From assembly GCF_900116535.1 (NCBI RefSeq), contig NZ_FPAU01000001.1:697687-761686 (forward strand): a stretch of DNA of 64,000 nucleotides, read 5' to 3'. Position numbers and translations under genes: made by a program. Positions 1 to 64,000 of this stretch are shown here, piece after piece. Every line of letters starts with the position of its first letter. The first letter of the stretch is position 1. Under the pieces are notes generated by a model. The model was not told where the DNA came from. It was given only the letters and a program-made list of their open reading frames with translations, and did not search any database. Source of the stretch: Kosakonia arachidis. Lineage in GTDB: Bacteria > Pseudomonadota > Gammaproteobacteria > Enterobacterales > Enterobacteriaceae.

Positions 1-42
1 AACGTCGGAAAATGAAAAGGTAAGACAACACTAGCAAGGAAG

Positions 43-56
43 TGTACATTTGTACA
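43..56. promoter_or_regulatory. Palindrome upstream of rcdA, candidate operator
   Basis: TGTACATTTGTACA is a perfect inverted repeat (two TGTACA arms, 2-bp spacer) that ends 19 bp before the rcdA start codon. TetR-family regulators commonly bind such palindromes in their own promoters, so autoregulation by RcdA is a reasonable inference. Binding is not shown by the sequence. Confidence 0.4.
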
Positions 57-75
57 TAAATCCGTGAGAGGCGCT

Positions 76-618
76 ATGGCACGACGACCGAACGACCCGC
101 AGCGGCGCGACCGCATTCTTGAAGCGACGCTGGACACTATCGCCGAATGCGGCATCCAGGCGGTAACCCACCGCAAAATCGCCAGCTGTGCGGATGTCCC
201 GCTCGGCTCGATGACTTACTATTTTTCTGGCATTGATGCGCTGCTGGAAGAGGCATTCAGCCGCTTTACCGGCCAGATGTCAGCCCAGTACGCCGCTTTT
301 TTTGAGGGTGTCGACAGCCCGGCACGGGCCTGTGATGCGCTTACAGACCTGATCTACGGCGCGCAGGTGACCACCGCGCGCAATATGGAACTGATGTACC
401 AGCTCTATGCGTTTATGAGCCGCCAGCCAATGTTGAAAAGCGTGATGCAAAACTGGATGCGATCCAGCCAGACGACACTTGAACGCTGGTTTGATCCGGT
501 CACGGCACGCGCGCTGGATGCCTTTATCGAAGGGATGACGCTGCACTTTGTGACCGACAGGCAGCCGCTGAGCCGCGAAGAGATCCGCCTAATGATTGGC
601 CGTATCGCCGGGCTCTGA
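76..618 (+). CDS. rcdA: TetR-family transcriptional regulator RcdA (YbjK)
   Basis: 180-residue TetR/AcrR regulator. The N-terminal helix-turn-helix segment (about residues 8-50, with THRKIA and GSMTYYF) is nearly the same as in E. coli RcdA (178 aa), and the C-terminal ligand domain ends [16 protein letters not shown] as in that protein. In E. coli RcdA activates csgD and other stress and biofilm genes. The ATG at 76 is preferred over the in-frame GTG at 64 because it gives the family N-terminus ([11 protein letters not shown]) and has GAGAGG just upstream. In E. coli rcdA is next to ybjL; here about 8 kb of extra DNA separates them. The 3' end overlaps the convergent ComB-type gene by 30 bp. 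Confidence 0.9.
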
Positions 619-1335
619 GCGGTATGCGTTATCCTGCAACCGGCAGGCACGACGGCTGACATCCAGCGCCAGGCACAGCGCGACATCGTGGGCAAAACCT
701 CTATCCTGAAGCTCTCTTGCTGAGGCACAGTGATGCAAATCAGCGAGGCTGCTTTCACCAAATGCCGCCGCTGCCGCATGGGCTTCCGGGGATAGATGGC
801 GTTTGCCGAGGGCGGCAATAATCGCGCCTGCCGCCAGATAATCCTCTACCGCCGGGCGCAGGCTACCATCCGGCCAGCGCTCTCCGGCCGGGATCAGCAA
901 AATGCGTTGAAAACCGGCGCAGGCCTGTGCGGTGGCACTCCGGTTGCGGAAGCAGCCGCTAAATACCGCCGCGCCGCAATCGCGTGCTTTGAAGGCGATC
1001 GTCGAACCGTTCGGCGAGGGCAGCACCAGCCGGTGCCCGGCGGGAATATCGCGCAATGAGGTCGGTGAGAGCGTATAGCAATCGCCACTGAATGTGCGTT
1101 CGAAACTGGCGACATCTGCATCGTTCTCCTGTGCATAGCGCAGCGCGCTGTCATCTTTCCACGGCCATGGGTAGATCAGTGCATCGTTATCATTTGCCAG
1201 GCTGACGCAGGTGGAAAACGACATCACATCGACAATCACCACGCAATCTGCTTCGTGCGCCAGATGTTCTGCCGCCGCTAAACCCCACTCCAGCCGCACT
1301 TCAAACGGGTTTTGGTTGTACCAGGCATTGCTCAT
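589..1335 (-). CDS. 2-phosphosulfolactate phosphatase (ComB) family protein
   Basis: 248-residue protein with the ComB family layout: [16 protein letters not shown] near the N-terminus, [10 protein letters not shown] in the middle, and [21 protein letters not shown] in the C-terminal half (Asp/Glu residues that bind Mg2+). ComB hydrolyses 2-phosphosulfolactate to sulfolactate in coenzyme M synthesis in archaea. Enterobacteria do not make coenzyme M, so the real substrate here is unknown. The ATG at 1335 has GAGG 9 bases upstream; a longer open frame to 1437 has no better start. It converges on rcdA and its last 30 bp overlap the rcdA 3' end. It is absent from E. coli K-12 at this place. Confidence 0.72.
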
Positions 1336-1600
1336 CAGGGGAGGCCTCTGTTCGTTGTCGTCCGCTAATAAAGCAGAATAGTGCGATAAAAAACAGTTCA
1401 TTGGCGATCTGCTGGCAAAGTGCCTGGATAAACGCATCTACAATTCAGATGAATTTCATCCGATTATTGGATTTGACGTTAAAAAAATCGCTGGTAACGT
1501 CTGTGATGTCCATTCCCGCTTTGCCTGCCCTCCCATATTTTTTAATGAGAATGGAGAGGTGCATGATGCGAGGTCGATTCACGATAGTGGGGTGGTTATA

Positions 1601-2593
1601 ATGGCGAATATTTCAGCTTCGGCATTGGCTTCTGACCATGAACTGGCGGGCAATACGCCTGGCGCGGAAGTCATTAATGTTAAAAAATCCCGCGAGCAGA
1701 TAGATTTACTGAGCAATATCGTTTACAGCCAGATTCGGAATGTACGTTCCGTTCGCCAATTAAACATGTCACTCCTGGTTCCACGCACCAGCGCGCTGAA
1801 ACCAGCCCTCATCTACTTCCCTGGTGGCGGTTTTATTTCCACCGATTACGACCAATTTATTGAAATGCGTATGGCGCTGGCAGAGGCGGGATTTGTTGTC
1901 GCCGCGGCGGAGTACCGTGTTGTGCCGGATACTTTCCCGGCGCCGCTGGAAGATGGTAAAGCTGCAGTGCGCTATTTACGCGAACATGCGAAGGCGTACA
2001 ACATCGATCCGCAACGAATCGGTGTGTTGGGGGATTCTGCTGGTGGCTGGATGGCCCAGATGCTCGGCACAACCAACAATATAAAAACCTTCGATACTGG
2101 CGACAACCTCGATCAATCGTCGGCAGTACAGGCGGTTGCGACGTTATATGGCATTTCAAACTTGCTGAATATTGGCGAAGGATTCCCGGAAGAGATCCAG
2201 CGGGTGCATTACTCCCCGTCGGTCACTGAATCGCTGTTGGTGAACGGCGTGGCTTTCAGTCATTTCCCCGGCGCGACCATCGACAGCGATAAACAAAAAG
2301 CGCTGAATGCCAGCCCGATGGGGAATATCAGCGGTAATGAGCCTCCGTTCCTTATTATGCACGGCAGCGCCGACACACTGGTGTCGCCAGTGCAGAGCGC
2401 ACAGCTTTACAATGCGTTAAAAGAGAAGCATGACAAGGTGAAATACATTCTGCTCAACGGCGCAGAACATGGCGATATTTCCTGGTTCCAGCAGGAGGTG
2501 ATCAAAACGGTAGTCGAATGGTTCAAACAGACACTGGGCGCACCCGTTAACGGTGAGGGCAAAGCGGCAAGCGGTAAAGACGATAACCTGTAA
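1601..2593 (+). CDS. Alpha/beta hydrolase (esterase/lipase family)
   Basis: 330-residue alpha/beta-hydrolase of the HSL/carboxylesterase type. FPGGGF forms the oxyanion-hole motif, GDSAGG is the nucleophile elbow (Ser), the likely acid is Asp in HGSADTLV and the base His in GAEHGD. There is no signal peptide, so it is probably cytoplasmic and acts on a small ester. The ATG at 1601 follows GGGGTGG; a GTG at 1559 with GGAGAG overlapping it would add 14 residues and cannot be excluded. It diverges from the ComB-type gene and is followed by a hairpin terminator at the edge of the prophage remnant. The substrate is not predictable. Confidence 0.75.
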   Translation: MANISASALASDHELAGNTPGAEVINVKKSREQIDLLSNIVYSQIRNVRSVRQLNMSLLVPRTSALKPALIYFPGGGFISTDYDQFIEMRMALAEAGFVVAAAEYRVVPDTFPAPLEDGKAAVRYLREHAKAYNIDPQRIGVLGDSAGGWMAQMLGTTNNIKTFDTGDNLDQSSAVQAVATLYGISNLLNIGEGFPEEIQRVHYSPSVTESLLVNGVAFSHFPGATIDSDKQKALNASPMGNISGNEPPFLIMHGSADTLVSPVQSAQLYNALKEKHDKVKYILLNGAEHGDISWFQQEVIKTVVEWFKQTLGAPVNGEGKAASGKDDNL

Positions 2594-2650
2594 GCGGAGT
2601 AATAAAGGCTACTGGAGCGCGTTGAGTAATTCCTTAAGGAGTGAATTTCG

Positions 2651-2666
2651 GGCAACAAAAACCCAT
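2651..2666. repeat. Left copy of flanking repeat, candidate attL
   Basis: GGCAACAAAAACCCAT. It matches 8718-8734 except for one extra A in the A-run of the right copy. The two copies bracket all phage-derived genes, as expected of attL and attR of an integrase-mediated insertion. Both lie in terminator hairpins, so convergence on a common A-run plus stem is an alternative. Confidence 0.45.
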
Positions 2667-2686
2667 TTAGATAAATGGGTTTTCAA
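2657..2686. terminator. Rho-independent terminator after the hydrolase gene
   Basis: AAAACCCATTT / AAATGGGTTTT stem with a 4-base loop and U-rich flanks in both directions. Its left arm is part of the 16-bp sequence repeated at 8718, so the hairpin doubles as the left border of the prophage remnant. The rest of 2594-2973 is AT-rich, with no coding frame I can support. Confidence 0.7.
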
Positions 2687-2973
2687 AAACAATCACTTGC
2701 ATAAAAATCAATGGATTAGGTTTTTGATAAGTACGGGCAACTAAGGGGTAATACCAATCTTTGCCGCCATTTGGCAGTGGTCGTACTTAAGTTGAAAAAA
2801 CAGTTTCTATATTGACAGATATTACGTGACTGTAGTTGAGTATAGACTTAAAATACGCTAGTAACAGGCATTGTAATCTATATGACACCTCAAAAATAGG
2901 CTATATTGAATTCAGTGCTTAAATTAAAAATGAAATTAATACACATATCTTAAGGGTATGGTAAAGGTGATTT

Positions 2974-3789
2974 ATGACAGTGGTGGAGAGGCTTTTTTGG
3001 CCTCCGGTAATTATAATTTTTCTTATAGGTACTATTGGTGGTGAATTAATGAGTGTAATTTCCTTAGCTTTTAATTCATTAAATGTATTTTCAAAAAGTT
3101 ACGCCCAACTGGTTCAGTTTTTTGTTGCATTTGGTACGATGTCTTCCGTCGTAGTAGCTTTATATATTTCTGTCAAAAATAGCAAGCGAGATACATTTGA
3201 ACGTAATTTTTCACTGCTACTTGAACAACATAACGAACAGCTAAAGACTCTTCTAAACCATCCTGATTTTTCTAAAAATCTATCAGAGGTGCTTGGGTTT
3301 GGAGATGAGAAAGATTTGGTATCAGCAAACCAACGGATGCATAATTTAGATTCTTTTTATGGTAGTTATTTTAGAGTTCTTTATTATCTAATGAAGCATA
3401 TTGATAGGAATTATTATGGCTATGTAAATGCTTACAAGAAGAAAAAATTCTATACAAGCATGGTTAGATCATTTTTGAATACTGAGATTACGCTTCTTTT
3501 AATAATAAATGTGGCTCATGCCAAAAAAGGGAATCAGTATTTCGGATACAGAGAGTTAATAGAAAGGTTTTCATACCTAGAACATCTTATTATTGATGGG
3601 GAAGTTTTTGTTTCTGGTTGTTCTGAAGATGTAAGAAATGGACTGAGAATAGAAGGGGCCATTGATGCAATCAAATATAAAACTAAACTTCAAATTTTCG
3701 ATGATATATGCAAGGAATTTCCTGAGGCATCTTTTGGAGACAATGATTTCATAGATTACGTGAAGGATATTAAGAGTCAAATTACGTAG
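2974..3789 (+). CDS. Putative phage abortive-infection protein (AbiC-like, PF16872 type)
   Basis: 271-residue protein with two predicted N-terminal membrane segments (about residues 8-34 and 46-66) and a cytoplasmic domain with FERNFSLLLEQHN, YFRVLYYLMKHID and SFLNTEITLLLIINVAH. I recognise this order as the putative phage abortive infection (putAbiC) family. A start at ATG 2974 is supported by AAAGGTG just upstream. The gene is strongly AT-rich compared with the host genes around it. It lies between the candidate attL and the integrase remnant, a classical cargo position in temperate phages. It is intact although neighbouring phage genes are broken. Family assignment is from motif memory; anti-phage activity is inference. 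Confidence 0.65.
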   Translation: MTVVERLFWPPVIIIFLIGTIGGELMSVISLAFNSLNVFSKSYAQLVQFFVAFGTMSSVVVALYISVKNSKRDTFERNFSLLLEQHNEQLKTLLNHPDFSKNLSEVLGFGDEKDLVSANQRMHNLDSFYGSYFRVLYYLMKHIDRNYYGYVNAYKKKKFYTSMVRSFLNTEITLLLIINVAHAKKGNQYFGYRELIERFSYLEHLIIDGEVFVSGCSEDVRNGLRIEGAIDAIKYKTKLQIFDDICKEFPEASFGDNDFIDYVKDIKSQIT

Positions 3790-3838
3790 ATTATATTATT
3801 GCAAGCATCGATCGTTTTTTATAATATTTGATCCCTGA

Positions 3839-3860
3839 ATGAGCGCTCATGGTTTTTTTT
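3839..3860 (+). terminator. Possible terminator after the AbiC-like gene
   Basis: Self-complementary ATGAGCGCTCAT followed by GG and eight T residues, 50 bases after the stop codon. The hairpin is short and needs its centre as loop, so it is weak. Confidence 0.4.
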
Positions 3861-3910
3861 CATTTAATTAGTGCTAAATTTAGAGAAGTCCTCAATATAA
3901 ATATTCTAAT

Positions 3911-4936
3911 CTAAAGAGAAGAATGCTCTCTTGTTACGAGAGGGTTGAATTTTAGATCTGTTTCTAAGTGATCTGGAGCGAGATGAACATAGCGCATGGT
4001 CATTTTTATGTCGTGGTGCCCCCCGGTATTTTTTGCAGAGCAAGGATGTTTCCGCCGGACATCATAAAATGCACCGCAAACGTGTGGCGCAGCACGTGGG
4101 TTAGTTGTCATCAGGGAAGCACAATCGATGTTTTTCTCCATCACCGCTAAAAGCTGAAAGTAGCAATCTGTGAAGAAATTGAAGCCGTCCAGAGCAATGA
4201 TTTCTTTATACAGTTCTTTGCTGATCGGAATGCTGCAGTTTTTTACCCTTGGCTCTGACAAAGGTAATGCGGTATTTAGTGAACTGCGAACGAGTGAGAT
4301 TCACTGCTTCGCGCCAACGTGCACCGGTACTGAGGCAAATTTTGACAACCAAAGCGAGAAGGGCGCTTTGACGGCTACAGTCGTATAAGAGTTCTGTAAT
4401 TTGCGCATGCGACAGCTAGGCCATCTCCTTTTCTGCAATAGTGAATTTACGCATATTCTCTCGCGGGTTCGGCACGGTCCATCCCCGAGGCGTGCAAGCT
4501 CACTGAAAACACCGCTTAAACAACTCTGCTAAAGGTTGATAGTTACGGGACTGGCTCCTTTCTTCCATTTCTCGCTAAAGTAGATTTCTCCAGTGAGGCG
4601 TTTATCGCGATAGTACGCGAACAACACTGGAAGTGAGAGCGGCAGTAAGGGGATTTCCGAGAGCATCAAACATCAGGAGTAGCTTGTCATAAACGTGTTC
4701 GCCAGCGGTTAGAGATTTGCCGTGCAGTTTGAACCAGAGTTCTACGACATCTTTAAGTGTCCGGAGAGCTAGCGATTCACCCAGCTAGAGTTTAGCCTCA
4801 GCCTCCTCCATTGTATGGTGTTCAAAGGCTAATGCCTCGCCTTTGGTGGCGAACTGCTTACACACATGACGAGCGCTGCTCCCGGTGGGGTAGCATTCAC
4901 AATCCATTTTCCAGTATCGAGTTTCCGTACCGTCAT
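3911..4936 (-). pseudogene. int: P2-type phage integrase, decayed
   Basis: Conceptual translation on the minus strand recovers a P2-family tyrosine integrase in pieces across several frames: MTVRKLDTGKWIV at the start (ATG 4934-4936), then KQFATKGEALAFEHHTMEE, TLKDVVELWFKLHGKSLTAG, YYRDKRLTGEIYFSEKWKKG, and at the end IPISKELYKEIIALDGFNFF and HDIKMTMRYVHLAPDHLE with the catalytic Tyr. At least three frameshifts and several stops separate these blocks, and the HVLRHTFA region with the catalytic His/Arg is scrambled. It cannot make an active recombinase, so the element can no longer excise by itself. Its remains identify the region as a P2/186-like prophage remnant. Confidence 0.88.
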
Positions 4937-4961
4937 AAAAAAGCCCTCATATCTGAGGGCT
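4937..4961 (-). terminator. Rho-independent terminator of the KAP gene
   Basis: Read on the minus strand: stem AGCCCTCA / TGAGGGCT with a 4-base loop, followed by six T. It lies 41 bases after the KAP stop codon and directly before the old integrase start, so KAP transcription would stop before int. Confidence 0.8.
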
Positions 4962-5002
4962 AAATTTAACTGTGTATTTGAATAATGTTTGTTCTTATTT
5001 TT

Positions 5003-6466
5003 TTATACATCGCTATCCAGTGTTGTGCTCAACTCAATTAATTCAAAATATTGTGATTGTGTTATACCTAGATTATTTTCTTTAGTGTCCGCCCACCCCA
5101 CCTTTAATAATACATCCATGTCATTGAAGGTAGCTCTCAAACCTCCAGTTTTCCATGGCAATGGATAGCGTGCATTATAGGGATTTGATGTTGCGTTTCG
5201 TTCTTCAAGTATTCTGAAGTTGTATGTGATGTAGTTTTTTATATTTATTTTTATTTTTTCATTCTTTAATGTGTTTGTTATTAAACCGTCCGGATTTGAA
5301 AAGTAATTGACTCCAGTCATTGAACTTGAAAGATCATATTTTAATAATATTTCCTTATCATAAAATGTGCTGCTTTTTACATCTCTATTATTTTTAATGC
5401 TAAAGTATATTTCGGAGTTAAGCATATATATGCAGGATAATATCAAATATAAAGAAGCATCAATTTTTTTAGTTCCTATGAGAATATAATCCATCAATGA
5501 ATTGTAAATCTTTAATGCATCTCGCAAATTAATTTCAAATGCCTCAAGAATGGATGTGCAATTATCTATAAAATCATCGAGTGAAGGTGGAACCAATACA
5601 AGAATATTTCGTTTTGTATTAAACCCATCTGAAAGTTCTTTCAGTGTATGAGTTTTTATTAAATTGGCCATTTTAGGTGATGGTAATAAAAATCTTCTGT
5701 CAAAAAAACGACTTAAATATAGATTCGCTGAGAAATTACTCCCGTAAATAACTTTTATTGAATGTTGTAGTTGTTCTGTGTCAGTAGCAATTATGAATAC
5801 TACACCTGGGATATTAAAAATATGTTTAGTGACTTCCAATAAACTTATCGCAAAACTTGGTCTGCATCTATCTAATTCATCGATGATGACGAATAAAGGC
5901 AATGCTTTGTTTATCCCATCCTTCTGCTTGATATAGCGAACCCATTCACTAATTCCTTTTTTTATTGTAGCTATTCGTTTGGATTTTTCAGAATGTAATT
6001 CTAACAGTTTTTGCGAAAGGCTTTTGGTGATGTCTGATATGTTCTCAACACCTGTATATTTTTTCGCTAACCCTCCTAAAATTGCTGGTGCTGCTGATTT
6101 TAAAAGTGGCCCGATAGCATCTATAGTGTTATTCATCATCTTTGTGAATTGATCTGACTGCCCTGTTAATTGTTCTTTTATAGAACTAAAAACTGTTAGT
6201 AATGGGTCATCAGAAAAATCTTCTTTCCAAGAGTCTATATAAATAGTTGGATGGTTTTCTGCTATTGTTTTAGCTAGGCGTTTAGTAAAATAAGTCTTCC
6301 CTGCTCCCCATTCAGCATTAAGGTTGATTACAAGATTAGCATTTTCACCACGGGCGGCACATATTTCATATAAATATTTTGCATACTTCTGTCTATCTAA
6401 AGTATCTACGGGTAACTGCTCGCCAAAGAATTCATCATGAATATTCCATTCCCACTTGATATCCAT
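5003..6466 (-). CDS. KAP family P-loop NTPase
   Basis: 487-residue KAP NTPase. Walker A is AEWGAGKT (residues 51-58), Walker B is LFVIIDELDRC (191-201) followed by the typical RPSFAISLLE helix and FIIATD sensor, and LSRFFDRR (251-258) supplies likely arginine-finger residues. Many KAP proteins have membrane helices between Walker A and B; here only a weak hydrophobic stretch (about 117-135) is seen, so it is probably soluble. The ATG directly abuts the ancestral stop codon of the CI repressor gene (TAA then ATG), so it was built into the lysogenic operon and would be expressed in the lysogen. The gene is AT-rich and intact. KAP ATPases occur as phage-borne or plasmid-borne genes, some linked to phage exclusion; that role here is inference. 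Confidence 0.82.
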   Translation of the reverse strand: MDIKWEWNIHDEFFGEQLPVDTLDRQKYAKYLYEICAARGENANLVINLNAEWGAGKTYFTKRLAKTIAENHPTIYIDSWKEDFSDDPLLTVFSSIKEQLTGQSDQFTKMMNNTIDAIGPLLKSAAPAILGGLAKKYTGVENISDITKSLSQKLLELHSEKSKRIATIKKGISEWVRYIKQKDGINKALPLFVIIDELDRCRPSFAISLLEVTKHIFNIPGVVFIIATDTEQLQHSIKVIYGSNFSANLYLSRFFDRRFLLPSPKMANLIKTHTLKELSDGFNTKRNILVLVPPSLDDFIDNCTSILEAFEINLRDALKIYNSLMDYILIGTKKIDASLYLILSCIYMLNSEIYFSIKNNRDVKSSTFYDKEILLKYDLSSSMTGVNYFSNPDGLITNTLKNEKIKINIKNYITYNFRILEERNATSNPYNARYPLPWKTGGLRATFNDMDVLLKVGWADTKENNLGITQSQYFELIELSTTLDSDV

Positions 6467-7021
6467 TTAAGCCTCACTAATTACAGTAAAAACTCTAACT
6501 AACGGTTCGATGTCATTAATATCGCATTCAAAATAAAAGCTATGTCAGTAATTATTGTTTTTTAACAGGAATTAAATTGATTTTTTAATGCTTAACTTCC
6601 CTTCAATTCTTACTAACAACTGTCCATCGGAGATAACAGTATCCCCTTGATTATATATATGTTGATGGGATTTTATAGCCAAGGGAGATTTAATTTCTTT
6701 GAGAAGCAAAAATGGGGAAAATTTGTATGTATCAATAGGCACGATTTCACCATTTTTCAGTTCGTGAGTTTCGATATCAGCCAAGGTTGCGGCTTCGGCA
6801 ACCCTTAACTCCCCTTTGCCTGACACCAGCCAATCAATAGAAACGCCGGTCTCCATTACATATTGCAAAACCCAATCAGCAGGAAAAATGTCACACATGT
6901 AGCGAGTCGCCATAGTGCTCTTTGAGACACCTAAGTGGTCGCAGAGAGCCTGGCGGGTAGTAAACCCATATGCCTCGACTAATTGCTCAATGAATTTCTT
7001 GGCACCGCTATTGAAATCCAT
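6467..7021 (-). pseudogene. cI: 186-type CI repressor, interrupted by two in-frame stops
   Basis: The first 149 codons (7021 to 6572) encode a 186-like CI repressor: an HTH domain (EAYGFTTRQALCDHLGVSKS, DWVLQYVMETGVSIDWL) and the start of the oligomerisation domain (LLVRIEGKLSIKKSI). A TAA (6572-6574) and a TGA (6545-6547) follow. The same frame then continues with FECDINDIEPLVRVFTVISE up to TAA at 6467-6469, matching the C-terminus of 186 CI (192 aa). Without the stops the product would be 184 residues. The simplest reading is a repressor damaged by nonsense mutations. A shortened HTH protein may still be made and could bind DNA, but the C-terminal part needed for higher-order assembly would be absent. 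Confidence 0.78.
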
Positions 7022-7167
7022 AAGTCCTCTAAATCAAACCAAAATCCATTAACAGATTCCAAAAGCGATCTTAAAGTTGAACCCGAAGTACTCTTTCGGA
7101 GCCTTCACTACTAATCACTAACGATAACGGCTAGCCACAAGTCGAACTTAATAAGGAATGTTGCACT
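7022..7167. promoter_or_regulatory. Divergent lysis-lysogeny switch region
   Basis: The 146 bp between the CI gene (minus) and the cox/apl-like gene (plus) must carry the divergent promoters in P2/186-type phages. CCGAA-N7-TTCGG near 7090-7106 is an inverted repeat that could be an operator. I could not assign -35/-10 elements with confidence. Confidence 0.45.
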
Positions 7168-7371
7168 ATGACCCCTAACATTTCAACCACTCTGAATACT
7201 CCCCACGTCACTATTGAACGTTATAGCGAACTGACAAGTCTCTCTGTCGATACGGTTAACGACAAGTTGGCCGATGGTCGCATACCTCGCCATCACTTAC
7301 GTAAAGACAAAAAGCGTGAAAAGATAATGATTAACATCGCCGCTTTGACTGTTGATGCACTGTCCGCTTGA
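7168..7371 (+). CDS. cox: Cox/Apl-like phage regulator and excisionase
   Basis: 67-residue basic protein with a small winged-HTH layout: PHVTIERYSELTSLSVDTVN, then GRIPRHHLRKDKKREKIMIN and a C-terminal IAALTVDALSA helix. This is the layout of P2 Cox and 186 Apl, which repress the lysogenic promoter and direct excision. The ATG at 7168 has AAGGA 9 bases upstream. It is divergent from cI and precedes cII, the standard order in P2/186 phages. It looks intact, but with int destroyed it has no recombinase to work with. Confidence 0.72.
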   Translation: MTPNISTTLNTPHVTIERYSELTSLSVDTVNDKLADGRIPRHHLRKDKKREKIMINIAALTVDALSA

Positions 7372-7437
7372 AAATCGGATGCGTATTTTCATGGCCTCTT
7401 CAGTTCGATTCTGCGATGGGTTTGCATATGAAAAACT

Positions 7438-7839
7438 ATGTTTGATTTTAAAGTTTCCCAACAAGAACATCATCCATGATGCCTGCTGTGCGTTTGCTTT
7501 AAGCCACAATATGGCAAGGCTGGCGGCGCGTGCAGGAATGAACGTTCAAACACTACGTAACAAGCTGAACCCAATTCATCCGCATCAATTTACGGCAGCA
7601 GATATCTGGCTGCTGACCGATCTCACGTAAGGCTCAACGCTGGTCGATGGCTTCTGGCGGTGATTCATTACCTGCCGTGTGTTCCGGCGAGTGAACTGGC
7701 AAAAGAGAAGTTGCCGCATTATGTCATGAGCGTTACCGCTGAAATTGGGCGTGTCGCCGCCGTAGCGTTATCTGATAAGGTGAAAAGCACTACAGGCAAG
7801 CGATGCGTTTACAGCATTAACGCTGTTAAGTGGCGCTGA
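7438..7839 (+). pseudogene. cII: Phage CII protein, frameshifted
   Basis: The start MFDFKVS (ATG 7438) matches 186 CII. The frame then breaks near 7480, and the homologous reading continues in another frame as HNMARLAARAGMNVQTLRNK and NPIHPHQFTAADIWLLTDLT up to a TAA near 7630. A third stretch gives HYLPCVPASELAKEKLPHYV and ends at TGA 7837-7839 well short of the family length. At least two frameshifts, one stop and a C-terminal loss make this a pseudogene. 186 CII promotes establishment of lysogeny. All further phage genes to the right (replication, capsid, tail) have been deleted. Confidence 0.8.
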
Positions 7840-7913
7840 CTAAATGCAGTTTGAGAATAAATTAGATAATACTGAGGCGGGCTTCATATAATTTATTCAC
7901 TTTGTATTTGTTG

Positions 7914-8542
7914 CTAAACCATCGCCGTAATCCGACGTCTGCTAAATCCTGCTTCGTCTGCGGTCTCCATGATTTTGGCCTCTGCTATTGCTTTGCTACG
8001 CATTCCAGAAAGTATCGGCTTGAAAGTATGGTTGTTACCCTGAATATTTAACGGTAGCGAAATATTGGCAATTAAACTTTCTTCCAGTAACCATTGTTCC
8101 TCGTCTGCTACCCAATAAACTTTTGCATTCTGTTCCATCCCCTGGTCAAGCCATTGCTCACCAGAATGGGTAAATGTCGTTCTGGTTCCTGAGCCAGCCC
8201 GGCGCAGCGGGAAATTACTTTCCGTAGCAAGTAATACTCCGAGCGTTCGTCTCAATGTCGAGCCTTCGGCATTGCCACTGTAATGAGTTTTTATTCGCTG
8301 TCGCAAATTGGCGCGGCTATTAGGTTTACCTTTTTTATTGGGTGAAATACCAACATAAAGCAGTGTGTAACCATCATGAGTGATACAACCCGCAGTCGGA
8401 ACGCCAGGGGTGAATCACTTTGAACCACTAGAAATCGATACCATTCACTGCAGGAACAGGCATTGGCCTGCTCATGGCTTCTGATCTGCTGTATATTTTC
8501 TCGGGGTAATAATCGAACATGCGCTTTCCTTGCAGGCGTTTT
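7914..8542 (-). pseudogene. GIY-YIG nuclease family protein, broken at the 5' part
   Basis: The minus strand carries YTLLYVGIS and NLRQRIKTHYSGNAEGSTLR followed by LGVLLATESNFPLRR and QWLDQGMEQNAKVYWV, which is the GIY-YIG-like layout I know from small enterobacterial proteins. The good frame extends upstream to about 8417 without a start codon. The expected N-terminal part (IQQIRSHEQANACSCSEWY) is in another frame, joined by a frameshift near 8405-8412, and lacks a start. The open part from 8306 could still be translated as a 130-residue fragment lacking the GIY segment. It sits at the right end of the prophage remnant and may be phage cargo or a displaced host gene. Confidence 0.6.
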
Positions 8543-8717
8543 CTACGATTCTATTCATTTGCTTTCGCGAAGCGATGGTTTTCAGATGTGATGAGAAGGA
8601 AAAATTTAGAGGGAGGGGCTTCGACTAATGCAACACATTTTGGCGCTGCCGCCTCTCCATCGCCATCAGCTTCGATGCGCTGCTCTAATTAGCTGATTTA
8701 TGAATCATTAAATAGCA

Positions 8718-8734
8718 GGCAACAAAAAACCCAT
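8718..8734. repeat. Right copy of flanking repeat, candidate attR
   Basis: GGCAACAAAAAACCCAT, matching 2651-2666 with one extra A. It overlaps the U-tract and first stem bases of the ybjL terminator. The sequence between 8543 and 8717 holds nothing I can support as a gene. Confidence 0.45.
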
Positions 8735-8768
8735 CAACCTTGAACCAAAATGGCGGGGTTGATGGGCT
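8724..8768 (-). terminator. Rho-independent terminator of ybjL
   Basis: On the minus strand a 10-bp stem (CCCATCAACC / GGTTGATGGG) is followed by six T, about 100 bases after the ybjL stop codon. Confidence 0.75.
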
Positions 8769-8868
8769 CCACAAAATGGGGACATCAAAGAAAAGCAGTG
8801 GCACTAGTTATGACTGACACCCCAGAAAAAAGTTCTGCGCATAACTGAAATATTTTCCAGCTTCGGAG

Positions 8869-10554
8869 TTATCCGAGCCCCGGCCAGATGATGATAATCA
8901 GCGTCCCCGCCAGGGTTAGCAACACGTTGGCGATCGCGTAGGTTCCGGCATAGCCCAGTGCCGGGATATTGCTGCGCGCGGTATCGCTGATGATCTCCAT
9001 GGCGGGCGCGCAGGTACGTGCGCCCATCATGGCACCAAAGAGCAGGGCGCGGTTCATTTTCAGCACGTATGCGCCGAACAGGAAACAGATCAGCACCGGA
9101 ACAAGGCTTACGATCAACCCGGCGATCAGCATCTGCCCACCGATGGCACCCAGGCCATGACCAATGCCGCTACCGGCACTTAAACCCACACCAGCCATAA
9201 ACACCATCAGGCCAAACTCTTTCACCATCATCAGCGCACCCTGAGGGATATAGCCGAACGTTGGGTGGTTCGCACGCAGGAAGCCAAGCATGATACCGGC
9301 AAACAGCAGACCGGCGGCATTACCCACGCCAAAACTGAACGAGCTGAACTGGAAAGTGATCATGCCGATCATCAGGCCAACAATAAAGAAGGCGCAGAAG
9401 GCGAGCAGATCGGTAACCTGGCTGTGAATCGAGATAAAGCCGATGCGGTCAGCAATGGTTTTCACCCGGCGGGCATCGCCGCTGATTTGCAGCACGTCGC
9501 CTTTGTTGAGCACGATATTGTCGTCGATCGGCATCTCAATCTGGCTACGGATCACGCGGTTAAGAAAGCAACCGTGATCGGTCAATTTCAGCTGTGCGAG
9601 ACGGCGACCAACCACATTGTGGTTTTTCACCACCACCTCTTCCGTCACGATGCGCATATCCAGCAGATCGCGATCGAACACCTCTTTGCCGTTGCGGAAA
9701 CTTGGATCGAGGCGCGCATGCGCGTCCGGATAACCGACCAGCGAGATCTCATCGCCCATTTGCAGCACCGCGTCACCGTCCGGGCTGGCGAGAATACCGT
9801 TGCGTCGAATACGCTCAATATAACAACCGGTCTGGCGATAGATCCCCAACTCACGCAGGTTTTTGCCGTCTGCCCAGGCCACCAGCTCCGGCCCGACGCG
9901 GTAAGCGCGGATTACCGGCAGATAAACTTTGCGATGGGCATCGGTATCGAGGCCGCGTTCGCGCGCGATCTGTTGGGCGCTGGTTTGCAGATCCTGGTGT
10001 TGCAGCTTTGGCAAATAACGCGCACCGAAAATCAGGCTGACCAGACCAATCAGGTAGGTTAACGCGTAGCCAAGGCTGAGGTTATCCAGCGCTTTGGCAA
10101 GATGACCGCTCTCCATCGAGGTATGACGCAGCGTATCGCCTGCGCCAACCAGCACGGGGGTTGAGGTCATTGAGCCTGCCAGCATCCCGGCAGTGAGGCC
10201 AATATCCCAGCCGAACAATTTTCCCAGACCTAAGGCGATTAGTAGCGCGCTGCCAACTAATACCAGCGCGAGCATCAGATAATTTTTGCCGTCGCGAAAA
10301 AAAATCGAAAAAAAGTTGGGGCCAGCTTCAACACCCACACAAAAAATAAACAGCATAAAGCCAAGATTTAATGCATCCGTGTTTATGCTGAAATGCTGCT
10401 GACCTAATAATAGTGAAACGACTAAAACGCCAATGGAATTACCGAGTTGTACCGAACCCAGACGTAATTTACCAAGACACAGGCCGAGTGCCAGTACGAC
10501 AAACAATAACAGTATGTAATTCCCGTTTAACAAATCTGCGACGTTTATATTCAC
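8869..10554 (-). CDS. ybjL: Putative transporter YbjL (AAE family)
   Basis: 561-residue inner-membrane protein, the same length as E. coli YbjL. It has the Asp-Al exchanger layout: five or six N-terminal membrane helices (residues about 1-180), two central TrkA-C/RCK-like domains (about 200-375), and a second membrane half with [16 protein letters not shown] and the family motif [14 protein letters not shown] near the C-terminus. The family includes aspartate:alanine antiporters; the substrate of YbjL is unknown. It is monocistronic here, with its own terminator, and is the first core gene right of the prophage remnant. Confidence 0.93.
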
Positions 10555-10828
10555 GGAGGCTAACTTCTTGTTTACTTGTAAGTTGTTGAAAGGAATGGTT
10601 ATTTGAGCTAGTGTTTTGAACGTGTGCTGGCATAAAAAAGCGGCGTTGCTCCACGCATTTTTCGCAAAACAAAAACAGGGCGATAGTTTAATCGGATTGG
10701 ATTACAACGGCTAGTGAGAATCGCGTGTTTACGGCCAGACCATTTCAGATATGGATTGCCGTTCCCCTTTATCTGTCCGGACATTCTTTGGAACGAACGG
10801 GTGTGTGATAGAGAGTCAGGAGGGTTGT

Positions 10829-11188
10829 TTGAAGCTCAGGCGGCGTCGGCTCGGTGTTATTTGTAGTTTTTTACTCTTTATTGCGGTATGCCTTTCTTTG
10901 GTCGTTAGCATGGAAGGGGATTTGCCAGGTACGGGTAAACCTGAAACAGGTTTGTTGTTTTTCATATTGCCCGGTATTGCCAGCGGCCTTGCTGCTCGCC
11001 GTCGCAGAGTGGTTAATGCGCTGCTGGGGGCGCTGCTGGCGCTACCGTTCAGCTTTGTACTGATGCATCTGTTTCTGTTGCCGTCGCGATCGGTGTGGCA
11101 GGAACTGGCCTGGCTGTTCAGCGCAGTGTTCTGGTGTGGTATCGGCGGTCTGGTGTCTCTGTTTGTCGGCAGAATGTTCAGGCACTAA
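10829..11188 (+). CDS. ybjM: Inner membrane protein YbjM
   Basis: 119-residue hydrophobic protein with about four membrane helices, resembling E. coli YbjM (125 aa), for example GLLFFILPGIASG and SVWQELAWLFSAVFWC. Function unknown. I chose the TTG at 10829 because a near-perfect AGGAGGG lies five bases upstream and the product then starts LKLRRRRLG like the family; the open frame extends 26 codons further but lacks a ribosome site there. It diverges from ybjL and converges with grxA. Confidence 0.8.
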   Translation: MKLRRRRLGVICSFLLFIAVCLSLVVSMEGDLPGTGKPETGLLFFILPGIASGLAARRRRVVNALLGALLALPFSFVLMHLFLLPSRSVWQELAWLFSAVFWCGIGGLVSLFVGRMFRH

Positions 11189-11189
11189 A

Positions 11190-11211
11190 CGCCCCCGGAA
11201 ATGGGGGGCGG
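11190..11211 (-). terminator. Hairpin between ybjM and grxA
   Basis: CGCCCCC / GGGGGCG stem with a short loop lies between the convergent ybjM and grxA ends. On the minus strand it is followed by TTTAG, so it may end grxA transcripts. The U-tract is poor. Confidence 0.45.
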
Positions 11212-11222
11212 GCGTCATGCTG

Positions 11223-11486
11223 TTATGCAAACAGGCCGAAATGCTGTTTGGCGTAAGCTTCAAAGTCAGTGCAGCCGCCAATGTGTTGCTGGTCGAGGAA
11301 AATCTGCGGTACGGTTTCGACCGGTTTACCGACGGTTTTTTCCAGATCGGCTTTCGTGATCCCTTCCGCATGAATATCGACATAGCGATAGTTGAAATCA
11401 TCACGTTCAACAGTCAGTTTTTCTGCCAGCTCTTTTGCGCGCACGCAGTACGGGCAGCCTGGGCGGCCAAAAATTACAGCAAACAT
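11223..11486 (-). CDS. grxA: Glutaredoxin 1
   Basis: 87-residue thioredoxin-fold protein with the active-site motif CPYC (residues 11-14), the cis-Pro segment ETVPQIF and the glutathione-binding QHIGGCTDF. Glutaredoxin 1 reduces ribonucleotide reductase and protein disulfides using glutathione. E. coli GrxA has 85 residues. In E. coli it is OxyR-induced and divergent from ybjC-nfsA; here it is divergent directly from nfsA because ybjC is missing. Confidence 0.96.
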   Translation of the reverse strand: MFAVIFGRPGCPYCVRAKELAEKLTVERDDFNYRYVDIHAEGITKADLEKTVGKPVETVPQIFLDQQHIGGCTDFEAYAKQHFGLFA

Positions 11487-11664
11487 ACTCTCTCCTTAAA
11501 CCTGAAGGCTAATGACCGCTATCATGAACAACCCGCGGCCAGATGGAAAGCAGGTTCTGCCTGTTGCATTAATCTCTGCAACCTTTCAGGACAATTTCGG
11601 CTTACTGCAATCCTCCGTCTCTGTCCTATACTCGGGAGTCTTGTTTATACGGGGATTATTCATC

Positions 11665-12387
11665 ATGACACCAACGATTGACTTGCTGTGCGCCCATCGT
11701 TCCATTCGCCACTTTACCGATCAGCCTGTCACCCAGGAACAGCGTGAGGCAATTATCGCCAGCGCGCAGGCGACCTCCAGTTCCAGCTTTTTACAATGTA
11801 GCTCGATCATTCGCATAACCGATACGGCGATGCGTGAGCAACTGGTGACATTGACCGGCGGGCAGCAGCATGTCGCTCAGGCGGCTGAGTTCTGGGTGTT
11901 CTGCGCGGATTTCCATCGTAACTTTGAGATCAGCCCGGAAGCGAAACCCGGCCTTGCGGAACAACTGCTGCTGGGTGTGGTGGATACCGCGCTGATGGCG
12001 CAAAATGCCTTTACGGCGGCGGAATCTCTGGGTCTCGGCGGTGTTTATATCGGTGGTATTCGTAACAATATCGAAGCGGTGGGCGAACTGTTAAAGGTAC
12101 CAAAACATGTGCTGCCGCTGTTTGGCCTGTGTCTTGGCTGGCCGGCGGATGATCCGGGTTTAAAACCCCGTATGCCAGCGTCATTGCTGGTGCATGAAAA
12201 CCATTATCAGCCGCTGGATCGCGAGGTACTGGCGCAGTATGACGAAGATCTCGCCAACTACTATCTTACGCGTGACAGTAATACGCGCCGCGATACGTGG
12301 AGCGATCATATCCGTCGCACACTGATTAAAGAGAATCGTCCTTTTATTCTCGATTATTTGCATAAACAGGGATGGGCAACACGCTAA
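11665..12387 (+). CDS. nfsA: Oxygen-insensitive NADPH nitroreductase
   Basis: 240 residues, as in E. coli NfsA, with close identity along the whole length (HRSIRHFTDQP and SSSFLQCSSIIRITD for FMN binding; SLGLGGVYIGGIRNN; C-terminal FILDYLHKQGWATR). It uses FMN and NADPH to reduce nitroaromatics and quinones by two electrons. The open frame extends 51 codons upstream of ATG 11665, but this extension is not conserved and the ATG gives the exact family length. It probably forms an operon with rimK and ybjN. Confidence 0.96.
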   Translation: MTPTIDLLCAHRSIRHFTDQPVTQEQREAIIASAQATSSSSFLQCSSIIRITDTAMREQLVTLTGGQQHVAQAAEFWVFCADFHRNFEISPEAKPGLAEQLLLGVVDTALMAQNAFTAAESLGLGGVYIGGIRNNIEAVGELLKVPKHVLPLFGLCLGWPADDPGLKPRMPASLLVHENHYQPLDREVLAQYDEDLANYYLTRDSNTRRDTWSDHIRRTLIKENRPFILDYLHKQGWATR

Positions 12388-12460
12388 TTCCCGTTCATCC
12401 TGCACTTCTCTGCGTGTATGATACGCGGGCTTTAACGGCTCTTTTTTAGCGAGGTGCAGG

Positions 12461-13363
12461 GTGAGAATTGCCATATTGTCCCGGGACGGAACGCTTTATT
12501 CATGTAAACGCCTGCGCGAAGCGGCTGCGCAACGCGGCCATATGGTCGAAATTTTCGATCCTCTCTCCTGTTACATGAATATCAGCCCTGCGGCATCGTC
12601 CATTCACTATAAAGGCCGTCAGCTCCCGCATTTTGATGCAGTGATCCCACGCATTGGCTCCGCCATTACCTTTTACGGTACGGCTGCACTGCGCCAGTTT
12701 GAAATTCTGGGCAGTTATCCGCTCAATGAATCCGTCGCAATTACCCGCGCCAGGGATAAACTGCGCTCGCTGCAACTGTTGGCACGCCAGGGGATCGATT
12801 TACCGGTGACCGGTATTGCGCATTCGCCGGATGACACCAGCGATCTGATCGATATGGTCGGCGGCGCGCCGCTGGTGGTAAAGCTGGTGGAAGGTACGCA
12901 GGGGATTGGCGTGGTGCTGGCGGAAACCCGGCAGGCAGCAGAAAGCGTGATTGACGCGTTTCGCGGTCTGAATGCGCATATTCTGGTGCAGGAATTTATC
13001 GCCGAAGCGAAAGGGTGCGATGTTCGCTGTCTTGTCGTCGGCAATGAAGTGGTTGCGGCCATTGAACGCCGGGCGAAAGAGGGGGATTTTCGTTCTAACT
13101 TGCACCGGGGGGGGCAGGCAACCGTCGCCAACATCACGCCGCGCGAACGCGAAATCGCGCTGGCTGCCGCGCATACTCTGGGGCTGGATGTTGCGGGTGT
13201 TGATATTCTGCGTGCAAATCGAGGGCCGCTGGTGATGGAAGTGAACGCGTCGCCGGGGTTGGAAGGCATCGAAAAAGCCACCGGCATGGATATTGCCGGG
13301 CGAATGATCGAGTGGATTGAACGTCAGGCAACGCCTGGATTTTGCCTGAAAACAGGCGGCTAG
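12461..13363 (+). CDS. rimK: Ribosomal protein S6--L-glutamate ligase
   Basis: 300-residue ATP-grasp ligase, the same length as E. coli RimK. It carries [19 protein letters not shown] at the start, the ATP-grasp lysine/loop segment [18 protein letters not shown] (about 139-156), and the Mg2+ site [14 protein letters not shown] (about 256-269). RimK adds glutamates to the C-terminus of ribosomal protein S6. Translation starts at GTG 12461. It follows nfsA by 73 bases and precedes ybjN. Confidence 0.96.
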
Positions 13364-13446
13364 GGCATTTTCCTGCGCTATTAATGGTAGCTGGCGCCCT
13401 TTTTGCGTAAGCTATGGGCAATTTTTCAGTAAGAGAGCATTACGTT

Positions 13447-13932
13447 ATGGATTCACTCGTCGTTCCTGTTCTGGACACGCTTCGTCACTGGCTCGACGAA
13501 CTGGGTATCACTTTTTTTGAGTGTGATAACTGTCAGGCTTTGCACCTGCCGCATATGCAAAATTTTGATGGTGTGTTCGATGCGAAGCTCGACCTGGTGA
13601 ACGACATCATGCTGTTTACGGCGATGGCGGAAGTGAAACCTTCGGCGCTGCTGGCGCTGTCAGCGGATCTCTCTGCTATTAACGCCAGTTCGCTGACCGT
13701 AAAAGCGTTTCTCGATATTCAGGATGATAATCTGCCGAAGCTGGTGGTGTGCCAGTCTTTATGCATTGGGCCGGGTGTGACCTTCGAGCAGTTCGCCTGG
13801 TTTATGCGCCAGAGTGAGGAGCAGGTTTCCATGGTGATTATGGAAGCCAACGCGCACCAGATGCTGTTTCTTGCGACAGAAGGCGAGGAAGAGTTCGTTG
13901 AGGGTGACGCAACGCGCAATTTTCTCCACTGA
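13447..13932 (+). CDS. ybjN: YbjN family sensory-transduction regulator
   Basis: 161-residue protein close to E. coli YbjN (158 aa), with FFECDNCQALHLPHMQNFDG and DNLPKLVVCQSL. YbjN has a type III secretion chaperone-like fold; in E. coli its level affects motility, biofilm and stress genes, but the molecular role is not clear. The ATG at 13447 gives the conserved N-terminus DSLVVPVLDTLR; an upstream ATG at 13414 would add 11 unconserved residues. The C-terminal tail (about 25 residues) is divergent. Confidence 0.9.
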   Translation: MDSLVVPVLDTLRHWLDELGITFFECDNCQALHLPHMQNFDGVFDAKLDLVNDIMLFTAMAEVKPSALLALSADLSAINASSLTVKAFLDIQDDNLPKLVVCQSLCIGPGVTFEQFAWFMRQSEEQVSMVIMEANAHQMLFLATEGEEEFVEGDATRNFLH

Positions 13933-13949
13933 CTCCTGGCCGTAATTCA

Positions 13950-13992
13950 TGCAGTCGCTGCCAACGCGGCTGCAAAATAAATATTTTTATTT
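13950..13992 (+). terminator. Probable terminator after ybjN
   Basis: TGCAGTCGC / GCGGCTGCA stem with one wobble pair, followed by an A/T-rich tract including TTTTTATTTT, 17 bases after the ybjN stop. Confidence 0.5.
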
Positions 13993-14143
13993 TGCTTTTA
14001 ACCTTTCTCTAAAGAACTATTCACCGCACTTCCGGCGGTGAAGGCTTATCCCATAGACATATCCTGCATAAAAAATTGATAAACCGCGTTTTTTAATCTG
14101 ACCTATAGCCTCAAACCCTGGCTACAGTTATTCTTGCGCTGTT

Positions 14144-14270
14144 TATACCCGTCATCCTTCAAGTTGCATGTGCGTTGACTTTCCTCGCTCACCCCAGTCA
14201 CTTACTGGAGTAAGCTCCCGGGGATTGGCTGCGTCGCCGCCTTCCTGCAACTCGAATTATTTAGGGTAAA
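14144..14270. repeat. ERIC element (enterobacterial repetitive intergenic consensus)
   Basis: About 127-bp imperfect palindrome. The ends TACCC...CAAGTTGCA and TGCAACTCG...GGGTA are complementary. The centre contains CGCTCACCCCAGTCACTTAC and GTAAGCTCCCGGGGATT, which match the well-known ERIC core used for ERIC-PCR. It lies in the 475-bp gap between ybjN and potF. If transcribed it would fold into a long hairpin upstream of potF. A further hairpin (TTCACCGC / GGCGGTGAA, 14020-14042) lies just before it. Confidence 0.85.
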
Positions 14271-14332
14271 CAACAGCATGTGGTGTCTGCCGGAAGCGTT
14301 TTCTCCTCCGAGTCTGTGCAGAATGACAAAAT

Positions 14333-14348
14333 ATGCATGATTCTTGCA
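14333..14348 (+). promoter_or_regulatory. Candidate sigma-54 promoter of potFGHI
   Basis: ATGCATGATTCTTGCA fits the -24/-12 pattern xTGGCAyr-N4-TTGCa except that the first G of the -24 GG is T. It ends 59 bases before potF. Nitrogen-controlled transcription is sensible for a putrescine importer. No NtrC site was identified with confidence. Confidence 0.4.
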
Positions 14349-14407
14349 TACCTTAAAATGCGTACATTTGGTTCGTATGTTAACTGGCTTTCCAGAAGGA
14401 ATGAGAT

Positions 14408-15520
14408 ATGACCGCCTTGAGCAAAAAATGGGTATCAGGTCTTGTCGCGGGTGCGTTGATGGCTGTCTCTGCCAGCACGCTCGCAGCCGAGCAAAAGACG
14501 CTGCATGTATATAACTGGTCTGATTATATTGCGCCGGATACCGTCGCAAATTTCGAAAAAGAAACCGGTATTAAAGTTGTTTATGACGTGTTTGATTCCA
14601 ACGAAGTGCTGGAAGGCAAACTGATGGCGGGCAGCACCGGCTTCGACCTGGTGGTGCCATCGGCCAGTTTCCTTGAGCGCCAACTGGCAGCCGGTGTATT
14701 CCAGCCGCTGGATAAGAGCAAGCTGCCAAACTGGAAAAACCTCGATCCGGACGTGCTGAAGATGGTTGCCAAGCATGATCCGGACAACAAATACGCCATG
14801 CCGTACCTGTGGGCGACCACCGGTATTGGTTATAACGTCGATAAAGTTAAAGCCATACTGGGCAAAGACGCGCCGGTGAACAGTTGGGATCTGGTACTGA
14901 AGCCGGAAAACCTGGAAAAACTGAAAAGCTGCGGCGTCTCTTTCCTCGATGCGCCGGAAGAAATTTTTGCCACTGTGCTGAACTACCTCGGCAAAGATCC
15001 GAATAGCACCAAAGCGGATGATTACACCGGTCCGGCAACGGACTTGCTGCTGAAGCTGCGTCCGAATATCCGTTATTTCCACTCTTCGCAATACATCAAC
15101 GATCTGGCGAATGGCGACATCTGCGTGGCGATTGGTTGGGCAGGGGACGTATGGCAGGCCGCTAATCGCGCGAAAGAAGCGAAAAATGGCGTCAACGTGA
15201 CCTACACCATTCCGAAAGAAGGCGCGCTGGCATTCTTTGATGTCTTCGCGATGCCAGCTGATGCGAAAAATAAAGATGAAGCTTATCAGTTCCTTAACTA
15301 TCTGATGCGCCCGGATGTGATTGCCCATATCAGCGATCACGTGTTCTATGCGAACGGCAACAAAGCTTCTGTGCCGCTGATCAGCGAAGAAGTGCGTAAC
15401 AACCCGGCAATCTTCCCGCCGCCGGATGTCTTCGCTAAGCTGTTTACGCTGAAAGTCCAGGATCCGAAGATTGACCGCGTAAGAACCCGCGCATGGACTA
15501 AAGTTAAAAGCGGCAAGTAA
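14408..15520 (+). CDS. potF: Putrescine-binding periplasmic protein PotF
   Basis: 370 residues, as in E. coli PotF, with a Sec signal peptide (cleavage after ASTLAA, about residue 26). The binding-site residues lie in conserved segments: NWSDYI, STGFDLVVPSASF, LPYLWATTGIGYN and GWAGDVWQA. It captures putrescine in the periplasm and delivers it to PotHI-PotG. It heads the potFGHI operon, preceded by an ERIC element and a sigma-54-like promoter. Confidence 0.97.
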   Translation: MTALSKKWVSGLVAGALMAVSASTLAAEQKTLHVYNWSDYIAPDTVANFEKETGIKVVYDVFDSNEVLEGKLMAGSTGFDLVVPSASFLERQLAAGVFQPLDKSKLPNWKNLDPDVLKMVAKHDPDNKYAMPYLWATTGIGYNVDKVKAILGKDAPVNSWDLVLKPENLEKLKSCGVSFLDAPEEIFATVLNYLGKDPNSTKADDYTGPATDLLLKLRPNIRYFHSSQYINDLANGDICVAIGWAGDVWQAANRAKEAKNGVNVTYTIPKEGALAFFDVFAMPADAKNKDEAYQFLNYLMRPDVIAHISDHVFYANGNKASVPLISEEVRNNPAIFPPPDVFAKLFTLKVQDPKIDRVRTRAWTKVKSGK

Positions 15521-15660
15521 ATCAATTACCTGATCGGTGATTTGATTGCACTACCATGGTGCAATTGCCCTAAAGCTGGACAGAGGTACTGCACCTCTGT
15601 TCAGCCATTTGTAAGTCAACCTGTTGAAACAGGATGATGTTTATGCCGGAGAGCACTGGA

Positions 15661-16794
15661 TTGAACGACGCTATTCCCCGCCCACAGGCGAAGAGCCGCA
15701 AGGATCTGACGCCGCTGCTTGAAATCCGCAATCTGACCAAATCGTTTGACGGCCAGCATGCCGTCGATGATGTCAGCCTCACTATCTACAAAGGTGAAAT
15801 TTTTGCTTTGCTCGGCGCGTCCGGTTGCGGCAAATCGACCCTGCTACGTATGCTCGCCGGTTTTGAGCAGCCAACGCAGGGGCAAATTATGCTCGACGGC
15901 GTCGATCTGGCGCATGTGCCGCCGTATCTACGCCCCATCAATATGATGTTTCAGTCTTATGCCCTGTTCCCGCATATGACGGTTGAACAGAACATTGCGT
16001 TCGGCCTGAAACAGGACAAGTTGCCGAAAGCGGAAATTGCCAGCCGCGTGTCAGAGATGCTCAATCTGGTGCATATGAGTGAGTTCGCCAAACGTAAGCC
16101 GCATCAACTTTCCGGTGGGCAACGTCAGCGTGTGGCGCTGGCGCGCAGCCTGGCGAAACGCCCGAAATTGCTGCTGCTGGATGAACCGATGGGGGCGCTG
16201 GATAAAAAACTGCGTGACCGTATGCAACTGGAGGTAGTGGATATCCTCGAGCGCGTTGGCGTGACCTGCGTGATGGTGACGCACGATCAGGAAGAAGCGA
16301 TGACCATGGCTGGCCGTATCGCCATCATGAACCGCGGTAAATTCGTGCAGATTGGCGAGCCGGAAGAGATTTATGAGCATCCAACCACCCGCTACAGCGC
16401 TGAATTTATTGGCTCGGTCAATGTCTTCGAAGGGTTGCTGAAAGCGCGTCAGGATGATGGCCTGGTGATAGAGTCTCCGGGGCTGGTGCATCCACTGAAG
16501 GTTGATCCGGATGCTTCGGTGGTGGACAACGTGCCGGTGTACGTGGCGCTGCGACCGGAAAAAATCATGCTCTGTGACGAGCCGCCAGCCGATGGCTACA
16601 ACTTTGCCGTCGGCGAAGTTGTGCATATTGCCTACCTTGGCGACCTTTCTATTTATCACGTGCGTGTGCAAAGCGGGCAGATGATCAGCGCCCAGTTGCA
16701 AAACGCGCATCGCTACCGTAAAGGCGCACCCACCTGGGGCGACGAAGTTCGTCTCTGTTGGGATGCCGATAGTTGTGTGGTTCTGACGGTTTAA
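15661..16794 (+). CDS. potG: Putrescine ABC transporter ATP-binding protein PotG
   Basis: With the TTG start at 15661 the product has 377 residues, exactly the E. coli length, starting NDAIPRPQAKSRK; GGAGAG lies 7-9 bases upstream. In-frame ATGs at 15634-15643 would add 6-9 residues and remain possible. Walker A is GASGCGKST (about 52-60), the signature LSGGQRQRVALARSL, and Walker B LLLLDEPMGALD; a C-terminal TOBE domain follows (EKIMLCDEPP, HIAYLGDLS). It energises putrescine import by PotHI. Confidence 0.95.
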   Translation: MNDAIPRPQAKSRKDLTPLLEIRNLTKSFDGQHAVDDVSLTIYKGEIFALLGASGCGKSTLLRMLAGFEQPTQGQIMLDGVDLAHVPPYLRPINMMFQSYALFPHMTVEQNIAFGLKQDKLPKAEIASRVSEMLNLVHMSEFAKRKPHQLSGGQRQRVALARSLAKRPKLLLLDEPMGALDKKLRDRMQLEVVDILERVGVTCVMVTHDQEEAMTMAGRIAIMNRGKFVQIGEPEEIYEHPTTRYSAEFIGSVNVFEGLLKARQDDGLVIESPGLVHPLKVDPDASVVDNVPVYVALRPEKIMLCDEPPADGYNFAVGEVVHIAYLGDLSIYHVRVQSGQMISAQLQNAHRYRKGAPTWGDEVRLCWDADSCVVLTV

Positions 16795-16803
16795 GGAGCG
16801 GTG

Positions 16804-17757
16804 ATGAGTACACTGGAGCCGCCGGCCCGCGTTGAAAAAGTGGGCGGTTTAAGACTGTGGCTGGCGAGTATGCAGATGCGCCACGGGCGCAAGCTGGTGA
16901 TTGCACTGCCTTATATCTGGCTGATTTTGCTGTTTCTACTGCCGTTTTTGATTGTCTTCAAAATCAGTCTTGCGGAAATGGCGCGCCAAATCCCGCCGTA
17001 TACCGATCTGATTGAGTGGGCCGACAGCCAGCTTACGGTCACGCTGAATATCGGCAATTTCCTGCAATTGACCGACGATCCGCTCTATATCGAGGCGTAC
17101 CTGCAATCGCTGGAAGTGGCGGCGATTTCCACGCTGTGCTGTCTGCTGCTTGGCTATCCGCTGGCCTGGGCGGTGGCGCACAGTAAGCCGTCAACACGCA
17201 ATATACTGCTGTTGCTGGTGATCCTGCCGTCGTGGACGTCGTTCCTGATCCGCGTGTATGCGTGGATGGGTATTTTGAAGAGCAATGGCGTGCTGAATAA
17301 CGTTCTGATGTGGCTGGGCGTTATCGATCAGCCGCTGAACATTCTGCACACCAACCTGGCAGTCTATATTGGCATCGTTTACGCCTATCTGCCGTTTATG
17401 GTGTTGCCGATTTATACCGCGTTGACGCGTATCGACTATTCACTGGTAGAAGCTTCGCTGGATCTCGGCGCGCGGCCGCTGAAAACCTTCTTCAGCGTGA
17501 TTGTGCCACTGACCAAAGGCGGGATTATCGCCGGGTCGATGCTGGTGTTTATCCCGGCGGTAGGTGAGTTTGTGATCCCGGAACTGCTTGGTGGCCCGGA
17601 CAGCATCATGATTGGGCGCGTGCTGTGGCAGGAGTTCTTTAATAACCGCGACTGGCCAGTGGCCTCTGCGGTCGCGGTGATCATGCTGTTGTTGCTGATT
17701 GTACCGATCATGTGGTTCCACAAACATCAGCAGAAACAGGCGGGGGATCACGCATGA
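16804..17757 (+). CDS. potH: Putrescine ABC transporter permease PotH
   Basis: 317-residue permease, the same length as E. coli PotH, with six membrane helices and the EAA motif EASLDLGARPLKTFFSVIVP that contacts PotG. The ATG at 16804 is preferred over the GTG directly before it. It follows potG by 9 bases and its stop overlaps the potI start (ATGA). Confidence 0.96.
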   Translation: MSTLEPPARVEKVGGLRLWLASMQMRHGRKLVIALPYIWLILLFLLPFLIVFKISLAEMARQIPPYTDLIEWADSQLTVTLNIGNFLQLTDDPLYIEAYLQSLEVAAISTLCCLLLGYPLAWAVAHSKPSTRNILLLLVILPSWTSFLIRVYAWMGILKSNGVLNNVLMWLGVIDQPLNILHTNLAVYIGIVYAYLPFMVLPIYTALTRIDYSLVEASLDLGARPLKTFFSVIVPLTKGGIIAGSMLVFIPAVGEFVIPELLGGPDSIMIGRVLWQEFFNNRDWPVASAVAVIMLLLLIVPIMWFHKHQQKQAGDHA

Positions 17758-18608
17758 ACAACTTACCGGTAGTGCGATCACCATGGCGCATCCTGATCCT
17801 GGTGCTTGGATTCTCATTCCTGTATGCGCCGATGCTGATGCTGGTGATCTACTCGTTCAACAGTTCGAAGCTGGTAACGGTATGGGCGGGCTGGTCAACG
17901 CGCTGGTACGGTGAACTGTTCCACGATGATGCGATGATGAGTGCGGTGGGTTTAAGCCTGACCATTGCCGCCTGTGCTGCAACGATGGCGGCGATCCTCG
18001 GCACCATAGCTGCTGTCGTGATGGTGCGTTTTGGCCATTTCCGTGGCTCCAACGGGTTCGCCTTTATGATTACCGCGCCGCTAGTAATGCCGGATGTGAT
18101 TACCGGCTTGTCGCTGTTGCTGCTGTTTGTGGCACTCGGGCATGCGATTGGCTGGCCTTCGGATCGCGGGATGTTAACCATCTGGCTGGCGCACGTCACG
18201 TTTTGTACCGCTTATGTGGCGGTGGTGATCTCCTCTCGCCTGCGTGAACTCGATCGCTCGATTGAAGAGGCAGCAATGGACCTGGGCGCAACGCCGCTGA
18301 AAGTTTTCTTTGTCATTACGCTGCCGATGATCATGCCCGCGGTGATTTCCGGCTGGCTGCTGGCCTTTACGCTGTCGCTGGATGATCTGGTGATCGCCAG
18401 CTTTGTCTCCGGGCCGGGCGCGACCACGCTGCCCATGCTGGTCTTCTCCAGCGTACGTATGGGGGTAAACCCGGAAATCAACGCGCTGGCGACGCTGATC
18501 CTTGGCGTGGTTGGAATTGTTGGTTTAATCGCCTGGTATCTGATGGCGCGCACGGAAAAACAGCGGGTTCGTGATATCCAACGTGCAAGACAAGATCATT
18601 CTCATTAA
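17754..18608 (+). CDS. potI: Putrescine ABC transporter permease PotI
   Basis: 284 residues (E. coli PotI 281). It is a second permease with six membrane helices and the EAA loop EEAAMDLGATPLKVFFVITLP; FTLSLDDLVIASFVSGPG is conserved in polyamine permeases. It pairs with PotH to form the channel and is translationally coupled to potH by a 4-base overlap. Confidence 0.96.
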   Translation: MNNLPVVRSPWRILILVLGFSFLYAPMLMLVIYSFNSSKLVTVWAGWSTRWYGELFHDDAMMSAVGLSLTIAACAATMAAILGTIAAVVMVRFGHFRGSNGFAFMITAPLVMPDVITGLSLLLLFVALGHAIGWPSDRGMLTIWLAHVTFCTAYVAVVISSRLRELDRSIEEAAMDLGATPLKVFFVITLPMIMPAVISGWLLAFTLSLDDLVIASFVSGPGATTLPMLVFSSVRMGVNPEINALATLILGVVGIVGLIAWYLMARTEKQRVRDIQRARQDHSH

Positions 18609-18629
18609 AATCGGGAAATTGTGTCGCTG

Positions 18630-18656
18630 ATGCCGCGCTTGTCGCGGCATTTTTTC
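18630..18656 (+). terminator. Rho-independent terminator after potI
   Basis: ATGCCGCG / CGCGGCAT stem, 5-base loop, then TTTTTTC, 22 bases after the potI stop. Confidence 0.85.
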
Positions 18657-18673
18657 ACAGGGAAATCACAGGA

Positions 18674-19144
18674 TTGGGCTTCTTTAAGAAAACCACTCAT
18701 CACGCGAAACTGAATGTACCCGCGATAGTGCAGGTGGCCGCTATTGCCATCATCACCATTCGCTGTGTCGATGTGCTGATGGTGCTCAATGTACTGGGCG
18801 GGCGCGGTATTGTCGATTTTGTCCAGCGTAGCGCGCAGACCTGGGCGCTGACGCTGATTTTTCTTGGCAGCCTGTTGCTGGTATTTATCGAGATCCTCTG
18901 CGCGTTTTCGGTGGTGAAAGGACGCAACTGGGCGCGCTGGCTCTATCTTCTGACGCAGCTTGTGGCCACTGGCTATTTGTGGGCCGCCTCGCTCGGTTAT
19001 GGTTATCCGGAACTGTTCAGTATTGCTGGCGGATCGCGCCGGGAGATTTTCCGTTCGCTGATGCTGCAAAAACTGCCCGATATGCTGGTGTTGTTCCTGC
19101 TGTTTATCCCCACGCCCAGCCGACGCTTTTTCCGCCTGCAATAA
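18674..19144 (+). CDS. ybjO: Inner membrane protein YbjO
   Basis: 156-residue membrane protein with about four helices, resembling E. coli YbjO (162 aa) in [27 protein letters not shown] and LMLQKLPDM. The function is unknown. The TTG at 18674, with CAGGA just upstream, is the only start near the conserved GFFKKT N-terminus. It lies between potI and rlmC. Confidence 0.85.
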
Positions 19145-19185
19145 CGATGGTACAATCCCGGCCCCGCAAAATGAAAGGCTTTATT

Positions 19186-20313
19186 ATGCAGTGCGCTCTC
19201 TACGATGCAGGTCGCTGTCGCTCTTGTCAGTGGCTCGAACAACCGCTTGCTACCCAGCTTACCGCCAAGATGGACCATCTCCATCACCTGCTGGCGGGGG
19301 TGTCGGTAGCAGAGTGGCGCACGCCGGTGAGCGGCCCGGCGCAGGGGTTTCGCAATAAAGCCAAAATGGTGGTCAGTGGTAGCGTAGAAAAACCGTTGCT
19401 CGGTATGCTGCATCGCGACGGTACGCCGGAAGATCTCACGGATTGCCCGCTCTATCCTGACTCTTTTGCCCCGGTTTTTGCTGCGCTTAAACCCTTTATT
19501 GCCCGCGCGGGGTTAACGCCTTACAACGTGGCACGTAAGCGCGGCGAACTGAAATACCTGCTGCTGACCGAAAGCCAGCAGGAGGGTGGCATGATGCTGC
19601 GTTTTGTATTGCGTTCTGAAAGCAAGCTGGCGCAACTGCGCGCTGCACTGCCGTGGCTGCAGGCGCAATTACCGCAGCTGAAGATCATTTCGGTAAATAT
19701 CCAGCCGGTGCATATGGCGATCATGGAAGGGGAGACGGAGATTTTCCTCACCGAACAGCAGGCGCTGGCGGAAAATTTCAATGGTGTGCCACTATGGATC
19801 CGCCCGCAAAGCTTCTTTCAGACCAACCCGGTTGTCGCCAGCGCACTGTACGCCACCGCCCGTGAGTGGGTGCGCGCTTTACCGGTCACGCATATGTGGG
19901 ATCTGTTCTGCGGCGTCGGCGGTTTTGGTCTTCACTGCGCCACCCCTGAGATGCGGCTGACCGGCATCGAGATCGCCCCGGAAGCGATCGCCTGTGCAAC
20001 GCAGTCGGCGGAGGTGTTGGGGCTGCACAATCTGCATTTTCAGGCGCTCGATTCCACGCAATTCGCTACTGCGCAACAGGATGTGCCGGATCTGGTGCTG
20101 GTTAACCCACCGCGACGCGGCATCGGGGCGGAATTATGTGACTACTTAAGCCGTATGGCGCCGCCTTTTATCGTCTATTCAAGCTGTAATGCACAATCGA
20201 TGGCGAAGGATATTCAACAACTTCCGGGCTACCGCATCGAACGCGTGCAACTGTTTGATATGTTTCCGCATACCGCGCATTACGAGGTATTGACGCTGTT
20301 GGTTAAGCAATAA
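19186..20313 (+). CDS. rlmC: 23S rRNA (uracil-747-C5)-methyltransferase
   Basis: 375 residues, as in E. coli RlmC (RumB). The N-terminal cysteines ([16 protein letters not shown] and DCPLYP) bind a 4Fe-4S cluster; [15 protein letters not shown] binds SAM; NPPRRG and the catalytic Cys in [12 protein letters not shown] complete the m5U methyltransferase motifs. It methylates U747 of 23S rRNA. A longer open frame upstream overlaps ybjO and is not conserved. Its original terminator has been split by the yag-type insertion just downstream. Confidence 0.96.
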
Positions 20314-20315
20314 AA

Positions 20316-20327
20316 AAGCCGCGCAAG
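20316..20327. repeat. Left copy of 12-bp terminator repeat flanking the yag-type island
   Basis: AAGCCGCGCAAG, identical to 27604-27615. This copy keeps the A-run on its left (AAAAAA) but has lost the normal right arm (GTGGTTT instead of GCGGCTTTTTT). The rest of 20328-20600 is non-coding, with no gene seen. Confidence 0.6.
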
Positions 20328-20600
20328 TGGTTTCAGACTGCTGATAAAGTCCAGGCCGTGAGGTCAGGACTTTATCTAATATCCTCATGCAGGTAGATCC
20401 TGAAAAAATATTATGTCAGCTAACCAGCATCTACCGAAGTAGGTTGCTGGGTTACTGGTATGGATTTTCTGGGGATCCCTCAGCCCCAGTGGAGAGGGAA
20501 GTGGGGACAATATGTGATCGCGGTTAAATTTCCCACACTCCCTCGTCACATCCCATTTACCTGCGCCTTTCCTGCGGCATAGTATGGTTATAAAATTAAT

Positions 20601-20624
20601 GAACACTGTTCTATAATGTAGAAC
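20601..20624. promoter_or_regulatory. Candidate XynR operator ahead of yagE
   Basis: Two overlapping perfect palindromes share a half-site: GAAC-ACT-GTTC (20601-20611) and GTTCTA-TAATG-TAGAAC (20608-20624). They lie 25 bases before yagE. In E. coli the IclR-type regulator XynR controls the yagE promoter. This arrangement fits an IclR operator, but assignment is inference. Confidence 0.5.
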
Positions 20625-20648
20625 AAAATGATTCAACCAGGAGATCTC

Positions 20649-21557
20649 ATGTCGCAGCGTGCGTTATTCACGGGAATCATTCCCCCTGTCTCCACCATCT
20701 TTACCGCTGAAGGTCAGCTTGATAAGCAAGGCACCGCCGCGCTGATTGACGATCTTATCCAGGCGGGCGTCGACGGCCTGTTTTTTCTGGGCAGCGGCGG
20801 CGAATTCTCCCAGCTAAACGCCGAAGAGCGTAAAGCGATTGCCCGATTTGCGATCGACCATGTCGATCGTCGTGTGCCCGTACTGATTGGCACCGGCAGC
20901 ACCAACGCCAGGGAAACCATTGAACTCAGCCAGCACGCGCAGCAGAGCGGCGCTGACGGCATCGTGGTGATCAACCCGTACTACTGGAAAGTGTCGGAAG
21001 CGAACCTAATCCATTACTTTGAACAGGTAGCCGACAGCGTCACGCTGCCGGTTGTGCTCTATAACTTCCCGGCGCTGACTGGCCAGGATCTGACCCCTGA
21101 GCTGGTCAAAACCCTGGCTGATTCGCGAAGCAATATTGTCGGCATTAAAGACACGATTGATTCCGTCGGCCATCTACGCAGCATGATCCTCACCGTCAAA
21201 ACGGCACATCCGCATTTCTCGGTGCTGTGTGGCTATGACGATCATCTCTTTAATACGCTGCTGCTCGGCGGCGATGGGGCGATCTCCGCCAGCGGTAACT
21301 TTGCTCCGCAGGTGTCGGTCAATCTACTGAAAGCGTACCGTGAGAACGACGTGGCTCAAGCAGCGAAGTATCATCAGACTCTGCTGCAAATCCCGCAGAT
21401 ATATCAGCTCGATACGCCGTTTGTGAACGTGATAAAAGAGGCGATTGTGCTCTGCGGGCGTCCGATCTCCACGCATGTGCTGCCACCTGCTTCACCGTTG
21501 GACGAGCCGCGTAAAGCGCAACTGAAAACCTTGTTGCAACAGCTCAAGCTCTGCTGA
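20649..21557 (+). CDS. yagE: 2-keto-3-deoxy sugar acid aldolase, YagE family
   Basis: 302 residues, the same as E. coli YagE, in the DHDPS/NAL class I aldolase family. The Schiff-base Lys lies in [10 protein letters not shown] and the catalytic Tyr in [20 protein letters not shown] binds the carboxylate. E. coli YagE cleaves 2-keto-3-deoxygluconate and 2-keto-3-deoxyxylonate to pyruvate plus an aldehyde. The ATG at 20649 has AGGAGA five bases upstream. First gene of the island operon. Confidence 0.93.
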
Positions 21558-21571
21558 GTCGGAAGACAACC

Positions 21572-23539
21572 ATGACTATTGAGAAGATTTACACCCCGCA
21601 GGATGATGCCTTTTATGCCGTCATCACCCATGCGGCGGGGCCGGAGGGCGCGTTGCCGCTGACCCCGCAAATGCTAATGGAATCCCCCAGCGGCAACCTG
21701 TTCGGCATGACGCAAAACGCCGGGATGGGCTGGGATGCGAACAAGCTGACTGGCAAAGAGGTGCTGATTATCGGCACCCAGGGTGGCATTCGCGCCGGGG
21801 ACGGGCGGCCTGTTGCGCTGGGCTATCACACCGGACACTGGGAAATTGGCATGCAGATGCAGGCGGCGGCGAAGGAGATCACGCGTAACGGCGGGATCCC
21901 GTTTGCGGCCTTCGTCAGCGATCCGTGCGACGGACGCTCTCAGGGCACGCACGGAATGTTCGACTCCCTACCGTACCGCAACGATGCGGCGATTGTGTTT
22001 CGTCGTCTGATCCGCTCGCTGCCAACGCGCCGGGCAGTCATTGGGGTAGCGACCTGCGATAAAGGGCTGCCTGCCACCATGATTGCGCTGGCCGCGATGC
22101 ATAACCTGCCGACCATTCTGGTGCCGGGCGGGGCAACTCTGCCGCCAACCGTAGGCGAAGATGCCGGAAAGGTGCAGACCATTGGCGCACGCTTTGCCAA
22201 CCATGAGCTGTCCCTGCAGGAGGCCGCCGAGCTGGGCTGTCGCGCTTGTGCATCTCCCGGCGGCGGCTGCCAGTTCCTCGGCACGGCGGGGACATCCCAG
22301 GTCGTCGCCGAAGCGCTGGGGCTGGCGCTGCCGCACTCCGCGCTGGCACCATCAGGGCAGGCCGTGTGGCTGGAAATCGCCCGCCAGTCGGCGCGGGCGG
22401 TGAGCGAGCTGGATAACCGCGGGATTACCACGCAGGATATCCTGACCGATAAAGCCATCGAAAACGCGATGGTGATCCACGCGGCGTTTGGCGGTTCCAC
22501 CAACCTGCTGCTGCATATCCCGGCCATTGCCTACGCGGCGGGCTGCACTATTCCTGATGTTGAACACTGGACGCGTATCAACCGTAAGGTTCCGCGTCTT
22601 GTCAGCGTGTTGCCAAACGGGCCGGACTACCATCCGACCGTGCGCGCCTTCCTTGCGGGTGGCGTGCCGGAGGTGATGCTCCATCTGCGCGCTCTCGGTC
22701 TGCTGCATGAAGATGCGATGACCGTCACCGGCCAGACGGTGGGGGAAAACCTCGACTGGTGGCAGGCGTCAGAGCGCCGGGCTCGTTTCCGCCAGTGCCT
22801 GCGCGAGCAGGATGGCGTGGATCCGGATGACGTGATCCTGCCACCTGCGCGCGCTAAAGCGAAGGGGCTGACCTCAACGGTGTGCTTCCCGACGGGCAAT
22901 ATCGCGCCGGAAGGTTCGGTTATCAAAGCCACGGCCATCGATCCCTCCGTGGTGGGTGAAGATGGGGTATACCGCCATACCGGCCGGGCGCGGGTGTTTA
23001 TCTCGGAAGCACAGGCGATTAAAGCCATCAAGCACGAAGAGATTACGCAGGGCGATATCATGGTGGTGATCGGCGGCGGTCCGTCCGGCACCGGCATGGA
23101 AGAGACCTACCAGTTGACTTCCGCACTGAAGCATATTTCGTGGGGTAAAACGGTGTCGCTTATCACCGATGCGCGCTTTTCGGGTGTATCGACGGGCGCC
23201 TGCTTCGGCCACGTGTCGCCAGAGGCACTGGCGGGCGGGCCCATTGGCAAGCTGCGCGACAACGACATCATTGAAATTGCGGTCGATCGCCTGACGTTGA
23301 CCGGAAGCGTCAACTTCATCGGCACGGCGGAAAAACCGCTGACGCCGGAAGAGGGGGCGCAGGCGCTGGCGGCGCGGGCAGTGCATCCACAGCTACATGC
23401 GCATGAGTTTTTACCGGATGATACTCGCCTGTGGGCAGCCCTGCAGTCAATAAGCGGTGGCACATGGAAAGGCTGTATTTATGATACCGATAAAATTATT
23501 GAGGTAATTAACGCCGGTAAGAAAGCGCTCGGCATTTAA
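21572..23539 (+). CDS. yagF: D-xylonate dehydratase, YagF family
   Basis: 655 residues, as in E. coli YagF, of the IlvD/Edd dehydratase family. Cysteine segments [21 protein letters not shown] and [15 protein letters not shown] fit Fe-S cluster ligation and Mg2+ binding; [18 protein letters not shown] is conserved near the C-terminus. It dehydrates D-xylonate to 2-keto-3-deoxyxylonate, the YagE substrate. It follows yagE by 14 bases and is likely co-transcribed. Confidence 0.93.
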
Positions 23540-23554
23540 TTATATTTAACGATT

Positions 23555-23592
23555 GTCGCCTATGGGAAATATCCCGTGGGCGGCTTTTGTTT
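23555..23592 (+). terminator. Probable terminator or attenuator between yagF and yagG
   Basis: GTCGCCTATGGGA / TCCCGTGGGCGGC stem with some mismatches, followed by TTTTGTTTTTATTTTTT. It suggests that yagG-yagH have partial or separate expression. The remaining 160 bp to yagG are AT-rich and could hold a promoter. Confidence 0.5.
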
Positions 23593-23758
23593 TTATTTTT
23601 TATCAATTCAAACAACAAGTTACTATATATAGCGTGACATCACAAAAGCGAAATAACGTAATTCGGAAATAAGATACGGCCATTGCTGGTTAATTGAACA
23701 GCTCATTACACTCTATTAACACGATGTTGTGAAATCAGCATGCGAAAATAAAGGTACA

Positions 23759-25144
23759 ATGATTATGCAATTAACCATGAAAGATAAAATTGGCTACGGG
23801 CTGGGTGACACCGCCTGTGGATTTGTCTGGCAGGCTACCATGTTCCTGCTGGCCTATTTCTATACCGACGTATTTGGCCTGTCGGCGGGCATTATGGGGA
23901 CGCTGTTTTTGGTCTCCCGCGTGCTGGATGCGGTTACCGATCCGCTGATGGGGCTGCTGGTTGACCGTACCCGCACTCGTCACGGCCAGTTCCGCCCGTT
24001 CCTGCTATGGGGGGCGATCCCGTTTGGCATCGTCTGCGTGCTGACCTTTTACACGCCGGATTTCTCCGCGCAGGGCAAAATTATCTACGCCTGCGTGACC
24101 TACATTCTGCTGACACTGGTCTACACCTTCGTTAATGTCCCTTACTGCGCGATGCCGGGCGTGATCACCGCCGACCCAAAAGAGCGCCACGCCCTGCAGT
24201 CCTGGCGCTTTTTCCTCGCTGCGGCGGGATCGCTTGCCATCAGCGGCGTCGCACTGCCGCTGGTGAGCATCATCGGTAAAGGCAACGAACAGATCGGGTA
24301 CTTTGGTGCCATGTGCGTGCTGGGGCTGAGCGGCGTGGTGCTGCTGTATGTCTGCTTCTTCACCACCAAAGAGCGCTACACCTTTGAGGTGCAACCCGGT
24401 TCGTCGGTCTCTAAAGATCTCAAACTGCTGCTGGGCAACAGCCAGTGGCGGATCATGTGCGCATTCAAGATGATGGCGACCTGCTCCAACGTGGTTCGCG
24501 GCGGGGCGACGCTCTACTTCGTCAAGTACGTGATGGATCACCCGGAGATGGCGACGCAGTTTTTACTCTACGGCAGCATCGCCACCATGTTCGGCTCGCT
24601 CTGCTCCTCCCGCCTGCTGGGACGCTTTGACCGCGTGAAGGCATTCAAGTGGAACATTGTGATTTACTCGTTGATCAGCCTGCTTATTTTCTTCATCCCG
24701 GCTGAGTACATGGCCCTGATTTTCGCCCTCAACATTCTGTTCCTGTTTGTCTTTAACACCACCACGCCATTGCAGTGGCTGATGGCCTCAGACGTGGTGG
24801 ATTACGAAGAGAGCCGCAGCGGGCGCCGCCTCGATGGCCTGGTGTTCTCAACTTATCTGTTCAGCCTGAAGATTGGCCTGGCCATTGGTGGCGCGATTGT
24901 GGGCTGGATCCTTGCATACGTGAATTACTCCGCCGGTAGTGCCGTGCAGCCAGTCGAGGTGCTGACTACCATCAAAATTCTGTTCTGCGTGGTGCCCGTG
25001 GTGCTTTATGTAGGCATGTTCATCATGCTGTCGCTCTATAAGCTCAGCGACGCCCGTGTGGAGGCCATCAGCCAGCAGCTGATCAAGCATCGTGCAGCAC
25101 AAAGTGACGCCATACCCGCCGCTGCGACAGCCGCATCCCATTAA
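23759..25144 (+). CDS. yagG: GPH-family sugar:cation symporter YagG
   Basis: 461 residues (E. coli YagG 460), with 12 predicted membrane helices of the glycoside-pentoside-hexuronide family. MKDKIGYGLGDTACGFVWQ, RTRTRHGQFRPFLLWG and DVVDYEESRSGRRLDGLVFS are family motifs. It probably imports xylosides or xylo-oligosaccharides for YagH. Start choice is between ATG 23759 and ATG 23765; AAAGG lies upstream of both. Confidence 0.92.
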   Translation: MIMQLTMKDKIGYGLGDTACGFVWQATMFLLAYFYTDVFGLSAGIMGTLFLVSRVLDAVTDPLMGLLVDRTRTRHGQFRPFLLWGAIPFGIVCVLTFYTPDFSAQGKIIYACVTYILLTLVYTFVNVPYCAMPGVITADPKERHALQSWRFFLAAAGSLAISGVALPLVSIIGKGNEQIGYFGAMCVLGLSGVVLLYVCFFTTKERYTFEVQPGSSVSKDLKLLLGNSQWRIMCAFKMMATCSNVVRGGATLYFVKYVMDHPEMATQFLLYGSIATMFGSLCSSRLLGRFDRVKAFKWNIVIYSLISLLIFFIPAEYMALIFALNILFLFVFNTTTPLQWLMASDVVDYEESRSGRRLDGLVFSTYLFSLKIGLAIGGAIVGWILAYVNYSAGSAVQPVEVLTTIKILFCVVPVVLYVGMFIMLSLYKLSDARVEAISQQLIKHRAAQSDAIPAAATAASH

Positions 25145-25155
25145 CTGGAGGCAAC

Positions 25156-26775
25156 ATGACAACCATTACCAACCCGATCCTGACTGGTTTTAACCCGGAT
25201 CCGTCGTTGTGCCGTCAGGGCGAAGACTACTACATCGCCACCTCAACCTTCGAGTGGTTTCCCGGCGTGCGCATCTACCACTCCCGCGACTTAAACAACT
25301 GGTCGCTGGTCAGCACGCCACTGGACAGGGTGTCGATGCTGGACATGAAGGGCAACCCGGACTCTGGCGGCATTTGGGCACCGTGCCTGAGCTACGCCGA
25401 CGGGCAGTTCTGGCTGCTCTATACCGATGTGAAAATTGTCGATTCCCCGTGGAAGAACGGCCGCAACTTTCTCGTCACTGCGCCCTCCATTGAAGGGCCG
25501 TGGAGCGAGCCGACTCCGATGGGTAATGGCGGGTTCGATCCGTCTCTGTTCCACGATGACGATGGCCACAAATACTATCTCTATCGCCCGTGGGGGCCGC
25601 GCCACCACAGCAACCCTTACAACACCATTGTGATGCAGGAGTTTGACCCGCAGACCGGCACCCTCTCGCCTGCGCGTAAAACCCTGTTTACCGGCACAGC
25701 GCTCTGCTACACCGAAGGGGCGCACCTGTATCGCAAAGATGGCTGGTACTATTTGATGGTAGCCGAGGGGGGCACCAGCTATGAGCACGCGGTTGTGGTG
25801 TTGCGTTCAAAAAATATTGACGGGCCGTACGAGCTGCACCCGGACGTGACGATGATGACCAGTTGGCATCTGCCAGAAAACCCGCTGCAAAAAAGCGGGC
25901 ACGGCTCGCTGCTGCAAACCCACACCGGGGAGTGGTACATGGCCTACCTCACCAGCCGACCGCTGCGTCTGCCCGGCATACCGCTGCTGGCCTCTGGCGG
26001 GCGCGGCTACTGCCCGCTGGGGCGTGAGACCGGCATCGCGCGCATTGAGTGGCGCGACGGTTGGCCGTATGTTGAGGGCGGCAAACATGCCCAGGTCACC
26101 GTGCCTGGACTACCGGTGGCGGAAAGCCCGGTATCTGCCTCCGCCAACTGGCGGGATGATTTTGACGGCAGCACGCTCGACCCGGAGCTGCAGACATTAC
26201 GCATCCCGTTCGACGAAACTCTTGGCTCGCTCAGCGCGCGTGCGGGCTATTTACGGCTTTACGGCAACGACTCGCTCAACTCGACCTTCACCCAGTCGAC
26301 CGTGGCGCGCCGCTGGCAGCACTTCGCCTTTCAGGCAGAGACGCGGATGCAGTTCTCACCGGTTCACTTTCAGCAGAGCGCGGGGATGACCTGCTATTAC
26401 AACAGTAAAAACTGGAGCTACTGCTTTGTGGACTATGAGGAGGGGCAAGGCAGAACGATCAAGGTGATCCAGCTCGACCACAACGTACCGTCGTGGCCGC
26501 TGCACGAGCAGCCCATTCCGGTGCCGGAGAGCGCGGAGAGTATCTGGCTGCGCGTTGACGTGAATAAACTGGTCTATCGCTACAGCTATTCGTTCGACGG
26601 CGAGACGTGGTACACCGTGCCTGTCACCTATGAGGCGTGGAAACTGTCGGATGACTATATCGGCGGGCGCGGTTTCTTCACCGGCGCATTTGTGGGGCTG
26701 CACTGTGAGGACATCAGCGGTGACGGCTGCCACGCTGATTTTGACTACTTCACCTACGAACCGCTCGCGGAGTAA
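25156..26775 (+). CDS. yagH: Beta-xylosidase YagH (GH43)
   Basis: 539-residue glycoside hydrolase family 43 enzyme (E. coli YagH 536). The five-blade propeller carries the general base Asp in NPDPSLC (about residue 15), the pKa-modulating Asp in GGFDPSLF and the general acid Glu in YTEGAHLY. The C-terminal beta-sandwich (about 330-539) contains RDDFDG and GRGFFTGAFVGLH. No signal peptide, so it works in the cytoplasm on imported xylo-oligosaccharides and releases D-xylose. It follows yagG by 11 bases and converges with xynR. Confidence 0.94.
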   Translation: MTTITNPILTGFNPDPSLCRQGEDYYIATSTFEWFPGVRIYHSRDLNNWSLVSTPLDRVSMLDMKGNPDSGGIWAPCLSYADGQFWLLYTDVKIVDSPWKNGRNFLVTAPSIEGPWSEPTPMGNGGFDPSLFHDDDGHKYYLYRPWGPRHHSNPYNTIVMQEFDPQTGTLSPARKTLFTGTALCYTEGAHLYRKDGWYYLMVAEGGTSYEHAVVVLRSKNIDGPYELHPDVTMMTSWHLPENPLQKSGHGSLLQTHTGEWYMAYLTSRPLRLPGIPLLASGGRGYCPLGRETGIARIEWRDGWPYVEGGKHAQVTVPGLPVAESPVSASANWRDDFDGSTLDPELQTLRIPFDETLGSLSARAGYLRLYGNDSLNSTFTQSTVARRWQHFAFQAETRMQFSPVHFQQSAGMTCYYNSKNWSYCFVDYEEGQGRTIKVIQLDHNVPSWPLHEQPIPVPESAESIWLRVDVNKLVYRYSYSFDGETWYTVPVTYEAWKLSDDYIGGRGFFTGAFVGLHCEDISGDGCHADFDYFTYEPLAE

Positions 26776-26779
26776 CGGC

Positions 26780-27538
26780 TCAGGCCGGGTAACCCAGTGC
26801 GCGTGAGAGCTGGAGCCCGGCCTGCTGGAGCTGTTCGCGGAAGTTGGCCAGTTCGGCATCATCTACCCGCGAGGTCAGCGTCGACAGGCTCAACGCGGCA
26901 ATCACGCGGGACTCATGGTTCCACACAGGCACCGCAACGCAACGCACGCCCTGCTCGTTCTCTTCGCGGTCCAGGGCGTAACCCTGCTCGCGAGTCTGGG
27001 TCAACGCAGTCAGCAATGCTTCGCGGGAGGCGATCGTTGCAGGTGTAAAAGTCGTGTACTGATAGTCCTTAAGCAGAGCATTCAGTTCAACCTCGCCCAG
27101 CCAGGCAATCAACACCTTGCCGATGGCGGTGGCGTGCACCGGCAGGCGTCGACCAATGCGCGAATAGGCGATGGCGGCCAGCTTGCCTTCAATCTTCTCG
27201 ATATAGACCCCTTCGCGACCGTCCAGGATGCCCAGATGGGTGGTCTGCCCGGTACGCTGTGACAGCTCCGTCAGCCAGACTTTCGCCTTTTGACGAATAT
27301 CCATTGAACTCACCACAAAGTGGCCGCGCTCGACCAGCTTCATGCCGAGACGATATTTGCCGTTCTCCGGGTTCTGATCAATATAGCCGTGAAGCTGTAG
27401 GGTTTTCAGCAGCGAGTGGAGGGTACTTTTGCTCAGCCCCATCAGTTTGCTGATGTCGGTGATCTTAAGCTCTGTGGCCTGCTCGTTAAACAGGTCGAGG
27501 ATCTGCAACGCACGTTCAACAGACTGAATAATCGGCAT
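26780..27538 (-). CDS. xynR: IclR-family regulator XynR (YagI)
   Basis: 252 residues, identical in length to E. coli XynR. An N-terminal winged HTH (residues about 5-65, with ITDISKLMGLSKSTLHSLLK) is followed by the IclR effector domain (RRLPVHATAIGKVLIAW, GVRCVAVPVWNHE). XynR represses the yag xylan/xylonate genes in E. coli. The ATG at 27538 gives the family start MPIIQSVERALQIL; the frame is open to 27601 without conservation. It is convergent with yagH, with only 4 bases between. Confidence 0.94.
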   Translation of the reverse strand: MPIIQSVERALQILDLFNEQATELKITDISKLMGLSKSTLHSLLKTLQLHGYIDQNPENGKYRLGMKLVERGHFVVSSMDIRQKAKVWLTELSQRTGQTTHLGILDGREGVYIEKIEGKLAAIAYSRIGRRLPVHATAIGKVLIAWLGEVELNALLKDYQYTTFTPATIASREALLTALTQTREQGYALDREENEQGVRCVAVPVWNHESRVIAALSLSTLTSRVDDAELANFREQLQQAGLQLSRALGYPA

Positions 27539-27602
27539 AATGCTGACATGTCCACGCTGGAATGAAGGCGAAAACGTACCTTTTTCAGGATGAAAAATCA
27601 AT

Positions 27603-27625
27603 GAAGCCGCGCAAGCGGCTTTTTT
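27603..27625 (+). terminator. Hairpin with right copy of the 12-bp repeat at the island edge
   Basis: AAGCCGC / GCGGCTT with a GCAA loop followed by TTTTTT. Bases 27604-27615 repeat 20316-20327 exactly. This copy keeps the T-run but not the A-run. It looks like the right half of the original rlmC-artJ bidirectional terminator, now separated from its left half by 7.3 kb. Confidence 0.75.
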
Positions 27626-27710
27626 ATAATCTTGAGGCTTCGTCTTACCCGAATTACAGATTAGAAGTCCGTTGATCGGGTAAGCGCAACGCTACCGGGC
27701 TGGGCAGTAC

Positions 27711-28445
27711 TTACTGCGGGAACCACTGGTTGCTGATTTTCTGGTACGTACCGTCAGCTTTGATCGCTTTCAGGGCGGTATTCAGTTTTTCCAGCAGCGC
27801 CTTGTTTTCCGGGCGAACAGCGATGCCGAGACCGGTGCCGAAATATTGCGGATCGGTCACTTTCGGTGTGGCAACGCCAAGTTGCGGATTGGTTTTCAGC
27901 CACTCATTAACCACGGCGGTATCACCAAATACACCGTCGATGCGACCATTTTTCAGGTCGATAATCGCGTTCTGGTAGCTGTCATAAGCTACGGTTTTTA
28001 TTTCCGGGTGCTTATCCTGCAAATATTTCTGATGTGTGGTGCCGTTTTCCATCCCGATGCGTTTGCCTTTCAAATCGTCGAAAGATTTAAACGCGTCTTT
28101 TTTCGCAATCACCACGGCAGAGTTCGCGTAGTACGGATCGGTGAAAGAAACCTGTTTGGCGCGCTCTGGCGTAATATCCATACCGGAGATCACCGCATCA
28201 TATTTTCTGAATTTCAGCGATGGGATCAGGCTGTCAAACGCGTGGTTGGTGAAGGTGCAGTCTGCCTGCATCTGTTTACACAGCGCATTTGCCAGGTCGA
28301 TATCAAAACCGACGATTTTATTGTTGGCGTCCAGCGATTCAAACGGCGGGTAGGTAGCGGAAACGCCGAAATTGATTTTATCAGCAGCAGAAGCGCTCGC
28401 AGCGAAAGTCACAATCAAGGCGGCGGCCAGCATCAGTTTTTTCAT
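27711..28445 (-). CDS. artJ: L-arginine-binding periplasmic protein ArtJ
   Basis: 244 residues (E. coli ArtJ 243), with a signal peptide cleaved after ASASA (about residue 20). It has the family 3 solute-binding layout: VSATYPPFES, VGFDIDLANALCKQM, VISGMDITPER and NGTTHQKYL. It is the high-affinity arginine receptor for the ArtQMP transporter. It is transcribed on its own; an ARG box lies upstream, as expected from ArgR repression in E. coli. Confidence 0.95.
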   Translation of the reverse strand: MKKLMLAAALIVTFAASASAADKINFGVSATYPPFESLDANNKIVGFDIDLANALCKQMQADCTFTNHAFDSLIPSLKFRKYDAVISGMDITPERAKQVSFTDPYYANSAVVIAKKDAFKSFDDLKGKRIGMENGTTHQKYLQDKHPEIKTVAYDSYQNAIIDLKNGRIDGVFGDTAVVNEWLKTNPQLGVATPKVTDPQYFGTGLGIAVRPENKALLEKLNTALKAIKADGTYQKISNQWFPQ

Positions 28446-28514
28446 TTTTGAACTCCTGTCAATCAATCTTCTTGTTATTGCTATGTCTTCAGCATGGCAT
28501 CCACGATGCCATTA

Positions 28515-28532
28515 ATTGAATTTATATGCAAT
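28515..28532. promoter_or_regulatory. ARG box upstream of artJ
   Basis: ATTGAATTTATATGCAAT agrees with the ArgR consensus wnTGAATwwwwATTCAnw at all informative positions but one. It lies 70 bases before artJ. A second, weaker AT-rich box may follow at 28536-28560. Confidence 0.7.
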
Positions 28533-28562
28533 AAAAACGCTTAAATATATTTATTAATTTAT

Positions 28563-28598
28563 AAAAAAGGCGAGAAATTAAAGGATTATCTCGCCTTT
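28563..28598 (-). terminator. Rho-independent terminator of the artPIQM operon
   Basis: GGCGAGA / TCTCGCC stem with a 13-base loop; on the minus strand it is followed by TTTTTT. It lies 30 bases beyond the artM stop. Confidence 0.8.
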
Positions 28599-28627
28599 GC
28601 TTATTATTTTGTTTGTTATTTATGCAA

Positions 28628-29296
28628 TTAGTTGCGGCGTTCGAAGGCCAACGCTTTGCGTTCAATCAGACGCATCATTAGCGTCAACAGACCGTTCACC
28701 ACCAGATAAATCAACCCGGCTGCGCCAAAAACCATTACGTCATAGGTGCGGCCATACACTAACTGGCCGTGTCCCATCACCTCCATCAGCGTGATGGTGT
28801 AAGCAAGCGATGTACTTTTAAACACCAGTACCACTTCGTTGGAATAGGACGAAAGGGCGCGTTTAAAGGCGTAAGGCAGCAGGATCGCCAGCGTGTCTTT
28901 CTTGCTCATTCCCAGCGCGCCGCAGGATTGCCATTGACCTTGCGGAATCGCGCGGATCGCACCATAAAACAGCTGCGTGGTATATGCCGCACTGTTCAGC
29001 GACAGCGCCAGCAGCGCACACAACCACGGCTGCGACAGCAGATGCCAGATGAACGGATAGTTCTGTAACGACGGAAACTGACCGGGGCCGTAGTAAATCA
29101 GGAAGATCTGTACCAGCAGCGGCGTACCGGTAAATAGCGTGATATAGCCGCGTACGATGTACGTCAAAACTGGCGTTTTCAACGTCAGTACGACGGTAAA
29201 CAGCAGCGACAAAATCAGCGCCACTATCAGTGACGCGATGGTCAGCGTCAGGCTGGTATGCAGGCCTTTAAACAGCTCTGGTAAATAGGCAAGCAT
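28628..29296 (-). CDS. artM: Arginine ABC transporter permease ArtM
   Basis: 222 residues, as in E. coli ArtM, with a HisMQ-type permease fold (about five helices) and the EAA-like loop CGALGMSKKDTLAILLPYAF. It forms the membrane channel with ArtQ. Its start codon overlaps the artQ stop by one base (TAATG). Confidence 0.95.
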   Translation of the reverse strand: MLAYLPELFKGLHTSLTLTIASLIVALILSLLFTVVLTLKTPVLTYIVRGYITLFTGTPLLVQIFLIYYGPGQFPSLQNYPFIWHLLSQPWLCALLALSLNSAAYTTQLFYGAIRAIPQGQWQSCGALGMSKKDTLAILLPYAFKRALSSYSNEVVLVFKSTSLAYTITLMEVMGHGQLVYGRTYDVMVFGAAGLIYLVVNGLLTLMMRLIERKALAFERRN

Positions 29297-30012
29297 TATT
29301 CCGGCCTCCGTTCAAAGCGCGTCGCACGCAGATCAATGCGTTTGAGGATCCACTGGCTGAGCAGGGTGATCACCAGGTAAATCGCCGCCGCCACAATGTA
29401 CCAGGTGAAGGGTTCCTGGGTACGGGTAGCAATGCTTTTGGTTTGCAGCATCAGATCGTTAACGCTGATCAACGATACCAGTGCAGTATCTTTCAACAGC
29501 ACCAGCCACTGGTTACCCAGACCCGGCAGCGCATGGCGCCACATCTGCGGCATCACCAGACGGAAGAAGATCGCCCCTTTCGACAGACCGAGCGCCTGGC
29601 CGGATTCGCGCTGACCCTCCGGCACTGCTTTTAACGCACCGCGCAGTGTTTGCGAAGCGTAAGCCGAATAGAGTAGAGAAAGGGCGATCACGCCGCACAG
29701 GAACGGGCTGACATCGAAGTTTTCAATCTGTACCTGCACCGGGATCTGCACCACGCCCAGATTGATGGTAAAACCATCAGAGAGCGTCAGTAGCAGTTGC
29801 GAAGCGCCGAAATAGATAAACAGCACCACGAGGATTTCCGGCAGGCCGCGCAGCAGCGTGACCAGCGCGGTACCGATCCATGCAATGGGACGCCACTTAA
29901 CGGACTCCCATACGGCAAAGATCATCGCCAGCACCAGGCCGATGAGCAGCGAACAAACGGCAAGGCCGACGGTCATCCCGGCGGCGCTTGCTAATGGAAA
30001 CATTTCGTTCAT
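29296..30012 (-). CDS. artQ: Arginine ABC transporter permease ArtQ
   Basis: 238 residues, as in E. coli ArtQ, with HisMQ-type membrane segments and the loop [20 protein letters not shown] that docks ArtP. It follows artI by 6 bases in the artPIQM operon. Confidence 0.95.
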
Positions 30013-30018
30013 TAAGGA

Positions 30019-30750
30019 TTACTTCTGGAACCATTTGCTGTAGATGGTCTGGTAAGTCCCATCTTTCTTCACTTTTTCCAGCGCAGCGTTGAATTTCTGC
30101 TGCAATTCAGTGTTGCCCTGGCGCACGGCGATACCCAGACCGGTACCGAAGTAATCTTTGTCCGTCACTTTATCGCCCACTGCTGCCAGTTTGGAATCGG
30201 CTTTCAGCCATTCGGTCACCACTGCGGTGTCGCCAAAGACGGCATCAATACGGCCATTTTGCAGGTCCAGACGCGCGTTCTGATAGCTGTCGTAAGGCAC
30301 GGTGGTGATTTCCGGGTGTTTATCGTTAATGAATTTCTGGTGGGTGGTGCCGTTCTGTACGCCAACACGTTTGCCTTTCAGCTGATCGATGCTGGTGAAT
30401 TTACCCTTCTGGCCGACGAACAGCGCAGAGTTATCGTAGTACGGTGTGCTGAACAGAACCTGTTTTTCACGCTCTGGCGTGATATCCATACCGGCCATTA
30501 CCGCGTCAAAACGACGGAATTTCAGGCTCGGAATCAAGCTGTCAAAGGCCTGGTTGGTAAAGGTACAGGTCGCATCGATCTCTTTACACAGCGCATTCGC
30601 CAGATCCACATCAAAGCCGACGATCTTGTTGTTAGCATCGGTGGATTCAAACGGAGGGTAGCTCGCTTCCGTGGCAAAACGAATGGTCTGGGCTGCTGTA
30701 GCGCTAAGGCTGACGCTGGCAAGTAGTGCGGCAATCAGTACTTTTTTCAT
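30019..30750 (-). CDS. artI: Arginine transporter binding protein ArtI
   Basis: 243 residues, as in E. coli ArtI, with a signal peptide cleaved after SATAA (about residue 19). It is closely similar to ArtJ (ATEASYPPFES, VMAGMDITPER, NGTTHQKFI), so the two are paralogues sharing one transporter. The ATG at 30750 begins MKKVLIAALLA; the longer frame to 30843 is not conserved. Confidence 0.95.
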   Translation of the reverse strand: MKKVLIAALLASVSLSATAAQTIRFATEASYPPFESTDANNKIVGFDVDLANALCKEIDATCTFTNQAFDSLIPSLKFRRFDAVMAGMDITPEREKQVLFSTPYYDNSALFVGQKGKFTSIDQLKGKRVGVQNGTTHQKFINDKHPEITTVPYDSYQNARLDLQNGRIDAVFGDTAVVTEWLKADSKLAAVGDKVTDKDYFGTGLGIAVRQGNTELQQKFNAALEKVKKDGTYQTIYSKWFQK

Positions 30751-30769
30751 TTTCTTTATTCCCGAGTCT

Positions 30770-31498
30770 TCAGTGAGATAGGTAGTATTTAAACGCATCG
30801 GTCTGCGGCGCGGCAAAGCAGCTTGCATCCCCTTGCTCAACAATGTGACCGTTTTCCATATACACCACGCGGCTGGCGGTTTTGCGCGCCACTTCCACTT
30901 CGTGGGTCACGATGACCTGCGTAATGCCGGTTTCCGACAGTTCACGAATAATGCTGACGATTTGCGCGGTGATTTCTGGATCGAGTGCGGCGGTGGGTTC
31001 ATCAAACAGCAGAACCTGCGGCTCCATCATCAGCGCGCGGGCGATAGCGACACGCTGCTGTTGTCCGCCGGACAGGTGCAGCGGATAGCGATCGCTATAG
31101 GGTTTAAGACGTAAACGCTCCAGCAGCTTCTCGGCGCGCGCCAGCGCCTGATCTTTGCTTAAACCAAGCACGCGGCATGGTGCTTCAATCAGGTTTTGTT
31201 GCACGGTCAGATGTGGCCAAAGATTATATTGCTGGAACACCATACCCACGTTCTGGCGCAATTCACGAATCGCTTTATCTGACGGGGTTTTGGCAAAATC
31301 AAAATGGTTGCCTGCAATGCTTAACTGGCCAGAACGCGGCATTTCGAGCAGGTTGAGTACGCGCAACAGCGAACTTTTACCCGCACCGCTTGGGCCGAGC
31401 AGCACCAGCGTTTCACCCTGTGGGCAATCCAGTGTGATGTCAAAGAGCGCCTGGTGTGCGCCATAAAAGCAATTGATGCTGGTTAATTTAATACTCAT
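30770..31498 (-). CDS. artP: Arginine ABC transporter ATP-binding protein ArtP
   Basis: 242 residues, as in E. coli ArtP. Walker [10 protein letters not shown], signature [15 protein letters not shown], Walker [15 protein letters not shown] and the H-loop VIVTHEVE are complete. It energises ArtQM. First gene of artPIQM, with an ArgR-like box upstream; the ATG at 31498 starts the conserved [13 protein letters not shown]. Confidence 0.96.
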
Positions 31499-31541
31499 CG
31501 AAGCAGTCTGATAGCAATTGAGGCCGCAAATAGTAACGTTG

Positions 31542-31559
31542 ACAGAATAGTTATGCAAT
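31542..31559. promoter_or_regulatory. Candidate ARG box upstream of artP
   Basis: On the minus strand ATTGCATAACTATTCTGT matches the ArgR consensus at most positions (TGxAT....ATTC). It lies about 45 bases before artP. Confidence 0.5.
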
Positions 31560-31706
31560 ATTTGTGCGTTAAAACTTAAAAATAAACCAAGTTATGCGAT
31601 GAAGTTAGCACAAAATACCGGGCGGTGGGGGAAGCAGGCATAAATGTCGGCATTCCCCAGGGAATGCCAGACAATTTACGGGGGTTACCACATGTTGTGA
31701 AAACCG

Positions 31707-32222
31707 TTAGCGATGTTCCACTGACTGGCGCAGCGTCCCGGCGGGCGCATGTACCGAGCCGCCCAGATAGCGGACATCGTCCACCGCCCAGCACTGTCCT
31801 TCACGTATCATCAGTACTTCATCCTGCCAGTGCTGGCTTCCCTGGCTTAACGTTACGCGCAGCGGAATATTCCGCGCATCACTATTGGGAATGGTGGAAG
31901 CGCTGGCAACGTCTGCATGATCGGCTGCAACGTTGCGGCTGGAGAAAGGATCGGTTTTTAGCAGCGCAGCGGTTTTCGGATCATGGCTGGCGTTATTCAG
32001 CATTTTCGCCAGGTCGTCGCTCAGGTATGGGCGCAATGCGGTCAGGTCGCTGCCCGGATGGGCGATGCGGTAGTCATAAAATTGTTGTGCAACATTGTCA
32101 GGACCACCTTCCACACATTGCCCGCTATGGACGCCGATATCTTTATAGGCCGGGGTCACGGTGGTACAGGCGCTCAGCAGCAGCGCGCACGGCATTACAA
32201 GAGTCAAAACTGAATAGCGCAT
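31707..32222 (-). CDS. ybjP: Lipoprotein YbjP
   Basis: 171 residues, as in E. coli YbjP. The signal sequence ends in a lipobox LLLSACTT, so it is lipidated at Cys. Conserved blocks are CVEGGPDNVAQQFYDYRI, ASTIPNSDARNIPLRV and the C-terminus GGSVHAPAGTLRQSVEHR. The function is unknown; it belongs to the DUF3828 group. The ATG at 32222 is the only start that puts a lipoprotein signal at the N-terminus. Confidence 0.92.
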   Translation of the reverse strand: MRYSVLTLVMPCALLLSACTTVTPAYKDIGVHSGQCVEGGPDNVAQQFYDYRIAHPGSDLTALRPYLSDDLAKMLNNASHDPKTAALLKTDPFSSRNVAADHADVASASTIPNSDARNIPLRVTLSQGSQHWQDEVLMIREGQCWAVDDVRYLGGSVHAPAGTLRQSVEHR

Positions 32223-32322
32223 ATTGATTTCCTTATTTCTCTGCAGAAGACACGACCTTTCAAGAATAGTGTATTGATCTGATAATGTGTCTCGTAACGT
32301 GCGCACTTAAAAGGAGAACTTT

Positions 32323-32646
32323 ATGCAATTTTCAACCACGCCGACTCTCGAAGGACAGCCCATTATTGAGTATTGCGGCGTCGTGACAGGCGAAGCGATT
32401 CTGGGCGCCAATATTTTCCGCGATTTTTTTGCCGGTATCCGCGATATCGTCGGTGGACGTTCTGGCGCCTATGAGAAAGAGCTGCGTAAAGCGCGGGAAA
32501 TAGCCTTTCGTGAACTGGGTGAACAGGCGCAGCAGCTCGGCGCAGATGCGGTAGTCGGTATTGATATCGATTATGAAACCGTTGGCAAAGACAGCAGCAT
32601 GCTAATGGTAAGCGTCAGCGGTACGGCGGTTAAAATACGCCAATGA
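32323..32646 (+). CDS. ybjQ: UPF0145 family protein YbjQ
   Basis: 107 residues, as in E. coli YbjQ, with [33 protein letters not shown] and [13 protein letters not shown]. The family forms pentameric rings (YbjQ/HcaR-type fold), function unknown. AAGGAG precedes the ATG. It overlaps amiD by 4 bases, so the two are translationally coupled. Confidence 0.95.
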
Positions 32647-33470
32647 AAAAGTATGCATTAGCAATGCTGGCGCTGCTTCTGGCTGGCTGTGCAAGTGAAA
32701 AAGGGATTATCGATAAAAACGGCTATCAGCTGGATACGCGGCGTCAGGCGCAGGCAGCTTACCCGCGTATCAAGGTGCTGGTGATTCATTACACGGCGGA
32801 TGATTTTGATGTCTCGCTGGCGACGCTCACCGACAAACAGGTGAGCGCTCATTATTTGGTACCCGCCAGGCCGCCGATGTACCACGGTAAACCGCGCATC
32901 TGGCAACTGGTCCCGGAACAGGATCTTGCCTGGCATGCGGGCGTGAGTTTCTGGCGCGGCGCGACGCGTATCAACGATACCTCTATTGGCATTGAGTTAG
33001 AAAACCGTGGCTGGCAACAGAGTGCGGGTGGAAAAACCTTCGCGCCATTTGCTCCAGCGCAAATTAGTGCATTGATTCCGCTAGTAAAAGATATTATCGC
33101 GCGGTACAACATCGCGCCGCAAAATGTTGTAGCGCATGCCGATATTGCGCCGCAGCGTAAAGACGATCCCGGCCCGTTATTCCCATGGCAGGCGTTAGCT
33201 GCTCAGGGGATTGGCGCCTGGCCGGATGCGGCGCGTGTGGCATTTTACCTGAATGGCCGTTCTCCCCACCAACCGGTTGAAACGGCGTCGCTGCTCGATT
33301 TGCTGGCGCGTTACGGTTATGAAGTGAAACCGGAAATGACGCCTGTGCAGCAGAAACGGGTAATCGAGGCGTTTCAAATGCATTTTCGTCCGGGGTTATG
33401 GAACGGTGTTGCGGATGCCGAAAGCCAGGCGATTGCCGAGGCATTACTGGAAAAATACGGCCAGGGGTGA
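32643..33470 (+). CDS. amiD: N-acetylmuramoyl-L-alanine amidase AmiD
   Basis: 275 residues (E. coli AmiD 276). The lipobox LLLAGC (Cys at residue 16) marks an outer-membrane lipoprotein. The amidase_2 domain has zinc ligands in VIHYTADDF and [17 protein letters not shown]-terminal peptidoglycan-binding domain (about 200-275) ends FRPGLWNG.... It cleaves the amide bond between MurNAc, including anhydro-MurNAc, and the stem peptide. Confidence 0.95.
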
Positions 33471-33505
33471 TTGCCGCTGGTTTTTTTATGACGAGGTCAA
33501 TGGTA

Positions 33506-34066
33506 ATGGTGTTTCGCATCATGACAGGTGCATTGCTGATGGCGGCTTTTGCTGTCCATGCTGCGCCAAACCCGCCGTACGCATGTTCCTACTGGGACAA
33601 ACAAAGTGACAGTGTGCAAACACTGGATGAGTGCGCCGTACTGAAAGACGGCAAGCTGGAATTTTTACCCGCGCTATTTGCTAAAACCCATGATGTCGAT
33701 GGCATGTCATGGGTCGGGCTGCACAATTATACCCGTGGAGCGGGGGAGCAGGATGCGGATTATTATGTGCGTTCTGCGCACGAGTATTTGCCAGTGATGC
33801 ATTTCGATAACGGGCCTGACTGGTTTGTTGAGGGGCTGGTGCGCTCAACGCAGAACGGTAAAGTGGGCTACTGGGATGACAGTTTTCACAACCGCATTGC
33901 CGCCCGCTATGATTACGCTTCGCAGTTTGATGGCGGCAAAGCGCTGGTCTGCATCGGGTGCAAACCGCAGCGTGAAGGCGAGCATATCTCTTTAAGTGGT
34001 GGGGAGTGGTACTACATTGATAAGAGCGGCCAGCGGGTATCTGAGATTAAATCCGGGCCGTTCTGA
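33506..34066 (+). CDS. Secreted protein with a WG-repeat-like segment
   Basis: 186-residue protein with a signal peptide (MVFRIMTGALLMAAFAVHA, cleavage near residue 19). Its C-terminal part, GKVGYWDDSFHNRIAARYDY followed by FDGGKALVCIGC and YYIDKSGQRV, resembles a WG beta-repeat pair. Paired cysteines could form a disulfide. ATG 33506 has GAGG 9 bases upstream; ATGs at 33488 and 33500 are alternatives. This gene is not present between amiD and ybjS in E. coli K-12. The function is unknown; periplasmic location is inferred. Confidence 0.72.
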   Translation: MVFRIMTGALLMAAFAVHAAPNPPYACSYWDKQSDSVQTLDECAVLKDGKLEFLPALFAKTHDVDGMSWVGLHNYTRGAGEQDADYYVRSAHEYLPVMHFDNGPDWFVEGLVRSTQNGKVGYWDDSFHNRIAARYDYASQFDGGKALVCIGCKPQREGEHISLSGGEWYYIDKSGQRVSEIKSGPF

Positions 34067-34071
34067 GTTTG

Positions 34072-35085
34072 TCAGTGGTGCAGTTTACCGTGGTCTTTTA
34101 ACCAGTGCGCCGTGCGTTTGATGCCTTCATCCAGCGTCACGATCGGCGCATAGCCCAGCTCTTCCTGCGCGCGCGTGATATCCAGCGTGAAATCAAAATT
34201 GAGCTTTGACACACCATAGTGGGTGAAGGCGGGTTCTTTCGCGCGTTTATCGCCAAAACGCTCCATGCTGCGGGCCAGCATATCCAGCATGGTGTAGGGC
34301 ACGGAGCGAATACGGCAGGGGATCGCCAGATCGTCAATCAGCCGCTGTACGATACTGCGCAGCGAGCGCGGCTCGCCGTTGGTGATGTTATACGCCCGCC
34401 CGGAGGGCAACGTGTCGCACTGTTGCTGGCTGGCGAGCCACATCGCATGCACAGCGTTTTCGTAGTAGGTCATGTCCACCAGCGCATCACCGCCGCGCGG
34501 CAATAACACGCTGCGGTAGTGATGCATCATCTGCGCCAGCCTCGGGATAAACACTTTGTCATGCGGGCCAAACAGGCTTTGCGGGCGCAGAATGGTAAAA
34601 CGGGTGTTGGGGTTCGCCTGCGCCAGCAGATCGATGACCTGCTCGCCCGCGGCTTTGCTGCGGGCAAATTCGTTGGCGAAACGCGCCGGGCGAAAATCTT
34701 CCGGAATATTGTGATGGTGATGATAATCAAAATAGAGTGAAGGCGAGGAGATATGGATAAAGTTGCGTATACCCCAGGCGACAGCCCATTCACCCAGACG
34801 GCGCGTGGCGCGTACATTCGCCAGATCAAACGCCTCCTGTGTTCCCCACGGTGAGGTAAAACTGGAGCAGTGCCACAGCGTATCGATATCCGCGAGCATG
34901 ACTTTAGCCTGCGATGAAACCAGTTCGGTTAAATCCGCATGCACAAACTCGGCGCCCATCTTGCTCAGCAACTTGCCCATCGCTTCGTTGCGGCCCGTCG
35001 CCCTGACGCTGATCCCTTTTTGACGCAGATATTCGACGGCGTTTCGGCCTAAACCGCTGGTTGCGCCCGTGACCAGTACCTTCAT
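34072..35085 (-). CDS. ybjS: NAD(P)-dependent epimerase/dehydratase family protein YbjS
   Basis: 337 residues, as in E. coli YbjS. It is an extended short-chain dehydrogenase: Rossmann motif [16 protein letters not shown] at the N-terminus and [10 protein letters not shown] downstream. The SDR Tyr-x3-Lys position is not obvious ([18 protein letters not shown]), so catalysis may be atypical. The substrate is unknown. It is the last gene of the minus-strand cluster poxB-ltaE-ybjT-ybjS. Confidence 0.9.
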
Positions 35086-35179
35086 ATCAATCCACTGTGT
35101 TGAAAAGCAATTATCGCGCGCATTCTTCCGTGAATTACGCCGCGATGCAATGGGATAAGTAAAAGAAAAACGTTAACCG

Positions 35180-36616
35180 TCAGACTTTTTCGCTATTTTT
35201 TTCTGCCAGACGGGCGATCTGTTGCGCCATGCCACGAAAGATGAACAGATGAGCCGGGAACATCAGTAACCAGTAAAACAAACCCGGCATACCGTGCGGA
35301 TGCCACCAGGCGCGGACATCCAGCAGCCGATGTTCGCCTTTGTCGCTCAACGTAAAGGTTAGCCGCCCCAGCCCCGGTGCTTTCATGCCAAACAATAATG
35401 CCAGCTGTTGCTCCGGCTCGGCGATGATTACTTTCCAGCTATCCACCGCATCGCCGGTTTCCAGCCAGGCGCGATCGGGACGCCCGCGTGGCAGCTGGTG
35501 GCCGATTAAACGATCGAGCGCGGCGCGGGTTTCCCACAGCAGATTGCCGAAAAAGTAGCGCTCTTTTCCGCCAATACGGTTAACCACTTCCCACAGGGCG
35601 CTGAGGCTGGCTGTGGTTTTTACCTGATAACCGGCCTGTTTCGGATAGTAGCCATATTGTGGGCGCCAGCGTGAGAAGGCCTGTGGGTCGTAGCCCCAGT
35701 CCGCGGAATTCACCAGTTTTTCTTCTTCCTGCAACGTCTGGCGCACCGCATCATCAAAGCGGATCAGCGTTTGCGGGATTAAACGGCGCAGTGCGCGATC
35801 GTCGGCCAGCAGATCGTGTTTCAATCCCTGGATCAGCGCTTTTGCGATGGTTGGCGGCACGGAAGTGATGAGATGTAAAAACCAGATGGAGATCAGCCGC
35901 GTTGGCAGCGGAATGGGGATCAATGGGCGGTGTACGCCACTGACGCGCATAAAGTGCTCAAACTGCTGCTGATAGCTCAGCACATGTGGCCCGGCAGCCT
36001 CAAACACGCGGTGTTCCGCCGCCGGGTGATGCAACAACTCCAGCAGATAATACAGCAGGTTTTCCAACGCAATCGGCGTGGTACGTGAACGCACCCAGCG
36101 CGGTGGCGTCAAAACCGGCAGGTTAAAGACCATATCCCGCATCACTTCGAACGCCGCCGAACCTGCGCCGACAATAATCCCTGCGCGTAATTCGGTAACC
36201 GGAACACCGGCTGCCCGTAGCAGATCGCCGGTATATTGCCGTGCCAGTAGATGCTCAGAATCTGTTGTTCCTTTTGCCTGCAACGAACTGAGAAAAATAA
36301 CCTGTTTGACCGGGGTTTCCTGCAACGCATCGCGCACATTCAGGGCGATTTGCCTTTCATGAGCCACAAAATCGCGGTTTTCGCCCATGCTGTGCACCAG
36401 ATAGTAGAGCGTATCGACACCGTCAAGCAGTGCAGTAAGATCCTGCGGCCAATAGAGATCGATAGTGTGGCAGGTTACGCCCGGCAATTGCTGCTTTTGC
36501 AGGCGCGTTAACTGTCGCGCCGCCGCTTTGACCTGGTGGCCTTGCTGACTGAGCGCGGCCACCAGCCGCTGCCCGATATAACCGCTGGCACCCAGCACCA
36601 GGATCTGTTGCGCCAC
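35180..36616 (-). CDS. ybjT: NAD(P)-binding and DUF2867 protein YbjT
   Basis: 478 residues (E. coli YbjT 476). The N-terminal half is an NmrA/SDR-like Rossmann domain ([20 protein letters not shown]); the C-terminal part (about 310-478) is a DUF2867 START-like domain. The function is unknown. It starts at GTG 36616 with AAGGAG five bases upstream; a nearby ATG is out of frame. It follows ltaE by 9 bases. Confidence 0.9.
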
Positions 36617-36625
36617 ATCCGCTCC

Positions 36626-37624
36626 TTAGCGCTGTAAAAAAGCCTGCCAGTGGCGAACCACTTCGGTTAGCTGCTGGCGATTGACGTCGAGGTGGGTGAC
36701 CAGTCGCACCACCGGCGACGCGTTGATCAGCACATCGCGTTCGCGCATAAACGCGCCCAGCGCGGCGGCCGGTTCGCCAACGCGGACGAACAGCATGTTG
36801 GTGTCGTGGCGCATCACATCGGCGCCAATCTCCTGTAGCTGAGCGGCCAGCCAGGCGGCGTTCTCGTGATCCTCTTTCAGCCGTGCGACATTGTGCTTCA
36901 GTGCATACAGGCCCGCTGCGGCAAGGATTCCGGCCTGGCGCATACCGCCGCCGGTCATTTTGCGCCAGCGGTTGGCGCGGGTAATATAGGCTTTGTCACC
37001 CACCAGTAATGAACCGACTGGTGTGCCAAGGCCTTTCGACAGGCAGATGGTGAAAGAATCGCAATATTGCGCGATAGCGCTAAGGTCACAGCCGTATTCC
37101 ACGATGGCATTAAAGATGCGGGCACCATCAACATGCATCGACAACCCGCGCTCGCGGGTAAATTCCCACGCCTGTTTCAGGTAGTCGCGCGGTAGCACTT
37201 TGCCGTTGTGGGTGTTTTCCAGACTGAGCAGTTTGGTTCGCGCGAAGTGGATGTCATCGGCTTTTATTTTTGCCGCGACTTTGTCAAGCGGCAGCGTTCC
37301 GTCGGCGGCGGCATCAATTGGCTGTGGTTGAATGCTGCCGAGCACCGCTGCGCCACCTGCTTCGTAGAGGTAGTTATGCGCTCCCTGGCCGACAATATAC
37401 TCTTCGCCGCGCTCGCAGTGGCTTAACAGCGCCACCAGGTTGGCCTGCGTTCCCGTCGGCAGAAAGAGTGCGGCTTCTTTGCCACTGAGTTCTGCCGCGT
37501 AACGCTGCAGTTCGTTAACGGTGGGATCATCACCATAAACATCGTCCCCGACCGGGGCGGCCATCATCTCTTCGAGCATGGCGCGCCCCGGGCGGGTTAC
37601 GGTATCACTACGTAAATCAATCAC
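36626..37624 (-). CDS. ltaE: Low-specificity L-threonine aldolase
   Basis: 332 residues (E. coli LtaE 333), a fold-type I PLP enzyme. It begins MIDLRSDTVTRPG; the PLP lysine lies in ICLSKGLGTPVGS and the Asp that binds the pyridine ring in SMHVDGARIFNA. It splits L-threonine and L-allo-threonine to glycine and acetaldehyde. It follows poxB by 37 bases on the same strand. Confidence 0.95.
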   Translation of the reverse strand: MIDLRSDTVTRPGRAMLEEMMAAPVGDDVYGDDPTVNELQRYAAELSGKEAALFLPTGTQANLVALLSHCERGEEYIVGQGAHNYLYEAGGAAVLGSIQPQPIDAAADGTLPLDKVAAKIKADDIHFARTKLLSLENTHNGKVLPRDYLKQAWEFTRERGLSMHVDGARIFNAIVEYGCDLSAIAQYCDSFTICLSKGLGTPVGSLLVGDKAYITRANRWRKMTGGGMRQAGILAAAGLYALKHNVARLKEDHENAAWLAAQLQEIGADVMRHDTNMLFVRVGEPAAALGAFMRERDVLINASPVVRLVTHLDVNRQQLTEVVRHWQAFLQR

Positions 37625-37661
37625 GGCATTTCCTTTCTCTGTCTCAGGTTAAGCGTCTGTT

Positions 37662-39380
37662 TTACCTGAGCCAGTTGGTTTTCGCCAGTTCGATGACTTC
37701 ATCGCCGCGTCCACTGATAATGGCGCGCATCATATAGAGGCTGAAGCCTTTGGCCTGCTCCAGTTTGATTTGCGGCGGGATCGCCAGTTCTTCTTTGGCA
37801 ACAGTGACATCCACCAGCACCGGGCCATCGATCGAGAAGGCGCGCTGGAGCGCTTCATCGACCTCGGCGGATTTCTCCACGCGGATCCCGGTAATGCCGC
37901 AAGCCTCGGCGATGCGGGCAAAGTTGGTGTCCTGTAACTCTGTACCGTCGGTTAAGTATCCGCCTGCTTTCATCTCCATCGCCACAAAGCCGAGCACGCT
38001 GTTATTAAAGACGATAATTTTCAGCGGTAGCTTCATCTGCACAACGGAGAGAAAATCACCCATCAGCATGCTGAAACCGCCGTCGCCGCAGAGCGCCACG
38101 ACCTGCCTTTCCGGATAGGTCGCTTTTGCGCCGAGCGCCTGCGGCATGGCGTTGGCCATCGAACCATGGTTAAAGGAACCGAGCAGGCGGCGCTTGCCGT
38201 TCATTTTCAGATATCGCGCCGCCCACACCGTTGGCGTGCCGACATCACAGGTGAAAATCGCGTCATCAGCGGCAAAATGGCTGATTTGCTGCGCCAGATA
38301 TTGCGGGTGAATCGATTTCTCGCTCGGCTTCGCTAAATCATCCAGGCCTTTACGGGCTTCACTGTAATCCGCCAGCGCTTTATCAAGGAAGCGGCGATCG
38401 GTTTTTTCTTCCAGCAACGGCAGCAACGCGGCAAGCGTGGCTTTGATATCGCCCACCAGCGCCATGTCCACTTTACTGTGTGCGCCAATGCTGGCCGGAT
38501 TGATATCGATCTGGATGATTTTGGCATCGGTGGGGTAGAAGGCGCGATAGGGAAATTGTGTGCCGAGCAGCACTAAGGTATCCGCATTCATCATGGTGTG
38601 GAACCCGGAAGAGAAGCCGATCAGCCCGGTCATGCCGACATCATACGGGTTGTCATACTCCACATGTTCTTTACCCCGCATCGCGTGAATGATGGGCGCA
38701 TTCAGTTTCCCGGCGAAAGCCAACAGCTCTTTATGCGCGCCAGCACAGCCACTGCCGCACATCATGGCGATATTGCTGGAATAGCGCAGCAACTGCGCCA
38801 GTTTTTGTAACTCATCTTGTGTTGGCGTGACCACCGGTTGCGGCGCACTGTACCAGTGGCTGCTGGCGCTTTCCGGTGCAGGTTTTAGCGCCACGTCGCC
38901 AGGCAACACAACAACGGACACACCTTTATTAAGCACGGCTTTGCGCATGGCGATCGCCAGCACTTGCGGGATCTGCTCCGGATTGGAAACCAGTTCGCAA
39001 TAATGACTACATTCGCGGAACAGTTCCTGCGGATGGGTTTCCTGGAAGTAGCCGCTACCGATTTCGCTTGAGGGAATGTGGGCGGCAATTGCCAGCACCG
39101 GAACGTGATTGCGGTGGCAATCGAAAAGGCCGTTGATCAGATGTAAATTTCCCGGCCCGCAGGAACCAGCACAAACCGCCAGTTCTCCGGTCAGTTGCGC
39201 TTCCGCTCCAGCGGCGAAGGCGGCGACTTCTTCATGACGCGTCGGCATCCAGTGAATCGTGCCCATGCGATTCAGGCTGTCGCTCAGCCCGTTAAGAGAA
39301 TCGCCTGTTACCCCCCAAATCCGTTTAACGCCCGCTTGTTCAAGGGTTTTAGCAATATAAGCAGCCACAGTCTGTTTCAT
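37662..39380 (-). CDS. poxB: Pyruvate dehydrogenase (quinone)
   Basis: 572 residues, as in E. coli PoxB. The TPP domain motif [18 protein letters not shown] with VFNN, the FAD-binding middle domain and the Glu in TRHEEVAAF are present. The C-terminal amphipathic helix (ending ELAKTNWLR) binds the membrane. It oxidises pyruvate to acetate and CO2 and passes electrons to ubiquinone, mainly in stationary phase under RpoS in E. coli. Confidence 0.96.
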
Positions 39381-39529
39381 GGAAAGCTCCTTTTTGTGAT
39401 CTTGCTTACAAGCTTAGTCAATGATTCTTCCTGGAATGAGATTAACGAGGCTTTTTTTAAAACAGGAGTTTATTTCAGTTACGCTCTGTAATATTCTGAC
39501 ACAGTGGATGAAAACAGGAATCATTTCAA

Positions 39530-39958
39530 ATGGTTAAATCATTGTTAAACTCAGTTAATAATATGTTTTCGCATGAAGATCTTGGCCGACTGTTACTGCG
39601 TTTGGTGGTTGGCGGATTGATGTTGTTTCACGGACTGCACAAATTAATCGGCGGTATTGATGGCATTGCTGGCATGCTGGTGTCAAAAGGGTTACCGGGT
39701 TTTATTGCTTATGGCGTGCTGATTGGCGAAGTGTTATGCCCAATCTTGATTATTCTGGGTGTGCTTACCCGTCCTTCCGCGCTGGTGCTGGCGTTTACTA
39801 TGGTGGTGGCCTGGTTACTGGTCGGCATCGGTGAAACAGGCACTCTGGATGTGACTGGCGCGTGGGCGATTGAGAGTATTGTTTACTTCTTTGTTGCTGC
39901 GCTGGTGATTGCTTTTCTTGGCGCGGGCCGCTATTCCGTGGCTCCGGCGTGGAAGTAG
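39530..39958 (+). CDS. DoxX family membrane protein
   Basis: 142-residue protein with four predicted membrane helices and the DoxX signature: GRLLLRLVVGGLMLFHGLHK, VLIGEVLCPILIILGVLTR and a final helix ending FLGAGRYS. The family is loosely tied to redox and thiol stress; the role here is unknown. It is absent between poxB and hcr in E. coli K-12. AGGA lies 9 bases before the ATG. It shares a bidirectional terminator with hcr. Confidence 0.85.
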   Translation: MVKSLLNSVNNMFSHEDLGRLLLRLVVGGLMLFHGLHKLIGGIDGIAGMLVSKGLPGFIAYGVLIGEVLCPILIILGVLTRPSALVLAFTMVVAWLLVGIGETGTLDVTGAWAIESIVYFFVAALVIAFLGAGRYSVAPAWK

Positions 39959-40014
39959 TACTGCGTTAACAGAGTACCGGTTCGACAAGACGATACCCGG
40001 ACAATGAAACTTGA

Positions 40015-40050
40015 AAAACGCCCTTTCCGCACAGGAAGGGCGTTTTATTT
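40015..40050. terminator. Bidirectional terminator between doxX and hcr
   Basis: AAAACGCCCTTTCC / GGAAGGGCGTTTT stem, 5-base loop, with U-rich tails on both strands, between convergent genes. Confidence 0.88.
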
Positions 40051-40063
40051 TATGCACAAAACA

Positions 40064-41032
40064 TTACGCCAGCACCAAATCCCCTTGTGGATGACAGGAA
40101 CAGGCCAGCACATAACCGGCGGAAATCTCCTGCTCCGTCAGTGTCATGGTGCTACTGACGGTGTACTCACCGGAAATCACCTGCGTTTTACAACATCCGC
40201 AAACGCCGGCGCGGCAGGCGGCATTCACTGGCACTTTATTGCTCTCCATCGCGTCCAGCAGCGTGCTGCCCACCGGCGCGTAGAAGGTTTTCATCGGTGA
40301 GAGTTTGCTGAACTTCAACCCACTGGTGGCAGCCTGTGCGACAGGGGTAAAGAATTTCTCTTTAAAGAAACGCGTCACGCCCAGCGCTTTCACTTCGCTC
40401 TCAACCCAATCCATGTAAGGTGCCGGGCCGCAGGTCATCACCGTGCGCGCGGCAAGATCCGGCACCTGGCTGAGCAGTTCGCGGCTCAGGCGGCCAGAAG
40501 CAAAACTGGCGGTCGCGTCATTTTCTGCCACCAGCGTGACCGGATATTCACGCCATTCGTCGGCGAAAATGACATCCTGCGGCGAACGCACGTTGAAGAT
40601 CACCTGCACATCGGTCTGTGGTCGATACTTCGCCAGCCAGCGACGCATCGACATAATCGGTGTCACACCGCACCCCGCCGCCAGCAGCAACAGCTTATCG
40701 TTCGGTTCCTTATCACAGGTAAATTCCCCCTGCGCATCGGAAAGCCACAGATAATCGCCGCGTTTTACCTCCCGGGTCAGCCACCGGGTACCTGCGCCAT
40801 CATCAATACGACGAACGGTCAGCGTAATGTATTCGCTCACGCCCGGTGTGGATGACAGGGTGTAAGCACGCAACGTGTCGGCACTGTTGCGAATGCTTAC
40901 CAGCGCATACTGCCCGGCGCGATACGGATAGTAATCGTGACATAACAGCGACAGCGTCCAGACATCCGGCGTTTCCTGACGGATATGGTGAACCTGCATA
41001 CGCCACGGGCATTGAGGGGTTGGCATGGTCAT
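40064..41032 (-). CDS. hcr: NADH oxidoreductase Hcr
   Basis: 322 residues, as in E. coli Hcr. FAD domain with RAYTLSS, NADH domain with LLLAAGCGVTPIMSM and CGPAPYMDWVE, and a C-terminal 2Fe-2S ferredoxin domain (CRAGVCGCCKT plus the last Cys in VLACSCHP). It reduces the hybrid cluster protein Hcp. It lies 10 bases after hcp in one operon. Confidence 0.96.
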   Translation of the reverse strand: MTMPTPQCPWRMQVHHIRQETPDVWTLSLLCHDYYPYRAGQYALVSIRNSADTLRAYTLSSTPGVSEYITLTVRRIDDGAGTRWLTREVKRGDYLWLSDAQGEFTCDKEPNDKLLLLAAGCGVTPIMSMRRWLAKYRPQTDVQVIFNVRSPQDVIFADEWREYPVTLVAENDATASFASGRLSRELLSQVPDLAARTVMTCGPAPYMDWVESEVKALGVTRFFKEKFFTPVAQAATSGLKFSKLSPMKTFYAPVGSTLLDAMESNKVPVNAACRAGVCGCCKTQVISGEYTVSSTMTLTEQEISAGYVLACSCHPQGDLVLA

Positions 41033-41042
41033 CGTTATCTCC

Positions 41043-42695
41043 TTACGCGCTCAGCAACTGCCGCATATCCTGTTCAACGGTCGTGACCTGGCGCAGGCCA
41101 AATTTCTCATTCAGCACAGCCAGCAGGTCCGGCGTCAGGAAGCCCGGTGCGGTTGGCCCGGTAACGATATTGGTGACACCCAGCGACAGCAGGGTCAGCA
41201 GGATAACGATCGCTTTCTGTTCAAACCAGGAGAGCACCAGCGATAACGGCAGGTCATTTACGCCGCAGCCCAGTTTTTCCGCCAGCGTTACTGCCAGAAT
41301 AATCGCCGAGTAGGCGTCATTACACTGACCGGCATCGATCAGACGCGGCAGCCCTTCGATATTGCCGAAGTCGAGTTTGTTGAAGCGATATTTACCGCAG
41401 GCCAGTGTCAGGATCAGGCAGTCATCCGGTACCTGAGTGGCGAAATCGGTGAAGTAATTACGTTCACCGCGAGCGCCGTCGCAGCCGCCGACAAGGAAGA
41501 CATGGCGCAGTTTTTCGCGGCTCACCAGGTCTATCAGCGAATCCACCGCGCCAAGCAGGGTCTGGCGACCAAACCCGACGGTGATCAGGTGTTCGATTTC
41601 GCTGAACGGGAAACCGGACATTTGCTGTGCCTGGCGGATCACCGGTGCAAAATCGTCGCCTTCGAGGTGGTTCACGCCCGGCCAGCCAACAATGCTGCGG
41701 GTCCAGATACGGTCGTCATAAGAACCGACGGTCGGATCGATGATGCAGTTGGAGGTCATCACGATCGGGCCCGGGAAGCGGGCGAATTCCACTTGCTGAT
41801 TCTGCCAGCCGCTGCCGTAGTTGCCGACCAGATGTTTGAATTTTCGCAGTTCAGGATAACCGTGTGCCGGCAGCATTTCACCATGGGTATAGACGTTAAC
41901 GCCGGTGCCTTCGGTTTGTTGCAGCAGGTTATAAAGATCTTTCAGGTCGTGACCGGAGATCAAAATGCATTTCCCGGCGACGGCTTTAACGTTCACCTGG
42001 GTCGGCGTCGGATGGCCGTAAGTGCTGGTTTCACCGGCATCGAGGATGCTCATGATGCTGAAGTTCATCTGGCCAATTTCCATCGAACATTCGAGCAGAG
42101 CGTTCATGTCCGCAGGCCAGGTACCCAGCCAGGCCATAATTTTATGGTAGCGGGCATAAATATCGTTGTCGTACTGCCCGAGAACGTGCGCATGTTCCAT
42201 ATAGGCAGCTGCGCCTTTCAGGCCGTACAGGCAGAGCAGGCGCAGGCCAAGAATATTTTCGCCAATTGCGGCTTTGTCTTTGTTTGGCGTGAATTCTGCT
42301 GCCTGACGCTGTAATTCGCCCAGATCGTCGCTGACCAGTTGCAGCTCGGCCATCGGATTATCAACACTGGCGTTTGGGTCGATAGAAAGGCAGAGCGTTT
42401 TCAGTGCTTCACGTTTGGCGATCGCTTCACGGGCGTAACCGACAATGCGTACGGAGTCGAAGTTTACGTTGGTCAGCGTCGAGAAGAAGGCACGCGGTGC
42501 GAAGTTGTCGATTTCATGATCGATCAGATCGTAGTCGCGTGCTTTGCAGGCCCAGGCAGAGAGCCCTTGTAACGCGGCAATCAGCAAATCCTGGAGGTCG
42601 GACGTTTCGGCGGTTTTACCGCACATCCCCTGCGCGTAGGCACAGCCATTACCTGCCGGGGTTCGAATGGTTTGTTCACATTGCACACAAAACAT
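41043..42695 (-). CDS. hcp: Hybrid cluster protein (NO reductase / S-nitrosylase)
   Basis: 550 residues, as in E. coli Hcp. The N-terminal Cys cluster (C3, C6, C18, C25) holds a 4Fe-4S cluster; the hybrid cluster ligands lie further on (for example [46 protein letters not shown]). It is a high-affinity nitric oxide reductase under anaerobic conditions and starts S-nitrosylation cascades. The ATG at 42695 is fixed by MFCVQCEQT. It is preceded by NsrR-like and FNR-like sites. Confidence 0.97.
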
Positions 42696-42714
42696 GGTCA
42701 CACCTTCGTTGTTA

Positions 42715-42737
42715 AAGTTATATTTAAAATGCATGTT
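42715..42737. promoter_or_regulatory. NsrR box upstream of hcp
   Basis: On the minus strand the 11-1-11 repeat reads AACATGCATTT-T-AAATATAACTT, close to the NsrR consensus AAGATGCATTT-n-AAATGCATCTT (left arm 10 of 11, right arm 8 of 11). It lies 19 bases before the hcp start, fitting NO-relieved repression known for E. coli hcp. Confidence 0.75.
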
Positions 42738-42796
42738 TAAGATTATGCTGGTGAGCGAAACCTTAAAAGCGCTTTTCGGTGCAATTTACAGGGAGA

Positions 42797-42810
42797 TTGA
42801 TTTAGCGCAA
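42797..42810. promoter_or_regulatory. FNR-like site upstream of hcp
   Basis: TTGATTTAGCGCAA matches TTGAT-N4-ATCAA in the full first half and three bases of the second. It lies about 100 bases before hcp, a suitable place for anaerobic activation. Confidence 0.6.
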
Positions 42811-42843
42811 TTTTGGCGGCCAAAAGTTACCGCCAAAGAGGTA

Positions 42844-43743
42844 TCAGGCAGAGAAGAAGGCCATTAGCAATGGCACCAGCAGGCTGAGGATAAAACCGTG
42901 AACAATGGCCGCTGGCACCAGTTCCAGACCGCCGCTGCGTTGGAGTACTGGCAGGGTAAAATCCATTGACGTTGCGCCGCACAGACCGAGCGCCGTGGAT
43001 CGACTGCGGCGTACTAAGCCGGGGATTAGCATAATGGCGATCAGTTCGCGCGCCAGATCATTAAAGAAGGTTGCGCTGCCAATGACCGGGCCAAAAGATT
43101 CGGTCAGCAAAATCCCGGACAGCGAATACCAGCCAAAACCGGAGGCCATCGCCAGGCCGGTCTGGAGCGGCAGGCCAAGCAGTAGCGCGTTGATTGCACC
43201 GCCGACCAATGAACTGAGCGCCACCACCACGGCGATGATCATCCCGCGGCGATTGAGGACAATCTGCTTCAGTGTCATACCGCTGTTACGCAGCTGGACA
43301 CCGACCAGCAATAGCAGGAAGATCAGCGTATATTCGCTGGCTTGCGTGGCATGCTGTAAAAATGCCAATCCGCTGAGGCCAATGGCAAAACCGGCAACCA
43401 CCACGCCGCACAGCCGCAGGGATTCCAGCGCCATAGCAAGACGCGAAGGCAGTTTTTCCTGCTGATGCTGGTGCCGCCAGGGCAGGGTACGCTCCAGCCA
43501 TAACAGTGCAATGGCATTGCACAGCAGGATCACTACGACGCTTACCGCTGAATAGTGAAATATCGACAGCAGATTGGCGCTGAGATTATCAAGGAACGCG
43601 AGGCTGATGCCCATAAAAAACAGGATCAGGTAAACAATCCAGCTCAGTAATTTATTGATCAGTTTAAGCGCCGCTGTATGACGCAGGGGAATGAGGTAGC
43701 CGACGATCAGCGGAAGAAGAATAATTAGCAATCCTGAAAACAT
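42844..43743 (-). CDS. lysO: L-lysine exporter LysO (YbjE)
   Basis: 299 residues from ATG 43743, the E. coli LysO length, with about eight membrane helices (FSGLLIILLPLIVGYLIPL first, GLCGATSMDFTLPVLQRSG near the end). It exports lysine and the toxic analogue thialysine; in E. coli it is repressed by ArgR with lysine. The frame is open a further 48 codons upstream to 43887, including a hydrophobic stretch, but this part is not conserved in the family. Confidence 0.93.
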   Translation of the reverse strand: MFSGLLIILLPLIVGYLIPLRHTAALKLINKLLSWIVYLILFFMGISLAFLDNLSANLLSIFHYSAVSVVVILLCNAIALLWLERTLPWRHQHQQEKLPSRLAMALESLRLCGVVVAGFAIGLSGLAFLQHATQASEYTLIFLLLLVGVQLRNSGMTLKQIVLNRRGMIIAVVVALSSLVGGAINALLLGLPLQTGLAMASGFGWYSLSGILLTESFGPVIGSATFFNDLARELIAIMLIPGLVRRSRSTALGLCGATSMDFTLPVLQRSGGLELVPAAIVHGFILSLLVPLLMAFFSA

Positions 43744-44244
43744 GAACAGCCCGAATCCTTGCAAATATGAGTAAGCGCCGGACACACTACCGAAAGGCGG
43801 GAACTGAGTAAAGCCGTGAAAAGACGTAGTAATAACGTAAAGAAAAGCCCAGCGTGTTGCTGCAGCCGCCAAACTGTGCCAAAGCACTCTGCTGCTGTTC
43901 TGTATATCGCCACCTGATAAGAACAGAACCGGGCAAATGCCCTTGCCGCAGTGAAAGCGCCAATAGATGCGCGGTTACTTCTATTTTATTTGATAACCAA
44001 AAAAACGAATAAATTAAAATATAATATATTATGTATTTAGCTATTCTGGCATCGGATAGTATTTTTGGATGAGTGTTGGGTTCTTATTCTTTTTTTCTCA
44101 GCGTTGTCCTTCCCTGGACCGCATTGGCGGCTTGCTACATATTTTTCAATAAAATTTTGTACTTAGCGCATATCCTGGCGCTTCTCACCCCGCTATACTT
44201 CCCGAAAAACATAGACGAAAAGACGGAATTAGCCGGAGGAAAGA
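43744..44244. promoter_or_regulatory. lysO-ybjD divergent intergenic region; no aqpZ
   Basis: In E. coli aqpZ lies here; no aquaporin sequence (NPA motifs) is visible on either strand. Near 44000-44040 the DNA is very AT-rich, with ArgR-like half-sites (AACGAATAAATTAAAATA), a weak ARG-box candidate. The ribosome site of ybjD (GGAGGAAAG) ends the region. Confidence 0.4.
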
Positions 44245-45903
44245 ATGATTCTGGAGCGTGTCGAAATTGTCGGATTCCGCGGCATCAATCGTTTATCGTT
44301 GTTACTTGAGCAGAATAATGTGCTGATTGGCGAGAACGCCTGGGGTAAATCCAGTTTGCTTGATGCGTTAACGCTATTACTGTCACCGGAAACCGATCTC
44401 TACCATTTTGTTCGCGAGGATTTCTGGTTCCCACCGGGAGATATTCTGGGGCGTGAGCACCATCTGCACATTATTCTGACTTTCTGTGAATCTGAGCCGG
44501 GGCGCTACCGTGTGCGACGCTATCGTCCTCTTGCCGAATGCTGGGTGCCCAGTCACGACGGGTTCCATCGCCTGTTTTATCGCCACGAAGGTGAGCTGTC
44601 TGAGGATGGCAGCGTGATGACATTACGTGGTTTTCTGGATGAAAAGGGAGAGTTGCTCGATCTTCCCGATATCGACGAATGTGCCCGCCATCTGGTGCGA
44701 TTGATGCCGGTTTTGCGTCTGCGCGATGCGCGATTTTTACGGCGTATCCGCAGTGGTACGATACCTGATAAACCCGAAATGGAAACCACTGCCAGGCAGC
44801 TTGACTTTCTCTCCCGCGAGCTGGTCTCACGACCGCAAAATTTGACCGACGGGCAGATCCGTCACGGTCTCTCCGCGATGGTGCAACTGCTGGAGCACTA
44901 CTTTGCTGAACAGGGAAGTGGAGCTTCGCACCAGCGTCTGATGCGGCGTCGCTCCCATGATGAGCAGCGAAGCTGGCGCTACCTGGATATTATCAACCGT
45001 ATGATCGACAAACCCGGCGGTCGTATGTACCGGGTGATCCTGCTGAGTTTTTTTGCCACCTTATTGCAGGCGAAAGGAACAGTCCGTCTCGACCGTGACG
45101 CGCGGCCATTGCTGCTGGTGGAAGATCCTGAAACACGGCTGCACCCGATAATGTTGTCGGTCGCCTGGCAACTGCTGAATTTGTTGCCGTTGCAGCAGGT
45201 GACGACGACCAATTCTGGTGAGCTGTTGTCGATGACGCCGGTTGAGCATGTCTGTCGACTGGTGCGTGAGTCGTCACGTGTCGCGGCCTGGCGCCTTGGG
45301 CCTGGAGGCTTAAATTCCGAGGATGCGCGACGTATCGCTTTCCATATCCGCTTCAATCGCGCCTCTTCGTTGTTTGCCCGCTGCTGGCTGCTGGTGGAAG
45401 GGGAGACAGAAACCTGGGTGATTAACGAACTGGCGCGCCAGTGCGGCCATCATTTTGATGCTGAAGGGGTGAAAGTTATCGAATTTGCCCAGTCCGGGTT
45501 AAAACCGCTGGTTAAGTTTGCCCGTCGTATGGGGATTGAATGGCATGTACTGGTGGACGGCGATGAAGCGGGGAAAAAGTATGCCGACACGGTGCGGAGC
45601 CTGCTGGATAATGATCACGTCCAGACACGGGAGCATCTGACTGAGTTACCGGCGCGGGATATGGAACATTTTATGTACCGGGAAGGTTTTGCCGATATTT
45701 ATCATCGAGTGGCGCAAGTGCCGGAAAACGTGCGGATGAATATGCGCCGGGTGATCATCAAAGCGATTCACCGCTCATCGAAGCCGGATCTGGCGATAGA
45801 AGTGGCGACGGAAGCGGGGCGGCGCGGTATAGATGCTGTACCGCCTCTGCTGCGCAGGATGTTTTCCCGCGTGCTGTGGCTGGCGCGCGGGCGAGCGGAT
45901 TAG
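44245..45903 (+). CDS. ybjD: OLD-type ATPase/TOPRIM protein YbjD
   Basis: 552 residues, as in E. coli YbjD. The N-terminal ABC-type ATPase domain has Walker A GENAWGKSS (about 30-38) and LLLVEDPETRLHP as Walker B. The C-terminal TOPRIM domain starts LLVEGETETWV and has VLVDGDEAGKKYA. This is the layout of class 2 OLD-family nucleases (DUF2813). The cellular function of YbjD is not established. GGAGGAAAG precedes the ATG. It overlaps the end of ybjX by 4 bases. Confidence 0.93.
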   Translation: MILERVEIVGFRGINRLSLLLEQNNVLIGENAWGKSSLLDALTLLLSPETDLYHFVREDFWFPPGDILGREHHLHIILTFCESEPGRYRVRRYRPLAECWVPSHDGFHRLFYRHEGELSEDGSVMTLRGFLDEKGELLDLPDIDECARHLVRLMPVLRLRDARFLRRIRSGTIPDKPEMETTARQLDFLSRELVSRPQNLTDGQIRHGLSAMVQLLEHYFAEQGSGASHQRLMRRRSHDEQRSWRYLDIINRMIDKPGGRMYRVILLSFFATLLQAKGTVRLDRDARPLLLVEDPETRLHPIMLSVAWQLLNLLPLQQVTTTNSGELLSMTPVEHVCRLVRESSRVAAWRLGPGGLNSEDARRIAFHIRFNRASSLFARCWLLVEGETETWVINELARQCGHHFDAEGVKVIEFAQSGLKPLVKFARRMGIEWHVLVDGDEAGKKYADTVRSLLDNDHVQTREHLTELPARDMEHFMYREGFADIYHRVAQVPENVRMNMRRVIIKAIHRSSKPDLAIEVATEAGRRGIDAVPPLLRRMFSRVLWLARGRAD

Positions 45904-46856
45904 TTCCGGCAGAGGCTGACAGTCTGGCTATGCAGGCTATCGAGTAACTCGTAACGGCGTCGGTACTCTGCGCGTTTTTTACTGGCGATTGCCTCTATCG
46001 GTTTACGCGTCATCGCCAGTGGCAGAATATAATCGCCGGACGCGTCAGCTACAGCGCCTAACGATAGCCAAAAACTATTGTAATCCGCGTGCAGTTGCCC
46101 CTGCTTCTTTCGACGGTAACGAATATTGCGATAGATATGAGTTTCGTTGCTGACAGCACGGATCTGCTGTACGTTCACAAACTGCCCTAACGTCATAGCC
46201 GCTTCTACCAGCAGGCGTTTTGGAAAGAGACCATGGCAGGATTTGGTCGCAGTCTGAATAAGTTCATGCGGCACGTGGGCTTTGGCTCCCTGTAACCCGC
46301 CAATATACAGCGTATTTTTTCCGGCAAATTGGCACAGGGTAAATGTCAGCCCGGCCAGTACGGTATTCTGCGCATCACAGAATACCAGCGTTGCTTCGCC
46401 TTCCTTGTCCAGCATGGCTTCTGAACACAGACGTAACGAATACTGCTGCTCATCTTTACCGTTCAACAGAGCAAGGGTGATCCCTGACTTGTTAAGGTAG
46501 CCATTGACCATTCTGGCGGGGAGCAGGGTCGCTATCGTGTTGTAATGCCAGCACAGCGCGTCGGACGCTTGTGCGCAATTGATATTCATGGACAGCCATG
46601 GGCGATGCAGACGGCAAGGTAAACCAGGCTGTACCTGTAACATTTTGGCCAGCATGGGTTGACGTATCAGGCGAGTGAGAAAACGGGCGGTGCTGAAGGG
46701 CGTGGCCAGCGAGCGTAGCAGAAATTTGCGACGATAGGCAGGATGATGCCATGCCTGTCCTGGCATCAGTTCACCAGAGGCCAGAGAATGAAAGAATTGC
46801 CATGCTGTTTTCGGTAGAGGCGTATCGGTATGTGTTGTGTCGGCGATGGTGGACAT
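45900..46856 (-). CDS. ybjX: VirK/YbjX family protein (DUF535)
   Basis: 318 residues from ATG 46856 (E. coli YbjX 330). The DUF535 domain is clear: AYRRKFLLRSLATPF, QPGLPCRLHRPWLSMN, KNTLYIGGLQGAKAH and the C-terminal KKRAEYRRRYELLDSL. In Salmonella and E. coli relatives are PhoP-regulated and linked to envelope or antimicrobial-peptide resistance. ATG 46856 has GGGA upstream, while the longer frame to 46913 lacks a ribosome site. Confidence 0.88.
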   Translation of the reverse strand: MSTIADTTHTDTPLPKTAWQFFHSLASGELMPGQAWHHPAYRRKFLLRSLATPFSTARFLTRLIRQPMLAKMLQVQPGLPCRLHRPWLSMNINCAQASDALCWHYNTIATLLPARMVNGYLNKSGITLALLNGKDEQQYSLRLCSEAMLDKEGEATLVFCDAQNTVLAGLTFTLCQFAGKNTLYIGGLQGAKAHVPHELIQTATKSCHGLFPKRLLVEAAMTLGQFVNVQQIRAVSNETHIYRNIRYRRKKQGQLHADYNSFWLSLGAVADASGDYILPLAMTRKPIEAIASKKRAEYRRRYELLDSLHSQTVSLCRN

Positions 46857-47014
46857 ATTGAAATCCCGGTATCTCAGAGATCGCCATTTAAGCAGGTCGT
46901 GCTTCAACAACATGTAAATGAATAATGGAGAGATTAAGGATTTTATGTTTCGTTGATATTTTGTTTGTTTAAGAATGTTATCTATAGGCGCGAGTCAGAT
47001 TATCCGGGATTTTT

Positions 47015-48130
47015 ATGAAACGTAAGGGAAAACGCAGGACGGTATTTATCATACTGGTGGTGGTCATTTTATTGGCCATCTTTTGGCTGTGGGGAAAATT
47101 AAACGCGCCGGTGGTGCAGTATCAGACGCTAATTGTCCGTCCTGGTGAACTGCAACAGAGTGTTCTGGCGACGGGCAAGCTTGATGCATTACGTAAAGTT
47201 GATGTTGGCGCACAAGTGAATGGTCAACTGAAAACGCTGTTGGTCAATATTGGCGATAAAGTCAAAAAGGATCAGTTGCTCGGAGTTATCGATCCGGACC
47301 AGGCAGAAAACCAGATCAAAGAAGTGGATGCCACGCTGATGGAACTGCGTGCGCAGCGCCGACAGGCGCAGGCGGAACTGAAGCTGGCGCAGGTGACGCT
47401 GGCGCGTCAGCAACAACTGGTAAAACGCAATCTTATCTCCCGCCAGGATCTGGATACCTCGGCCACTGATGTGGCGGTTAAAGAGGCACAGATTGGCACT
47501 ATTGATGCGCAGATAAAACGCAATCAGGCGACGTTGAATACCGCGAAAAAAAATCTCGACTTCACACGCATTCTGGCACCGATGGCGGGTGAAGTGACGC
47601 AAATTACCACCTTGCAAGGGCAAACGGTCATTGCGGTGCAACAGGCACCGAACATTCTGACGCTGGCCGACATGAGCACCATGCTGGTTAAAGCACAGGT
47701 TTCAGAGGCGGATGTGATCCATCTGAAACCCGGGCAAAAAGCGTGGTTCACCGTGCTGGGCGATCCCGGTACCCGCTATGAAGGGGAACTGAAGGATATT
47801 CTGCCGACGCCGGAGAAGATCAATGACGCTATCTTCTATTACGCCCGTTTTGCCGTGCCTAACCCGCAGGGCATATTGCGCCTGGATATGACCGCACAGG
47901 TGCATATTCAACTGACCAGTCTGAAAAATGTGCTGACCATCCCACTGGCAGCGCTGGGCGATCCGGTTGGTGATAATCGCTATAAAGTGAAAGTACTGCG
48001 TAACGGCGAAACCCGCGAGCGTGAAGTGATACTGGGTGCGCGTAATGATACCGATGTCGTGGTGGTTAAAGGGCTGGATGCCGGTGAAGAAGTGGTGATC
48101 GGCGAGATGAATCGCGGAGCTGCCCGATGA
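47015..48130 (+). CDS. macA: Macrolide efflux periplasmic adaptor MacA
   Basis: 371 residues, as in E. coli MacA. One N-terminal membrane anchor (about 8-28), a lipoyl/barrel-sandwich domain ([20 protein letters not shown]), a long alpha-hairpin (about 90-165) and a C-terminal beta domain. It links MacB to TolC in the tripartite exporter of macrolides, enterotoxin STII and protoporphyrin. It overlaps macB by 4 bases. Confidence 0.95.
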
Positions 48131-50073
48131 CGGCACTTCTGGAGCTGAGCGATATTTGCCGCAGTTATCCTTCAGGTGACGAACAAGTGGAGGTGCTGAA
48201 GGGGATTACCCTCAGTATCAATGCCGGTGAAATGGTGGCGATTGTCGGAGCTTCGGGTTCTGGTAAATCGACGCTGATGAACATACTTGGCTGCCTGGAT
48301 AAACCCTCCAGCGGTACATACCGCGTTGCCGGAACGGATGTCTCTACGCTTAACAGCAATGCGCTGGCGCAACTGCGGCGCGAGCATTTTGGTTTTATCT
48401 TCCAGCGTTATCATCTGCTTTCGCATCTGACGGCGATGCAAAACGTTGAAGTGCCTGCGGTATATGCCGGAACCGATCGTAAAGCGCGTCTGATACGTGC
48501 CAGGGAGTTACTGACGCGCCTCGGCCTGGGTGAGCGGACGGATTATCAGCCTTCTCAGCTCTCTGGTGGCCAGCAGCAGCGCGTCAGCATCGCCCGGGCT
48601 TTGATGAACGGAGGGCAGGTCATTCTGGCCGATGAACCCACCGGTGCGCTGGATAGCCATTCAGGCGAAGAGGTGATGGCGATCCTTCACCAACTGCGTG
48701 ATCTCGGGCATACGGTGGTTATCGTCACCCACGATCCGCAAGTGGCGGCGCAGGCTGAGCGAGTGATTGAAATTCGCGATGGTGAACTTATCAGTAATCC
48801 TCCGGCCCGCGAACGAGCGATAACCGCAGATAACCGCGATGCTGTGTCTGCGCAGGCGGGGGGCTGGCGGCAGTTTATCAGCCGTTTTTACGAAGCGCTA
48901 ACCATGGCCTGGCGTGCAATGGCGTCGAATAAGATGCGCACGTTATTGACCATGCTCGGCATTATTATCGGTATCGCCTCCGTGGTTTCGATTGTGGTTG
49001 TGGGTGATGCGGCGAAGCAGCTTGTGCTGGCGGATATCCGTTCGATCGGCACTAACACCATTGATGTCTATCCCGGCAAGGATTTTGGTGATGACAAGCC
49101 GCAATACCAACAGGCGCTGAAATATGACGATCTGCTGGCGATCCAGAAACAGTCGTGGGTGCGTTCGGCGACACCGGCGGTTTCGCAAAACCTGCGTCTG
49201 CGCAATGACAATATTGATGTTGCGGCCAGCGCGAATGGTGTTAGCGGGCAGTATTTTAATGTTTATGGCATGGCCTTCAGCGAAGGCGCGCCATTCAATA
49301 CCGAGCAGGAGAAGGGACGGGCGCAAGTGGTTGTGCTCGACAGCAATACTCGCCGCCAACTCTTTCCCAATAAATCCAGCGTGGTAGGTGAGGTAATTCT
49401 GGTCGGCAATATGCCGGCAACGGTAATTGGTGTGGTGGAAGAGAAGCAATCCATGTTCGGCAGCAGCAAAATCCTGCGCGTCTGGTTGCCCTACACGACC
49501 CTCTCCGGGCGCATTATGGGCCAGTCGTGGCTAAACTCTATTACCGTTCGGGTGAAAGATGGATACAGCAGTGAGCAGGCGGAACAGCAGCTCACCCGGC
49601 TGCTGAATTTGCGGCACGGGAAAAAAGATTTCTTCGTCTGGAATATGGACGGGGTATTGAAAACTGCGGAAAAGACCACACGTATTCTTCAATTGTTCCT
49701 GACGCTGGTGGCGGTGATTTCTCTGCTGGTTGGTGGCATCGGTGTGATGAATATCATGCTGGTCTCGGTTACCGAGCGAACACGCGAGATCGGTATCAGG
49801 ATGGCAGTGGGTGCCAGAGCAGGCGATGTGTTGTCGCAGTTCCTGATTGAGGCGGTGTTTGTTTGCCTGGTTGGTGGCGCGCTCGGCGTAGCGCTTTCGA
49901 TGTTGATCGCGTTTACTTTGCAGCTCTTTTTACCGGGCTGGGAGATTGGTTTTTCAGCGGTTGCGTTGATCACTGCCTTTTTGTGTTCAACGTTTACCGG
50001 GGTGCTGTTTGGCTGGTTGCCGGCGCGCAATGCGGCGCGGTTGGATCCGGTGGATGCGTTGGCTCGCGAGTAA
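48127..50073 (+). CDS. macB: Macrolide export ATP-binding/permease MacB
   Basis: 648 residues, as in E. coli MacB. N-terminal ATPase: Walker [10 protein letters not shown] (41-49), signature [15 protein letters not shown], Walker [14 protein letters not shown]. One membrane helix (about 275-295), a large periplasmic domain and three C-terminal helices with the FtsX motif [20 protein letters not shown]. It works with MacA and TolC. Confidence 0.96.
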
Positions 50074-50076
50074 TAA

Positions 50077-50105
50077 AAATGCCAGCCGATTGGGCTGGCA
50101 TTTTA
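50077..50105. terminator. Terminator between macB and cspD
   Basis: AAAATGCCAGCC / GGGCTGGCATTTT stem with a 3-4-base loop between convergent genes; usable from both strands. Confidence 0.85.
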
Positions 50106-50137
50106 ACTGCGGCATGTACACAATGAGGTTGCTGGCG

Positions 50138-50359
50138 TCAGGCCATGGCTTCCACTTCGACGGGCACGATAACGCTGGCGTGATTGCCTTTAGGGCCCTG
50201 GTGTACATCAAACCGGACTGTCTGTCCGGCTTTTAACGTTCTGTAACCATCCATCTGAATGGTGGAGTAATGCGCGAAGATATCTTCGCCGCCGCCTTCA
50301 GGGCAGATGAAACCAAACCCTTTGGCATTGTTGAACCACTTAACAGTACCCGTTTCCAT
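50138..50359 (-). CDS. cspD: Cold-shock-like protein CspD
   Basis: 73 residues (E. coli CspD 74). METGTVKWFNNAKGFGFICP contains RNP1, and EDIFAHYSTIQMDGYRTLK contains RNP2. CspD is induced in stationary phase and blocks replication by binding single-stranded DNA. Divergent from clpS. Confidence 0.95.
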   Translation of the reverse strand: METGTVKWFNNAKGFGFICPEGGGEDIFAHYSTIQMDGYRTLKAGQTVRFDVHQGPKGNHASVIVPVEVEAMA

Positions 50360-50687
50360 GCTTCGACATCCTTCGTAAATCTTATTTAAGTAAGATGGAA
50401 TGAACCGGTGGCAGAGTGAGCGGGCTGTTCAAAACCTCACCAACTCTCGACTGTACAATTTAGATAAATCGTATACTGCGTCAAGCGTTTGGCAGGGGTT
50501 CTGGGAGGCGGCGCATCAAAATTTTGATGCAGTTAACGCTATGACAACAGAATGTGACAGCCGTCGCGTATGGCAACGATAGATGATTGTTATCTGACAT
50601 CTGATGTAGATTAAAAATACATCTAGACTCATGTAATCGGCCGATTAAAGACTGCCGGAACCTGTAACCTAAGATGAAGCGCTAACG
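50360..50687. promoter_or_regulatory. cspD-clpS divergent promoter region
   Basis: 328 bp that must hold the promoters for cspD and clpSA. A short open frame (50400-50582) is not supported by a ribosome site or homology I know. TATACT near 50471 could be a -10 element. Nothing else recognised. Confidence 0.4.
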
Positions 50688-51008
50688 ATGGGTAAGAGTA
50701 ATAGCTGGCTTGATTTCGACCAATTGGCGGAGGAAAAATTGCGCGATGCGCTAAAACCGCCATCCATGTATAAAGTCATGTTAATGAACGATGATTACAC
50801 GCCGATGGAATTTGTTATTGACGTGCTACAAAAGTTCTTTTCTTATGATGTAGAACGTGCAACGCAACTGATGCTTACAGTTCACTATCACGGCAAGGCT
50901 ATCTGCGGTGTTTTCACCGCCGAAGTTGCAGAGACTAAGGTTTCTATGGTGAACAAGTACGCGAGAGAAAACGAGCATCCGTTGCTGTGTACGCTGGAAA
51001 GAGCCTGA
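50688..51008 (+). CDS. clpS: ATP-dependent Clp protease adaptor ClpS
   Basis: 106 residues, as in E. coli ClpS. The N-terminal extension (1-25) is followed by the folded domain: [20 protein letters not shown], where the acidic residues bind the N-terminal amino group, and [20 protein letters not shown]. ClpS delivers N-degron substrates to ClpA. It precedes clpA by 31 bases. Confidence 0.97.
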
Positions 51009-51039
51009 ATGCAGGCATAAAACTTGGGGGAGGTGCCCT

Positions 51040-53328
51040 ATGCTCAATCAAGAACTGGAACTCAGTTTAAATATGGCTTTCGCCAGAGCGCGCGAGCACC
51101 GACATGAGTTTATGACCGTCGAACACTTGTTACTGGCGTTGCTCAGTAACCCTTCGGCCCGCGAAGCGCTTGAGGCGTGTTCCGTGGATCTGGTGGCGCT
51201 GCGGCAGGAACTCGAAGCCTTCATCGAACAAACCACACCCGTTCTACCCATGAGCGAAGAGGAGCGCGACACGCAGCCGACGCTCAGCTTCCAGCGTGTT
51301 TTGCAGCGCGCGGTGTTTCATGTTCAATCCTCCGGTCGCAGTGAAGTCTCCGGGGCGAATGTGCTGGTTGCCATTTTTAGCGAGCAGGAGTCGCAAGCGG
51401 CTTACCTACTGCGCAAACATGAAGTGAGCCGCCTCGATGTGGTGAACTTTATTTCTCACGGTACGCGTAAAGACGAACCGGGACCGTCATCGGATGCAGG
51501 TAGCAGCAGTAGCAACCAGGTGAACAGCGAAGAGCAAGCAGGCGGGGAGGAACGTATGGAAAACTTCACCACCAACCTTAATCAGCTTGCTCGTGTTGGC
51601 GGCATTGACCCGCTGATTGGCCGTAGTAAAGAGCTTGAGCGAGCGGTTCAGGTGCTGTGTCGCCGCCGTAAAAATAACCCTTTGCTGGTTGGCGAATCCG
51701 GTGTCGGTAAAACGGCGATTGCCGAAGGGCTGGCCTGGCGGATTGTGCAGGGCGACGTGCCGGAAATTATGGCCGACTGCACTATCTATTCGCTGGATAT
51801 TGGTTCGCTGCTGGCGGGTACCAAATACCGTGGCGATTTTGAAAAACGTTTCAAAGCGCTGCTGAAACAGCTTGAGCAGGACAATAACAGTATTCTGTTT
51901 ATCGATGAGATCCACACCATCATCGGTGCAGGCGCTGCGTCCGGCGGGCAGGTGGATGCGGCTAACCTGATTAAGCCGCTGCTTTCCAGCGGTAAAATCC
52001 GCGTGATGGGATCGACCACCTATCAGGAATTCAGCAACATCTTCGAAAAAGATCGTGCCCTGGCGCGTCGCTTCCAGAAAATTGATATTACTGAACCGTC
52101 CGTTGAGGAAACGGTGCAGATTATCAATGGACTGAAGCCGAAATATGAAGCGCATCACGATGTACGTTACACGGGAAAAGCGGTGCGTGCAGCGGTGGAA
52201 CTGGCAGTGAAATACATCAACGACCGTCATTTGCCGGATAAAGCGATTGACGTGATTGACGAAGCGGGTGCGCGTGCGCGTCTGATGCCGGTGAGCAAAC
52301 GTAAGAAAACCATCAACGTGGCGGATATCGAATCGGTTGTTGCGCGCATCGCGCGTATTCCTGAGAAAAGCGTTTCTCAGAGCGACCGCGACACGCTGAA
52401 AAATCTCGGCGATCGCCTGAAAATGCTGGTATTTGGTCAGGATAAAGCCATTGAGGCGTTAACCGAAGCCATTAAAATGAGCCGCGCAGGGCTGGGTCAG
52501 GACCATAAACCGGTTGGCTCCTTCCTGTTTGCCGGACCAACTGGCGTGGGGAAAACTGAGGTGACCGTACAATTGTCGAAAGCGCTGGGTATTGAGCTGC
52601 TGCGCTTCGATATGTCCGAGTATATGGAGCGTCACACCGTCAGCCGTTTGATTGGTGCGCCTCCGGGATATGTCGGCTTTGACCAGGGTGGTTTGCTGAC
52701 CGATGCGGTGATCAAACATCCGCACGCGGTGCTGTTGCTCGATGAAATCGAAAAAGCGCACCCGGATGTCTTTAACCTGCTGTTGCAGGTGATGGATAAC
52801 GGTACACTGACCGATAACAATGGGCGCAAAGCAGATTTCCGCAATGTGGTGCTGGTGATGACGACCAACGCCGGGGTGCGTGAAACCGAGCGTAAATCCA
52901 TCGGTCTTATCCACCAGGATAACAGCACCGATGCGATGGAAGAGATTAAAAAGATCTTTACGCCAGAGTTCCGTAACCGTCTGGACAACATTATCTGGTT
53001 CGATCACTTGTCTACTGAGGTGATCCATCAGGTGGTCGACAAATTTATTGTCGAACTCCAGGTGCAACTGGATCAGAAAGGTGTGTCGCTGGAAGTCAGC
53101 CAGGAAGCACGCAATTGGTTGGCTGAGAAGGGCTATGACCGTGCCATGGGGGCTCGTCCGATGGCGCGTGTTATCCAGGACAACCTGAAAAAACCGCTGG
53201 CTAATGAACTGCTGTTTGGTTCGCTGGTTGACGGTGGTCAGGTCACCGTGACGCTGAATCAGGAAAACGGTGTGCTGGAGTATGACTTCCAGAGTGCCCA
53301 GAAGCACAAACCGGAAACGGCGCATTAA
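51040..53328 (+). CDS. clpA: ATP-dependent Clp protease ATP-binding subunit ClpA
   Basis: 762 residues (E. coli ClpA 758); the extra residues lie in the Ser/Asn-rich linker after the N domain (about 145-165). N domain with [16 protein letters not shown]1 with GESGVGKT and [13 protein letters not shown]2 with GPTGVGKT and [15 protein letters not shown]; and the IGL loop (KSIGLIH) that docks to ClpP. It unfolds proteins for ClpP. GGGGGAGG precedes the ATG. Confidence 0.97.
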
Positions 53329-53348
53329 TCTCTGCTGTTAGCAACTAA

Positions 53349-53378
53349 AAACCGGGCTCATGTGAACCCGGTTTTTTT
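53349..53378 (+). terminator. Rho-independent terminator of clpA
   Basis: AAACCGGGCTC / GAACCCGGTTT stem, 4-base loop, then seven T, about 20 bases after the clpA stop. Confidence 0.9.
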
Positions 53379-53751
53379 ATCCCTGTAATTTGTCTATCAG
53401 GCGGGTTGCTGGCCTCCCGGGGTGATTTCATTTGGCGATTCTGCATGTCGCGACAGCCTGCAATTTCTCTTCTGGCATTCTGTTTCTTGGCGGCGCGCAA
53501 TGTGCGGAACCAAATAGATGCGAACAACTTTTCGGAATCTGACAGAGACATTTCTGGCTAAACACCTGTGATAAAGACCTGGCATCTATTAAAAACAACA
53601 GGATGATATCGTTTCCCTTCAGTTCACTGCCGCACAGGCAGTTTAAAATCGTAACTATCGGACAGAAAACCGTTTGCCAATGTTGCAACTGTAGAGAGGC
53701 AGAAAATAACGGGCCGACAAAATCGGTGGGTAAAAGCTAATTAAAGGTTAA
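53379..53751. other. Non-coding stretch where E. coli has tRNA serW
   Basis: No tRNA-Ser (GGA) is present on either strand: the T-arm GGTTCGAATCC and acceptor pattern are absent here and in the whole clpA-infA gap. Small open frames exist without ribosome sites or recognisable products. The base composition is lower in GC than the flanking genes. Confidence 0.6.
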
Positions 53752-53956
53752 TTTAGAGCCTACCCCATTAGGCTATTTCATTTGCTATTTTGGTCCTGGG
53801 CAGTGCTCACACAAAATGTGTTGGCATTTTGAACGCCGCTTGCGGCAGCCCTTTAGGGCGAGCGAAGCGAGTAATCCTCACGTACTGCATGTACGATCCG
53901 GCTGTCCGCGTCCAAACTGGCTGCAACACTTTACACCTGGTGGGATAGGCTCTTAG
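53752..53956. repeat. MITE-like repeat with terminal inverted repeats and several hairpins
   Basis: About 205 bp bounded by TTAGAGCCTACCCCA and its near-complement TGGGATAGGCTCTTA (13 of 15 pairs). Inside are at least four hairpins: CAAAATG/CATTTTG, GCCGC/GCGGC, GCCC/GGGC and CGTAC/GTACG. It has no coding capacity. I recall similar dispersed intergenic elements in Enterobacter/Klebsiella relatives, but copy number cannot be judged from this window. Confidence 0.65.
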
Positions 53957-53984
53957 CAGCACTATTATTTCTGTTGCGAAGAAA

Positions 53985-54012
53985 CAAAAAAGACCGGGAA
54001 TTACCCGGCCTT
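53985..54012 (-). terminator. Rho-independent terminator of infA
   Basis: On the minus strand a CCGGG/CCCGG-based stem (GGCCGGGTAATTCCCGGTC) is followed by TTTTTT, 36 bases after the infA stop. Confidence 0.85.
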
Positions 54013-54048
54013 TAAAAGAGAAGCACTTAACTGTGCTGGCGGAAGATC

Positions 54049-54270
<222 letters not shown>

Positions 54271-54546
54271 ATCCTCGGGGGTATCACTACCATAATTTTT
54301 GAACCGGCAAGATAATGCCGAAGTTCTAGTGTTAAGTAAAGATTTGTGCTGATAAAACGCAGCAAAACGACTTTTGCCAGTTACCCTCCACAGCCATGGC
54401 GCGCTAAATGCGCAACCGTAAAGGGGAGCGATGGAGTAAACGAAGGGCATCCCTGATACGAACAACTCCCGGATGGGGCGGGGCAACAGGCAAAAGCTGC
54501 TTTGAGCGCCCATTATAACACTCTGATAAAAAATGTGCCGAAAACA

Positions 54547-55251
54547 TTATTCAATAGATAAAAACAGCGTACGCGGCACCCAAAAATGTGAAGGCAGGGG
54601 AGCTGCACGCAATTCAGCAAGCTGGAGCAAATAATCTCTGCGCGGTATTTCTACCGCGCCCAGCGATGCAGTGTGACTATTCAGTACCTGGCAATCAATC
54701 AGTTTGCCGCCTTGACGGAGAAACTCGTCGCAGAAAACAAGCAGTGCCGTCTTTGAGGCGTTAATGCTGCGGCTAAACATCGACTCACCGCAAAACAGCA
54801 AACCCTGCGCCACACCATACATTCCGCCGACAAGTTTGTCGCCTTCCCACACTTCAATTGAGTGTGCATGACCAAGCTCGTGCAGGCGATGGTAGGCCAT
54901 CACGATATCGGGCGTAATCCATGTACCCTCGTCGCGATCCTGCGCACAACCGTCAATCACTTTGCCGAAGGCATGATTGAGGGTAACGCGATAAGGGGAA
55001 GACTTATGAAAGCGTTTCATGCTGCGGCTGATATGAAACGTCTGTGGCCACAGTACGGCACGCGGATCGGGTGACCACCAGAGGATCGGATCGCCGGGAG
55101 AAAACCAAGGGAAAATGCCGCGCTGATAGGCCATCAGCAACCGGGCCGGACTTAAATCTCCGCCTAGCGCCAGCAGACCATTAGGTTCACGTAGCGCTGC
55201 TTCAGGAGAAGGAAAAGCGATAGAGTGACGAGAAAGCTGAACCAGGCGCAT
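54547..55251 (-). CDS. aat: Leucyl/phenylalanyl-tRNA--protein transferase
   Basis: 234 residues, as in E. coli Aat. Conserved blocks: [26 protein letters not shown] (shortened here to its ends), [35 protein letters not shown] and [17 protein letters not shown]. It adds Leu or Phe to proteins with N-terminal Arg or Lys, making them ClpS-ClpA substrates. The ATG at 55251 gives the family N-terminus [10 protein letters not shown]. Confidence 0.96.
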
Positions 55252-55356
55252 GACAACAACGCTCCACAACGCGACAAGGGACCCCTTTTAATATCGTCAT
55301 TTTGCCATTTCACTTTAATCGCGCTGCGGCAGAAGCGGCAAAATGACGAATATCCA

Positions 55357-57078
55357 CTACAGACGCTGCTTAAACTGGTAATACCGACCCTGTTTCGCCA
55401 TTAACGCTGCGTGATTACCTTGCTCAATTATTTGTCCGTTGTCCATCACAATTATGCGATCAAAAAACGCCAGGCCGCGAAGACGATGCGTGACCATTAA
55501 CAGCGTTTTGTCTTTCATCACTTCACGAAGTAATTCAAGAACCTGGCTCTCTGTTTCGGCGTCCAGCCCTTCGGTTGGTTCATCCAGTAATACCAGCGGA
55601 GCATCATGCAACAGTGCACGGGCAATGCCCAGACGTCGCAATTCACCGCCGGAAAGTTGTCGCCCACCTTCCCCAAGCCACGCGTTCATACCGCCATCAT
55701 TGAGCAGCTTTTCCAGCCCGACGCGCGTCAGCATCGCACTCAACGTTTCATCACTGGCCTGCGGTGCCGCAAGCAGCAAGTTATCACGCAACGTAGCGCT
55801 AAACAGATGTACGCGCTGTGGAACCATGCTAATGAGCGAACGCAGCGTTGCTTCGTCCACATCGCTCAGCGGCCGATCGTTGAGCCGAATTTCGCCCTGC
55901 TGTGGATCCCACGCGCGCGTAAGCAGTTGTAGAAGAGTTGATTTGCCGCAGCCGGTACGGCCGAGAATGGCGACATGTTCACCAGCGGCTATCGACAATG
56001 CGATATTCTCCAGTGCACGCTGTGGCTGCCCGGGATAGCTAAAGGCCAGATCCTTAAATTGCACCGCTATACGCTCTGGTACTGACATACTGGCTTGTGG
56101 AAAAGTGACATCTGGCGGGCAGTTAGTGATTTGCGTAATGCGGGTGGCGGAAGCGATCACCTGACCAAGGTGCTGGAAAGCGCCCGTAACCGGTGCCAGT
56201 GCTTCAAACGCCGCCAGTGCGCAGAAGACGAACAGTGCGATTAACGCGCCTGGTTGCGTGTTGCCGCCAACATCGCCGGAAGCAAACCATAGCATGACAA
56301 TGACCGCTATACCGCTAATCAGCAACATCAGCGCCTGCGAAACGGCACTCAGATCAGACTGACGGCGCTGAGCGTCGTGCCAGTTTAATTCGGTTTGCTC
56401 CAGTTGTTCACGGTAGCGTTGGCTGGCGCCAAAAATGGTCAGCTCCGCCTGGCCCTGCAACCAACTGGTTAATTGCTGACGATACTGGCCACGCAGGGCT
56501 GTCAGGCTTTCACCGGTTGGCTTGCCCGCCCGGTAAAAGAGTGGCGGCAACACAAGCAGTGTCGCCAGCATAATGCCGCCGAGCATCAGTGCCAGCGAAG
56601 CATCCAGCATGCTTAAACCAACCGTCACCACAATGATGACCACCAGTGCGCCGACCAGCGGAGAGATGACACGCAAATAAAGATGGTCGAGGGTATCGAC
56701 ATCGGCCACCACCCGGTTCAGTAACTCTCCCTGGCGAAAACGTGCCAGCCCGGCAGGGGAGAGGGGCAGCAGTTTGCTGAACGTGGCGACGCGCAAATGT
56801 TCCAGTACGCGGAAAGTGGCCTCATGGCTGACCAAACGCTCAAAATAACGTCCGGCGGTACGGATAATAGCCGCGCCACGAACCCCGGCCGCAGGTAGCA
56901 TATAGTTAAAACTGTAAAGTCCGGCAACGCCCACGACCGCAGAGGCCGACAGGAACCACCCGGAGAGCGTTAACAACCCGATACTGGCCAGCAGGGTGAT
57001 AATCGCGAGGATCACGCCCAGCAACAACATCCATTTGTGACGTTTATACAGCGCGAGATAAGGCAACAAAGCACGCAT
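55357..57078 (-). CDS. cydC: Glutathione/L-cysteine ABC exporter subunit CydC
   Basis: 573 residues, as in E. coli CydC. Six N-terminal membrane helices, then the ATPase with Walker A GRTGCGKST, signature LSGGELRRLGIARALL and Walker B VLLDEPTEGLD. With CydD it exports cysteine and glutathione to the periplasm, needed for cytochrome bd assembly. Its ATG directly abuts the cydD stop codon. Confidence 0.96.
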   Translation of the reverse strand: MRALLPYLALYKRHKWMLLLGVILAIITLLASIGLLTLSGWFLSASAVVGVAGLYSFNYMLPAAGVRGAAIIRTAGRYFERLVSHEATFRVLEHLRVATFSKLLPLSPAGLARFRQGELLNRVVADVDTLDHLYLRVISPLVGALVVIIVVTVGLSMLDASLALMLGGIMLATLLVLPPLFYRAGKPTGESLTALRGQYRQQLTSWLQGQAELTIFGASQRYREQLEQTELNWHDAQRRQSDLSAVSQALMLLISGIAVIVMLWFASGDVGGNTQPGALIALFVFCALAAFEALAPVTGAFQHLGQVIASATRITQITNCPPDVTFPQASMSVPERIAVQFKDLAFSYPGQPQRALENIALSIAAGEHVAILGRTGCGKSTLLQLLTRAWDPQQGEIRLNDRPLSDVDEATLRSLISMVPQRVHLFSATLRDNLLLAAPQASDETLSAMLTRVGLEKLLNDGGMNAWLGEGGRQLSGGELRRLGIARALLHDAPLVLLDEPTEGLDAETESQVLELLREVMKDKTLLMVTHRLRGLAFFDRIIVMDNGQIIEQGNHAALMAKQGRYYQFKQRL

Positions 57079-58845
57079 TTAAATCTCCTCCTGGCGGTGG
57101 GCGAGAAGGTCGGCAAACGTTCCCTGCGCCGTTGCAAGTTCAGCATAGCTGCCTTGCTCAATGATCTTGCCATCCTGCATTACCCAAATGGCATCCCATT
57201 TGTTCAGATTTTCCAACTGGTGAGTCACCATCAATGTGGTTTGTTGGTGAGAAGCCTCGGTCAACGACTGCATAACCCGTTGTTCGCTATGGGCGTCCAG
57301 GCTGGCGGAAGGCTCATCCAACAACAGTAATTTACATGGCGAAAGCAGTGCGCGGGCTACGGCGACACGTTGCGCCTGACCCACAGAGAGGCGTACTGCC
57401 TGGTCGCCAGGCTGCGTTTCCAGCCCTTCCGGCAACAAAGGTAAAAATTCACTGACCCAGGCTTTATCCAGTGCCGCTTGCAGTTCAGCCGCACCGGCAT
57501 TTGGCCGCGCCAGCAGAACGTTTTCCCGTAACGTGGTTGCCGGAAGTTGTGGATTTTGTCCCACCCAGCTTATTGCTTCGTGCCAGCTATCCGGCTCAAG
57601 CGCGCTCAGCTCAACGCCATTTACGCTCAGTGAGCCCTCGTAGGGCAAGAAACCGGAGAGAACATTAATCAGTGAGCTTTTACCTGAACCACTTTTCCCT
57701 ACCACTACCACCCGTTGTCCAGCAGCAAGGGTGAAGTTTAGCGGCCCGGCAAGTTCTGCGCCTTCGGCAGACTTTATTATCAGATTGTGTGCGGTGAGTG
57801 TAACAGGCTCATCACTTACTAACACGGTTTCACCGCGTTGTGGATGCGCCAGCGGGGCTTCCATAAACGTTTTTAGGCTGTCGGCGGCGCCGATAGCCTG
57901 CGCCTTGGCATGATAGAAGGTGCCCAGATCGCGTAGCGGCTGGAAAAACTCCGGTGCCAGTACCAGTGCAAGGAAGCCTGCGAACAACGTAACGCTGGTA
58001 CCATAATGACCAAAATTCAGTTCGCCAAGATAAGAGAAGCCGAAGTAGACAGCAACCAGTGCAATCGATAGCGAAGCAAAAAACTCCAGCACACCGGAAG
58101 ATAAGAAAGCCAGACGCAATACTTCCATGGTTCTGCTGCGGAAATCCTGAGATGCGCGACGGATACTCTCGGTTTCTGCTTCGCCACGACCAAAAATACG
58201 CAGCGTTTCCATACCGCGCAGGCGATCAAGAAAATGACCGCTCAAGCGCGCCAGCGCTTTAAAGTTACGGCGGTTAGCATCGGCGGCTCCCATTCCAACC
58301 ATCGCCATAAACAGTGGGATAAGGGGAGCTGTACCAAGCAAAATAAGTGCGGCGGCCCAATTGACAGGGAATAAAGTAACAACGATTAACAGCGGCACGC
58401 TGGCCGCAAGGGCCATCTGTGGTAAATAGCGGGCATAGAAATCGTGCATATCGTCAATTTGTTCAAGTATCAGTGTCGCCCAGCTTCCGGCGGGTTTACC
58501 CTGGATCCAGGCTGGCCCGGCCTGGTGCAGACGATCCAGCACTTGGCGGCGGATTTCAAAACGAATATGTGCCCCGGCATAGAATCCCACCCGTTCCCGC
58601 AGCCAGACAACCCAACTACGCAGGATGAAGATTAGCACCAGTAAGGTGAAGGGAAGCAGCAACGCCTCGCGTGGAATATTCTCCATAATCATATGATTGA
58701 GGATGCGCGCCAGTATCCAGGCCTGCGCGACAATCAGTGCGCCGCTTACCACGCCGAGAAGGCGGGAAAGCATTAACCAGCGGCGGGAAATAATGCTTTG
58801 CTGTTTCAACCAGCGAGTGAGTTCTTGTTGACGGGTTTTGTTCAT
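57079..58845 (-). CDS. cydD: Cysteine/glutathione ABC exporter subunit CydD
   Basis: 588 residues from ATG 58845, as in E. coli CydD, beginning MNKTRQQELTRWLKQQS. Six membrane helices, ATPase with Walker A GKSGSGKSS, signature LSVGQAQRVAVARALL and Walker B LLLLDEPSASLD. Partner of CydC. A much longer frame to 59145 overlaps trxB and is not coding. Confidence 0.96.
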   Translation of the reverse strand: MNKTRQQELTRWLKQQSIISRRWLMLSRLLGVVSGALIVAQAWILARILNHMIMENIPREALLLPFTLLVLIFILRSWVVWLRERVGFYAGAHIRFEIRRQVLDRLHQAGPAWIQGKPAGSWATLILEQIDDMHDFYARYLPQMALAASVPLLIVVTLFPVNWAAALILLGTAPLIPLFMAMVGMGAADANRRNFKALARLSGHFLDRLRGMETLRIFGRGEAETESIRRASQDFRSRTMEVLRLAFLSSGVLEFFASLSIALVAVYFGFSYLGELNFGHYGTSVTLFAGFLALVLAPEFFQPLRDLGTFYHAKAQAIGAADSLKTFMEAPLAHPQRGETVLVSDEPVTLTAHNLIIKSAEGAELAGPLNFTLAAGQRVVVVGKSGSGKSSLINVLSGFLPYEGSLSVNGVELSALEPDSWHEAISWVGQNPQLPATTLRENVLLARPNAGAAELQAALDKAWVSEFLPLLPEGLETQPGDQAVRLSVGQAQRVAVARALLSPCKLLLLDEPSASLDAHSEQRVMQSLTEASHQQTTLMVTHQLENLNKWDAIWVMQDGKIIEQGSYAELATAQGTFADLLAHRQEEI

Positions 58846-58910
58846 TGCGCGCTTAGCAGGTGAAGTTATCGGAATTTTTAACTGGCGCAATGTTACATCG
58901 GTGCAAAAAT

Positions 58911-58938
58911 AAAGGCGACTCATAGTCGCCTTTTTTAC
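58911..58938. terminator. Rho-independent terminator of trxB
   Basis: AAGGCGACT / AGTCGCCTT stem with a 3-base loop; T-rich on both sides. It lies 23 bases after the trxB stop and before cydD. Confidence 0.85.
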
Positions 58939-58960
58939 CTTTGTTACTGACTTGTAAAGA

Positions 58961-60449
<1,489 letters not shown>

Positions 60450-60944
60450 ATGGTAGATAGCAAGAAGCGCCCAGGCAAAGATCTCGACCGCATTGATCGT
60501 AATATTCTGAACGAATTGCAAAAAGATGGGCGTATTTCGAACGTCGAGCTTTCTAAACGAGTGGGACTTTCCCCGACGCCGTGCCTTGAGCGTGTGCGCA
60601 GGCTGGAAAGACAAGGATTTATCCAGGGCTATACCGCGCTGCTAAATCCGCATTATCTGGATGCATCACTTCTGGTATTTGTTGAGATTACTCTGAATCG
60701 TGGCGCGCCCGATGTGTTTGAACAATTCAATACTGCTGTGCAAAAACTTGAAGAAATTCAAGAGTGCCATCTGGTTTCAGGTGACTTTGACTACCTGTTG
60801 AAGACGCGTGTGCCGGATATGTCGGCTTACCGCAAGCTGTTAGGGGAAACCCTGCTGCGTCTGCCGGGCGTGAACGACACCCGCACATATGTGGTGATGG
60901 AAGAAGTTAAACAGAGCAATCGTCTGGTAATTAAGACGCGCTAA
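60450..60944 (+). CDS. lrp: Leucine-responsive regulatory protein
   Basis: 164 residues, practically identical to E. coli Lrp. N-terminal HTH (LDRIDRNILNELQKDGRISN, VELSKRVGLSPTPCLERVRR) and a C-terminal RAM domain (LVSGDFDYLLKTRVPDM). It is a global regulator of amino-acid metabolism, transport and fimbriae. The ATG at 60450 gives the known N-terminus MVDSKKRPGKDLD; the frame extends upstream without conservation. Confidence 0.98.
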   Translation: MVDSKKRPGKDLDRIDRNILNELQKDGRISNVELSKRVGLSPTPCLERVRRLERQGFIQGYTALLNPHYLDASLLVFVEITLNRGAPDVFEQFNTAVQKLEEIQECHLVSGDFDYLLKTRVPDMSAYRKLLGETLLRLPGVNDTRTYVVMEEVKQSNRLVIKTR

Positions 60945-60984
60945 TACGGAACAGGTGCACAATCGCTGTTTTTTGATTACACTC

Positions 60985-61040
60985 CTGTTAATCCATACAG
61001 CAACAGTGCCGGGGAGCCCCGGCGCTGTTGTCCGTTTTAG
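60985..61040 (+). terminator. Hairpin between lrp and ftsK
   Basis: CAACAGTGCCGGGG / CCCCGGCGCTGTTG long stem with a 2-4-base loop followed by TCCGTTTTAG. It is a likely lrp terminator, though the U-tract is offset. Confidence 0.6.
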
Positions 61041-61064
61041 CATCAAGGACCTGGAGAGCCTGTC

Positions 61065-64000
61065 TTGAGCCAGGAATACACCGAAGACAAAGAAGTCACA
61101 CTGACCAAGCTTAGCAGCGGGCGCCGACTCCTGGAGGCGTTGCTGATTCTCGTTTCACTGTCTGCCGTCTGGTTGATGGCCGCGCTCTTAAGTTTTAACC
61201 CGTCTGATCCTAGCTGGTCGCAAACGGCCTGGCATGAACCTATCCATAATCTGGGCGGAGTGCCCGGTGCATGGCTTGCCGATACGCTGTTTTTTATTTT
61301 TGGCATTATGGCTTACACCATTCCGGTGATCATCATTGGCGGTTGCTGGTTTGCTTACCGTCACCGCGCCAGTGAAGATTACATCGATTACTTTGCCGTA
61401 TCGCTGCGCATGATTGGTGCGCTGGCGTTGATCCTGACCTCTTGTGGTCTGGCCGCAATTAATGCTGATGATATCTGGTATTTCGCCTCCGGTGGGGTGA
61501 TTGGTAGCCTGCTGAGTACGACACTGCAACCTCTGCTGCGCAGCAGTGGTGGTACGCTCGCGCTGCTCTGCATTTGGGCCGCGGGGTTAACCTTATTTAC
61601 TGGCTGGTCTTGGGTCACCATCGCTGAGAAAATTGGCAGTGTCATCCTCAATATTCTGACCTTCGCCAGTAATCGCACTCGTCGCGATGACACATGGGTT
61701 GATGATGATGAATACGAAGACGACGAAGAGTACGAAGAGGAAAAACCGCGTGAGTCGCGTCGTGCTCGTATTCTTCGTGGGGCGCTGGAACGTCGTAAGC
61801 GAGTGGCTGAAAAATTCGCCAACCCGATGGGGCGTAAAACTGACGAAGCGCTGTTCTCCGGTAAGCGGATGGACGATGAGGAAGAAGAGATCGCATACAG
61901 CGCGAGCGGTGTGCCAGCGGATGCTGACGACGTCCTGTTCTCCGGGCATCGTGCTACTGAAGCTGAGCATGAATACGATCCATTGCTAAACGGGCACAGC
62001 GTTACTGAACCCGTTGTGGCCGCTGCAACAGCGACCACCGCAGCTGTGCAGGCGTATGCAGCACCTGCTGATCCTTATGTTCCGGCTATGCAGCAAAATG
62101 TTGAATGGCCATATGCACAGGCACCTGCCACTGAGGTGCCACAGCAAGCGCCTTATCAGCCAGATCAGTATGCCGACGCTGCTCAGACGGTCCCGTCTCA
62201 TTCTCCTCAGCATACGCTCCCCGAGTGGCAGCAACCTGTCGCAGAAGAGGTGTGGACGCCTGATGCGCCGGTACCGCCGGAAGAAGAGGTTTATGCTCAG
62301 CAGGCGCCGTTGCCTTGGCAAAGCGAATCGCAAGTCGCACCGGCTCCGGAACAGAAAGTCACGCCTGAACCTGAACCGGTCGTTGAAGAAGTAAAACAGA
62401 CTCGTCCGCCGCTTTACTACTTTGAAGAAGTGGAAGAGAAGCGTGCGCGTGAGCGCGAACAACTTGCCGCCTGGTATCAGCCAATCCCTGAGCCTGCTGT
62501 TGAGGAACCCGCGACAAAACCTGCCGTTTTCTCTGCGCCATCGGCCGCAGCATTTGATCCATCCGTTGCTCCTGTCGCGGCGGGTGTACAACAATCTACG
62601 GGCCATGTCACGGCCGCAGCTGCAGCTGTGGCGCCAGTCTTTAGTCTGGCCTCTGGTGGTGCGCCGCGTCCGCAAGTTAAAGAGGGGATTGGTCCGCAAT
62701 TGCCGCGTCCGAACCGCGTTCGTGTTCCGACGCGCCGCGAGCTGGCGTCTTACGGTATCAAATTACCTTCCCAGCGTATGGCAGCAGAGCGCGCCCGCGA
62801 GGAAGAAGTGCGTCAGCATGATGATGACGAAGCTGATATGCTGCAACAGAACGAACTGGCTCGCCAGTTTGCTGCTACACAGCAAGATCGCTATGGAAAT
62901 GAATTCCAGCACGAAGCACCACCGTTCCATTCGCAGCGCCCGGTAATCAGCGACGAAGAAGCGGAAGAAGCTGAGCTGGCCAGCCAGTTCGCAGCCTCTC
63001 AGCAACAGCGCTATTCGGGGGACCAACCAGCAGGTGCCCATGCGTTTACGCCTGAAGATTTTGCGTTTTCACCGATGAAAACGCTGGTTGATGATGGTCC
63101 GCACGAACCGTTGTTCACGCCAGGCGTGATGCCAGAGTCAGTGCCGCCAGTACAGCAGCCGCATCATCAACAACCGACGCCGCCGCAATACCAGCAGCCA
63201 GCACAGTCGCACTATCAGCCACAGGTTCAACAGGCAGTTCAGCAGCCCGCTATGGCGCAGCAACGGCATCAGGCTGCACCACAGCCGCAAGAGAGTTTGA
63301 TCCATCCGCTGTTGATGCGTAATGGTGATAGCCGACCGGTGCAGAAACCGACTACGCCGCTGCCATCACTGGATCTGTTGACGCAACCGCCAGCGGAAGT
63401 TGAACCTGTTGATACCTTTGCGCTTGAGCAAATGGCGCGCCTGGTCGAAGCGCGTCTGGCCGATTTCCGCATCAAAGCCGATGTAGTGAATTATTCGCCG
63501 GGGCCGGTGATTACCCGCTTTGAGTTGAATCTGGCACCTGGGGTGAAAGCCGCGCGTATTTCCAACCTGTCTCGTGATCTGGCGCGTTCGCTTTCCACCG
63601 TTGCCGTACGCGTGGTGGAAGTGATCCCCGGCAAACCATATGTTGGCCTGGAATTACCGAACAAGAAACGTCAGACCGTCTATCTGCGTGAAGTACTGGA
63701 TTGCGTGAAATTCCGGGAAAGCCCTTCGCCGCTGACCGTGGTGCTGGGTAAAGATATCGCCGGCGATCCGGTGATTGCCGATCTGGCGAAAATGCCGCAC
63801 CTGCTGGTTGCCGGGACAACTGGCTCTGGTAAGTCGGTGGGCGTGAACGCCATGATCCTCAGCATGCTGTATAAAGCGACGCCGGAAGAGGTGCGCTTTA
63901 TTATGATCGACCCGAAAATGCTGGAACTTTCGGTATATGAAGGCATCCCCCATCTGCTGACCGAAGTGGTTACCGATATGAAAGATGCCGCCAATGCGTT
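61065..64000 (+). CDS. ftsK: DNA translocase FtsK (5' part, runs off the window)
   Basis: Open from TTG 61065 to the window end (978 codons seen). GGAG lies 8 bases before the TTG, and the start [20 protein letters not shown] equals that of E. coli FtsK. Four N-terminal membrane helices (about 25-180) anchor it in the septum. A long acidic, then Pro/Gln/Ala-rich linker (about 200-790) follows, with two tandem motifs [14 protein letters not shown] and [15 protein letters not shown]. The motor domain begins near 61065+2340 ([20 protein letters not shown]) and Walker [11 protein letters not shown] is present; the gamma domain lies beyond the window. It pumps DNA toward dif and activates XerCD during division. 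Confidence 0.97.

Follow-up and report, generated by a model that had tools for sequence, protein, structure and literature searches.

The minus-strand gene at 5003..6466 of the window (the whole 64,000-nucleotide stretch analysed here) encodes an intact 487-residue KAP-family P-loop NTPase (ATG start, 6464-6466), assigned to the PADLOC candidate family PDC-S20 and to phrog_8614, which lies between cI and int and is co-directional with both. On balance the evidence favors its being a single-gene anti-phage NTPase, the surviving cargo of a P2-like prophage, expressed with the phage repressor and kept by the host after the death of the phage. The prophage itself is P2-like (Fels-2-like) and probably once sat at rybB.

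The KAP protein

The product aligns end to end with its full-length relatives at the protein level, and matches the Pfam profile PF07693 (KAP_NTPase) with an E value of 1.5e-40 and 139.7 bits, against a cutoff of 20. Residues G54, G56 and K57 and the stretch D196-E197-L198-D199-R200 are invariant across 61 sequences, and we take them to be the Walker A and Walker B motifs, respectively. Many, but not all, KAP P-loop NTPases of PF07693 have a transmembrane insert that separates the two Walker motifs; a 19-residue hydropathy scan of the window KAP gave no transmembrane-like segment (best window 1.52). Residues 1-265 make up a conserved N-terminal NTPase core, and the C-terminal domain (about 330-487) is fast-changing and looks like the recognition part; dS is saturated for most KAP pairs. 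The AlphaFold2 model (pLDDT 88.5, pTM 0.84) may resemble the RADAR ATPase RdrA, with Foldseek TM-scores that are low (0.34-0.40 of the query) and a sequence identity of 13%. RdrA chains have about 780-850 residues, as opposed to 487 in KAP, and no RdrB deaminase gene stands beside KAP among the listed open reading frames of positions 1-16000 and the profile matches. Most likely, the KAP product is a soluble, RdrA-like NTPase, a putative anti-phage sensor and effector that works alone.

Four models of PDC-S20, a candidate single-gene KAP defence family, match the window protein (best E 1.8e-81, 273 bits, residues 21-373; PADLOC), a matched stretch that excludes its C-terminal ~110 residues; the KAPs found at the same place in E. 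coli W, JNE151685, CI5, LD91-1 and EPEC match the family as well. With respect to the function of PDC-S20, the literature searched yielded no paper naming the family. Three known proteins were considered as the identity of KAP and rejected: PifA (61 bits, residues 27-269 against model positions 23-261 of 720, and thus not full-length), QatA of QatABCD (45.9 bits against an NCBIfam equivalog cutoff of 600), and Tmn, which has two transmembrane domains according to the available part of PMC11846954, whereas the window KAP shows no transmembrane-like segment.

Remains of the prophage at rybB

The rybB small RNA gene (8721..8799, minus; Rfam RF00110, 106 bits, positions 1-79 of 79) is complete and probably serves prophages of this family as their attachment site. 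In a genome of the same genus the site is empty, with rcdA, a ComB-like gene and a hydrolase gene followed by rybB 95 bases on and no prophage; by comparison, positions from about 2600 to 8720 of the window are an insert in the gap between those host genes and rybB. According to the portion of Hochhauser et al. 2023 (PMC10121019) available to us, Felsduovirus prophages integrate at rybB, a site (hotspot #29) that is filled in 109 E. coli genomes, and their dedicated positions hold a variety of defence systems. The window thus shares its integration site and its phage group with these prophages, although that portion does not state the cI-int interval to be one of the dedicated positions.

Little of the phage is left. 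The integrase remnant (tyrosine recombinase; 3932..4936, minus) has lost its frame in several places: when it is compared over 1020 nt with an intact int from the same genus, that of G012 (87% identical DNA), 6 indels that shift the frame and 5 nonsense codons are counted. The frame of the cII remnant (7438..7827, plus) is broken, and no replication or capsid genes lie between cII and rybB. Three open frames persist, namely KAP, an AbiC-like gene (2974..3789, plus; putAbiC, PF16872; with N-terminal hydrophobic segments) and a small cox-like excisionase/repressor gene (7168..7371, plus). A broken GIY-YIG gene (PF20815; 7896-8520, minus) also lies between the cII remnant and rybB. The sequence-only reading had KAP placed for expression in the lysogen together with the repressor, which needs a correction: cI, cII and int are all broken, with CI truncated to 149 residues, so that no working lysogen exists and KAP is now in effect a host gene. 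The prophage is dead.

KAP has zero lesions in its 1464 nt, compared with 11 in int. At the int rate 8.6 frameshifts would be expected in KAP, and finding none has a chance near 2e-4 if the two rates are assumed equal. A lesion count at the DNA level does report 3 indels in KAP against each of E. coli W and JNE151685, and 1 in the AbiC-like gene against G012. We take these as misalignment, since both frames are open, KAP aligns end to end as protein, and the DNA identity is only 61%. Since the frames of KAP and the AbiC-like gene have survived the decay of cI, cII and int, KAP is probably now kept for the host. A second remnant, G278, from another genus of the family, presents a similar picture: an int stub stands behind the same terminator, cI is reduced to its last codons before the KAP ATG, and KAP, beside rybB, is open (484 residues, 56% identical to the window KAP). 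The two KAPs differ enough that the decays of the window and of G278 are most simply explained as independent. In G278 the GIY-YIG gene is intact (L102, 9218-9844), upstream of KAP and beside rybB.

It might be argued that KAP is a decaying passenger, unexpressed and still open by chance, given that its neighbors int, cI and cII are broken and that no relative is close enough to gauge selection since the onset of decay (the closest is 59% identical). We consider this improbable in view of the lesion-free KAP beside an integrase with 11 lesions, the same survival of KAP in the second remnant, and the persistence of both the cI promoter region and the terminator.

The AbiC-like gene raises the question of a partner. 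Both KAP and the AbiC-like gene are open in the remnant, and int in G012 is likewise flanked by one gene of each kind, where the AbiC-like counterpart (58.7% identical over 259 residues) occupies the same place beside int; these facts would fit a two-gene system in which KAP acts with the AbiC-like membrane protein across int. The KAP of G012, however, is a different one, 33% identical to the window KAP over residues 47-262, and the two window genes are on opposite strands. Moreover, no AbiC-like gene was found in the fetched E. coli W and JNE151685 prophage segments, though KAP is present there, and G278 gave no match to it. The E. coli segments with KAP alone and the different KAP of G012 establish that the pair is not required, and a two-gene system is accordingly an unlikely account of KAP, the single-gene reading being the one we retain. 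The AbiC-like gene belongs to a second variable place, between the attachment side and int (L080 3066-4294, L023 5410-5895, L022 5824-6093, window 2974-3789), whose occupant is the AbiC-like gene in the window and G012 and elsewhere either small hypothetical genes or a Panacea-domain gene accompanied by a hypothetical one; the E. coli genes of this place that were scanned gave no PADLOC match. Elsewhere in the window, an Rfam CRISPR-DR4 match (53622-53649, plus, 40.8 bits) does not mark a CRISPR array, as no direct repeat of at least 20 bases occurs within 53000-54600.

The cI-KAP junction and the terminator before int

Two structural claims had been made from the sequence alone, that the KAP start codon directly follows the ancestral CI stop and that a terminator follows KAP before int, and both hold in the window and recur in relatives. 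On the minus strand, the TAA at 6467-6469 that ends the ancestral cI frame directly abuts the KAP ATG, with a gap of 0. The cI gene (6467..7021, minus) is itself broken, its open frame spanning 6572-7021 (149 residues), such that its old 3' end touches the KAP ATG and today's CI stop, at 6572, is followed by about 100 untranslated bases and then KAP. Despite the stop codons in the last quarter of the frame, its end (...VFTVISEA*) is readable in the window, and the ancestral end, ...ECDINDIEPLVRVFTVISEA*, is homologous to that of the intact E. coli W CI, ...ECDISDIKPIAKVHTVISEA.

The intact prophages of E. coli W and JNE151685 have the abutting junction too, again with a gap of 0. So do 8 viral contigs (one, L151, with TGA for TAA) among the 29 that have KAP between cI and int, although these loci are not all independent (the KAP of L148 is identical to that of E. 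coli W). Its conservation across E. coli W, JNE151685 and the eight viral contigs rules out a chance origin. In those eight contigs the junction reads aGTGAGGctTAA followed immediately by ATG, or a close variant, which points to a ribosome-binding site inside the last cI codons. The corresponding motif in the window would be the GTGAGG at 6472..6477 (minus), and a site of this type is conserved in the abutting-junction loci and in G278. Upstream, the cI-cox intergenic region (7022..7167, minus), a putative cI promoter/operator, is well conserved between the window and intact prophages in an alignment of 10 sequences.

At the other end of the gene, an intrinsic-terminator hairpin of 8 pairs (4942..4961, minus) occupies the KAP-int interval, and its T-run (4937-4942) enters the int start codon (ATG at 4934-4936). 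A plain terminator scan of the region returned 6 hits against a shuffle mean of 5.0, that is, no excess. Across relatives, however, all 23 loci with a located int start (29 were tried, and in 6 the start was not located) carry a hairpin immediately ahead of the int ATG irrespective of their cargo, with a T-rich tail in 22 of the 23 (L104 has none) and in at least 2 sequence versions. A stricter search was positive in 33 of 63 loci, G278 included, its 30 misses being mostly loci in which the strict int-start pattern failed to match, some of them from other phage types. The pre-int terminator belongs to the phage core, and its presence regardless of cargo suggests that the cI-cargo transcript ends before int.

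Contents of the cI-int interval in relatives

The interval between cI and int appears to be an exchangeable cargo slot in the living phage, probably for genes that defend the host from other viruses. The sequence-only reading had anticipated such a slot behind the repressor, and comparison of the interval in other prophages bears this out: KAP recurs there, and the alternative contents comprise relatives of PD-Lambda-1, HEC-01 and PDC-M11A, which are validated or candidate defence families, as well as small open reading frames. The E. coli W prophage runs from int to ogr at the rybB site in the order int, KAP, cI, with an IS element in the tail-fibre region. By DNA match among E. coli genomes, the W type was found in 11 and the JNE type in 1 (together 12/5426, at a cover of at least 80%), the EPEC type in 15 and the CI5 type in 34. 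Across 18 slot loci that we opened (16 from E. coli and 2 phage records, drawn from KAP-linked or int-cI query matches and hence not random), the contents were KAP in 6, a DUF4041 gene in 3, a HEC-01 pair in 1, PDC-M11A in 1, and in the remaining 7 a small open reading frame, a TPR gene or uncalled genes, with no defence call. The one DUF4041 slot gene scanned matches PD-Lambda-1 (PADLOC), and the slot frames of L023, L028, L030, L075 and L079 gave no PADLOC match (L024 and L080 lay outside the scan). In L028, L030, L074, L075 and L077, which hold other slot cargo, CI is about 290-314 residues long with a second HTH-like segment at its start, and L076 has two tandem CI genes.

A more even sample, 60 of 1304 E. 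coli records with cargo judged by annotation and spacing, contained 35 rows that bridge int and cI, 28 of them with a small open reading frame only (one with an IS insertion), 5 with a hypothetical type of 314 residues (one opened) and 2 naming KAP. Another 15 rows were int-only matches, and all 5 that were opened hold larger cargo.

PD-Lambda-1 (DUF4041) came from an experimental selection for defence, and the P2 systems of the same study sit at two other positions of the P2 genome, as given in the accessible part of PMC9519451. A precedent for the slot is the cI-integrase defence hotspot of K139-like Vibrio phages in the part of Rousset et al. 2022 (PMC9122126) at hand, which is the same interval of a P2-related phage with exchangeable cargo bearing defence domains. 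The window differs in that the phages are enterobacterial rybB-site phages and the cargo sits in a remnant, and the main text of PMC9122126 does not name KAP.

A search with alignment A1 turned up KAP relatives on 41 contigs of viral and 33 of genomic origin. Of the 40 viral contigs with a full open reading frame, 29 have KAP in the cI-int interval, as do 2 of 31 genome contigs, counts that rest on int and CI queries from this phage group and may miss divergent phages; other relatives stand away from cI and int, for example in Ewingella and on plasmids. On a tree of 98 KAPs (41 slot KAPs, G278 counted in, and 57 others; a quick tree with some long branches and partly redundant contigs), slot membership changes 5 times by parsimony against a shuffled mean of 31.5, with 0 of 500 shuffles as low, and at least 3 changes fall on well-supported branches. 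These changes indicate that the group of the window shares the slot with two or more further KAP groups (CI5-like and Vibrio).

The conserved, translational-style coupling to cI, the position before int, and a junction that travels with the matching cI 3' end could also mean that KAP is a lysogeny gene, serving the phage as a partner of CI or in the control of int or excision. This is unlikely, as the same prophage family freely exchanges the slot for unrelated genes or a small open reading frame, relatives of KAP live away from cI and int, and KAP outlasts both genes in two remnants.

Proposed action and known systems

Lysogens express the cargo that a prophage carries next to its repressor gene, and a familiar case is lambda rexAB, defence cargo on the repressor transcript that is active during lysogeny and reduced in the lytic cycle; its proteins are unrelated to KAP. 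PifA resembles KAP in being KAP-type and single-gene (exclusion). Tmn, too, is a KAP-type NTPase acting as a single gene, in the available text of PMC11846954. On the side of regulation, Tha of S. aureus phage 80alpha is a defence gene that is transcribed with cI in lysogeny and shut off upon induction; its product is an HEPN RNase with its own inhibitor and unrelated to KAP (PMC11087260, in the part available).

Under the anti-phage reading that we favor, the slot gene in the living phage would be read from the repressor transcript, translation of KAP would start from the ribosome-binding site located within the final codons of cI, and the terminator, with its T-run entering the int start codon, would cut the slot gene off from int. 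KAP would thus be made with CI and wait as a soluble NTPase, probably as an RdrA-like ring, until its C-terminal domain recognized an infection signal from an invader, whereupon the triggered NTPase would stop phage growth or the cell. In the window, the conserved cI promoter region could run free of the truncated CI repressor. What the analysis shows directly is the gene with its junction and terminator, the slot, the decay, the pattern of conservation and the predicted fold; transcription, sensing and effect on phage are here what we infer. The abutting junction would imply that on induction the phage avoids its own defence, production of which would end together with that of the repressor.

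More tentatively, and as a possibility that we would not at present lean on, KAP may be a ring-forming RdrA-like sensor with an exchangeable C-terminal recognition domain of undescribed fold, in which case repressor and sensor would form one translation unit, closed by the int-start terminator and repeatedly domesticated by hosts (window, G278). Such a unit would turn immunity against similar phages and defence against dissimilar ones on and off in step. A conserved NTPase with a fast-changing, apparently exchanged C-terminal part would allow specificity to be mapped across natural alleles; the KAPs of L148 and L150, for instance, differ mostly in their C-terminal part.

Already known are the database candidacy of PDC-S20, the type of the cI-int hotspot (PMC9122126, as far as available) and single-gene KAP defence (Tmn; PMC11846954, likewise). 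As far as the literature searched goes, four points are new: cI and KAP form an abutting unit, the int-start terminator marks the border of the slot, the C-terminal part appears to be exchanged, and KAP has survived in two dead prophages. If the favored reading is right, the interval from the cI stop to the int-start terminator would be a validated-looking address at which to collect single-gene defences of P2-like enterobacterial prophages, and the window would offer a clean natural example in which a defence gene of a prophage has survived the phage itself.

Further defence-like genes lie at another place in these prophages, the interval between the replication gene and the portal gene, which holds a GmrSD-domain protein with matches to NsnA and PD-T4-2 in L021 (30498-32279) and a TIGR02391 protein with a PD-Lambda-3_B match in L022 (16405-17556).
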